A stretch of DNA of 64,000 nucleotides from Ceratodon purpureus (taxonomy: Eukaryota; Streptophyta; Bryopsida; Pseudoditrichales; Ditrichaceae). The translations under genes were made by a program, and so were the position numbers. Positions 1 through 64,000 of this stretch are shown in pieces. The stretch covers positions 2,740,474-2,804,473 of the forward strand of contig CM026433.1 of NCBI GenBank assembly GCA_014871385.1. The letters run 5' to 3'. A model generated the notes under the pieces. That model was given only the letters and a program-made list of their open reading frames with translations. It was not told the DNA's origin and made no database searches. Each line of letters begins with the position of its first letter. The stretch's first letter is position 1.

Positions 1-3000
1 CGAGGCTCAAGTTTCTGATGAGGATAAGTGCATTCTTCACACTCTCCGTTCTACTGTTGAATTCGTTTGATTTAAAGAGAATAGATAATTTGTCAGCAAT
101 TCCTTTATCCAAAAAACCGGAGGGGATCCTCCTAATGGCAGTTCTGTCTAAATTTTGGCCGTGAGAACTCATCTCCGCCAGGATTTTCAGGATCAGACCC
201 TGCACAGTTCGCAAGAAGTCTGCATCAGCATCTAGGTTTCTTTCGTTTTATGGAAAGCAACGACCCTAAGCAATGAACACTGAATACTCTCTTGGGCACC
301 TGTTGGTAACAAAGTAGATCCTTCATTAGACTGCATCTCATGGCAAAGCCTTGACAGAAAACTCAAAACCACTGAATTGCAAGTCTTTGCAGTCTCCATG
401 TGTTAGTGACAATCACCGGATTCAGATGAAAAGGTATTTTTGAGTACTCAGCATTTTTCTGAGTATTCTCTCACCTGAATGACATGAGGTTGAGTAAAGT
501 CTGAGAGGGTGTTCATCAAAAGTTGATGGCCTCGTTCTTCAAAAATGAAGAGTGTTCCCGTCATATCGGTAGCGATTGCTGCAAGAGCCTCAAGGAACTC
601 CTTGCAGTGGGACATGTCTGATAAGTCAAGACATCTGAAGAAGAGCCGACATGACGAGCGTGCGATTTCTCTTTGTCGCGCAACATCTTCTTGACAATTA
701 AGCCGAGGATACAGTCTTGCAATCACTGATGCAGCAGCATCCTTCCCCTTCGGTTCATGGCAATGCTCTAGAATGCTCAACAACGCTGATACACTTTGTG
801 AGTCCGAGTAGATATGCTCCAGTCCAGTTGAAGTAGCAGAAATGAGATCCAAGCCAAGAGCAATGTCAGTGCAAGCAAACCTTGCATCAATGCTTCTCAT
901 GGCTATTGTCACAAACCCCGCCTCTAGAACTTTCTGACGAGTCTCGGTATTTTTAATAAGCTCCAGTAAACCTTCTGCAGCTTTCTCCTTCAAAATGCTT
1001 TCACGAAGAACTGCTAAAAGAAAGAAATGGCCATTGGCTTTTATTACAGCTTCCTGCAATAAGAAATAATATACCAAAATCAATTACTGTGTGTGTGGAT
1101 TACTAGTCTGGAACACTCTTTGTTCTCTAAGGAAGAAGTTGAGATCTAACCTTCCCCTGAGAAAAATGATTAAATGAAAACTAACTTAAAAATTCCTCCT
1201 TTTAAAAAAACCAAATATCAGCTTCTTGAAACTGTTAGTAGACTAACTTCTTCTTGGATTAAGTTAAAAGTTGTCATGACCTCGTCAAGGGCAAGGTTTA
1301 CCTTAAAGCCTTCTTCGCCTCTGCAGAACAGAACTAATGTGGTAGTCAGCAGTTTCTTCAATTCGTCTCTGTGAGGCTCCTTAACACAATCTCTCACATG
1401 TTTGACAAGGACATCTAGACCACGCATACTAGGCTCTGCAATTCGATGACGGACAGTAAGATCTTCTTTTGCTAACTTGAGAAGTACAAAAGTACCATTT
1501 TGACTAACCCGACTATCAAGGTCCATTTCTATCAAGTTTAACGTAGCCTTTAAAGCTGTTGACTGGAGAAAAAGATGGGGTCTGAGTCCATGGTGCTCAA
1601 TAACCAAGTTTAAGAGTCCAGCTGCTGCATTCCTCTCTTCAATTGTCCAATGCTCATCCAGGAAACCTAGAATAATGTGAAGGGGGAGTTGATCAACCGG
1701 AATCATAATACTTGGAGGCAAATCGTGTAAGGCGACCAATGCATCTCGTCGGCAACTTGGATCTGAATCTTGCAACAATGTCTGCAAGAAAGATTGAAAC
1801 TGCTTACGTAACCATTCTAATAAGCAGAAACCTTAAAAGTTTTGATTTGTTCAAACCAACAAGTTCTGTTTTTGAAAGAAGAATCTCTTGTTTATGTGAT
1901 AAGATTTGGCTACAACCACTGCATATTCTATCCTCTCAAACATCAGCCAACAACACTCAGCTGAAGTACGTATCACTATACTGGTACCTTCAAAGCGCAT
2001 TATCTCATCAATTGAACCAACAACGAGTTCTTTTGACGATTACCGTGGTTACAAATTATACGCTGGACCATCTATTATTGAATAATTGTTAATAGTATCC
2101 ATACTAATACCCCAATCAATTAGTGCAGGACAGATAGAAGCTGATGTCGAGGAAATTTCAGTTCAACAACTTCAGACCCCGCAGTACCCACACTTTCTTA
2201 GAATTATCATGGGATAAGACTGTTAGTCACTTTCCAAAATTCCAGATACAGTACTGCCCAGCACTAGATACAACATAGAGCATTCCTATTACAATGAGTG
2301 AAGTAAGAATTAACAAACCATGAGCGCGGCAATGACTCCAGCACCGTCTAACTCAGTTAAATTCTGTTTGTCTGCCACGAGCATCCGTAGCTTACTTGCA
2401 ACTTGCTGCCGACAAATTTGATCCTTTGATTTTGACATGTTTACCAAAAATTTCATCCCTCGGACAAAAACCGCAGCTTGAGGGTCCACTTGATCCAGTA
2501 AAGATAGAATCTCAAGTCTATACTTATCCGGAATTTCTGAAAACCCTCCATTCACTAATGATAACTCGAGTGCCCTTCGGTCTTCCACGTTTTCGCAAAG
2601 CACAGATTGAGCCGTTCTCTTTTTAGAAATCACACAGAAACCAAGTAATCTTTCAGAAGAAGCCAATAAATTCATCCGACTCCTCTGTTGATCTGCTTCA
2701 AGAGGCGATGAAGGTTCCAAAAGGTTTGCTACATCAGATCGAATACCTCTAATCATTTTCAAGAGAAACCAAAACAAATGTTGGTTGATGGCTTCTTCGT
2801 GTAAGGGACACAAATTCGTAATTATACTTATAATTGCCATCCTACCAGGCACAGTAGTGTGAGAAACAAATCCTTCATTCAACAGAAGCTCCGATATGTC
2901 CTTCCAAAGTACCACGAAGATCTCACTTGTCGATGTAGCATGGTGATCTATTGCTAGAACCAGGCTCTCCAGGGCAAGAAGTGAGTCCTTCACCAAACTA

Positions 3001-6000
3001 GTCAACTCTGGTTGGTAACTGAGCCCTTCAGAAGCAAAAGGTCGATGGTTAGTAACAATTGTGCGGATTGAGACCCACTTACATATCATGACAGAGGAAC
3101 ATTAAATACACTAGTTCACATAGTTTAGGACAATGTATACAGTGCATTCACTAAGTACTAAACATGAACCTACACAAAAGGTTTGGGAAAATTATAGGAC
3201 TGGTCTGATTCTCCTGAAGTTACATTAACTTGCTTTACCACGTGCTAGCAAGAGTTTTCTATATAGAGTGCCTCAAATTGGAAGACCAAATTATTGGTTT
3301 GGAAACACATACCTCTACGCAACAATTTCGCCAAAGCTCCTACAATCATCTGATCTTTACTCCCTCTCATTTCATAGTTTGCAAGGCGTTTTAAACCCTT
3401 GAGACAAACATCATCTGCTCTTTTTAGATGCTCAATGTTATGACTTGCAGCATCTACATTTGAAAACGCAAGTAATGCTGGGACAATTCCGTCGTAGCCC
3501 CGTGCCATATACCGTACCTGGCACATTGCAATAGAACCTGTCTTCTTGAATATTCCCAGATTACTTATATAACTCCATGCAGTTGAAACATATTGCTAAC
3601 ACAATAAACAAAGATAGAGTGACAACTGGTGAGAATCGTGAGATCAGCTAGATTAATAAGCAGAAATTCCAAGATCAAGGTTTTGGTAGTAATAGAACCT
3701 ACAATACCTGTTTGTTCACCAAGATGTTAGTGAAAGCCTCAGCAGCTAGGAGACGAGTTTTTGTTAGCCTCTCTTTCCTCATTAACGAGATGAGGACGTC
3801 TAAAGCATGATCAGCTACCTCTAGAATGATTTCACTGTCAGGTTCACCTCCTACATTGGACGTAAGTGCCACCATTAACTTTACCTGCACAGAGATGTCC
3901 AGACATTATAAGTATGTCATAGGTGGATATCTACTGGAAACAAAGACCATCCTTTTTCAAAAAAATTAGTAAAAACAAAAAACAAAAAAAAAACCGAAAT
4001 AATTTGAAAGGGACTGGATTCAGGATGCCAAATGGTATCTTCAGATTTCCGTAAGCATCCACCTTGAACAGAAAATTGAAAAGGGCGATTACCGCAAGCA
4101 AAGAATATTGTGGGTCCTGTGTCTTCGCCAACTTTATAGCATTCGGTATAGCTTCCATAACAATTGATGAACCTGGTGAATATGTGGAAGCTGGTGGAGC
4201 CAAAACATATTTAGAATTTAACATTGCAAGCCGACCACCTGGCGAAGATGCGCACTTGATAAGACGATAAAATCCGTTCAGCACTTTTGAACGAACCGCA
4301 GAGCGTAGGTATGTTACTCCGACAAGTGCTTCTTTATAAATCTGACCATCGAAAATGACATCACTTGATTCTGCTCCTTCAGTACCCACTGCCAACTGTT
4401 CTTCAATTTCTCCAAACCTGAACCAAGATTAAATCAAAAATAGTTATTGCCAGAAACAAAAATATGAAAGTGAATACTTGAATATTTCGGAAATCGCAAA
4501 ATCAAAGCTTCATTCTTAATACCACCATAAATCTTCTTCGAACATCCCACTCCACATGCTATTCTGAAGTCGCAGAATAAAATCGAAAATCCAGATATAT
4601 GTTTGCATGCAGTCTTAAAGTCTTAACACATACAAACTGCTCATTTTGACATGCTATGGAAAATTCAACCTCCCTGTGATTTGTTCTCAGTAGTATCAAC
4701 CCTCCATTCACCAGAAAATAAGCACAGTACAATACTTAATTATATCGATAGCTTACTCATTCAACTTGGGGATACTCGATGGCGACTCAACCTCGAAATC
4801 TCCAGTGGACGATCCAAATGAGACTTGTCGCTCATCGTTCTTCAGTCGAAAGAGCTCCTTCTCATACTCAAGGCCCAGCTTCGAAATGTCTGCAACGACG
4901 AGGCTCATCTCTGGTGGTGTATCTTCTGCTGATCTGTACATAAACCGTAAGGCTATCTGGATGATTCTGACCGCCTCTGTCAATTCTGATGGTTCGAGGT
5001 CCAGAGTGGGATCGATGAGCTCATTGCTTCTCTCTTCAGAATGTAGTTTACGTGCCTGGTGATAGTGCAGCGCCTCTTCCTCGTGAGTAACTGATGACCA
5101 TTGGGACGAACTTGTGGTAAAATTTGACTGTAATAGACATAGAAAAACAGACATAACTCCTAGTACTGTTTCAAAGAAACATACTAGCTAGCAAGTAGAA
5201 ACTCACCCACTCCCCAAGATTATGCTGCTCCTCCGGCAACTTTGGGTCAAAACTTCTCCTCCCACTCACGATCTCAAGAAGCACAACTCCGAAGCTGTAA
5301 ATGTCAAATATCTCGCTTCCTTGTCCCTGTGTTCCATACTCAGGGGCTGAATAACCTCTGCATGACAGACACCAGTATTTATAAATGGATTGGAGAGTAC
5401 CCTTTCGAAGATTACTGACGATAAATTGGGTACCAGAAAGGACCTGCTTGACGTACGGATGAAGGAAACCGAAAATTTTAAGTAATGTTAGATCTATTAA
5501 CTAAGACACAAAGTCACTATTAGGATGTACTCGAAGTCTCGAACAGAGCTTACAGAGTGCTGGCGGAGTCTCGTGGTGATTGAAGTCCACTTCCGTTATC
5601 TGAAGCCAATAAAGCTAGCTGGAAACTAACTTTTGGATTTAGATTCTGATCCAAAAAGATATTGCTTGGTCTTAAGTGACCGTGAATGATCTTTGGTTGA
5701 GCTACAGAATGCAAGTAATGGATGCCAGAAGCCACTCCAAGGTATATATTTCGACGAACACGCCAGGTCAGACTGACCTTCCGCTCATGATCTATAAGAA
5801 TCAAACAAAATAACCATTAAAAAGCCTAATAAAATAGTAGTCCTACTTATCATGCCATTAGACTTGCTTACCATACTTACACCAAAGCATCGACGTAATT
5901 TAGTTAAACATCCGCTGTCAATCAAAATGTTGGTACCGAGAGTCCTCCTGGCTGACCTCGGACTTACCAAAAAGCAATTTATTCAACGTATCATTTGCCA

Positions 6001-6576
6001 TATACTCAAACACAAGAATCGTCTCGTCCTCCGCATGGCAAAATCCGACACACCGCACCAAATTATTGTGATGAAGTCCGAACAACAACTCCATTTGAGT
6101 CTTGAAAGCATCTGAACATCGAGAATATTTTTCAAGTATCTTTTTCACTGCAACTACCTCACCTGTGTCAACCACGACACCCTTGTACACATGCTTAAGC
6201 ACCAACAATACTGTTAAATTATGATATTCTCCAAAATGTGTCAATTATTACCTATCACGGGTTAGCTCTAACGTAATCTAATATCATTATCATTCAGTAT
6301 CAGCCATGCACAAGCTAAAATGACAAAGTCTTATCGCTGTAGATTTGAACGAGAGGAGGAAAATCATAGTCACAATGATTCACCAAATTCACCGCTTACA
6401 ACATCTACAGAGTACAACATGATGCAAGAAAGAATAGTACACATCTCACGCACAATAGCCAGAGCTCCCCAACCCAGTATGTGGTTGCTGAAATTGTTTG
6501 TCATTCTCCTGATCTCATCCATATTGAAGCAACGAGGAGCTTCAGCCCATGCAGCTGCGTACCACCCAAACCACCA
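1..6576 (-). CDS. Kinase-fold (predicted pseudokinase) - armadillo repeat fusion protein, 3' end outside window
   Basis: The exons I can phase together are 6576-6454, 6193-5968, 5791-5554, 5357-5207, 5127-4757, 4417-4063, 3884-3708, 3517-3313, 3025-2319, 1781-1248, 1053-475, 393-300 and 219-1, and the frame stays open off the left edge. The first five encode a receptor-kinase-like domain: a WFGWYAAAWAEAPRCF lead, a glycine loop LGWGALA, the beta-3 lysine in VAVKK, and SAPEYG. The catalytic loop reads HGHLRPSN instead of HRDLKPSN, and the DFG position reads SFQ, so both catalytic aspartates are missing. From 4417 leftward about 850 residues are leucine-rich helical repeats of armadillo type (for example VIALFNFLF and ALAAIATDM). 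The kinase-to-repeat junction is in phase (NE|FGEIEEQ). It is probably a signalling scaffold, which is inference. The true start is unclear: the gene may continue from the kinase at 6811-8646, but I found no in-phase linking exon. Confidence 0.75.
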
Positions 6577-6810
6577 CTTGATTTGTCACTGTCATTATTC
6601 ACGATAAAGCACTAATAACAGTGGATATTCATCTAGTGTTCAGGAGCTAGTTGTACCTTATTCTTTCCATGCATCTACTCAAAGCTAGCTGAACAGATTT
6701 CTTGAACAAAATAAAAAATGAAGAAGACATTCAACATCCCACCTACAGGTTACTTCAGATTATATGTTCAACTGAAATCAAGCAACCGATTTAAAATTCC
6801 ACACAAGAAA

Positions 6811-8646
6811 TTACTTACATGTCATAAGGAGTGCACATTTCAAATGCCTCAACTCTGCACAGATGTCGCAAAAACGTGGGCGCCTACTGGGCTCTGGGCT
6901 CCAGCATGCCTCAATCAATCTTCTCAATCTGTCCGGACATCGATCTGGTAATTGTGGACGGCCACCGTCTAACACCGTCGTCTTCACTTCGTTGGGACTT
7001 AGACCAAAGAATGGAACATCTCCAGTCAAAATCTCAAAGCACACCATTCCAAAGCTGTAGACGTCAACTTTGAATGGATACTTTAATGCAGCCTCAGCCT
7101 GTAACTCTACTTGACCATCATCATTCACAATTTTGATCATTTCTGGCGCCATCCATCTCGTTGTACCCTGGTTCTGAGTCTGGTTGGTGTATGTCATGCT
7201 CTTTTCCTTTGTCCTTGACAATCCAAAATCAGCCACCTTGGCCTGCAAGTAATTGGTTCTCCGACTTGCCTTCATACACTTTACCAATATGTTATGTGAC
7301 TTTAGATCTCTATGCACAATTTGCTTCTCATGGAGAAAAAGCATCCCTTCTGCCACTTGTTGCATGATGTGGACTGCTTCCGAAATGGTGAAAATAGGAT
7401 CAACAGTTCCACGTTCATCCAACTTCTTTTGCATCAGAGAATAGAGGTCGTCATCCATCAACTCCATTATAATGTAACATTTGCGCTCGTCTCTCATGTA
7501 CCAAAGAAGGGATACGATGTTAGGATGATGCAGACCTTCTAAGTTTGAAACCTCGTGAAAGAAAGCCTCGATACTTGGTCCATGGAAAGATTTTTTGGCA
7601 ACTTCAGCTCCCATCCATGATACTTTGTGAACAGTCCCATAAGCACCTTTCCCCAAAATCTCCACTTGTTCCAGGTCCCTACCAAGAACTGCAGGATAAC
7701 TGGATTGGTTTAATCCTTGCAAATTGGGACCCAGATGTTCCCTTTCACCCGTCGATCTCTTTAGTAGAAACGTGGCCAGCTGCCATTCCGCACTACTTGG
7801 TTGGCTCACCTGAATGAGAGCATTCAAGTCCTTATTCAATCTCCGCTTGTCAAGATCAGCCTTCTCTTTAGCAGTTTCAACTTCCACTTCCCTGACACTG
7901 GCAACTTCGGAGAGTGTCAAGACTGGTACTGCTCCAAAAATCTTTCTATTTGCAAAGACGATTTTGCAAATCTCCAAACTGAAACTTAACGAAGATATGA
8001 GCTCCGACACATTTGTCAACGAGATAGCAGATTGAATCCACGCATCTTTGCAACATCCCTGAACAAAGTATTCAACTTCCTCACTCAGCACAAAGAGCAA
8101 CTTCAAAATCTCAAGGGATCGTGCCATGTCTTCAGGCGAAGCACACGTGGAGTGCCATGTGGTAATCAGCTCTAAATACGAGTGTGCGCATCGTACAGTC
8201 ATCTTCAGTTTGTCAACAAGGTATTGGCACTGCTCCTGGTTGAACTTTGGCCCAGTGGAAACCGTAGTCATTCTATCCACTTGCTCCATGCATTTTGTAG
8301 TGAGCTTCAGGTAAAGCTCCGGCGTTTCAGCTTTAAGCAAGCCAACAATCAACAGGCGTGTCATTGCAACATATGTGCTAACCTCATATACAGAGCGGTT
8401 GTCAACGAGAATATATTACAAAGCATATATATGTAAAACGAAGAGCATACATGATTTACGCTTTGATTCAAGCTTGCAGTTGAAGGCTGAGAAGAAGCAC
8501 AAAAAACAAGAAAAAGATCGTGAACATGATGCTAAAACAACATAGTAACTGCCCTACATCTTCCAAGTGGTAGGAGGATTACCAGCATCACCGACTTTCG
8601 TCCCGAAGATCCGTGATAATGTTTTCCTCAAGGTACTTAGAGCCAT
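6811..8646 (-). CDS. TKL-type serine/threonine protein kinase
   Basis: A large exon (8377 to about 6822) encodes about 240 residues of helical N-terminal region and then a full kinase domain. Counting from the Met at 8364, the glycine loop GKGAYG is at about 238-243, the ATP lysine in VAKKSF at about 257, HRDLKSHN at about 351, DFG at 379-381 and GTTRWMAPE at 400-408. All catalytic residues are present, so it should be active; the class is TKL (Raf/MLK-like). A likely first exon is 8646-8558, starting MALSTLRKTLSRIF and joining in phase (89 nt, phase 2) to the big exon. At the 3' end the frame runs through a strong donor (ACAT|GTAAGTAA near 6821). Without splicing it stops at 6811; splicing to an acceptor near 6775 also gives a stop within a few codons. 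Several moss kinases of this kind continue into a second kinase-like domain, so this and the next gene downstream may be one. Confidence 0.85.
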
Positions 8647-9956
8647 GATCAACAAAAGTGCTTGAACTGCACCAAGCACTCGAATACTCCTAGAGACTAT
8701 GAAGAGCCCGCTTGACTTTGCATGGGTTCAAGTCAGTGAATATCTGTAGAAGCGTTTGGATTAAAGAAAAGATAAAGACCTAAGTTAGGCAGCACAGACT
8801 ACATACGACCATTGCCCCACCCACTTGATCCCTCCTAAAATCGGATCCACATGCACAATATTTTCTTCACTCCACGAACGATAGAGTTGACCTTTCCCAA
8901 CAGCCTGCCATCGTCACAGCATGTAAATTTACAAGCAATTTACATAGACTCCTTCATCGAAGATCACGTGCCAGTGTGCTCTTTGAGGAGGCGCAGTCCA
9001 ACAATAGATCATCACTGCCAAAAATTCAGCTTGCTTTTGTTACATCACTTGACAAGATTTATGCCCAGATTTATCTAGAGTCTGTTGCATTGAATGTGAT
9101 ATACATATCATATGAACGCTTGTGTCACATCAGCTTCCTACTTGTTTAGAGATTCCACACAAAAGAAATCTTTAATAACTGTTACGCAACTTCCACTGTT
9201 CCACCACTCAAAGATGGCATGAACTCATGTCCATAGCCCTCAGAAGGAAAGAATAACTCACCATACGATACTCTACGATTGATCTTAAACCTTCGTTGGT
9301 CTGATTCCATCAAGTCCACTCAGCACATCACCATCAAATGTTCCACCACCTCCCGGAAACGAATTCACATCTTCCATCTCGATGTCTGCCGACAAAACCG
9401 TTGTCGGTAAAAGAACCCACGAACTAAACCCAGGGGTTGTGGCCTCTGTTCTCTTCAGCAATTACCAACAAAATGAAAACCACTTCACGTAATAACTGCT
9501 GAGTGCCGATCATTAGCAACCTCCTCCCATTCCAACATCCTGTCAGTCGTGAAAACTACCCACACTCCCAACCAGCCCAAACCTGAAGAGAAATTAGGAG
9601 GCAGATCGAGAAGCCTGAGACATACCAGCAACACTTCATTCTACACTCAGGCCAACCTCTGACGCTGCTATGCGACTGAATCCAATCCAGGAACTTGGAA
9701 CCTTGGGAGGAAACCTGGCAGTAACAAAGCAAAGTGTATGCACACCCCTGGTCCCTTCACACAAAGTGTAGACAGTGTCAAAAACGTACTGGGTAGATAA
9801 CCTTGGCGACATTGATCGGCAAAGCTCACTGTGTTATGCAAGTAGAAGTACCTCCAACCAAGTTGACTCTGACGGTACGAGAATCCCGGGCACTGGTGAT
9901 TTTCCACAAGGTTCAAGGGACATGTTCTAGAAAAAATATTGTGTATGGATGGGTTC
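8647..9956. other. Intergenic, upstream of the kinase gene
   Basis: About 1.3 kb with only short open frames and no recognisable protein. It should contain the kinase promoter and 5' leader. I see no repeat or RNA gene in it. Confidence 0.5.
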
Positions 9957-9959
9957 TTA

Positions 9960-10432
9960 GGGCCCCTTTACACTAGAGGTGAAAGGCAGTGAGAAAAGAA
10001 ATTTCAGTCAATGACATGCCTAGAAATTGAGAGGACCAAGAAATGTCACTTTACACCTATAATTTCAGTCCAAGGGACGAAACAAGGAGTAAATGACATG
10101 GACAACATTTTTGTCCTTGGTGGCAACAAAAAGGCACATTTTTAAAGATCCCCGGATTTTTAGTCACGCCCACCTCAAGAGGTGCGCTTGACTAAAAATC
10201 CGGGAGGCCATTTGACCAAAATTCTTGCAGTCAATCATTTTCATTTTTTAAATATTTTTTCATAACCCTACATCAGAAAATGTATTAAAAATTTCAGCAC
10301 ATGTTTGTAGGCCCCTTCTCACTTTACACCATATCCAAAGGACATCAAATTTAGAGTTGGTCTTTTCAAGAATGAGTCGTGGTCCTTGGCTGATTTTCTC
10401 CTGGTCTTCTCGTTTCTAGTATAAAGCGGGCT
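9960..10432. mobile_element. Non-autonomous PIF/Harbinger-like (Tourist-type) MITE
   Basis: The left end reads GGGCCCCTTTACACTAG and the reverse complement of the right end reads AGCCCGCTTTATACTAG, 13 of 17 matching. Both are flanked by the trinucleotide TTA (9957-9959 and 10433-10435), the usual Harbinger target duplication. The 473-bp interior has no convincing coding sequence. It carries a strong hairpin in its left half. Element class is inferred from the ends and the TTA only. Confidence 0.55.
10151..10204. repeat. Perfect inverted repeat (hairpin) inside the MITE
   Basis: Arms CCCGGATTTTTAGTCA at 10151-10166 and its exact reverse complement at 10189-10204 enclose a second short palindrome (CACCTC / GAGGTG). 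Nearly all of the 54 bases can pair. Confidence 0.85.
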
Positions 10433-11559
10433 TTAGAGCATCCACACCAGTTGCAGAGCCAGAACTCGTGAACAACACCCTTTTGGCTGGGCTTGGGAGC
10501 GGCCAGGTCTGTAGTGCCACGGTGTCTCCCCACCCACACTGACATGTACACCCCAAAAAGTCTACTTCGTGGTAATTCCACTTCATCTCTCCCATTTGAG
10601 ATTTCTTGCTCCAACTGAGAACTTGGAGTTCTTCAGTCAAAAGGTTTAATAACACCAAGGAAAAGAAAAAATAAAGTTGCTACAGGGGTTTAGAGAGGCA
10701 CGCCAAAGGTTGCCCTCTTTCCGTTGCCTCTCAAAGTTTATAGAAGTCTGATTGATCCGGCCATTGTAGAAAGTTGTTGGTGAAGTTATTTGGAATAATT
10801 GTTTGCTATTTGGAGTGATTTTTTTTACTATTTAAAGTAATTTCTTCATATTCAAAATGATTGGTTATTGTTTAGAGTGAATGTTTGTTGATTGAGTGTC
10901 TCATTTCTAATTTTAGAGATTGTATGTTGAGATTTTAACTCGGATTAGGGATAAACAATAAACTACCATGGTTAAAAGACAAAAAATTGTGACCGGCATT
11001 TCTTTAAGGAATAAAATAAATGTACATGTGTATAATGCATCATTATTAAAAACATTACATTCACCAAATAAAGAGCAGATCCAAGTTAAGGCAATAAGAT
11101 TAATTTGAAAAGATTCTTGGTATGGTCAATTTTATTGGCTTGAATTTAATTTACACTTACATTGAGTTCTACCGTATGTGAGTTTTGCAAAGATAAGTAA
11201 GTCAAAAATGTATTTTTTAAAGCTAGTTGAATAAATATATAGATTTCTGCTGTTCAAGACCATAACATGTCTCAAAAACATGAAAAATCAAAGTGGGCTA
11301 CCAATCAAGGTGAGAAAGTAATGAAAAAATTGTTGAAAAAACAGTGAAAAAATCATTATAGCATGTGATGAAGTTTTATTGACTTTGTTTACGTTACCTT
11401 ATTTCCTAACCTAATACTCCTTTTAACAAAGGTTCTTTCTTTATTTAATTTATTTCTGAATTTTAAGTCAAATATTACTTAAAATTTTGGTTTCTATGAA
11501 GCCAAGTGCTGATATAAATTTTGTGATTCAAATGTAATTCAAATAAACATTTGGATAGG
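10433..11559. other. AT-rich intergenic DNA
   Basis: No gene recognised. It is AT-rich and scattered with stops. It may hold the decayed 5' part of the hAT element that becomes recognisable from 11560. I could not define an element end; a CAGGGG at about 10683 is a possible but unpaired terminus. Confidence 0.4.
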
Positions 11560-12310
11560 ATCAAGGATTTGAATTTTTTTGGATTAATAATTGATGAGTC
11601 AACTGATGTTAGTATAATTGGTCATGTTGTAGTATTTAATACATTTGTAAAGGATGGATTGCTTGCTAATTTTTTGATTTGCTTGAGATTGCAAATGGTA
11701 GAAAAGATGCTAAAGAGATTTTTCTGAAGTTTTGGAAATCAATTATAAAGTGAAATTTGGATCTCAATAAATGCGTTGCTTCTAAATTTAATGGATGCTT
11801 TATTATAGTACAAAATAAGACTAGCCTAACAATTAGATTGAAGGAATTAATCCTTTTGTTTTTTCATATTTCAGTGCATTGTAAAGCTCACAGGACCAAT
11901 TTGTCCACTTTACAAACTATTGAATTTAATGAATGTAATAGCTATGTAAAAGCTATGTTGAAAGATTAAATGAGGCTTAGAAAACCCTAAAAAAGGTTTC
12001 ACAAGATTAGTTGTCTCTAGATGTAGAGCAATTTGTATCTTAAATAATGCTTTAGGATTAGACTTAGTTTTCTTCAAGAGAAAGTTGATGGTACAATTCC
12101 TTTGATTTATAAGAAATTGATGTTCTTCAAGTTCATTTATATTTTATGTTTCTTGATTGATTTGCTCATAGTTTGTAAATTGTGTAAGATTATTCAATAC
12201 AAGTATATAGATGCATTCACACAAATACATGGTTTGCTTATAAACTTCTTAAACAGTACTTCTGCCACTTGTAGTAGCATGAAGACTGCTTATAAAATGC
12301 TAAAATGAGG
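11560..12310 (+). pseudogene. Decayed hAT-superfamily transposase (C-terminal part)
   Basis: Shifting between frames, the plus strand reads LIIDESTDVS..HVVVFNTFVKDG, then LEIANGRKDAKEIF, NLDLNKCVASKFNGC, SVHCKAHRTNLSTLQT, SRCRAICILNNALG and FFKFIYILCFLIDLL. These are, in order, the conserved blocks of the plant and animal hAT-like transposases that carry the IDESTDVS, DGCS and CxAHRxNL motifs. At least one frame change (near 11680) and several in-frame stops (for example before NLDLNKC near 11755, and in the 12090-12310 part) show that it is dead. Termini and target duplication were not found. Confidence 0.8.
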
Positions 12311-12389
12311 GTCACCATTTTTGCACTACTTCCTACCTATCTAGTATAAAAAATAAAAAATAAAATCTCCCTTCATAAAATCTACAACC

Positions 12390-12690
12390 ATGTTGCAACA
12401 TTTTTGTTCATCATTTGAATATAATCAAAGTAATGATACAACATTGGAATGATTTAAACCTTCACGATCTTTACCTCGTACTCAAAATAATAGAATATAG
12501 TTTTGTGAAAAGTCCTCCTAGCAACTTCGGCTCATAACTACATTACTTTGTGCACTGTACCAAAAACACTTGTTTTGATACTTGTTTCAAGCTAACAATG
12601 GTACTCATGTGAACAACCTTGTGCTACTCAATCTCTCTTAAAAGAAGATGTTTAATTTCCATTCTTTGCTACATAGTGCACTATACTAAA
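12390..12690 (-). pseudogene. Decayed fragment of a TKL kinase like the 6.8-8.6 kb gene
   Basis: Read on the minus strand, 12600-12490 gives a degraded copy of the glycine loop and beta-3 region (FGTVHKV ... AEVARRTFHK) with internal stops. It corresponds to AYGTVHKVSWMGAEVAKKSF of the nearby kinase. The flanks at 12400-12480 and 12630-12680 also align base by base with the kinase exon around 7500-7560 and 7750-7800 in the same order. It is therefore a diverged partial duplicate of the neighbouring host gene or a close paralogue, with stops and small indels. Confidence 0.7.
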
Positions 12691-13054
12691 TTAAGGCTTT
12701 TAGATCCCTTTTTAACCTCAATTTGTTGAGAACAAACTTCTTTTCCACTAGTGGAAAACATGTTCAACTACACCGGATATTATACTAAAGTGGCAGCTAA
12801 TTCAAGGTTTTAGAAATGATGTACTCAAAAGTCTCTTCACTGTAATCCGGCACCTAACATGGACAAAATTGAAAGTCAACAGGGTCAATGTGGTCTCCAC
12901 AAAAATTGTGTATTTCTGGCCTGCGTCATGTGGGTTTCGTTGGTCTCCAGTAAAAGTAAATCCGGAGTATGTGTAATTGATGAGTGATTGGATGGAGATT
13001 AATTCTATTTGTTGCAACATTTTACTCCTTGATTTCAGAACATGCGGCTGAAGT

Positions 13055-13130
13055 TAAACATCTTCGTGCTACTCAATCTAGGCTTAAAAGAAGATGTTTA
13101 ATTTCCATTCTTTGCAGAAAATATGCCGCC
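13055..13130 (-). pseudogene. Second short decayed kinase fragment
   Basis: About 50 bases at 13068-13118 repeat 12621-12673 almost exactly (TTAAAAGAAGATGTTTAATT core). That segment in turn matches the kinase exon near 7755-7800. The copy also sits in a 12-bp inverted repeat (TTAAACATCTTC / GAAGATGTTTAA). Only a fragment survives, with no open frame. Confidence 0.45.
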
Positions 13131-14114
13131 TTAGGTCTATATTCCATTCATGTTGCATTTCCATTCTTACAATTGTAGCCATTTACTATGCGCTATCATA
13201 AGCCATGAATATTTTTATGCTTGTTTGATATTTTGTTCTAGTAAACTAACGCATATGCCAGTGGTAATATCTATAAAAAATATGGTGTTCAAAATAACTA
13301 TTTATTAAAAAAATTGCACATAACTAACGTGATTTATGAAATCATGAGTCTTTTGGTATGTATTGTCTATGTTTGAATGGCTGCATCTTGTATACCTCAA
13401 GTAATACAAGGCTAATCAATTTTCTAACTATATTTGGATATCCTTGGAAAATATAAGTTGACATGAATGATAAGTTGTATATAATCCTATTGTTCAAACA
13501 AATATAGTTTCTTCAAGTTTGCCAAATAATTATTTATAGATTATTTATGGCCCTGGATCTGAAATGTGATTGTAAGAAAAATCCTTAGCCGTCAATAATG
13601 AGCTCAAGGATGATTATAGTTAAAGACTCTCATAATGCTAGAATGTATGTCTAAAAGCCAAGCGCTCAAGTTGGATTGCACATGCTATTGGGCGGATTAA
13701 CACATAGACTATTTTTCAATGAATTTTATTGTGAACCACTTTATAAAGTGAAATAGCTCTTACAGTCCTGCCCAGTGGGCATTGGTCTTGGGTGTAGCAC
13801 AAAAAGGGGCTTCATTTACAGTAGCTCCTCTTGAGCCGATTTTCTTCTTCTTGAAGTGAGACTCACAACAAAGTAGTTGGCATACAAACCCCAGTGCCCA
13901 ACCAATGCAATTTGTGCTGCTATGCAAATGGGAGCTAGAACTATCTATCGTCCTATCCAGACAACGTCAAAGATTTGGAAATGGTCTGTGTTGCAAAATT
14001 AAGTACAAATTTGATTTACTCCTACCAAAACTCACATCTGTTTGGGATTGAATTTCCGTTTCATGTAAACGTTTCTTGACATGCAATAATGATAAGACTA
14101 AAAGTAAGACCACA
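13131..14114. other. Intergenic DNA, 3' side of the S4-domain gene
   Basis: AT-rich, with no recognisable gene. The last few hundred bases before 14115 are probably 3' untranslated region and terminator of the minus-strand S4 gene. Confidence 0.4.
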
Positions 14115-16606
14115 CTACAAGTAACGAGTTAGCTCTACAGCATATCGCCCCTTCTTTGTCATAACGATTTCTCCCACCTGTGATGCAATCCATTTGTAAG
14201 TATTCCCAAATCTTAGAGACTGAATAAGTAAAACAAGTCTCATTCTTAGGTGAAAACACAACAGTTTGATAACTACGATAAGCCAAGCTAAGGTTGAGCG
14301 TACCTGTATCCTTCCTTTCCCACGAACGGACACTACATCTCCAGTCTTCAAAGACATACTAGTCTTTGTTACTTCTTTCCAGTTGACTCTCACTTCTCCA
14401 CTACTGCTCACACAAGATGTCCATTAGGCTCCAGAAGCTAGAAATAATTCATCTCAAAACAACTCACTTCATATTTGCAGTACTAACAAGAAAGAGTAGT
14501 GGCGTATCCTATTTTAAAACCAATACCACGCACCTGATCAGATCAGCTAATTTGGACCGGGACATACGAAAACCAGCACTGGTCAATGCATCAACACGCA
14601 AAGATGCCTCCACTGACTTGAAAGTGTCTACCCTGAAACAGACGTGTGTGTCAGAAACCATCGACAAAGTTCACAAGCCTCAAATTAAAGGAGGGAAATC
14701 TCGCAGAAGACCAACCTTGGTGCTTTAACTTGAAGTGCACTAAGCGGTATAGCTGTGGTTTGTACTGCTACGTTACGAACCTGAATAGACACTTTAAGAA
14801 TCAGTTTACAAAATAGTTGGCAGAAGGATGCGCAAACCAGACAAGTTGAGCTGATCACTTCAAACTCATACAAAGATGCAAGTTCCAGGAGGATTCAAGT
14901 ATTGTAATGCTAAGGTGACAACTCGTACAAGTTGGGCTGAATTAGTAGGTGGACATACCTGCACAAGAGATGACTGAAAGAACTCAATGAGCTCAGGGAC
15001 CACCAAAATCTGGGCTCCTCTCTCTCCCTGCCGATAACAAACGATTGAAACAATCAGGTCATCAGTATGTCGGAAAATTATAGGTAACAAAGTATAGCCG
15101 TCATTGAGAATATCATGAAAAAATCAAATCCTGTTGTTCCCACTAATCCATCCATACTTGTAACAAACAAATCAAAGCAGGGCAGGATAGAACGTCACAA
15201 AAACTTAGAAAGTGCATAAGATACAGACACCTGCATAATAATGTCGCCAACTTTGTCACGGGTGACCCCAGTTCCCAATATCGACCCAAGGAAGTCGCCA
15301 TGGGAAGCAGTTTCAAACATAAAATTTCCAGAAACGCTGTTTCCAATCGCAAACAAGTGCATGATTAGAACTATGGTCACAACATCATCTCTATAATTAC
15401 AACCCTGTAAATTGAGTTCCGGAAAACAGTTTCCGACATTGGAATCTTAGAAATGAAACCAAATACGGTAGAGGCGACACCACAGACCTTAAGGCTGCTA
15501 CTGCTCCGGGATAACCTGCTTCCCCTCCTTCAATACTACCCGCCTCTATGGCCTCTACATGTCCAACTGAAAGCCGGCACCTCTCTGCCTACCCCAATGC
15601 ACCCATCACATTCCACGCTAACGTCATCAACACCATGAAAAGAATCAGTCCACAGAAATACTCACCAGCACTCAACAATGCTCAACGATTAGAGAGAAAT
15701 GTACAAAAGACCAGACAAGGAGCCACAATGCATCAAGGGCTTCGAAGAGTTCGACACAGAGACGGTACCTGGGAATAGCCACCAGAAATCAAAGCACCCA
15801 CATCAGACAGCTTTCGCACTGCCATTAGGGCATCGTTCAACACTGGTGGGGTGAGAAACGCTGAATGTACGACTTCCCATCTATCTGCCGCGCTTCGTGC
15901 CTGTTGTCACAACAATACTCAATCGTCAGAATTCCACTAAAAGAAAGGGAAAAATCAATATTAGAAGCTCACACCATGTGTGAGACTCTACAACAATGTC
16001 CAAAGAGAAGGAGAGATGGAAAAACTATACCAGCTCAAGGACGCGCGCGACATCATCCACATGGCTTTTATCCACACCCATGAGAAGCTGGTTCTTCTCA
16101 TCCCGTGAAAGCACAGCCGCACGACATAGCCCTGTGGAAGTTGAGCGTTCAATTTGCAGGTTGTTTTACAATTCTCGGAGGATTTCAATTCTAGACACCG
16201 CACTCTGTAACAAGCAGTGCAACATCGTCTCTAACTCCTCACTATTGCAACCACTTATTTCAACATCTTCACATCATTCCTCTCAGAAACTTCTCAATTA
16301 GCCAAAGTGCTTCAATTACTACAGCCAAAGTGCTTCAATTACTACAGCCAAAGTGCTCCAACCCCAACAAACCTCACGGAAACAGAGCAATGAGAAACAC
16401 CAAAACCCAATTCAGAAGAAGCACCTACGTTGCAAGCCCACAAGACATGGCTCACCTGCTTTGTGAAGCGAATAGCCATAACGGAGCTTCGGAGCCTGGA
16501 ACACGAGAAGCTGGGGCACAAACCGGAGAGGGTTAACAGCCACGCTACAGAAGTGGGTCGCCATCCTGTTCGCCTGCACTGCACTTGCCATCGCCATTGC
16601 AATCAC
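14115..16606 (-). CDS. S4 RNA-binding domain protein (YlmH-like), probably plastid
   Basis: Ten exons: 16606-16456, 16131-16031, 15900-15769, 15588-15488, 15336-15231, 15027-14959, 14780-14716, 14632-14534, 14403-14304 and 14177-14115. All junctions agree in phase and give 328 aa. The N-terminus (MIAMAMASAVQANRMATHF) is rich in Ala/Ser/Arg and looks like a transit peptide. The middle matches the cyanobacterial/plastid YlmH-like fold (GGYSQAERCRLSVG, SHGDFLGSILGTGVTRDK, GAQILVVPELIEFF). The C-terminus is a typical S4 domain (VEASLRVDALTSAGFRMSRS, VRVNWK, GDVVSVRGKGR). Plant homologues are nuclear-encoded RNA-binding S4 proteins, and bacterial YlmH is linked to ribosome and translation quality control. 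The plastid ribosome role here is inference. The start may be 16606 or the Met at 16597. It is head to head with the CRM gene. Confidence 0.92.
16301..16356. repeat. 23-bp tandem repeat, about 2.4 copies
   Basis: The unit GCCAAAGTGCTTCAATTACT plus three bases starts at 16301, 16324 and 16347. It lies in intron 1 of the S4-domain gene. No function is apparent. Confidence 0.85.
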
Positions 16607-17547
16607 TCACCATCACTGCAACTCCCTAGGCTGCTCTCAACAAAAACCTCATTTGCTCATGCTCTCCAAAAGAGATGAAGTTGATATCCGGTGGTGTTGC
16701 CTTTTCGTCGCCTTCTGGGTGACCATTCTGAAGATTGCAACTGCTTCAGGATGCAGAGACTTGTGCAGAAATCAGTTCATCAGACCGCAGAACCTCCCAG
16801 ACACGCAGAGAATCAGGTATTGGATTTAAACTTGCACTTGTGACTCCTCACGTCAGTGTACCGGTATGCGTAGAGCAGCGATATTCAACATCGAGGGCTT
16901 CAACAGGTAGTTGATTAATCCTATGTCTGGAGAATCCGCTGAAGGGAATTGTTGCAAATTGAACAGGGTTCTAGTTGCCTCACTAGCTCGAGTTCATTTG
17001 AAGAGAGTTGTCTGGTCGTTTTTGGAGGTTGGCAGCAGGTGAAGGAAGTCTGGGAATCAGAATCTCCTCACAGGCAGTGCTTCTCGTGATATCGTGCTAC
17101 AGTCAGCTTCTGCGGTGCTCAGAGAATTCGAGTGCTCATCGTGATTGACTCAAACATTGGAGGTTTTGATCTCACTTTGATCCAGAGGTTTTTCTTAGAA
17201 CGAAGTTGGTTTCAATCCGGTCAAGGTACTAGTTATTCAACTCTCGACTGTGGGTAAGTCTCTCTGCGGAGCTTTTGATTGAGTTTTTCTTCAGGACTTC
17301 ATTTGTACGATAGCCTCGGTCTACATCTCCCATGTTGGCAGGTGCAGGGTTTAGGGTTTATCAGAGAATTTAAGAACATTAGGACGCAAGAGATGCAATT
17401 CATGCTTCTGGAAGCGTTGTAATTAGCGGTACTGATATGCTGCGAGTGTCTTGAATGGCTTTTGCTCAGGGTTAGGATGTAGAGCTCGATGGCCAAGTTG
17501 GGTGGATACTGGTTGTGGTGAAACAGGGGAAGGAGAATTGAGAAGAG
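16607..17547. promoter_or_regulatory. Bidirectional promoter region between two plastid RNA-protein genes
   Basis: The 941 bp separate the start codons of the divergent S4-domain and CRM-domain genes. Both 5' leaders and both promoters must lie here unless there are distant leader exons. I see no other gene. Shared control is an inference from the arrangement. Confidence 0.6.
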
Positions 17548-20500
17548 ATGGCGTTAGGGTTTACGATAAACCCCACGTATAATTCTCTTTGTGGATTAGA
17601 CCTCCCGTGTTTCCACACTTCCTCGTTGGGTAGCCTCATCTCTCACCGCCCAGTTCTGAAACGTGTGCATTTACCGTGGAGATATCACTCTCCTCGCCAG
17701 CCCAGAGTTTCTGTGCATGCGTCTTCCTTATGGAAGCAGCAAGGATCAGTAAATGAAGAATCAAATGAGGGTAACAGTAGCTCTACTTTTGAACTGTCGA
17801 GCGTCTTTATAGATATTCTGAAGCAACGCAGTGAATCTGGCTTTAGCAATGATGTGGTGGAGCTTGAAAGCAATGGAAGCGGAAGTGATTCTTTCGTGCG
17901 GAGACGAGGAGGTGGCTATGTGGAGGATGAAACAGATTATGAGACGAGTGGTTCATCATCTGACATAGAGGTGAGTCCCTTGTTTGTGTGACTTAGGAGG
18001 ATTGTGCATCGTGCAGAAGTTTTGGTGATCGTAGATTAGCTGCTTTTTGGGGGGCATCAAGTGTTGGTTTTTGATGAAATCATTCTGGAATGCTCCAGGG
18101 AGAAGACTGGCTATGGTCTGGTGGAGAACGGAGAGATTCCAGGACGAGGGACTTGGATGAGGATTCTGGACCTTCACGGAACGCTGCAATGGGACACCGG
18201 CGAGGGGATAGATTAGGTGGACCTAAACTGACGATCGCCAAGTCTTATCCGTCTATACCTGCAAAATTTTCGAAGTACACGAGATGGAAGAACGCAAACC
18301 GAGGGCAATCCCGTTCTGTGAAAGTAAAACAACAACTGAAGGAGAACAATTTACAAAACCAGCAGTATTTCAAAGAGAAGTCTGTTTTCTTCAAGGATTT
18401 CGTGTCTCCTGTTATAAAGCCTGAACAGCCGTGCCAGTTTAGCTATTCAGAGCACCCAAGTGTACCTCCTATTGGATTCCGGGAGCCACTATACTCGCCG
18501 TTCGGACCTGAGAACATGGCAAGGCCTTGGACAGGCAAACGCCCTTATGAGCCCAGGAAGGGGATCCCTCACCCAGAATTTGATTCTTTCAAGTTACCAC
18601 CAGCTGCAATGACGAAGGCCAGATTTGTGCAGCCTCCTGGGCCCTTCGTGGAGGGTACAGGTCCGAAACTGGGACGTACAAGGGAGGAGATATTGGGTGA
18701 ACCTTTAAGCAATGATGAGGTACGGGAGCTTGTAGCGGAGGCTTGCGTCGAGCGCCGGCAGCTTGATCTAGGTATATTTCCTAAGTCCTACGGTTTGCCT
18801 TTCCATGCTCTGGTTTAAGTTTCATCATGCAGATATTACCATTCACATGAACCGCTACTCTCAAAATGTAACTCTCTGTAAATCCTAGTTGAGTTGTGAT
18901 TTAGAAACTCTTGTGACCAGGACCGTGCTATTTTTTTACTTCAAGACTTGCAAAGCAGACATCTGAACTTTTCTTGGTTTTATGTTGTACTTGAAGGGAA
19001 GGATGGGCTGACGCATAACATGCTGGATCTTTTGCATAGACATTGGAAGCGACGACGTGTATGTAGAATTAAATGTTATGGCGTACCAACGGTGGACATG
19101 AGCAACCTCTGTCGTGTGATTGAGGTGTGAGACTTCCCTCAATTCAGACCTTCTATTTGGGGAGAGGATCAAGGTTTTACTCATTGTTGGAGAACAAGGC
19201 AATTTATTTATTTTTCAACATACATTCTCATCTTGTTTGAGGATTGCTGCTGTTTGTTGATTTCTGGAGTGTGTGAAGGGAGCAATGAAGGCCGTTTTTT
19301 GGTGCGATTTTCTTCCTTGATACAGGATAAGTCTGGGGGCAAAATAATACGCCGTTCAAAAAGCATGCTCTATGTTTTTCGTGGACGCAACTACAATTGG
19401 GCCACTCGGCCCAAGATTCCATTAATGCTGTGGAAACCACCCGCGCCTGTTTACCCTCCGGTTGTTCAAAGAGTACCCGAAGGTTTGAGTGTAGAAGAAG
19501 CTGAAAACCTGCGAATGTTGGGGCGGCGCGCTCACTGCCTCTGTCGCTTGAGTAAGAATACTAATGCAATTTTTAGTTTTTGAATTGTCAAGGTTGAAAT
19601 CTTCTAATTACATTGTTGGATATGTTGGTCCTAATTATAAATTCTTAAGAACTCGAATAATCTAAGTATGTTTCATTTTGGGTTAAGCCCGATTGATTTT
19701 GAGAATGATTGGATTTTTACTTGCAAGATGTATAGCAGTTTAACACGTCCAGGTTTTGGTTGCAGAGAAGGCTGGGATGTACCAACACCTAGTGAAGATG
19801 GTGAAAGACGCATTTAAAAATGACGAGGTCGTGAAAGTGGACTGCAGGGAGTTAGATAGAAGTGATATGAAGAAAATCGGTGCAAAACTTAGGGTAAACC
19901 TTCATCAATATGAAACCCTCTACATTTTACTAGCATCTTCGTGGTTAAGCGTTTTGCTATCAGATGTGTTATGTTTCAAATTCAATTTGGAGTGATGTCG
20001 TTGGATCCATTTTCGATGTCTGAAAAAACTTCAATTTCAAAGTGCAACTACTCAGCTTCTACTGCTTTGTTTCTCATACTGCTTTCCCCTATTTTCTGAT
20101 CGGTTGAATTTGCCAACCTGACAGGATTTGGTGCCATGTGTGCCCATTTCTTGCGATAGACACTTTATGATGTTGTGGAAAGGATCAAAGCTACACGATG
20201 AAAGTCAGAAGGGGACTGAAGTGGATACCTCTGGTGCTGAGAAGATTGGTAGTCAGGGACACATAGATAGTGAGTTCATACATTATGAACCAAGATCTGA
20301 TTACAAATCTGAAGACAACGAGCTTCAGGAGCAATTGTATGCTAACATGTCTGACACCACAGATCTTACTTCTGAAAAAGAAAGCTCATCAGACTATGAA
20401 GATCGAGTGAATTGTAACACTAATACTCGAGAAACAGCAGACATTAACATTGTACTCGAGGAACCTGAAAAAGCTATAGTAATGGGTGGTGCCAAAAGTG

Positions 20501-23500
20501 GAGACCAAGTTAAGAAGCTCGCCGTTTCTAATGAGACACGGGACATGAATGTCACTGCTGTCCTTGGAAGTGATGAAGCTGTATTGGAATTTGATAGATT
20601 GTGGGAAGAGGCAATTAAATCCACTGAAACGGTGGTGTTGGATGAATCTGAAGCTGGCCTTGAAAATGTCTTGGAGACTGTCGAGAGTCATAAGAGTGAT
20701 AACCAGAGTTGGGAATTCACTTTGAAGTCATGGGACAAGAATCCTTCAGAGCCAGACAATGAATCTTCAGAGAGGGACGAAGGTGTTGACGAAGATGGGA
20801 GTACTTTGGGAACGTGGGAGGTAACAAGATTCTCGACAGGAACAGAAGTAGATGAATACGAGGAAGACGGTGAGCAGCTTGAGGAAATACGTAAAGCTGA
20901 AGAGTCACTGCCATCCTCCTCGACAGATATTACAGTACCGCAAGATGAGTTCAAGAGGCTGTGCGCACTACGGCTGAAAATTAGGGGTTGGATGAAGATC
21001 GGTACACAAGGAATTACCAGGGGCATTGTGAAGTCAATTCACGGCAAGTGGCTCGTCTCTGAAATCGCAAAAGTGAGATGTATTGTACCAGGATGCAACA
21101 TGAGGGAAATCCACGAAGATCTTGAGGTTAGTCATTATCTGTTCAGCTTCTTTTGTGGAATGTTTCCAAAAGATAAAACTAGGAGTGGCATTGTTGAAGA
21201 AATTGTACTTCGGTATTGAGTATGGTTCATCATGTGCCCTCGTTTCTTCGCTAAATAAGTCAATAATCAATAAAAGTGTTTATCTTGGTGGGTTTGACTT
21301 GCAGAGGTTGACTGGTGGGATAGTTATATGGAGGGAGGGACCTGCAGTGGTGATTTATCGAGGAAAGGATTATGTCCCTGGTTGGATGCGCAAGTTTGAG
21401 GAAAGGGAGGAAGCTTACAGAGAGCGACTGCAGTCTCTTGGCTTGGACGAAGATGATGACAGGATGCAAAGAGATGGTGAACTACAGACAAGCAAGATGG
21501 GTGAGATAGACGTTGATGAGCTATTGGATGATTTGGGGCCGGAATATGAAGACTGGACTGAGGGCGGACGCGTGCCAGTTGATGGAGATTTGTTGCTACC
21601 TCCAAATTCGGGATTTAAGAGTCCCTTCAGGCGGCTGCCGTATGGAGTGAGACCTAGACTTACTAACTTTGAAATGACAGAGATGCGCCATCTAGCTAGA
21701 AAACTTCCTCCAGATTTCGTAATTGGTGGGTATTCGCAGACTGCTTCTTTGTTTGAAGAGCGGATTCATCTGTTGCGACGTTTTTCACTGGTTTGTATTG
21801 CAGTTGAATGCGAGGATTTTACAGAGTTTCCAATTCTTTCTGCCTTCTTTGCATTGACATTGGCGTTGATTCTTGTGCATGATTTCCTTCTGACAATCAG
21901 GAAAACGCCGAGGACTTGAAGGGCTGGCCTCGGCTATTGTGAAGCTGTGGGAAAAGAGCGAAACTGCTAAAGTAGTTATGAAGAGGGGTATCTCAAGAAT
22001 CGATAATGATCGTATGACTGCAGAGCTGCTGGTAATTTGATGCTCCCTAGTCTCTGTATTTCATCAGGAGATTTTGGGAAGAATTAGAGAAAAGGTGTGA
22101 CATTGTTGTGGTGTGCAGAGGCTTACTGGAGGAGACTTGATAGCCCGAAACATGAGCTACATTGCGCTTTTTCGGGGGAATGACTTTCTACCACCAGCAG
22201 TTAAGGATACTTTGGAGGAGAATGACCGTGCTGCCACATCACTGCTGGAGGATGAAGAGAGGGCCCGTTTGGCTGGCTTTCGCAATGCAAGTCGAATTAT
22301 TGATGCACCTTTGAAACCCAGGTACCTTGCAATTAGATGAATGAATTCGCTTAATGGGAATTCACATTTTTAGAGGTGACTTGCATTTGTTATTCTGCGC
22401 GGGTTTTTATGATGCTTAGTGGGAGTTCTCATTCTTCTCTGTTCTTTGAACAGCAACGCAGGGACACTAGCAGAGCTGTTGGAAGAGGAGGCCAGATGGA
22501 ATCCCTGGGAAAATAGCATGGATTGTTCTAATCAAATGATTCTTGCACGGAAAGCTGCAAGAGATCAAGCTTTGCAAAGGATGCACAGAATAACCAATGC
22601 TGTGAGTTCGTCTTACTTCATATGTTCCAAGCATCATGTTCTAAAATTACGAGTACTGATGATAAGCTCAAAATTTATGGCTTCTGTTTATATTCGTGGT
22701 ATTAGATGTTCAATTCGCAGCCATGTCCTACATTCTCAGTATTGGACCACAAAACTCAAGCATGTTGTACTGCACTTCTTTTTGGGTGGTTATTGTCGTG
22801 GTATTGTGACCGGCAGTATGGGGCTCATAATGGCTTGATAGAAAGAGCTTACATTCTAGGCATTGTCTACAATATGCCAAGGAATTCATTAGGGTGTTGC
22901 AAATCAGTACCACACCATCTGGATTCAAAATGAGTACGATCTGATTTGGATATCCTGCTGGATGTTTATTCTTCAGGTTTCCCAGAAGATTGCCAGGGCT
23001 GAGAGAGAGCTACAAAATATCAACTTAAAGATGAGGCCTAAAGATCCGATTGTAGATAGGGAGCAAATTTCAGAGGAGGAAATGTATACTCTGCGGAAGA
23101 TCGGGCTGCGTATGAAGCCATTTCTTCTCCTTGGTAAGATATGGTTCCTCGTTGTTTTCTGATGCGCTTCCTTTCTTTGTCATCATCTTCGTGCAAGGCG
23201 TTGCATGTAGATAAAATGTAGTCACTATAGTTGATTTAGATTCTCCTTCCGTTATAATTTTCCTAAGCTTCCAATTTCTTTAGTGGTTTATCACATTTTG
23301 TTAACTGAATATGCTTTTGATTTGTAAACTTCCCGGTTCCTCTCAGGAAGGAGAGAAGTATTTGGTGGAATTATAGAAAACATGCATCTAAACTGGAAAT
23401 GGAGGGAGCTGGTGAAGATTATTGTGAAGAAAAGCTACTTCATGTATCGGGAAAAGGATGAGGTCGACAAAATAGCCAGGATGCTTGAAACTGAGAGTGG

Positions 23501-24302
23501 AGGGATCCTGGTAGGCATTTGCACCATCCCTGTCGGAGCTGCCATCATTGTTTACCGCGGCAAAAATTATCAGCGTCCCATTGATGGGATAAGCCTAGAA
23601 GGCCTCCCCGACGGACTTAGGCCACGTGGTCTGCTCACAAAGAGGCAAGCCTGGCAGCGCTTCAATCAGAAGCGGCGGAAACTGGTACATGTCTTATTTC
23701 ACGAATACGCATTTACATTCTTTGTCACAGTACCAATTTATTTTATTTTTCGACACACAACATTGGCTTTTGTATGTCCTTGGTTTGACACTATATTGTA
23801 GATTGTTAAATCACTAAACATAGTTGTCACTGCGACTGTGATCGGAATACTCAATAACTGGAACATAGCTCATTAACGAAATCTATTGGTTTTCCATTTT
23901 TTGAAGTTGGTGCACATAACAGGAGGTGTTTAGTCATAAGATCATACGTCTATTATCTGAGCTGAATCGTGATGTTGTTACTATCTCTTTTATATTACTG
24001 ACAGTATTTGCGTTTGTTTGGGCTGACAGTCTTTAGAAAGGCATTTAAGAAAGCTGGAGAGGGATTTCGACATCTTACGAACCGATCTGGTATGTCCTTA
24101 GAATCCTCCTGAGAAGTCCTTGGTCTCGTCCTTAAGTAATTGAGCGCGTTGGAGTCGAGCAGTGAGAATATCCCACAGGTTGACTGGTTGCGGTGGTCCA
24201 TTTTCCTAACAATTGCAAACTGGGCTGACTGACCACAAACAGATGAAATTGGAAGAACAGGATATGAACCTAGACAACGAAGGAGGCAATACTGGAGCTT
24301 AA
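17548..24302 (+). CDS. Five-CRM-domain plastid group II intron splicing factor (CAF-CFM3/CRS1 fusion)
   Basis: Fourteen exons: 17548-17970, 18099-18771, 18997-19124, 19326-19551, 19766-19893, 20125-21126, 21305-21725, 21901-22031, 22119-22321, 22454-22601, 22977-23133, 23347-23684, 24030-24089 and 24243-24302. They total 4098 nt, 1365 aa, with every phase consistent. After a transit-like N-terminus, CRM1 (about 345-450: [40 protein letters not shown]) and CRM2 (about 465-560, ending LVPC..MMLWKG) are typical of CRS2-associated factors CAF1/CAF2. A 240-residue acidic linker follows in the same exon. CRM3 (about 798-895: [28 protein letters not shown]), CRM4 (about 985-1090: [25 protein letters not shown]) and CRM5 (about 1195-1300: [32 protein letters not shown]) have the order and sequence of CFM3/CRS1. 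A short coiled coil ends the protein. CAFs normally have two CRM domains and CFM3/CRS1 three, so the join is odd. Confidence 0.92.
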
Positions 24303-27252
24303 AGAGTCCATCTCGGAGAGTTGATATTGGAAGCCTTTTATCTGTATGCATAAGTTCTCTGACTGTCGCTAGCAGGTGAACAGGATTGAAAAGCAATATG
24401 CTTGCAAAAGTCCGGTTAAGGCAATCCACCTCCACGTCAACTCAAACACATCCACTCCAATTTTTTATTAATCAATCTCATAGTTTCTGAAGATGGCCCA
24501 TCCTTATTGTACAGAAGCCCAGCTTAGGCAACGTGACACTTCCGAATCTGTCAAAGAAATTTCATATGCTAGGATTAGGTCAGCGTGGAATACTAGAGGA
24601 TACCCAGGAACTGTAAGTATCAAAAAAGTAAACATATCTACTAAATGGTTGGATAATGTGCAGTCTCAAATGTGTGTCGACTACTAAAAAATAATTGCCT
24701 TGAGACCGAGTCTGAGTGATTGCAAGCAAGCGAGTGTCACATTTGTGTGTTGAATCTTGTGTCAACTCCTTTCAAGATGTTCATCTTTATCAGTAGGTAC
24801 GGCTCCAAATGCTCCGTGCTTAACGCCTGAAAATACAATTTCAATTTGGCAGATCAGCTTAACAAATTGTGAAAACACCCAAGCTGGTTGATTTCCCTCA
24901 TGAGCACGACTCATCGTGGTAGGTAAACTGTTTACTGTTACAGCCACTGTAATGTTTGTGGAGGCGTCAATGTTGTCGGTTGTCAGTTTGGATCTCGGAA
25001 TGGACACAATCATTCGTTCATGTCCTTCAGGTCTGCTTGTTACGAATGATGCTGAGAATACATGAACAGTACATCTACTGCCTAAATTTGCAGGAGAATT
25101 TTTAAACCGGGTTCAGTTGATTTCTGACACCCGAGGGACGCCGTTTTGAATTTTTGGTTTTACCTCACACCACGCCCTGATTGGCGCATGCTTATTATAT
25201 TTTGGCTTCTCCTTTGCGGCATTCGTATTCCTCCTTTTTCGCTTTCTATACCACACTTGGCCCCTTGAGAGGTGTAGCAGCCTGCAATTTGAATGGGAGG
25301 CAGTATAAACATAGCCATGGAATTCTTTTGACTGCCGATGTTTCATTACACAGGAAGGTCAAAGTAAATACGACCGCCCATTCAGGAATCAACAATATAG
25401 TTACTAGATCGTCGAAGGGTCCTTACAATGCACAGTACATGCACGTTCAGTAATTTTATGAGAACTGTTTGTTGATTGACTTATCTCCCGGCACGACAAT
25501 TTGAGCAAGATTTTGAACTTCGAAATCTCGTTGAATGTGGGCCACTGGGGAAAGTCCAACTCCGACTTTGTCCAGTCAAGAAGGTGATCTTCACAGTAAA
25601 ATATTGTCAAATTTTTAGCATGTACTGCATAAACTTGGTTGCTTCTGATGGGAATGTGCGATATGCTCTTCTTCTATGTAATGCACATAGAGCTTTGGAG
25701 TGTGTGCTCACGACTGCACGCACTGTGACATCACACAACATATTCCCCAAATGGCAATGCTTCCCACGGCATCAAAATGATTCTTCCGAAGCAGCACCAC
25801 GTCAGGAGATAAAATCCCGAAATCACTTGCCTTGTCAGCGCCTTCACCTGTCGTGGCGACAGTTTACATCTCAGGAGCTCCACCAGTCACCCCGGAAACA
25901 GGTTCCGCACTTTCAAACCTTCTCATCCAAAACTTGCCATCGATTACGTTGATTAGAATCTCAGATCCTTGAAGGAAGGCTTGTTTCTTGCTTGTAATAA
26001 AATTTTGCTATTTTTCCCATGCGTAGTCCAGTGGGGATGTTAATGGTTGATTTGACTGAATGCTTTTCTTTTTTTTGGGGTGCGAAGTGGACCAATTTAA
26101 CTGAATGTTTGGAAAAAGCAATCTCTGTTGCAGCAATAGACAATCAACCTATTTCCAATTCCATCCATGACGATGGTGGACGCCGGCCGCTTCGAATGCC
26201 CCGAGATCAGAGTGCCGAGAACATGATGAGCTTGGTGGGAAGTGTGCGAGATTTCAGTCTCATCTTCAGTGTGTTGCTTGTTTGCCGAGCCGGTGCATTG
26301 AAGCCCTCCCGCAAGGTCACGGAGATCGATGCGGGTGGTGCTTCAACAGCTCAGAGCTTCATGCCCGGAGATGAGATCTGAAGCTTTGTGCGGAACGAGT
26401 CAAGAGTGGTGTGCAGCCCCTCCAGGATTTCAATCTTTGGTATAGAGTAGGAGTGCAAGCTCAAGCGATCTGGAGCCGAACTTCCTCCAGGTCATTGCTT
26501 GCTTGGAGCCTCTACTCAAGCCTCTCGGCAAGTCACCATTTTCTTGGATCTGGAGAGTGGAAACGCACATCAGAGGTGATTGTTCATTTTGAATTCGTAT
26601 TTTCAAGCTCGCATTACAACTTATAGATTGTAGAGTGACTTGATACAGTTGAGCTTCGCAATCGTTTTTTGAAGATCTGTCATAAACCTCAGATGTTTAA
26701 GTGATGTGGGCGACCGAACTAGAAACCGCCCATGATTGCAATATGAAAGGCGGACGAAGTGTGTGTCTAGGTTAGTACGCAGCCAAATTTTGAAAAATTA
26801 GATGTGCAGTTTCCAAGAGGTTTTAGCAAATTGGTTGACTAATCGAGTTTTCTCGAGAGGATGACAAATATGTATCAGCAGTGTTTTCCTCCCAAACCAT
26901 ATGAAAGATTTGCAACATCCACAAGTACTAAATGTGGTTTAAATTGAGTTGAATGCAGTTAGATCGGAGACATGTGCATACAATTGCCAGGGCTCAGGCC
27001 GAATTGCGCAAGCAGGGTTTATGGCAATTGAATCCATGATCGGCCATGAAACAGCAGAGTTGTGATGGACAGTCCACCTTCAGCTTGTGCACGGCAGGGA
27101 CGTTGCCTCATCAGCAAAGTAAGTGGTTGACATTGATCACTCTTCCTATGTGCAACTGATTGCCAAGTTTTCAGATGAAACCCAGGTGGAGACCAGTGTC
27201 CCATTGAGAGCATACACAACTTTTGGAGCTGTAATTAAACAGGGAGACAGAA
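24303..27252. other. Intergenic: CRM gene 3' region and VAPYRIN upstream region
   Basis: Nearly 3 kb with short open frames on both strands, none resembling a known protein or having clear codon bias. The left few hundred bases are probably CRM gene 3' UTR. The right part should include the VAPYRIN promoter and leader. No repeat or RNA gene recognised. Confidence 0.45.
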
Positions 27253-28848
27253 ATGGACAAGCTCGTAAGTTTAGATGTGGATGAGGTGAGGATCGCATTC
27301 GCGGTAGGGAAGCGTGTCACTTACAAAGTGCAGATCAAGAGCTTGGTATCCACCTCCCCGATCGCCTACAAAGTGCAAACCACGAGCCCGAAGAAGTTTG
27401 GCGTGAAGCCGCATATAGGCATCCTCAAACCTCTTTCTGCTTCCACCTTCGACATCGTGATGCACCCCCAGCACGAAGTCCCAGAGGATTTCCCCATCTC
27501 CCGTGACAAGTTCATGGTCACCACTATGATGATACCCACAGACCAAGAGCCCCCCACATCCCTCTCCACCCTCAGCGAGTGGTTCGCCACAAAGCGGAAC
27601 AAAGTGTTCGTGGACGTGAAGATCCGCGTGATCTACATCGGAGGGGAAATTCTGCGCCTCTCCGCTGCGAAAGGCTCCCGTGAGTCCATCCAGGACGTGC
27701 TCTCGCGAGGCACGAACGTGAACTCTAAGGACGAGCAAGGCCGCACCGCGCTCAGCATCGCAGCGTTGCGAGGAGACCCTCACATCGTGCAGGAATTGCT
27801 TGAAGCGGGCGCGAATGTGGACGGACCCGCCGGCGCAGGGTTAACTCCATTGCAGGAAGCAGCTTTTGCAGGGCACTCCACAATTGTGACGCTTCTTTTG
27901 CGAGCCAAGGCTGATAAAGAGATTCCTTCACATCCGCGGGGATGGACTGCCCTCCACCTCGCAGCTTCGCGAGGAAGGGTGGGCGTGTTGCGCATCCTGC
28001 TGAAAGCTGGGTCCAACGAGAATGCGCCCGACATGGACTTCCGGACTCCGCTGCACGCCGCTGTAACGGAAGGACATACAAAGGCAGCTCTGATTCTTCT
28101 CCAACATGGTGCGGATGCAAATGCGCAGAGCTGCGATGGTAGAACACCGTTGCACTGTGCTGCTGTGAAGGGGCACTTATCTGTGATCGAGCTGCTGATT
28201 GATTGGGGTGCGTTGAAGGAGGTTAAGGATCGAGAAGGAAAGACCCCATTCGAGCTTGCAGTCGAGAGCGGGCACACTTATGTTCTGGATCCATTGCTTT
28301 TGGGTCAATTCCTCCACAAAGCTGCGAGAGAAGGCAACATTCAGGCCGTCCAGCGGTGCTTAAGCCAAGGCGCGCTCGTGAACGGCTGCGACCAGCATGG
28401 GTTTACGGCGCTGCACAGAGCGGCTTTCAAAGGGCACGAGTCGGTGCTTGTTGTCCTCCTCGACCACGGCGCGGATGTGAACCTCTGCGACCGGGAAGGG
28501 TACACTGGGTTACATTGTGCTGCGATTTCTGGGCATATTGAGGCTGTGGACGTGCTGCTCCAACATGGAGCGGATGTGAACGCGCGCTGTCTGAAAGGCT
28601 CCACGCCTCTGCATGTTTCTTCGGCCATGAACTTCGTGTCTGTCGTGTGCTTGTTGCTTGAATGTGGTGCCGATCGGGCAATCCAAGCGCTTGATGGGCG
28701 CACTGCATATGACATCGCGGTGGAATCTCGGCACTACGATCTTTTCTCTGTGCTTGTCACTCCCTCGCATCTGGAGGATGATGTTGTCTCTGAGATTTGC
28801 ACTCCGCTTGCGAAGGTTTCTCTCAAGGGTAAGGAGATTCTCATCTGA
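27253..28848 (+). CDS. VPY: VAPYRIN (MSP domain + ankyrin repeats)
   Basis: One exon of 531 codons. Residues 1 to about 135 form a major sperm protein/VAP-like domain (VDEVRIAFAVGKRVTYKVQI, FGVKPHIGIL, STFDIVMHPQ), which binds FFAT-type partners and membranes. From about 140 to the end there are 11-12 ankyrin repeats (TALSIAALRGD, TPLHAAVTEGH, TALHRAAFKGHESV, TGLHCAAISGH), with an imperfect one around TPFELAVESGH. Length, domain order and lack of introns match VAPYRIN, a cytosolic protein on mobile endomembrane puncta that angiosperms need for arbuscular mycorrhiza and infection threads. It is conserved in mosses, which do not form that symbiosis, where roles in growth have been suggested. 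The ATG at 27253 is the first in frame and fits the family N-terminus. The body is more GC-rich than its flanks. Confidence 0.93.
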   Translation: MDKLVSLDVDEVRIAFAVGKRVTYKVQIKSLVSTSPIAYKVQTTSPKKFGVKPHIGILKPLSASTFDIVMHPQHEVPEDFPISRDKFMVTTMMIPTDQEPPTSLSTLSEWFATKRNKVFVDVKIRVIYIGGEILRLSAAKGSRESIQDVLSRGTNVNSKDEQGRTALSIAALRGDPHIVQELLEAGANVDGPAGAGLTPLQEAAFAGHSTIVTLLLRAKADKEIPSHPRGWTALHLAASRGRVGVLRILLKAGSNENAPDMDFRTPLHAAVTEGHTKAALILLQHGADANAQSCDGRTPLHCAAVKGHLSVIELLIDWGALKEVKDREGKTPFELAVESGHTYVLDPLLLGQFLHKAAREGNIQAVQRCLSQGALVNGCDQHGFTALHRAAFKGHESVLVVLLDHGADVNLCDREGYTGLHCAAISGHIEAVDVLLQHGADVNARCLKGSTPLHVSSAMNFVSVVCLLLECGADRAIQALDGRTAYDIAVESRHYDLFSVLVTPSHLEDDVVSEICTPLAKVSLKGKEILI

Positions 28849-29186
28849 CATGGAGCTATCTGTGTGCAGAGATGAGTGTAAATTAGGGCTTCTACGGGTG
28901 TAGTGCGAGATGAGTGTGTGCTCTGTTTGTGGCAACAATATGTCACTTTCGAGGAAGCATGTGAGAGAGGTGTGGAAAGTAGGAGTAGAGTACCGATTGG
29001 AAAACAGGAAAGAGAACGCAATCAGGATGGTTCCGCAAATGTGGGCAATCAGGATTGTGATATTTGTTCGAGCCAATGGTTGATATATTGCAAAAGTGCC
29101 GAAGCTCAACCACTGTAACAGATGATCTTGTCAATGCGTTTCAGGGGCTCATGCTTGAAGCATGAAAGATACAGAATCGCTAATAA
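28849..29186. other. Short convergent intergenic gap
   Basis: 338 bp between the VAPYRIN stop (plus) and the first DUF3223 gene's stop (minus). It should contain the two converging 3' UTRs. Nothing else seen. Confidence 0.5.
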
Positions 29187-30227
29187 CTACGGTTCTAGGG
29201 TAATTCTACATTTGCCCACTTTTCGACGTTGTGCCTGTTTTAAGTCAAGGCTCTTAAAGTCCGTGAACATCTTCTCGTATTGCCCAAGCAGGCTTGTGTT
29301 CCCTCTGGCAATCTTCGCTTTGAGACACTTGTGGTAGCTGAAGTCGATTGCTGTGCCATCTACTCTGACCACCCAGAAGCATCGCGTATCCTCATCATAA
29401 ATGCGGTCGATCTGCGTCAACTTCGATCACTACATGTCAGGTTTTTATCCTCGAAATCGTAAGCGGAGATCATTCACAAAGTGATATGAGCTAGATGCTA
29501 GCAAAGTTCACCTTGACGTAATCAATTCCTGGACCTGCCTTCTCTTCGGCATTGGGATGATACTGAAAGACACTCCGCACTTTCACCTCGTCCTCCGGTG
29601 AGAGACGATCACCGCTCTTGTACATCCTGCATGGAAGAAAAGCAGCATCACTAAAAGTGATGATAAACGAACATAACATGGAGAAAAATGAAAGGGAAGG
29701 TTCAGAGCTGTTCAAACTCACCGATTGTGCAGGATGTTCCGCATGCATTTGTTAAGGTCGGTAGTCTCATGCCACTCAGGTGGAAAGTCAGGTGACGTAG
29801 CGGCCATGGGTAGCTTAGCAGGAGCGGCTTGCTGCTTTGGTGGCAATGGATTCCCTTCACCTTTCAGAGAGCTTCCTGAGTTCTCCTTCCTCTTTTCTAA
29901 CTCCAGTTTCCCTGAACACCAGGGCTGCGATTTCTTACCCTCCGAATCATCCTTCGTTACTACTTTCGGTGAGACCAAGAATGTCTTATACATCTCCCCC
30001 ACCTCCTCCAGCAACTCGCTAAGATCTGCCTTCGAGGCCGCTTTCTTCTTCGCTGGCACTGCGGACATCGACAGAACGAGTCAGTTTAATTCACTGCATT
30101 GAAATTGAAAGAATCAACAAATAGGAAAAATGAAGTGTGGAGCTAAAGAGAAACAACCTTGGTTCTTGGAGTCACCTTCCGCCATCGTGTTGCTCTCACT
30201 CGAAGTCTCAGGCTTGTGCGAAGCCAT
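29187..30227 (-). CDS. DUF3223 (DCL/DOMINO1-type) domain protein, copy A
   Basis: Four exons: 30227-30158, 30058-29722, 29626-29512 and 29411-29187, 248 aa, all in phase. The first about 135 residues are charged and Ser/Pro/Lys-rich. The C-terminal half is a DUF3223 domain: LNKCMRNILHN, GDRLSPEDEVKVRSVFQYHP, AGPGIDYVKV, RCFWVVRVDGT and DFSYHKCLKAK. Family members include tomato DCL and Arabidopsis relatives needed for plastid rRNA maturation and palisade development, nucleolar DOMINO1, and the tail of RNA polymerase IV/V largest subunits. No clear transit peptide is visible, so plastid or nuclear location is open. It is the downstream member of a same-strand tandem pair. Confidence 0.85.
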
Positions 30228-31659
30228 AGCTTCTTTCCCTTAAGGCTTCACGTAGAACTAATTCTCTAACAAAAGATCAACACATTCACAAAAGAACACA
30301 ACTCACTTTACACAACCCTCCAACCCACTCAAAGTAAACAACTGTGGACACAAGGAAGAGAACACCATATTATATTGACGTCTGAGAACACCTCATAGAG
30401 TAGTTTGCATTTAAGAAAACAAACACAAAGGAGAGGACAGTACGCCAGTAGAATGGACTCAGTGGGAGGTTCGATGCATCATCTCCTGCATTAAAGTCGC
30501 AACAATTATGTTCAGCCCGTCTGAAATCAGCCTGGAAGAGGTTTTATTAAGGCTACGAGTCCGAAGTCCAAAGCGTCACAATCACATGATTCAGAGCCGC
30601 CGCCGGCACTCAATGGGTAGCATGATTGGACATGTGGAGCTCACAGAAACTGCTTCGTTATTAAAATTTGGTCTTAATTGGGCTTTGAAGCCGGACTAAT
30701 AACTGCCGGTTGCGTGTTTAGCTGTCTCTCGGACTTCGATGATCATGCTTAGCTTCCATATGGTCCTGCACTCGTGGGCTGAAATAAGCTATATATATTG
30801 TCCAAATGTGTGACAGTGTCTCTTGGCTTTCCACAATTTCAGACCCTTGCAATTCTATACAAAATTGGCCAGACACAAGTTGGTGTGTTTCAGCTTCGCT
30901 TTTGCGATTCAGTTTCCTTTCTATTCTGTTGTGCATTCTTGGCAGGCATGCTTGCATAATGTTGCAAATTTTAGGTTCCAGTTTCTTTATCTCCTGATGG
31001 CAAACATAGGATTGATAACCAGTGATCTGATGCTAGCTTGTCATGAAGTAAGTTACACGTCCTCGTATGGACTTTCTTAACGCCAGAGCTTACTCTGTTC
31101 TAACTTCATGAGCTTTGGGAACAAGAGAGCTACAGAGGCCGGAAAATTTCACATTCTACTCAAAAAAATTGACAGTGGACACAGAAGATGATATGAAACA
31201 TCGAAAACAAATTGACGACATATTCAGGCTTTTGAATCACAAAAGTGTACTTAGGGTGCATTGTCGATGCAGAAATTTGAATCTCTAAGTGACCCTGGAC
31301 TACCAACCACAGAGGTATCAATGAGCAAATCCCCTACTCCCACGCCAAATTCTGAAGCTTTACATGACCCTGGAAATGACATTGAAACAAACATTGAACA
31401 AACATCCGTTCAGTAGGACTAGATGGCATAAAAGTCAAGCAGCTCTTCCCTCTCGTAGTTATCAAAATGACTTTGATGAAGGGTTTACTTTGTTCTCTGC
31501 CAAAGGTCTCAAAAAGCCTATGTTCTGTGTACGGAATGTGTTACTACAGTTCCAAAATCTCAAAACCCTGTTCATGAACCAATGCAGCTAAGTTACACAA
31601 GTTGTGTTGAAGAGTATAGATTTTCAACAGCAAATTAGGAGTGCCAGTTGCTGCTGCAT
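30228..31659. other. Intergenic between the tandem DUF3223 genes
   Basis: 1.4 kb with no recognisable gene. The right end is the 3' region of copy B and the left end the promoter and leader of copy A. Short open frames appear non-coding. Confidence 0.45.
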
Positions 31660-32770
31660 TCAAGCCATGCGTGGTCGCTTCGGCGCGCGGTAGATGGCAT
31701 CGTAACGATCCACGAAGCTTGGGTTTTCTTTTGCCACCTTCCCTTTCAGACACTTGTGGTACGAGAAATCGGTCTCAGTGCCGTCGGTGCGAACAACCCA
31801 GAAGCAACGCACGTCCTTAAAAGTATGATGACGTTTGATCTGCGATTCCACAAACACATTCAAGCATCAATTGCAAGATTGTAACTTCCACAAGGTACCT
31901 GCTCAATTCATACAGAGAGTTGCTGAGAGCGATCACCTTGATAAAATCGATGCCGCTGCCCCTCTTCTCCTCGGCGTTGGGATGATACTCAAGGAGGTCG
32001 CGGACTTTTGCCTCATCCTCGGGGTTCAGATGAGCATCGTCTTCGTAGGACCTGTACACGAAAATCCAATGTGGTTAGAATTCGGGATTCGATGGCAGGG
32101 GCAGATTTGGTTCTCAGAGGAGAAAGTTATCTGCATAGAATGCTTACAGGTTGAAGAGAATGTTACGCATTGTCTGCACGACGTCGTCCACTTCCACGCA
32201 CTCGGGAGCGACGCGGGGGCGCTTGGGAGGTCGTGGAGGAAAGATGGGCTCCACGGGGATGTCGTCAGGAACATCTCCCCAAGCGGGTTCATTATCCTCG
32301 GGTACCGCGAGAAACTCTGGCAAGGCAGTATTGTCCATGGCGGGAGCCAGCTTGCCATCACCATCGCCATTCCAGCCTTCTTGCTCCTTCGAATCCACAG
32401 GCTCTAGAGCCACCTCTTTGCATGGCTGTTCGGAGCTCTCTACTTGTAAAGCACACAAAGGAGTGTCGTTCTCATCTGCGGCGGGACCCTTGCCATCATC
32501 ATCGCCATTGCCAGGTGCAGGTAAGGAGTGCAGCATCGCAGCGCAATTCTCAATTGCCATCGGATCGTTTTTCTTCACTGCCACTACGCTTCCTTCTGTG
32601 AGTACTGCTTCTTGCTCCTTTGTGAGGGCCAGAAATAAATCCTCAATGCATATATTGTCACCTACCACAGCTCCCTCACCTTCCTCGGTGGTAAGCTGAA
32701 CCTGCGCCTCCACCGAGACTTCAGACTTGGTTTCCATTTGATTGTCCAGAACTTCAGACTTGGTTTCCAT
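31660..32770 (-). CDS. DUF3223 (DCL/DOMINO1-type) domain protein, copy B
   Basis: Three exons: 32770-32148, 32051-31937 and 31839-31660, 305 aa from METKSEV, in phase. An in-frame upstream ATG at 32878 would add 36 hydrophobic and basic residues (MNLVNQHSTRSSFFYSS); I prefer the start at 32770 but cannot exclude the longer form. The N-terminal 200 residues are acidic and low in complexity, ending in a nuclear-localisation-like run PPRPPKRPRV. The DUF3223 domain (VQTMRNILFN, LNPEDEAKVRDLLEYHPNAE, RGSGIDFIK, RCFWVVRTDGT, DFSYHKCLKGK) closely matches copy A. The middle exon is exactly 115 nt in both genes with the same borders, so they are tandem duplicates. A second basic cluster, PKRPRM, ends the protein. 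A nuclear location is inferred. Confidence 0.85.
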
Positions 32771-33824
32771 CTTGTCCAGGCAACGCTCACAAGAAACTGG
32801 GAAGATTTGCAGGAAGAGTGGAGAGAATGAAGAGTAGAAGAAAGATGATCTAGTTGAATGTTGATTAACCAAGTTCAAGGGATTTATAACCTAAACGAGC
32901 AAATGAGTCCAGCCTGAATGAGTATACGAATATAACGATAATGCAATGTAATGCTGTCACTAACTCATTATCATGCACAACATATCATGAGGTGATGTTT
33001 AAGCAAATCTGAACACTGATGTTTCAGATTTGCTGAAACATCAAAGGCCATGTGAATTTGCAACAAAAATCTGAATCATCAGTGATCAGAGTCTGAAACA
33101 TCAAAGTCTGGTCGATACAGAGTGAGTGGGCAATCTGAAACATCAAAGTCCATGTGACGGGTAAGTAAAGCTCCTATTTCCAATGCTAATTTGCATACTA
33201 GAAAACATTTCTAGTGCACTGGAGTTGAGTATCTGTTGACATAGGTGTTGGTTTTGAATCCCCTTGGTTTGGTTTTGGATCCCCTTGGTTTTCTACATTC
33301 TGCAGTAAAGATAACGAATCTAGATTCCAGACGAGATTTTGACGACACAGCAGCCGATGGCTACTTTAAAACTAGCTATCAGTTGATTACAAGAGACAAA
33401 TGAATCCAATGAAAGGACATTCACCACATTCATATCATCAATAACCATGATTCAAGCCGCCATTGTAGTCCCAACCCCAAATAATGAGAACAAAATGTAA
33501 GTGGCACTGGTTCAATCATCTCTTTCGTATTACAATGATCATGTCAAATTCCACACAATCAATTCGATACATCCAACACTATACAATATGTCACACCAAC
33601 TAGCCAGCAAGGATTTGTGGAAGTCCCACCACTCCCCAATGGCCATAACCTCGCTACCACAGTCTATTACGACCTCATACAATCCACCAACTTATGTCAT
33701 TTAGTTTTACCCCTATACAAAAGCTACAAGAATTCAACGGACTGGTTTCACAGATCAAGCAGAAATACAAAATACTTTAAATTTCTGATGCATGTGTTGA
33801 TCGATATCGATCACGACGACGAGC
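32771..33824. other. Intergenic, upstream of DUF3223 copy B and downstream of the LTI65-like gene
   Basis: No gene seen. It contains the short repeated sequence listed at 33017-33148. The right third probably holds the 3' UTR of the LTI65-like gene. Confidence 0.4.
33017..33148. repeat. Palindrome and three copies of CTGAAACATCAAAG
   Basis: A perfect 11-bp inverted repeat (TGATGTTTCAG, 5-bp loop, CTGAAACATCA) lies at 33017-33043. Its right arm is the first of three direct copies of CTGAAACATCAAAG starting at 33033, 33093 and 33135. It lies about 250-380 bp upstream of the DUF3223 copy B start, so a regulatory role is possible but unproven. Confidence 0.6.
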
Positions 33825-36076
33825 TCACTGAGTAGCGGTAGTGGTGGTTGTGTCGGAAGGAGTGACTCCGGCGTCGTGGGGGTGACTTTCAGGCGCCTTC
33901 TGCGGATATCCCAACATGCCAGTGAGCTTGCCGAGGATGCCAGGATTGGTTTCATCATGGGCTGCGCCGGTGGGCGTGTTGGCAGGAGCAGTCAATCCAC
34001 TCAGACTGTCAGTGATCTTCTCGCTGAGCGCCTTGTGCTCATCCTTAGGCGTCGTGGCGTCAGCAACGGTGTCCTTCGCCCTCGTCGCGTAATCCTTCGT
34101 GGTATCGGTGGTGCCCTGAGCAGCGTCCGCGGTCTTGTCATACGCGCTGCTCGCGTAATCCTTCGTGGTGTCGGTGGCGCCCTGAGCAGCGTTCGCGGTA
34201 TTGTCATACGCGCTGCTCGCGTAATCCTTCGTGGTGTCCGCAGCGCTGCCCGTCGTGTCCATGGTGGTATCCTTGGCGCCCGCTGCGTAATCCTTCGTGG
34301 TGTCCACACCAGTACCCGTCTTGTCCTTCGTGGTGTCCACTGTGGATCCGAAGTAGCCCTTCGCCTGGTCCATCAGGGACGGTCCCTGAGAAGGCTGGTT
34401 CATGCCCGTCTTCTCCTTTGTGGTGTCCACCGCAGATCCGAAGTAGCCTTTCGCCTGGTCCACCACGGACGGCCCCTGAGAAGGCTGGTTCATGCCCGTC
34501 TTCTCCTTTGTGGTGTCCACCGCAGATCCGAAGTAGCCTTTCGCCTGGTCCATCACGGATGGCCCCTGAGAAGATTGGTTCATGCCCAACTTGTCCGCAA
34601 CCGTGTCCTTCGCTGCGGTCGCGGTGTTGCTCGCCTTCTCTGTGTACGTCTCGGAATCGTCCGTCGCGTTATTCAGATCTGCCGCCTTTGATTGCGCAGC
34701 GTCTTTCGTCCCGTACGCCGTATCTGTACCAATTTCCAAACCCAAGCGCCATGTCAACTCTTGATCAAAAAGATTTTTTCACCCATGAATTTGTGCATGA
34801 ATGCCTATGGGATAATTTACCTTTCGTTTGATCGACGGCCTCGCTGCCCTTCTCAGCGACGGCGTCCTTGGTCTCTCCAGCACGGTTGTAGCCTCCACGA
34901 CCAAACTCCTCGGCTTTCCCGGCGGCGTCCGAAGATGCATCCGATGCCTTCTCAGTGACGGGCTTCTCGTCATTGTCATCATCGTTGGACATGGCGCCGA
35001 CGCCCACCGCGCCCGCGGTGGCAGCGGCGCCGCCGTACATGGCGTCCTTGGCGCCCTGAGACATTTCGGAAGCTTTGTCGGTTGCAGATGGAGTCGATGA
35101 ATCGTTGAGGCTGAGTCCGCTCATGTCGGGAGGAGTCGAATCAGTTTCTTGCGATCCAGATTTTCCCTGGCTCGGGTAGGTTCCAAACTCACGAGGAACC
35201 GACGCCGGGCCAGTGTAAGGAGTTGTTTGGACGGCGGGCGATGACAAATCCTGCCAAACACATCAATAATCACAACCATTTCAATCTCACAATCTCACAC
35301 TTATACACCCATTATCTGATAGTAAAATTCATATCATTCTATCCTCCATCATTACTTCGTAGAATCCAAACTTACATCACTGCCGTCCTCTTCGTCATCC
35401 TCCTCCTCACCAACAGCACCAGTGGGCGTCGTCGGCGTACCATCAGTGTTCTTCTTCTTACCAACTTTCGACTTAATCTTCGACCCGGCCTTCTTCGTCT
35501 TATCCTTCAGCTTACCCAAGATCCCCGACTTCTTCTCACTCCCCTGGTAGTTCGGGCTGTTCGGGTCGATGTTGTCATACGACTCCTCTGTCGTCAACCC
35601 AGTCTGCTGTTCACCTGAAAGCACCAAACTCCACCATACATTAAATCAACCAAACCAGACACAGTCACAAAATCATCAACGCTAAAACCAAGTACATAAA
35701 TTCACCAAGATAGCAGTTTCCATACACCAGTATCGTCCACTCCACTATGAGCTTGCAACTATCAGACTATCTGAGCCCCCACCATCATCAAAAATAAACT
35801 CATCCACTCTAATCAAACCGACAAAGTTATAACATATTCATTGACCATCTGAAAACCAACATAACTACACAAAAGGGGCAGTTTCCATGCCTACCACCGT
35901 TCCTATTTTCCACTGAGATTTAACTATTCCTCAATTTGTTTGGACACTTGATCTCTCTACTACCAGTCCGATGGGTTGAACTTCCAGTAATATGGAAACC
36001 GTCCCTGTTTGAAACCATGGTGCATAAAATCTGGATGAGTACCTGGGGTGATGGTGGTAGTCTCATACTGCGACAT
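33825..36076 (-). CDS. LTI65/CAP160 (RD29)-like desiccation/cold stress protein with tandem repeats
   Basis: Four exons: 36076-36043, 35614-35376, 35250-34821 and 34723-33825, 533 aa with consistent phases. It starts MSQYETTTITPGEQQTG. A lysine-rich stretch (KKSGILGKLKDKTKKAGSKI) is followed by an acidic run EEEDDEED and then PYTGPASVPREFGTYPSQGK, the layout of the LTI65/RD29B/CAP160 family. The C-terminal half has LEA-like repeats: three 30-residue units (MNQPSQGPSVVDQAKGYFGS..) and several DTTKDYASSAYD units. It then ends with an amphipathic KALSEKITDSLSGL segment and a Thr-rich tail. The protein is hydrophilic, lacks membrane segments and is predicted disordered. The family is induced by ABA, cold and drought; its molecular function is unsettled. 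ABRE/G-box and DRE motifs lie upstream. Family assignment is by composition and short motifs, so moderate. Confidence 0.75.
34314..34583 (-). repeat. 90-bp in-frame tandem repeat, three units
   Basis: Three head-to-tail copies of a 30-codon unit (MN-PSQGPS--DQAKGYFGS-VDTTK-KTG). Copies 1 and 2 are nearly identical at DNA level and copy 3 is more diverged. This suggests recent expansion by unequal exchange inside exon 4 of the stress-protein gene. Confidence 0.9.
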
Positions 36077-36135
36077 CTTGACAGTCTAGATCAGCTACTG
36101 AACTCTTCCCCAAAAACGTGAGAGAGAAGTCCAAC

Positions 36136-36141
36136 ACCGAC
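36136..36141 (+). promoter_or_regulatory. DRE/CRT core (ACCGAC)
   Basis: ACCGAC, the core of the dehydration-responsive element bound by DREB/CBF factors, lies about 60 bp upstream of the LTI65-like start codon. It could be promoter or leader. A hexamer is weak evidence alone, but it fits the gene family. Confidence 0.4.
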
Positions 36142-36374
36142 ACCGGTAGAGACGGATTCAACCACTCCCAGATGGCACTAGATCCCAACAAGACAACAAG
36201 AGGCTGAGTCCTGGCTATTTTGGAGGGAAAACAAGGAACTGGATATCTCTACGATGGAAGTATGTGATCAGTGTGATACCAATGTCATTGAATGCTGTTA
36301 TAACGTAGTGTGATTTGGCTGAGATGAGAAGGGAGGAGGTGCCGCATGGCTAGAGCTGACAGAGTGGCTTTGGT

Positions 36375-36424
36375 TACGTGGCGGTTTCTGGGACTGCTTA
36401 GGTGGATTTGTTGCCACGTGGTGG
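36375..36424. promoter_or_regulatory. Paired ABRE / G-box motifs
   Basis: TACGTGGC (36375-36382) and GCCACGTGGTGG (36413-36424) are two ACGT-core elements 38 bp apart, about 300-350 bp upstream of the LTI65-like start. Pairs of ABREs recruit ABF/AREB bZIP factors in ABA-induced genes. Function is inferred from motif and position. Confidence 0.6.
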
Positions 36425-37154
36425 TGATATGTGGGGGAGGAGGGGTGGGAATGTACGACTGAGCCAGAATGCCTCATGGGATTTAATAATAATCTGGATC
36501 CTGAATCTCTTTTTGTCAACTCCAAAGTCAGGGATTTAAGTTACTCTTTTGATAAGATGGATTGTTTGCCAAGCCAGTGTTTAGATTATTTGGGTCGTGA
36601 GCTTGGAATGAAAATAGGTAGATTTCAGTACTTGCTGTGATGACTTAATGGGATATCAGCAGAAGTTGAAACTTATGTAATTCAGTACTAAGTTACATAC
36701 GTATGTCGGTCAGGTTTGCTACAATTCTATAAGGAAAAAATGGCATGGGATAAGAAAGGCAGTGAACCTGCCACCCTTCCTGAGGCAAGTGTCTGGTCGG
36801 TGCCCTTCCACACTCACTGATACACTAATTCCATGGCCGGTACTCATTGTCATGCAAGCAGGTCTTTGAACTTGACAGACAGTTGGTCATTCGTGATACG
36901 GCTTCTGCTGCGAGTGAGTGATCCAGACTTCCCATCGTTGTTAATTTCTAGATTCCCAAGTCATTCGACTCTACTGTAGTTTATGTGACAAGATGGAATT
37001 TGAAGCATGCCTTGGAGAAGCAAGATGGTGCTTATGGTGTAAACAAATGGATGTTGCAACCTGAACGACTCCTGCCCACTGAGTCTCTGTGGATGTGCAG
37101 TATTCATTAGATTAAAGCTTACGTTTAGTGCCTTGGAAATTCAGAAATATAGCG
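36425..37154. other. Intergenic, start of the AT-rich island
   Basis: No gene or clear repeat recognised, only short open frames with no family resemblance. Confidence 0.4.
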
Positions 37155-37279
37155 TACACTGTGGGAAAAATGGTTTCCCAGGACCAGCGAGTACACCAAT
37201 GAGGTGGTGTACTGGCAGTTTACACCAGCTTAGTGGTATATTCGTTGGTCCTGGGAAACCAAGTTTCCCATATTGTGTA
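37155..37279. mobile_element. 125-bp hairpin MITE-like element
   Basis: Starts TACACTGTGGGAAA and ends with the near reverse complement. The arms share GGTTTCCCAGGACCA exactly and about 30 of 34 bases overall. The loop is about 60 bp and non-coding. The CACTG start is reminiscent of CACTA-type ends, but I could not find a clean target duplication. Confidence 0.6.
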
Positions 37280-38605
37280 TGCCATCAATTTCAGGTTGCC
37301 ATTTTAGGGTATGTTCCCACCTGGCCTTAGAGGAGGACTTAGGAGGAGGTGTTATCTTCATTAAAATGTGTGTGTTCCCACATACATCCTTTAATAATTA
37401 CCAATCCTACATGGATGTCCACATGGCACACTTTAAAGAGTGGGGTATTAGTTAACATTTAAGAGGACAAAAAAGATTTGAGCAATAATATGCAATATTT
37501 AAGGGAGCACCAATATTGGAAAGATTCTCAAGTTTTCCTCACATAAGAGTGGTTTTATGTATTATCCCACTTGGGGGGCCATTATGTAATCCATTTCTTA
37601 TTGATTAGGCCTTTATAAACCTCATTGATGACACCTTTTCCAAAAAAAAAATGCATTCATTTCCGAATTGTAGAGGTGTTAAATTTTTATCCATACTCTT
37701 AGCAAAGGCCAAATGGGAACGGGCTTTTAGGCTCAAAAATGGTCTAAATCTCAAACTGGAAAGTGGATTGGAAAGGTAATCAAGTCCACTTTACGGTAAC
37801 AAGTTTTAAAATAAATTTGTGAAGTTCTATAATGATATAACTTTTAATGACAAAAATCTACCATCTAGTGCTACGACCATTTGCATTGATTAGTAAGCTT
37901 CTTGCAAGAAGGGTGCTATCAACAAAAACTTCAATTATCTTTAGGGACACATTTTTTCATGTTTGCTCAATTATTTTGACTATTTACTCTCAATTTTGCA
38001 CTAGCGCCTCTTTCTCCAAAGTGTTTTTAACAATCTTCCATATATTTTAATAGAGTTTTAGCTAAGAGAGTTTGTCGGCAAAAAAAGCTTCCTCATATAA
38101 TACTCTTCTCTCCACTTCTTTGACTCCTTGCTATAATGCACTAAACTTACCATCTTCAATGAGTATTATTGTCTTACAATGATAGTGGGGAAAGACGAAG
38201 CCACTCAAGCGACTCTAATAGACCAATTCAAAAAAAAAACCTATTATTAAGTAGCACAATAATAAGGGAACACTTATCAAAGTTGAAGGGAGTTATGTAA
38301 AGATCCATTTGTGTAATATTTTTATACACAAAATGAGCTTATGTTTGGATATATGGCTTAACTCTCATCACAAGCATGATAGCAATCAAGTAATTACATT
38401 TAATAAAAAAATGTGATTTTTAATGTCAAAGCTCAAAGTGGTGGAACATCACTTCTAATGCTAAACATTTAAAATTGACAAGTGCAAGGGAGAAAGAAAT
38501 CCAATACATGTTTGGTCTATGTAATGTGCTTGTTAAATTAATTTTTTTTGTAGATTTGCATTTGAGCCAAAGATACGTATAAGGACATCAATCAACGATT
38601 CACTA
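37280..38605. other. AT-rich intergenic DNA
   Basis: AT-rich with many homopolymer runs and dense stops. No recognisable gene or element ends. Probably old, decayed transposon sequence. Confidence 0.4.
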
Positions 38606-39637
38606 TCTTATTAAGCAGCGACGCTATCTTGTGAGCGGTGAGCAGTGAGCGGTGAAAGGTGAGCACAAAATTTCAGTTTTTTTCAAAAAAAAGTTTGAAT
38701 TTTTTTTACAAAAATGAAGTCTTTTCACCCAATTCTATCAAAAACCATAATCTTAAAACTCTTTCTTCGAAGACATGATTAAATAATAAATGACACCTAT
38801 TACCGTGGAAGGTTAATAAATTTGACTATTTTTAAAAAAAATCCCAAAAAAGGAAAAACAAAAAAAATTGCTAAATTTATTTCAAAAGAAGAAATGGGAT
38901 AAAAACCAAAACTAGGTGGGAAAAAAACTCTTACGCAAGGCCTTTTTGGATTCACAAAGAGAGTATTCTTTTATATCCACTTTTGAAAATAAAATTCCAC
39001 AAAGATATAACATTGAAAGGTGGATCCGACAATCGATTACATGTGGTTTTAAAATTACAATTTTTGTTTTTCATATACCTATTTATGATTTTCTATAGAA
39101 TATTATATAATTGAAGGGGCTTAGTAGATATGATCTTCATTTATAGAAGGTAAGTTCAAATACATACTAAGCATAAATTTAAATTAAATCTGTTAGGAGA
39201 AAATATAAGTAACAATGTAAAAACTTCTATAGCAATTGCAATTAGTTCCAAAGAAACATCCAAAGGAATCTATCAAGTGTAGTAAGTTCTAAAAACGCAT
39301 AACTTTGTTGAAACCAAGTCGATGAAAGTATCCACTTTGTAATCCATCTTTTAGAGATACAAAAAAATCTAGTAAACGTGTTTGGAGTACTTTTCTTCTC
39401 CTATCTTTCCAAGGATCTATAATATCATCTTCATGAAATTTTAGAATGTACATTGCGGTTCATTGATGATAGTAATGGAATACACCTTCCCCTTTCCACC
39501 ATCTATAGAAATAACATATCTATAACTACAACATGGTATGAATTTTAAAATTATCATACAACAATTGTTTAAACCCCTGAAGAAAGATTTCTAAAAACAT
39601 GTGACAAGTATTATTTCCCAAAACAAATAATCTTGTT

Positions 39638-41620
39638 ATTTTCCATAAAAACTATCAAATAATACTCAAAATTAAACCACTTGATGGAACTCTTGAATCT
39701 CAAAGACCTATAAAAGGATGTGTCTTTCCAATGAAAAGTACATTCAAAGCATACAAAGTGACGTAGGAATCCAAACGAGGTTTAACAATCACATGTTTAT
39801 TGAATTTTGAGTTAAGTAAAAATAGGCATCCAACTTGAAAGGGATTAAAACGCATAAAAGTTCTTGAAAGTTAGAAAAGATAAATGTGGCCTTCACACCT
39901 CAAAGGGATCCATAATGTATTAGCTTTTTAAAATTATTCAACAAAAAAGGTATTTTAACTATGCTGATATTCTGACAATGCTGTTTTGAATTCTTCAAAT
40001 GGGCACTACACATGGAGATTTTCTCCAAATCTTTGATGTAATACACCGTTGGAAAGCCCTCGACAAGAGCTTTCCAAAAACATACAACAAGCCATATTTC
40101 CAAGAGAAAAAAAAAATCTCGTCATTTTCCATGCAGTTGTCAAAAAAAAGTGTCAAAATCCCACCCACCTTAGGGTGCTCTCGGATCCGAGAGGAGAATC
40201 TTTGGTCCAAATATTTGCCCACTTTTTATGCTCTACCATGAAAATATTATGGTATAACTCCATTATAAATTTCTCAACTATGCTGATATTCTGACAATGC
40301 TGTTTTGAATTCTTCAAATTGGCACTACACATGGAGATTTTCTCCAAATCTTTGATGTAATACACCGTTGGAAAGCCCTCGACAAGAGCTTTCCAAAAAC
40401 ATACAACTAGCCATATTTCCAAGAAAAAACAAAATCTCGTCATTTTCCATGCGAGTTGTCAAAAAAAGTGAATGCAAGAAGCACCTCCAATTCATCTCTC
40501 GGATCCGAGAGGTGCCCCCAAGCTCTGACTTTCACTCGCTTTTTTGCTCCATGTGAGCTCCAGCTCAATGTTGGATGCTAAGATTTCTCTGCTTTTTCAG
40601 TTTAAAGTGAAGGCAGAAAGCATCTCCGAACCATCCCTCGGATCCGAGAGGTGCCTTGGCCAAGTATTTTTTTTTGCTTTTTTGAGTGCGTGGTTACAAT
40701 TTTTACTCACAGTTTGAAGTTCAAAAACAGAATATATGTAAGATTCTCCTCTCGGATCCGAGAGGCGAATATATGATAGATTATTCTGTCATATATTCTG
40801 TCATATATTCTCCTCTCGAATCCGAGAGGAGAATCTTACATATATTCAATTTTTGAACTTCAAACTGTGAGTAAAAATTGTAACCACGCACTCAAAAAAG
40901 CAAAAAAAAATACTTGGCCAAGGCACCTCTCGGATCCGAGGGATGGTTCGGAGATGCTTTCTGCCTTCACTTTAAACTGAAAAAACAGAGAAATCTTAGC
41001 ATCCAACATTGAGCTGGAGCTCACATGGAGCAAAAAAGCGAGTGAAAGTCAGAGCTTGGGGGCACCTCTCGGATCCGAGAGATGGATTGGGGGTGCTTCT
41101 TGCATTCACTTTTTTTGACAACTCGCATGGAAAATGACGAGATTTTTTTTTTTCTTGGAAATATGGCTTGTTGTATGTTTTTGGAAAGCTCTTGTCGAGG
41201 GCTTTCCAACGGTGTATTACATCAAAGATTTGGAGAAAATCTCCATGTGTAGTGCCCATTTGAAGAATTCAAAACAGCATTGTCAGAATATCAGCATAGT
41301 TAAAATACCTTTTTTGTTGAATAATTTTAAAAAGCTAATACATTATGGATCCCTTTGAGGTGTGAAGGCCACATTTATCTTTTCTAACTTTCAAGAACTT
41401 TTATGCGTTTTAATCCCTTTCAAGTTGGATGCCTATTTTTACTTAACTCAAAATTCAATAAACATGTGATTGTTAAACCTCTTTTGGATTCCTACGTCAC
41501 TTTGTATGCTTTGAATGTACTTTTCATTGGAAAGACACATCCTTTTATAGGTCTTTGAGATTCAAGAGTTCCATCAAGTGGTTTAATTTTGAGTATTATT
41601 TGATAGTTTTTATGGAAAAT
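39638..41620. repeat. Large internal inverted repeat (foldback), arms about 0.8 kb
   Basis: Sequence from 41620 back to about 40815 is the reverse complement, with few differences, of 39638 to about 40790. The centre is a short AT-rich spacer near 40765-40812. The left arm carries an extra direct duplication of about 315 bp: 39960-40160 recurs at 40275-40480, with GCTGATATTCTGACAATGCT at each start. The same 60-70 codon open frame therefore appears on opposite strands at 39900-40103 and 41134-41358, which is a consequence of the repeat and not evidence of a gene. Confidence 0.9.
40178..41081. repeat. Seven copies of an 18-bp palindrome CCTCTCGGATCCGAGAGG
   Basis: The palindrome core CTCTCGGATCCGAGAG, or a copy with one or two changes, is found at 40178, 40496, 40635, 40749, 40813, 40927 and 41066. 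Spacing ranges from about 64 to 318 bp and is mirrored about the foldback centre. Each copy is GC-rich in otherwise AT-rich DNA. Confidence 0.9.
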
Positions 41621-42119
41621 TAAGCAAACTCATGTTTTATTGTTAAAACTCAAGTGCTCGAGTTGAGCTGTGCGTTTACTTGTGCGACTTTGCTACTTGC
41701 AAGGAACATGTAGCGCTTTCTGTTTTTTTGTTTAAACCCCTTTTGTGGAGTATCGAACTGGTTCCTTCGAATCGAAGATGAGAATCTTCTTATGATTCTT
41801 ATAATGTCAAAGATGACGTTTGTAAGGTAGTTGGATTTGAGGTTGTTTGTGTTGGAGGGCTTTTTCGGAGTTCTCATATCTTGAGTGATTATAAGACAGT
41901 CTTTACCGTTGGGCCTGTACGATCTTTGAATAATCAGCTAAGAGCTTTGCATGTGTTAGAGTATATTTTCTACTCTGTATATGCATTTTCAGTTTTAAAT
42001 TGTTTTTTGTCCAGTCTCCCTTATATTGTTAATGCATGGTTTTTTTTTATTGTACTTCTACTTTTACAAGATTATATGATATGATATAAAGTTATTCTAA
42101 GATGATGCTTGACTTGTTT

Positions 42120-42890
42120 GCATATCATCCGTCACTTTGACATTTTTCAGTCGAAGCGTGAAATGACCTCTGAAAAATTGCAGCTTTTCGCAACTGCCAA
42201 GGTTTTTGCCAAGTACAAAGAGAGATGGCTAAAGTGGTGGAACATGAGCAAAGAGAGTCGCCTGGAGTATAACCGTCCTCCATCACCAACTTCTGATTCA
42301 GTTCTCCGGGTTTGGATTGATCAAGTTGCTTTTTGAGCTGGGGTATGTATTCAAATCTTTTGGCTGAAATTGTTGAATTCATTCCATGTCTTCTACCGGT
42401 TAGAGAAACAATATATTTGTTTAAAGTAAAATATGTACTTATAGAAATTGTCATTGTTTGTTACCGCAGTTAGAGGAGGAGGCTCTCAATTGTTATGCCA
42501 AGATTGTAGAGGAGGACATCATAGTGTTGAAGACACATGATTTACCAAATCCTGTAGAATGCATTGGCTCTTGGATTGAGGCTCATTCCATCACTTTGTG
42601 GAGGAAAGCCTTTAGGAATTTTTTCCTAAGGCTAGCATTTTTACCAAGAAGGAGCCATTTCTCAACCAGGTTGGTGTTTAGAATGCTATGAAGCAGGCTA
42701 TCTTGAGGTATTTCTGGAGGGAGTTGGTTGTCAAGGGTGCATTTGACAAGAACGATATTCCACAGCGGTTTAAGAAGTGAGTGGATGTCTCTAGCAGTAA
42801 TGTATTTTTACAGATTATTAGAGAAAGCATTTTGGAGCTCCTCACCTCCATTGGAAATGAATCGGGTGTAAATTTCTACATTGATCAATT
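42120..42890 (+). pseudogene. Decayed gene-like segment carried by the transposon
   Basis: Between 42148 and 42336 an open frame reads AKVFAKYKERWLKWWNMSKE and SDSVLRVWIDQVAF. An intron-like gap (GTATGTATT .. TTACCGCAG, about 42342-42469) precedes LEEEALNCYAKIVEEDIIVL and VECIGSWIEAHS. Further fragments (AILRYFWRELVVKGAFDKND, GVNFYIDQFRSHYLL) follow in shifted frames with stops. The amino-acid composition is protein-like, but I do not recognise the family. It could be a captured host-gene fragment or the element's own eroded protein. Confidence 0.45.
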
Positions 42891-43074
42891 TAGAAGCCAT
42901 TATCTTTTGAAAAAAACCTTTAACCACCTTCCACGGCCATAGGTCCCATATATGCCATGTCATGCAAAATCATCTCAAAATATTCAAATAATAGTCAAAA
43001 ATTTAAAAATTTAGTGCTCACCGCTCACCGCTCACTGCTCACCGCTCACAAGATAGCATTCCTGTCTTATTAAG

Positions 43075-45964
43075 AATGCTAAACCGATAAGATATTGATT
43101 TGTTGCAAGAAAATTTAGATTTGGTTGGAAATGATCATCTTATAGAGAATCATTTATAATTTCAAGACACCTAATATATCACCTTTTAACTACATGGATG
43201 TCTATATATACACATTTGAAACAAATTGAAGCCCCACTACTTTAGATTCTATTTGAAAAACAACAAATAGTTTGTTCAAATTGAAGATTTTGTATGTGAT
43301 TCTATATGCGGATTGGTACTTGGCTATCAACACCTTACTAAAATATTGAAAAAGTGTCCGAAGCCAAAGTTTGTTGAAGTTAAGTAGGCCGATAAATATG
43401 AATTTAAAGCATTTAAGAATTTCATACAATTGAATGAACAATGCATTACCAAATTCATGCATGTTGAATGTAATTTGCATGCAATAGAAGATACAAAGTG
43501 GTTATTGGAATACTTCAAAGGATTTCTAATATAAAACAAGTTGGCAATTTAGCATAAATTGTATTCTCAGCTCGATGCAATAAAAGTACATACCGGTATC
43601 ATACCAATGCAAGAGAGTTGTGGTGTTTTCTAAAAACCCTTAGTCTATCCATCAGATTTTACTAAACTAGAGATACAAAGTTTCATTTCAGACTATTGTC
43701 TAGTTGTGCAAAAAAAGGATATTCTAGCCCTAGATGTTGTAAACAACAAACTACAATTTCTAAATCTATAAGGTAGAAACTGACTTTTCCAAACCAATAC
43801 ATAGGAACTTTAGAGAGAAAATGCCCCTTGTCTAAAACACCCCACATTTGCATTTTCTTTTTCCTATTCATTTCACTACGACCCTTTTTGGATCTAGGTC
43901 TGCATTTTACTTAATGTTACGTCGCTTATAAAAAGGGAGCACCTTGTTTTATCATGGGATTACCATATACATCATTCCACCAACTCAAGGTCATGAGGCT
44001 TTTAGCAACTGTGCATACATATATGTTGCAAATTTATTTAAAACAAAACTGTTAAAAATCCTCGTTATCAAGAAATGTTATAATTTTAGAAGAGCCTTTC
44101 AAAGGAATTTAAATATGATTTTCTTTGGATTATTACCAATGCAAAATTTTAGAGTCTCATTACGCTTTTTTGGCCTTCATGCAAATTATTTTCTAGAAGA
44201 AGGTACAAAAACCACAATATGGTAAAACTTAAATATTGTTAATTAATTTTTGGTTTTTTTAAAAGTGAATGGTTGAAAGTTACGTCTACGAGTTTTTGAA
44301 TTTTTGGAGAAAACAAATTTGGAAATTTCCTAAATCTCAAATTTTGACAAATTTTGAAAGAAAAAACTGTAAAATTATCAAAAACTGTGAAGATTGTTTT
44401 TGTAACTTTTCGAGGTTGCCCTTGTAAAATTGGTAAGCTTTTTGACATAGGGCACTTTGGATTTTGAGTGGTGAATTGGTTATGAATTCATTTTCAAAAT
44501 AAAAATTCTAAAAAAACCTAATTTGAAACTGCCCGTTTTAGACTTGAAACCTAAAATTTCTATATGAAGGTTCTAAAGGTGAAATTTGGCTTTGCAAATT
44601 TTACGGTTTTACCACATACACCTTGCGGTATAGGGAGCATCTAGTAAAATTCTTAGGCAAAAATATTACTTTTAGCCCCTTCATGTAGGCTGCCCGAAAC
44701 AGCCGAGAGCCATTTCGAATTTCCAAAACCTTTAGGGATTAATCAAATGTTCATTGGTACATTTTCATAAAAAAGTAATATTCAAGATAATTGATAAACA
44801 TTCTCAACATCGATTCTTCATATAATTTCATCTGTTATCAAGATTTTTTATAATAATAGTAACATTTTAAATAATATAAATGATTTGATTTTTTAAATGC
44901 CATTTAAAAAAAATAAAATCTATCTATTTCTTATTTCATCTATGGCCCCTCCTTGTGTAGTACTTTTAAATTGGAATTTTAAAAATATTTGTGCATTTAT
45001 CATTTGAAGGCCATTTGTCATGATATTTCCAAATATACTTCAATTTTTATTTGAATACGGTTTATGAGGTTCTATAAATTTTAATTAAAAACTAAATTAT
45101 ATTATTTATGTTTTTAAAATCTCTTCCTCCCTCTTACTACAAGAAGGCATCTTATATACTAGTACATCTTCTAATTTATTTGTAGACTCTAAATTCATTT
45201 TGTAGGCAATTCATATAACAGAGCAGTGTGGCATAATTCAAGCTAAATTCAAAAAATGAATTCAATCCAAGCAACAAAAAGGAATTAATAAACAATTTTC
45301 AACAATCATAAAAAATGTGTGTATGGAGACCTTTGAAGTCTTCATTCTTTATCCTTTGTGATCTAAGTAGCCACATTCCAGTAGTAGTTGGGGTGTCTAA
45401 AATGCAAATAATAGAAAAAATCCGTACAAAAATTTGAATTTTGAACCTTGACATTCACATGGGAAGAATTTCAACATACATTTACGACATAATTAATTAA
45501 TTAATTAATTAAATAAAATAAATTTTGTGCAACTATCTAAATATATGTGAACAAAATACAAAAATGTAAAATTACTTACTAAGATAACGTATACACTATG
45601 CAATATTTCTTGTATTTGGAATTTTATTACTTTATTTTATTCTCTTCAATTTGTTCTTTTATTCATGTTCTATAAGTTAATGTATTTCAATATTGATCAA
45701 CATGCTAACTCCTTTCACTTTATAGTATCTAAATTTTTGGCCAATATAGTATCAATTAGTCATTATCACTTAAAAATTCACAATAATTATGCGTGAGTAT
45801 GTTCTTGACATATATTATTGGTGAACTTAGTCATTTTCATTTTTAAAAGTTTAAACCCTATATTTATTTAACTTTGAAGTCACACACCCTCCAAAATCTC
45901 ACTACTAAGTATGCATCCAATCCCATTGTCAGATCTTATCAAGGTTTAACCAACACTTGTTTGA
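43075..45964. other. AT-rich intergenic DNA
   Basis: Very AT-rich, no intact gene. A faint coding-like reading with stops occurs on the plus strand at about 43310-43550, but no family is recognisable. The rest has only homopolymer runs and short frames. Confidence 0.4.
45490..45512. repeat. AATT microsatellite
   Basis: Five to six tandem copies of AATT/TTAA run directly into an AAATA-rich stretch. Confidence 0.8.
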
Positions 45965-45968
45965 TTAA

Positions 45969-46808
45969 CCCCTAAAGTTCTGAGGGTATTTTTCATCAAA
46001 ACTGCCTCAAAACAGCCCCTCTTCAAAGCAAGGTGGATTTTGCAAACTTAGGGTCTTTTTTAGTACACCTAACCGTAAGATCTTGTAGCTAACTTCTATG
46101 TCTACATGTCCACCAAATCTCACACACTTATTCCTCACCCATTGCAAGATCGTAACGTTCAAAGTAGAAAAACAAGTTTTTTTTCCTGCAAAGAAAGGGG
46201 ACAGCAGAGTTTTGAAGGCCCAAAAAACCATTTTTTAAAGTAGATATGGAATGAATCTCTCCATATTATTGTTCCTAATTGAGTTAGGTACATGTCCCAA
46301 AAATATCATATTCAAAAAAGTTGTGGAAGGTTTCCAAAAAAATCATTTTCCGCTAGGGGGTATGCTGAAATTCACGTACAAAGGCCGTTTTTTGACAATA
46401 AAAATAGCATATGAAAAATTCTTGGATTGAAAATCCGAACAGTGGAAACATGCTCTACTGCCTTTTCTATAAATAGAAATTTTTATTTTTGAAAAATATC
46501 AAAATCTCAATTTTTGGTGGAATTTCAAAGTTTCATCTTTGGGCAGTTTTGGGCAGTTGTGGGCAGAATTTGCTGCATTCACAGTGGCTTAGAAAATTTC
46601 AGCAGCTGCCCAACGAGCAGCTTTTGACAGTTAAACCTTCATAACTTTTGATCCTGATGTCGGAATTGAAAAATAAAAATATGCACACAGAGCTCTCAGA
46701 ACGGCACACCTCTATTTAAAATTTTAGAAAATCACGATTCAAATTGCAATTGTAGGTACATGCCCAAGTTTCAAAAAAGCCCATTCTAGGACTATTGTCC
46801 TTTAGGGG
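45969..46808. mobile_element. 840-bp TTAA-flanked non-autonomous element (piggyBac-like ends)
   Basis: The ends are CCCCTAAAG and CTTTAGGGG, perfectly inverted over 9 bp. Each is abutted by TTAA (45965-45968 and 46809-46812), the signature target of piggyBac transposases, whose repeats begin CCC. The interior is non-coding. Nine bases of match is short, so chance cannot be dismissed. Confidence 0.45.
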
Positions 46809-47647
46809 TTAAGACATTCTCACATTTACACAACTATATATCATAAATAGTATCACTAATTCTAACCCAAACAACCTAGAGAAAAAAAATTGCCCAAAAA
46901 CTCTTGGTTCTCCATAACTGCTCTCGATCACAAAAGGATCACAAAAAGGGTCAGTAGCCTTTCCAGTTAAATTTTGTATTAATATTGACAATGATAACAC
47001 AAAATCACACAAAATGTGCTACCATAATATCTGTACTACTTATGATTACCTATACAAAACACAAAAATCATTTCCAAAATGACTCATTCCTCCACACATC
47101 AGTCCAAACCCCAAAAACCCCAAACACTCTCACTCTCCGAAAACAACACGAAAGAGTGCAATCACATCACACAAATACACTTGGCACATGAACATGTAAG
47201 TTACACATATTCACATACAAATATAGGCTCGTCCGCCAGCCATGACATGACAGTGAACCCACAAGTTGAGACACGATACCATCACGATAGATTATTGCAG
47301 AAAGAAAAAAGATATTTGCGGAGATACCCACCCGCAACAAGCTCAGCTAACTTAATCCGTGTGCATGACACAGCGATGGATCATTCTTCCGCAACTTACC
47401 AGGCTCACCTTCCAACTTCCACCCCATAAGTTATTACCACCTCATACGACGAGCATTGCAAGTGGGCACGGCTCATCATTCACATCCACAGAAAATCCCA
47501 TTCTTCATCCATTTGGGTGCCGGGACCCATGGCCGTGCAGTGCCGGGCCCGGCAACTCATGAGCCGGAGCGAGAAACGCTGCGCCTGTCGACGGCTTCCG
47601 CGAGGGTTTAGGTCGCCATTCGCAACCTGCGCTAGCCTCGCTCGGAT

Positions 47648-47677
47648 CACGCCCCACGCCCACGCCCACGCCCACGC
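47648..47677. repeat. CACGCC minisatellite
   Basis: About five imperfect tandem copies of CACGCC in a locally GC-rich patch. Confidence 0.75.
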
Positions 47678-48144
47678 TGCCAGCCCGCGCTGCGTCCAGC
47701 TGCAAGTGACGGCACTCGTTTCCATGCAGAATTGCAGCTGGGAGAGTCGTAGCAGCAGCTTCAGTCACTGCCTGAGTATCATACTGGTGGCACTATCCGA
47801 GATAGACACACTCGTCTCGAGAGAGAGAGAGAGAGTCCACCGTCTGTCTGGGTGCATGGGTATGTATGTTACTAGTCACATGTTGGAGTCTATCTTTAAG
47901 GGTAGTAGTATCCTGTGTGTTATCTAGTTCGTTGCTAGTAGTGTGATACGATCACGCACAGGGAACTGTTGATGAGTGGTTGATTAGACCCGTGACGCTG
48001 TGGCGATGGCAGTTGGGGGACGTGGTGGTGTGGATCGGAAACGAAGTGGTGATCAGATGAAAGGCTTGACAGGTTCGGAGTAAAGGTGACAGTTTGGGAC
48101 GTGGTGATGGCTTGAAGGTTGGAAGTGGTGTCATCTAGAAGAGG

Positions 48145-48180
48145 AGGTGGTGGTGGTGGTGGTGGTGGTGGTGGTGGTGG
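48145..48180. repeat. GGT trinucleotide microsatellite
   Basis: Twelve uninterrupted copies of GGT. On the minus strand this produces a poly-proline open frame that I do not regard as a gene. Confidence 0.9.
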
Positions 48181-49644
48181 ATACATGTGTGGACATATGT
48201 CTGCGAGTGAATCGAGTTGCGAGGAGTTGCTAGTAAGTGGTGGTGATGGGATGGGTTACTGGTTTTTGGATTGAGGGGGTGGAGTGGAGTGAGTTTTTGG
48301 AGAGGTTTCTAGGTGTGGTTGGGTGATCAGTTGAGCTGTGGAGGTTGACTGTCGGTGTGTTGATTGTGTTGTGGATTGTGAGAGAGGGTGCTGCATTAAT
48401 TAATTAGTTTTTAGTGTCGTCGCTGTATCCTGGGAGGGGTTGTAGCAACATGGCAAGTTGCAATCGGCGTGATGGGTTGATTGAGTGATTGATTGATTGA
48501 TCCATCCAGCTCGGCGTGAGCGTGGGTGTGTCCATTCTCGTCGTTGCGGTGGGGATTGTTTCGTTATTGGACCGTGTTTTGAGGGACGCGGATCGTGTCA
48601 CGTGGTGCACGGGGCAGGGTATCTGCCGATAGAATTGGGGTTTAAGGAATCTTTCGCAAAACCGTGTTCGCCAGCTTGAATTTTGTGCTGGCTCGACTTG
48701 CACGAGCAGCTCGCTCTGCTGGGCTGCTTCACGAATCACATCCCGTATCCGTTAATCCATCTCTATCTGTTTTTCTAGATTTTCTTCGCGGTCGATGCGA
48801 TATTTCTCTACCTGCTTTACTACGCTTGGGTTATTGAAGATCATCGAGTTCGTCCTCCTTCAATGGGTTTTGCTATTGTATAACCTGTTGCACAAGATTA
48901 TGCATTGGTTAGTTAACAGTGTGAAAGCACTTAGTTCTTCTTAGGTGAGGAGGATTTCTGAGCTTCGTGTGCTCCACTATTCCAAGCTAATCCTTCTGGA
49001 TGTCTAGAAACTACTTTGTAGTTAGTTGAGGTTTCAAGTGGTTTTAGAATCTTAGATACAGTAGCTACTGTTCTTCTGTGCCCCTTCTATCTATCACGGA
49101 TAGAGCAATCTCAAGGACAGATTTGGTCTTGTTGGATCTCTTGTGTTTTAGGTTCATCGAATACTGACCGCTTGTCACCGGTGTTCGGTCTTGCTGATCC
49201 GAAGTAATTTTGAGCAAGACAATAGGGTTAGCATAGTTGAACTTGGGATTCAAGGCGTTTGATTTGAGTGGATGACGTAGCAGTTTGCCATGGCCGGGAT
49301 GCCCTAGCTTAGACTAATAACCAGGATTTAGATATTACAGGAACTGCATTGACATGCTATTTTTTGAATTATCCTCTCCTCTCTGAGAGCACTTTACACA
49401 AACTCTCACAAAAATTATACGTATTGAGATAATGAAGCTAGCAAGGGACGTCTTACTGCTATTTAGATAAAGGTAGTAGTTTAGCACCTGTTGAATTGCG
49501 AGGGTTTTCTGTTGGGATGAGTTTCTTCAGAATTTTTACTGTTTGGGATAAGATGATTGACAAATTTTCCGGGTTCTAGGTCGCAGCTGGAGCGTGGATA
49601 TTGCACATTGAACTGGAGAACATATAGCAGTAGTCTCATGCACC

Positions 49645-51834
49645 ATGAGGGCAGATAAGTTTTCAAGAATGGGCAAGCACAGAGTGGGTGTTGGTTTGCC
49701 TCTCCAATGCTTTATATTATCAGTATGTTTGGTACTGACTCGAAGTGGAGTACTCGCTTTGAGCAGCGATGCGGATGAGGAATGGGAGGCAAATTTAGGG
49801 ACGGACATGTGTCCTGAAAAAGCACATATACCAGTAGACTCAGTGTTTTCTTCAGGTGACGGTGCTAGCGCTGCTGACGACAAAGCGGTGATAGCTGAGA
49901 TGAAACAGTTGCTAACTGAACAGTCGGCTCAGATAGAAAAGCTGAGTGATCTCGTTACTTTATTAGACAAGTCTCTTCAGAAACTTCCCACATTACCTCT
50001 GATAATTCCCCAGGTTGCGACTTCCATAAGCAGGCAGCAGAGTCTTGGTACAGAGAAGGTGCCCTCTTCACATACTAACTTTGAACCTACATTTAGCGAT
50101 GGCCCAGGGCAGGGAGAGATTAAACCTGTTCACGTGAGTGAGTTACCCCAAGGGCAACGGACAGGAGAGGGTACAGCTCCAGATTTGGAAAATTTGAAGG
50201 ATGTGGCCTCTGATTCCGCGGCCATCAGGCGCTCACAGTCACAAATGGGAGGATCTGGACCCGGGGGAGGAATGACGGTTGCTCGTTACAAGCCAGCGTG
50301 GGCAGAGCACTTCCAGTTTGTTTCGGCTGTCAAGGTGGATGTCGACGTCTCATGCCTGCACGTACTTCCTCACGAGGGTGACGATGGTATGAGCCGTTAT
50401 GTGGCAGTGGGGGATGCAGCGGGACGCATTTATATTTTCTTCATACATGGTGACTTACTTGTGGACTATGCCACTCTCTCTCCAGCCCCAGTGACTGCCA
50501 TGTTGTCCTTCACAATGCGCAAAAATGAAACATGGCTCGTGACCGGCCATGCGGATGGCTCTGTGCTTGTGCACCGAATTTGGGAAATCATTCACAGAGG
50601 CTCCTCGTCTAGTGACGAAGCTCACCAGCTGGTTCTAGACTATGTGCACGCGCTTGTTGCTCCTCCCTCCGAGGATACCGGAAAATACGATATGCAAGGC
50701 ATGTTTGGAGCTGGAGGTGGCTTATCTCAAACAGAAGAGACCTCTGGAGTTTCTGAAAGTAAAAGCAAGTTGATAACACATTTGGAGATGTACAGAGTGG
50801 GGAAAATGAGGTACGTGCTGGTGGCAGACTTCAACGGTAAGATGCAAGTCTTTCGAGAGAATGGAACTCTGTTCGGAGTCGCTGACTCGTTGAGCCGTCC
50901 CCTCGCGTTTCTGCGCACACCGAATACGCAGCGTTTGCTGTTCCTTACAAGAACTGGTGGCGGTTCTCTTGACCTGCGCACCATGACTGTGCGGAGCTGC
51001 CCTTGCGATGGGCTGAATGGATCCACGGTGGTGGCATATGCATTCGATGCCGCGGGGCGGTCTCGCGCATACGGTTTCACTGATGAGGGTGACCTCGTTT
51101 ATGTTATCCTCTCTGGAGATACCCTTCACTTTGAATGCCATGCTAGGACTACCAAGAGAAAACTAGATGTAGAAGGCCCTGTCTCACTTCATGGCATCAA
51201 GGGCTACTTGGTGGTCGCCTCTCCAAGAAATGTCTTTGTTTATAATACAACTCTCCAGCTTGGTTTTAGCTATGCTAACATTCGGGGTGGGGCTGGACCT
51301 CGACCTCTCTTCAGCGCCTCCCTGGATGATATCTCTCTCTCCTTTCTTCCCACACCTATTGCTCCAGGGAAGTGGCCCATGATGGCTTGCAACCGTGACA
51401 AACTTATCGTTCTTGGTTTTGGTGGCGGCTATGTTGGCATCTACCGATCCACTTTACCAGTTCACAAACTTCCTGATTTCAATGCCAAGCTTTGGAGCAG
51501 CCCTATATTCATCTCTGTTATCCTCCTCCTAGTAGCCTGGCAACTGCTCAGTCGCAAGCGTGATCCGGCACCCACAGATAGCAGTAACCCTGGTGTTATG
51601 CAACTTCCCCCTGCCGTGCCATCTGGATTTGGCTACCGGGAGACTCGCGATGGTGGTTTAGGCAAATCGCGAAGCCGTTACGAGTCCCCCAATCGTAGTA
51701 GCTACAATGTTACCAAGCCTGTGGCGTATGGCCAAAGCTCCATGAATTACCGGGCGTCCTCCTCCGACCCCAACTACTCCACTCGACGAGAGCCTCTTTT
51801 TGCGAATCAGACTGTTGGTGATTTGCGGCATTGA
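49645..51834 (+). CDS. At1g75140-like type I membrane protein with beta-propeller-like lumenal part
   Basis: One exon, 729 aa. A hydrophobic segment at about residues 22-40 (LQCFILSVCLVLTRSGVLAL) looks like a signal peptide. An acidic low-complexity stretch follows, with a coiled-coil-like run near 80-115. From about 215 (YKPAWAEHFQFVSAVKVDVD) to about 610 the repeats suggest a WD/PQQ-like beta-propeller: VAVGDAAGRIYIF, VTGHADGSVLVHR, VLVADFNGKMQVF, LGFGGGYVGIYRS. A single membrane span (SPIFISVILLLVAWQLL) precedes RKRD and a Ser/Arg/Tyr-rich cytosolic tail. Domain order and the LWSSP..SVILLLVAW motif match the uncharacterised plant membrane proteins At1g75140 and At1g19370. Function unknown. 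No intron is needed. Confidence 0.88.
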   Translation: MRADKFSRMGKHRVGVGLPLQCFILSVCLVLTRSGVLALSSDADEEWEANLGTDMCPEKAHIPVDSVFSSGDGASAADDKAVIAEMKQLLTEQSAQIEKLSDLVTLLDKSLQKLPTLPLIIPQVATSISRQQSLGTEKVPSSHTNFEPTFSDGPGQGEIKPVHVSELPQGQRTGEGTAPDLENLKDVASDSAAIRRSQSQMGGSGPGGGMTVARYKPAWAEHFQFVSAVKVDVDVSCLHVLPHEGDDGMSRYVAVGDAAGRIYIFFIHGDLLVDYATLSPAPVTAMLSFTMRKNETWLVTGHADGSVLVHRIWEIIHRGSSSSDEAHQLVLDYVHALVAPPSEDTGKYDMQGMFGAGGGLSQTEETSGVSESKSKLITHLEMYRVGKMRYVLVADFNGKMQVFRENGTLFGVADSLSRPLAFLRTPNTQRLLFLTRTGGGSLDLRTMTVRSCPCDGLNGSTVVAYAFDAAGRSRAYGFTDEGDLVYVILSGDTLHFECHARTTKRKLDVEGPVSLHGIKGYLVVASPRNVFVYNTTLQLGFSYANIRGGAGPRPLFSASLDDISLSFLPTPIAPGKWPMMACNRDKLIVLGFGGGYVGIYRSTLPVHKLPDFNAKLWSSPIFISVILLLVAWQLLSRKRDPAPTDSSNPGVMQLPPAVPSGFGYRETRDGGLGKSRSRYESPNRSSYNVTKPVAYGQSSMNYRASSSDPNYSTRREPLFANQTVGDLRH

Positions 51835-54720
51835 TACACACAATGATGTTAGTCTCTGGTACCACTCTTCTCCTCTATTTTTGAGTCTTTCAAGTATGGT
51901 ATGTTTTTTTCATTTGAATGTGCTGCTTCGAACGTTAAATTGCCCCTCTTCTAAAGTATATGTACCTGCCTTTATAGTACTATGGTATGATGTAAATTGT
52001 GGCATGGCGCAGTTTGAAGTGAAGGTATAGTTAACTGCAAATAGTTCTTGAGAAAAATCACTTCTATGACCGCAACTACTGAAACCTTTTGCACCTTTGG
52101 CTGGATCACAGATATGTTAGATTGACTTTTGATCGCCAAGTTGTAGGCTGATGTGCAGACTCCGGTGCTTCCTTGTGGCATGTAAGGTACCATGATTCCA
52201 ACGAAGTCCTTTCTAATCCTTTTTCTGTCCTTTTATAAACAATATTATTACAATTCAGACTTCATTCTAAAAACCTGTTTCTGCTATTTTCCATGTTGGA
52301 CGTTGTTAACCTGTTTTATGTTGGTGTATTGTCTCAGGGGATGACCATGGCGTAGCACCGACTATTGCTATACAATCTTTCCAACTGGGTTCTAACCTGC
52401 CACAAGTCAGCTACGTTGATTCTTAGTCTAGATTCTACTCATGTTCCATTCCTTGGGAGTACAAAATGAGGTTTATCATCCTTTACAGTAGAAATTTAAT
52501 ATCGCATTAAAATCTGGGGACTATCTGTTAATTTGTTGCTAGAAGGTGCCCCATGGTGAAGAGCTGTCTTTGTTCTTTCGATTGTTGCTCCTTTCCTCAT
52601 AAGAGCTTGCAACTCTGTATTTCGTAGAGTTCTTGTTCATTGATGTACTCAAGCTATAATCGGTACTTAGTTGCCTGCTACTTATTACTAGTGGCATTTG
52701 AGACGTGCATTGATGACACTAATTAGCAAATTGCAACCTACTAAGGTTCATGAATACAAACTGTTCATAAAAAAAAACTTGATACTCACCAAAAGTATGG
52801 TTTACTTGGTTTAAGCATTATGTTGTGGTTGTGGGAAATTATTTGATTTTCTTTTAAATATCATATTGGAGGACAATTTGTTCCCAGCTTAGATGTAATG
52901 TAGAATTTTAGCCTTGCAATTCACAATATTAACGGGCACCCTCAATCTTTGAAGGGCTTTCCAAAAGGGTTGGCAACCCACTATGTCCATTTTAAGTTAA
53001 GGAAGAGCTCTGACTTGGAGGGGCTATGGGCTGGGAGGGTGCCCATGGCAGAGGAGGAGGACAAAGCTTGTCACGAGTTGAAAGGCGATGTCCTGCATGT
53101 GAGCTTGGACGGATATGAGCTCTTCCATTGTAATGCCAATGTCAACATTCCTTACACTATGTTGCCCATGCTATTCGGGTTTTACTATGTAAAGGAATTC
53201 CATGAAAATTCCGGAAGGTTTCCCAATGTAAGGGGGCTTGAATTTTTTTACAAGAAAATTTCAAATGGATTGTTCTTCACAACAATCCCTTCCATAGTTC
53301 AAAAATTCACTCCAAGAATAATCAAATTTTTCACGTTGTCTTATGAAATTCTTCAATAAAATACAACATTCTTCATCTTGAACTTTTGAATTGATGTTTT
53401 ACAAGAAGTCTTGTTTACAAAAAAATAAAATACAAATTGATAATATTTTAGATTTCTTTCCATTGCAATTTATTTTGAAAATACAACTCTCTACTACATG
53501 TATAGTTTGGTATAGAAGGAGCTAACATGGTCTTTTTTCAGATTCTAAAGAAACCTTTAATTTGATAATGCAAGAAAATTGTTCTTAAAACCAATATTAA
53601 TACATTTGCCTTTAGACCTTTGAAAATTTATAAAATTTCAATACAACTTCAAAGGTTTTGAAATTGTTTTGTCCATATTCTCTGTGATTATTTAAACTTT
53701 GTGTTATTTTCACATCAATTGTGTCGTTTAACTAATAGAAATGGTTTTTGTTTTTTCATTAAGCACCTAAAATGACATTTTTTTAGTATTTTTCATGAAA
53801 AGTAGTCAAAACATTTTACGGCTTTAGTATGAAACTAAAACCTATTACATTCATAATGCATTTTCCACTTCTTGATTTAATTCATTTTAAACTCATAATC
53901 TTTCTCAAAGGTTATTTTTTTCTTTCTTACAAAATCATATTTGAGATATTTTAAAACCCACCATGATGATCTCACCACACTCACCCTTTTACCCTACTCC
54001 ACGGAGATAAAGTAAGAGCATAAGTGACTATATGATCAAGGGGTACACTAAATTTTCATGATGATACTATTTTTAGTGTGACAATGACTACCTCATTGTT
54101 TCACCACCAACTAATCCAACATTTCTCATTGGCCACTCACTAGTTCAACACTTCTTGTTTTAGAAACCAACTACTCTCCATTCCTTGAACCACTTCCTAT
54201 AGTCTAAATTTATACCTATGAATTTTAGACCTTTAAAATTTCACAAAGGTTCACTATAACTACAAATAAATTAGAATTTGTTTCATCCATATTCTCTGTG
54301 TATGCCCAACCTTTCTGTATTTTTTATCGTTAGGTAAAGTCGACTGTGACCTGTGAGGTGCTGGCCACATTGGCTTGTGTTTTCAAATCAACACATAACT
54401 TGCCAAAAAATCATTTCAAAGGGAACAGAATAGCACATGAGTATTTAATTGCAGAAAAGAAAACTGATTTTGTACCCTCAATGACGTTTCCAGCTACGCT
54501 ATTCATTGTGTCAGGAAGCTGAACTTCATAAAATTACATCAATTTGGGACTCCAGAAACCCGTTCATTTACTTCCTCATAAAAAGTATTTAAGCCAGTCC
54601 CGTGCTCAAAATTTGAAACCCGAATACCCCTATCTACTCCATGATGAGTTGTGAAGCAGGTAATCCTCGGTCCAGTAAATGCATCCTATCTTTTGTGTAA
54701 GCTGGTGGACCTTCTTCAAG
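51835..54720. other. Intergenic between the membrane protein gene and RVB1
   Basis: The left part is probably 3' UTR. From about 52700 the DNA becomes very AT-rich with one unexplained open frame (52949-53359). The right end, from about 54500, is the RVB1 3' region. Confidence 0.45.
52949..53359 (+). other. Unexplained 136-codon open frame
   Basis: The frame is open with a plausible amino-acid mix (DLEGLWAGRVPMAEEEDKAC, CHELKGDVLHVSLDGYELFH), unlike the AT-rich flanks, whose translation is Phe/Lys/Asn-rich. A GGGCACCCTC / GAGGGTGCCC inverted repeat brackets its start (52934 and 53035). I do not recognise the family and see no clear introns. It may be a gene remnant or chance. Confidence 0.2.
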
Positions 54721-60585
<5,865 letters not shown>

Positions 60586-61522
60586 TCACCAGTCGTAAAC
60601 TGTGGGTGAATTTGGCGGAGGCACATGCTCAAACTTAGCAGAGCAACTTCGTGACATCTCTCTGCCGTCAGGATGGAGAACGCTGCGCCACCTCTTATCT
60701 TTCTCCCTAAACACTGCATGCAGAAGACAGTATCATGTGAGCACTAGTACATCTAAAACCCCGTCACAATGCAGGTCTTGCAAAACATTATCACCAGCGA
60801 GTAAACTCACTTTTGTAAACACCAGTCCAGAACTTGAGCTTGTGAAACAAGTATGTTAACCACAAATGGATCCAGAACGACTAGAAGTCCGTACATAAGT
60901 TCAACTCGGGAGGGAACTTACTGCTTGGCGAAGGCGATGCCAAAGAAGGCGATGCAGGAGGGCTAGACCCATAGCTACCAAGAGAATTGGCTGGAGAATC
61001 AGTATCCAGGGGCCGAAGCATGGGCGGCTTCTTAATCGAAATGCTTTGTGTCACACGGCGAGCTTCAGCTTGAGAGCGTTGAAATTCTGCACTCCTCCGC
61101 CGGTTCATCATCCGCATTGCAAAATCATCGCCATCTGGAGATACCATAAAAACACAGGGTAAGAGAGAGAAACACAACACCACATTGCCCTCCAAACCTC
61201 CCACCACCGTCAACAACACACTCTTCCCAGTCAAACCCATCCCACTCCTCACCCACACACTCCCGACATCCACAGATCTGCAAGATCGATACCCACGCAG
61301 CCCCATACCCCAATTGCACCGCCATCACCACGTCCTAAGACACCACTCATCCCACATACGACCATAAACCAAAACCAACACCCCAGACACACAACACATA
61401 CCGTCTTGGAACACATCTGACAACCCATGCGCCGCCAACCGCTCCTTCCGCAGCTTCTTCAAGCCCTGGTCTGGCTGAGGACCCGCAAGCACATCATCCC
61501 AGAGTTTGTCCAGAAGCCCCAT
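60586..61522 (-). CDS. DRM1: Dormancy-associated / auxin-repressed (DRM1/ARP) protein
   Basis: Three exons: 61522-61402, 61134-60922 and 60713-60586, 153 aa, in phase. The N-terminus MGLLDKLWDDVLAGPQPDQG and the following LKKLRK are the family hallmark. The middle is Ser/Pro-rich (SSPPASPSLASPSPS). The C-terminus (KRWRSVLHPDGREMS .. PPPNSPTVYDW) is the second conserved block. These are small, probably disordered plant proteins whose transcripts rise in dormant buds, darkness and sugar starvation and fall with auxin or growth; the biochemical role is unknown. The protein ends at YDW without the extra tail seen in Arabidopsis DRM1. Confidence 0.93.
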
Positions 61523-62044
61523 TCTCTAAAAACCAGCTAAACTCTCAAAAATTCCACCCCCTCCAAAAACCTCACAGAACTGACTAACTAAGACACCAAC
61601 ACTTCAACACCAATTCCTCGCCTCTCTCTTCAAACTCCCCGATATCTCACCCCCAAACCCCAAAACTACTACAAAAAAGAGCAGCAAGCGTGACCCCAAC
61701 TGCGGAAATACACCAAACTACACCAAAACTAGACGAAAACTACACCAAAATACGCCGTTTCTGAGCCAAATTTTGGCAGGAAAGGGGCGTTTCGGAAAGG
61801 AAAGGGGGATCTGCGAAGTGGCACCGATGCGGCGAGCAACACGTCGGAGGAGACGAGCGAGGAGTCGCTGCAAGAGGCGCTGGAAAAGGTTCGGAGAACG
61901 AGGAACTGGGCCCTCTTATGCTCTATCCGCAAGCCAGGACATACGTATTGTAATACGTACTTGTAGAATTCATATTGTATGAGTACGCGCGGATATCGCA
62001 GGGTAACTACGGATTAGGGGGTCGGTTCCCCGGGTATCTCGTGT

Positions 62045-62050
62045 CACGTG
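62045..62050. promoter_or_regulatory. G-box (CACGTG)
   Basis: CACGTG within GTCACGTGGG, about 520 bp upstream of the DRM1-like start codon. G-boxes are bound by bZIP and PIF-type factors, which would suit a dark- or starvation-responsive gene. The evidence is only a short motif. Confidence 0.35.
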
Positions 62051-62308
62051 GGTCTGACGGGTGCGTCATGCGACCAAGTAGTGGCCATGCATTGGCCCGC
62101 GCGTGAGAATACTCCGCGGTCCCCAGAGTAGAATCTGGTTAGGACGTAGATTTAAGAAGTTGGATTCTGTAGTTTTTAGATTCCAGGGTCTATGAATCGG
62201 TGAGGTTTTGGATGTTGAGATCTATGAAAATGGGAGATTCTTTGTCGACTGGGTGGGGTGATGGATGTGACGCGGTTTGCTGATGTGGGAAGCGTACTGG
62301 ACAGAAGC

Positions 62309-62380
62309 TCGAGGATCTCAACATCTCAACATCTCGAGGATCTCAACATCTCGAGTTTTGGTTAACTTCTCGAGGATCTG
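62309..62380. repeat. Short imperfect tandem repeat (CGAGGATCTCAACATCT)
   Basis: CGAGGATCT occurs three times and CAACATCT four times within about 70 bp, marking the switch from GC-richer promoter DNA to AT-rich DNA. Confidence 0.6.
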
Positions 62381-64000
62381 AGATTCTGGATGTTTCCAGA
62401 TTAAGTTGTATAATTGCAAATATTCATTATAAAATATAAGAAAGAAAGGTTATAAGTTGATATCTAAGACGGAGTTGTAAACTTTAAATTCTAGCTTACA
62501 TTTCTATGCATAAATCTTTAAAAATTTGTTGTCATCTGTGAAATTTTAAATTAGATTTTTTAAACTTTTAACAATAAAAAAAAATATTGACAATTTACGT
62601 ATGATTTTTTTTTTGTGATGGATTTAAATGTAACACTTTAAATAAGGTGTATTTTAATATTTTTTTACTCTTTAATAATTTTGTAAGTGTTTGAAGGATG
62701 TTTTTAAGGACTCTTTTTGAACTAAAATATTAGGAATTTTTTTGTGAATCCCTTCAGCATACAATGAAGCATGGAAAATTCACTTACTATTTTTTTTCTT
62801 GAAATGTCACATGTGTACAAAACTAACTAGCCATGGGATTTAATAAAAAAAATTGGAGACTAAATGAAAACCATCTTAGAGAAATCTGCAACTTATTGAT
62901 AGTCTGTTGTCTAGAATTTGAACACCTAAAGGATACAACGTTAAAAAACCATGAAAATTTGGTGTTTGGTGTAAAAAATCATAAAAGGGACTATAGTTGA
63001 TTAAGCTCTCTACCTTTGTCAAAAGAAAGTATTAATGTTAGCCATTATAAAATTGGCCTTTTATTATTTTTAAAAAAATAAAAATAAAATAAAATTGTAT
63101 ATGATTGAAAAATAACATAGAATGCATTGATTTTTTCATCTTCCAATCATAAAACCACATTTTTTGTCATCCTGGGTGATAATCAAGAATCTACTACATC
63201 AATTTATTAGTTTAATAGCCATCACCATGTTGTTTCCAAAGAGTTATAAACAACAATATATGACTAATATTAAAAGAAATATGAGTTTTTAAGATCAAAG
63301 CCTTAAAAGTATATATGTCCTTTGTATTGTTCTTAAATCTTTTGATTGAAATATGCATATTGTAGCCTTTTTTTAGTTCTGAGACCACTACCACATGACT
63401 AATATTGAATAACATATATTTTTTTTAAATGATGTTATGTTAATCATCTGATTTTGAACATATTAAAGTACAAAATGAAACATGGACAATTGAAAATTGT
63501 TGATTGAGAATTTAAGTATTCATAGTATTAATTATTAAAATGTCTAATCTTGTATATAAGAAGTAGTTCTATACCACTAACCTATATCGTGTGGACTTAA
63601 GTGTCGAACTAACATACACTTTAAACGTGCCCAATCCTTCAAAGGTAATATTTCCTCTTGTTGTTGTTTGCAGTCATATGAAGATTTAAATGAATTCATT
63701 TGTAACGCCCCCTATGGAAATCTTTATATATCAAAACCTTGAATCAAAGATAAGATAGTTTAATCTTGACCTTCACTCAATCTTTGACTTATATATTAGT
63801 GTAAAACCATTCATGTTCTATCCATTTTCAACCTTTTTATAAAGTGATCCATTAAAATTATTTGTTGACTTTTCATATATCCACCAATGATAAAAGGTCC
63901 ACTAAGTCAATAGTGATTTAGATAAAATTATATTCAATATTGAAAATCTATTGACTTCAACTTTAAAACTCTATAGTAAATACGTATAGTATGTCCTTAT

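Follow-up and report, generated by a model that had tools for sequence, protein, structure and literature searches.

A moss gene with five CRM domains in one reading frame, a probable fusion of CAF-type and CRS1/CFM3-type splicing factors

INTRODUCTION

In the passages cited here, the CRM proteins of plants contain between one and four copies of the CRM domain (PMC3927076, PMC9497791), in which the GxxG motif has a part in RNA binding (PMC9275481). Four plant CRM subfamilies have been distinguished, and the CAF members of rice all contain two CRM domains (PMC7072668). The same source gives three CRM domains for OsCRS1 and OsCFM3 and four for CFM2; the sentence in which it treats the CRS1 subfamily is garbled, and the number four is that of its introduction. 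Four is also the number reported for rice OsCFM2/YL4, a protein of 1013 amino acids (PMC11351240).

The CAF and CFM proteins have been found together. CFM2 is present in particles with CAF1 and/or CAF2, CFM3 co-immunoprecipitates with CAF1, CAF2 and RNC1, and the flowering-plant introns that require CRS2/CAF also require CFM2 or CFM3 (PMC9275481). The initial annotation of the locus described here had held that CAF and CFM3 act on overlapping sets of introns, and on this point the cited passages go further, with both co-immunoprecipitation and a joint intron requirement. Another source describes CFM3 as associated with CAF1/CAF2/RNC1, yet elsewhere in its text names the CAF-CFM3 association as something to examine (PMC9497791). 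For the moss Physcomitrium, the cited part of a 2022 review states that CRS2, CAF1, CAF2 and CFM2 were not identified there (PMC9459714). Among the matches listed in a search of the open-licence literature (annotated genomes being outside its scope), none dealt with a CRM fusion, with bryophyte CRM proteins or with a protein of five CRM domains.

Here, we describe a gene of the moss Ceratodon purpureus in which five CRM domains are encoded in one reading frame. Its layout fits a CAF-type part followed by a CRS1/CFM3-type part.

RESULTS

A 14-exon gene encodes five CRM domains

The window analyzed is a stretch of 64 kb (64,000 nucleotides), in which the gene occupies a little less than 7 kb (Table 1). 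When the gene model was rebuilt from the raw sequence, the coding sequence of 4098 nucleotides translated into 1365 amino acids followed by TAA, all 13 introns were of the GT-AG type, and no internal stop was found. The 14-exon, in-phase model of the initial annotation was thus reproduced. An in-frame stop lies immediately 5' of Met1, and the stop-to-stop frame starts at 17542. The acceptors of exons 13 and 14 scored -0.4 and -2.4, respectively, and both exons lie outside the CRM domains. Since these two exons have weak acceptors and no support from the intron register described below, the extreme C-terminus is the least certain part of the model. A search of the 64-kb window against Rfam gave no matches at the gathering thresholds.

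The Pfam family PF01985 (CRS1_YhbY) matched the full protein in five stretches (E 1.8e-76), the best of them being CRM3. Each CRM region was also scanned alone, and the protein coordinates in Table 1 were computed from the scanned pieces. Scanned singly, all five regions scored 52.3 to 59.8 bits against a Pfam cut-off of 27 bits, which confirms that one open frame carries five CRM domains, as had been claimed. The protein is a member of the CRM (PF01985) family, for which at least one domain above the curated cut-off is required, and with five domains it exceeds the published plant range. Pairwise identity among the five domains was only 18 to 30%: CRM1 and CRM2 were 18 to 26% identical to CRM3, CRM4 and CRM5, and 18% identical to each other. 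In the five-domain alignment, the canonical GxxG loop was found only in CRM1 and CRM3.

Table 1. Features of the five-CRM gene (positions in the window; aa, amino acids)
Feature	Position	Strand	Description
Whole coding span	17548..24302	+	14 exons, 1365 aa; GT-AG throughout, in phase, single terminal TAA
N-terminal segment, about 58 aa	17548..17721	+	Plastid-transit-peptide-like composition; composition only, length guessed
Exons 1-5	17548-17970, 18099-18771, 18997-19124, 19326-19551, 19766-19893	+
Exons 6-10	20125-21126, 21305-21725, 21901-22031, 22119-22321, 22454-22601	+
Exons 11-14	22977-23133, 23347-23684, 24030-24089, 24243-24302	+
CRM1, aa 344-427	18705..19382	+	Exons 2-4; PF01985 55.4 bits alone; loop GKDG
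CRM2, aa 462-545	19485..20181	+	Exons 4-6; PF01985 56.2 bits alone; loop KKAG, lacking the first Gly of GxxG
Exon 6	20125..21126	+	CRM2 end, linker and CRM3 start in a single open frame; 334 stop-free codons
Linker, aa 547-795	20185..20931	+	249 aa, acidic; in-frame stops 0
Candidate CAF-type CRS2-binding motif, aa 679-700	20581..20646	+	C-terminal to CRM2, as in CAFs
CRM3, aa 800-879	20944..21361	+	Exons 6-7; PF01985 59.8 bits alone; loop GTQG
CRM4, aa 979-1063	21659..22175	+	Exons 7-9; PF01985 52.3 bits alone; loop GKRR then G
CRM5, aa 1193-1284	23070..23558	+	Exons 11-12; PF01985 58.6 bits alone; loop GRRE
Introns 2, 4, 7, 11	within 18772..23346	+	Phase 1, alignment column 24, at the GxxG loop; CRM1, CRM2, CRM4, CRM5
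Introns 3, 5, 6, 8	within 18772..23346	+	Phase 0, alignment column 72, before the GG strand; CRM1, CRM2, CRM3, CRM4

Several other features were noted in the window. A short tandem array (16300-16361; 23-nt unit, 2.7 copies) lies some 1.2 kb 5' of the start codon. On the minus strand, a run of open frames at 451-5187 may represent exons of one large gene; its piece at 451-1083 gave a weak match, below cut-off, to the ribosome-biogenesis family RIX1, and two other pieces of the run that were scanned gave none. The minus strand also carries a protein kinase open frame (6814-8415) and a fragment of TIP49 (RuvB-like; 56705-57058). On the plus strand, an open frame of 537 amino acids (27235-28845) encodes an MSP (Motile_Sperm) domain followed by ankyrin repeats. 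Long overlapping open frames occupy both strands at 33801-35262, among which the minus-strand frame at 33828-34778 is late-embryogenesis-like by eye and had no Pfam match at E 0.01.

Introns occupy two registers that are common to both halves

The five CRM domains were aligned without reference to introns, and the introns were mapped afterwards. Eight of the 13 introns fall inside CRM domains, and they do so at only two alignment columns (Table 1). This register was retained in all 10 re-alignments, for which five MAFFT settings were combined with two choices of domain border. When introns were placed at random, an exact cluster of four was obtained in none of 300,000 trials, and in 55 of 200,000 trials the largest group of same-phase introns within 6 nt had four members. 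The column-24 intron is absent from CRM3, and the column-72 intron is absent from CRM5. Because CRM3 lacks the column-24 intron, exon 6 runs unbroken.

Intron 5 has the lowest-scoring donor of all 13 (-2.4, scored leave-one-out) and a modest acceptor (1.6). Despite the weak donor, the splice sites that flank exon 6 are supported, since introns 5 and 6 each belong to the column-72 type. Two exact intron registers that extend across both halves of the protein indicate a common descent of their CRM domains from a single ancestral module that carried introns. Among the titles listed in a search of the open-licence literature for CRM intron positions, none had the introns of CRM genes as its topic.

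Exon 6 is open from CRM2 through an acidic linker into CRM3

We then consider the exon in which the two halves meet. The 747 nucleotides of the linker contain no in-frame stop, with 8 and 39 stops in the other two forward frames. In 2000 dinucleotide-preserving shuffles of the linker, none had any open forward frame, and the mean minimum was 13 stops. The claim that exon 6 continues from CRM2 through an acidic linker into CRM3 therefore stands. With codon log-odds trained on the rest of the gene, the linker averaged 0.151 per codon in frame against a best-frame maximum of 0.017 across 15 non-coding stretches, a contrast that is flattered, as these stretches overlap the non-coding training set. 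The score also discriminates frames poorly: frame 2 of the linker scored 0.115, and for the coding control aa 1-249, one of three, the true frame gave 0.054 and frame 2 gave 0.114. Given the poor frame separation and the training overlap, the codon log-odds back a coding linker weakly, and the frame call is carried by the absence of stops. A Pfam scan of the linker piece aa 546-794 gave two matches only, both below cut-off.

We also scored the 58 GT and 92 AG sites inside exon 6. The best internal donor, at 20820, scored 6.7, which is above exon 6's own donor (4.9) and above 10 of the 13 model donors; real splice sites were scored leave-one-out and internal sites with the full matrix, so that the two sets of scores are roughly comparable. 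If the 20820 donor were paired with the acceptor at 21305, 306 nt (20821-21126) would be skipped in frame, with the loss of aa 759-860, which is most of CRM3. The 20820 donor is thus a possible source of an alternative isoform that still joins both halves, with no split.

The only transit-like N-terminus scored is at Met1

A plastid transit peptide is expected to have few acidic, several basic and many Ser/Thr residues. The first 50 amino acids of the protein contain 1 D/E, 5 R/K and 9 S/T. After each of eight further Met residues, at aa 476-810, the next 50 amino acids contain 7 to 13 D/E. Among the nine Met residues scored by this composition measure (Met1 and the eight up to aa 810), transit-like composition was therefore found at Met1 only. 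CRS1 and CFM3 are separate organelle-targeted proteins, whereas none of the Met residues scored gives the C-terminal half here a transit-like start; by composition, the targeting N-terminus that a CRS1-subfamily protein should have was not found at aa 476-810.

These results bear on whether two overlapping or adjacent genes, one CAF-type and one CRS1/CFM3-type, are expressed separately, the fusion being a product of the gene model or of rare read-through. Separate proteins are the sole state in the literature passages cited (PMC9275481, PMC7072668, PMC3927076, PMC9497791), and the strength of the 20820 donor relative to that of exon 6 makes alternative splicing possible. However, the skip from 20820 to 21305 would leave both halves joined. 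The linker frame is stop-free, and introns 5 and 6 are so short (231 and 178 nt, respectively) that scant intergenic space would be left between two genes. To make the CAF-type part alone, a cryptic or unseen terminal exon would have to be used, since retention of intron 5 leads to a stop at 19995 that cuts CRM2 short. Likewise, separate targeting of the C-terminal half would call for a first exon that is not seen here, as none of the internal Met residues scored starts a transit-like stretch. Two separately expressed genes are accordingly unlikely in our view, and we infer a single transcript.

The 2+3 layout fits a CAF-type part and a CRS1/CFM3-type part

The N-terminal half is taken by us to resemble Arabidopsis CAF2 closely, and the C-terminal half to resemble CFM3/CRS1. 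By count, the N-terminal half has exactly the two CRM domains of a CAF, and the C-terminal half has three, within the three or four of the CRS1 subfamily; the whole protein, with five, agrees with neither. The 2+3 layout fits CAF plus CRS1/CFM3, a putative assignment made from architecture. The fusion of CAF and CFM3/CRS1 put forward in the initial annotation is thus borne out as to the single frame, the five CRM domains and a 2+3 arrangement equal to the published architectures, while its subfamily labels are putative ones based on architecture, with CFM3, CRS1 and CFM1 taken together.

The segment aa 679-700 presumably resembles the CAF motif for CRS2. We regard it as a candidate for binding CRS2. 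In CAF1 and CAF2, as in the N-terminal half here, two CRM domains are followed by a C-terminal tail, and the tail binds CRS2 in rice. A 22-amino-acid CRS2-binding motif in CAF is known from a secondary mention (PMC8657633). In OsCAF1, CRS2 binding was assigned to residues 387-584 rather than to the two tail blocks of highest conservation (PMC6770308), which weakens a claim of CRS2 binding that is based on the motif.

The known CAFs stop after the tail, OsCAF2 with 608 amino acids (PMC7437035) and OsCAF1 with 701 (PMC6770308), whereas the chain here adds three CRM domains. OsCAF2 is encoded in six exons (PMC7437035), which may be compared with exons 1-6 of the moss gene. OsCRS1/AL2 has three CRM domains, like the C-terminal half here, and nine exons (PMC5049385), which may be compared with exons 6-14. 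With exon 6 common to both parts, the sum 6+9-1 gives the 14 exons of the gene; this is what would result from a CAF-type gene, at its last exon, being joined with a CRS1-type gene at its first exon, and it is suggestive only. The published exon counts conflict, with 2 to 11 exons for each of the 14 rice CRM genes in one source (PMC7072668) and 13 exons for OsCFM2/YL4, one of the 14, in another (PMC11351240), so that the sum may be a coincidence.

By sequence, the N-terminal half had four weak matches in the PDB, the best being 1rq8 (E 0.011), which we take to be a YhbY-type protein, and the linker with the C-terminal half had one chance-like match (E 2.7). A pattern search of viral contigs with each half gave 1 and 4 matches, and a pattern search of genome contigs with the CRM4 region gave 28; none of these was a relative.

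An enlarged CRS1-subfamily protein, a five-CRM relative of the four-CRM CFM2 that arose by internal duplication and has no CAF ancestry, would also combine five domains in one chain. CFM2 does exist with four CRM domains (PMC7072668, PMC11351240), which is the largest count in the passages cited, and the intron positions common across all five domains mean that domain copying occurred at some time. The identities of CRM1 and CRM2 to CRM3-5 and to each other are, however, too low for recent copying. The protein here has five CRM domains in 1365 amino acids compared with four in 1013 for rice CFM2, and its linker of 249 amino acids divides it 2+3, a split that is not among the features described for CFM2 in the cited passages (PMC11351240, PMC7072668). 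Together with the apparently CAF-like N-terminal half, these points make an internal duplication improbable.

Least probable of these readings is an assembly chimera that joined two distant genes in the exon 6 linker: the gene rests on a single assembly sequence, and exon 6 has an imperfect 23-nt direct repeat (78%; 20624-20646 and 20974-20996), but the 64-kb window contains no Ns, the gene contains no tandem array, the repeats found across the gene are all short and inexact (direct, 17 to 23 nt and 78 to 89% identical; inverted, 18 to 20 nt and 83 to 95% complementary), and an accidental join would be in frame about one-third of the time and would need stop-free sequence on both sides.

DISCUSSION

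The reading that we favor, and hold to be likely, is that one nuclear gene encodes a single-chain plastid splicing factor for group II introns, with five CRM domains, in which a CAF-type part and a CRS1/CFM3-type part are fused. Domains 1 and 2 with the start of the linker would be the CAF-type factor and would include a candidate docking segment for CRS2, the peptidyl-tRNA-hydrolase-like partner that the CAF-type part is predicted to dock. Domains 3 to 5 would be the three-CRM factor of the CRS1/CFM3 type.

The likely origin of such a gene is a head-to-tail fusion of a CAF-type last exon with a CRS1-type first exon, in which the upstream gene would have lost its stop and the downstream gene its start and transit peptide. 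We infer this direction in preference to an ancient fission. A single transit peptide would import the whole chain into the plastid, and the acidic linker would tether the two parts. The chain may then occupy two sets of sites on plastid group II introns simultaneously, bring CRS2 to these introns and fold their RNA for splicing. If the protein is left uncleaved, as we presume, the two parts are held in fixed stoichiometry and are present simultaneously on one intron. This would amount to a fixed 1:1 dose of activities that are built from separate subunits in flowering plants. In the chloroplast ribonucleoprotein complexes of CRS2-CAF and CFM3, as the cited passages describe them, the same activities act on common introns, but as separate subunits, whereas here the link would be covalent.

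A further reading goes beyond this, and we advance it as tentative and rather doubtful. The fused protein may replace separate CAF and CFM3 proteins as a single-chain platform for intron folding, with CRS2 docked in the middle of the chain. The fused state may also be old, in which case vascular plants would have split an ancestral gene with several CRM domains that was itself made from a repeatedly copied intron-bearing module.

The common intron register provides a marker for the origin of multi-CRM proteins. The five-CRM fusion would lie beyond the one-to-four-CRM plant proteins described in the cited passages (PMC3927076, PMC9497791). A natural covalent link between CAF and CRS1/CFM3, if true, would mean that both act on one intron simultaneously and tolerate a 1:1 ratio. 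If transcripts confirm the gene, nature has already joined two components of a splicing apparatus that is still poorly understood, and a fused gene of this kind would help to explain where CRS2/CAF/CFM2-type functions are located in non-flowering plants (compare the cited part of PMC9459714).
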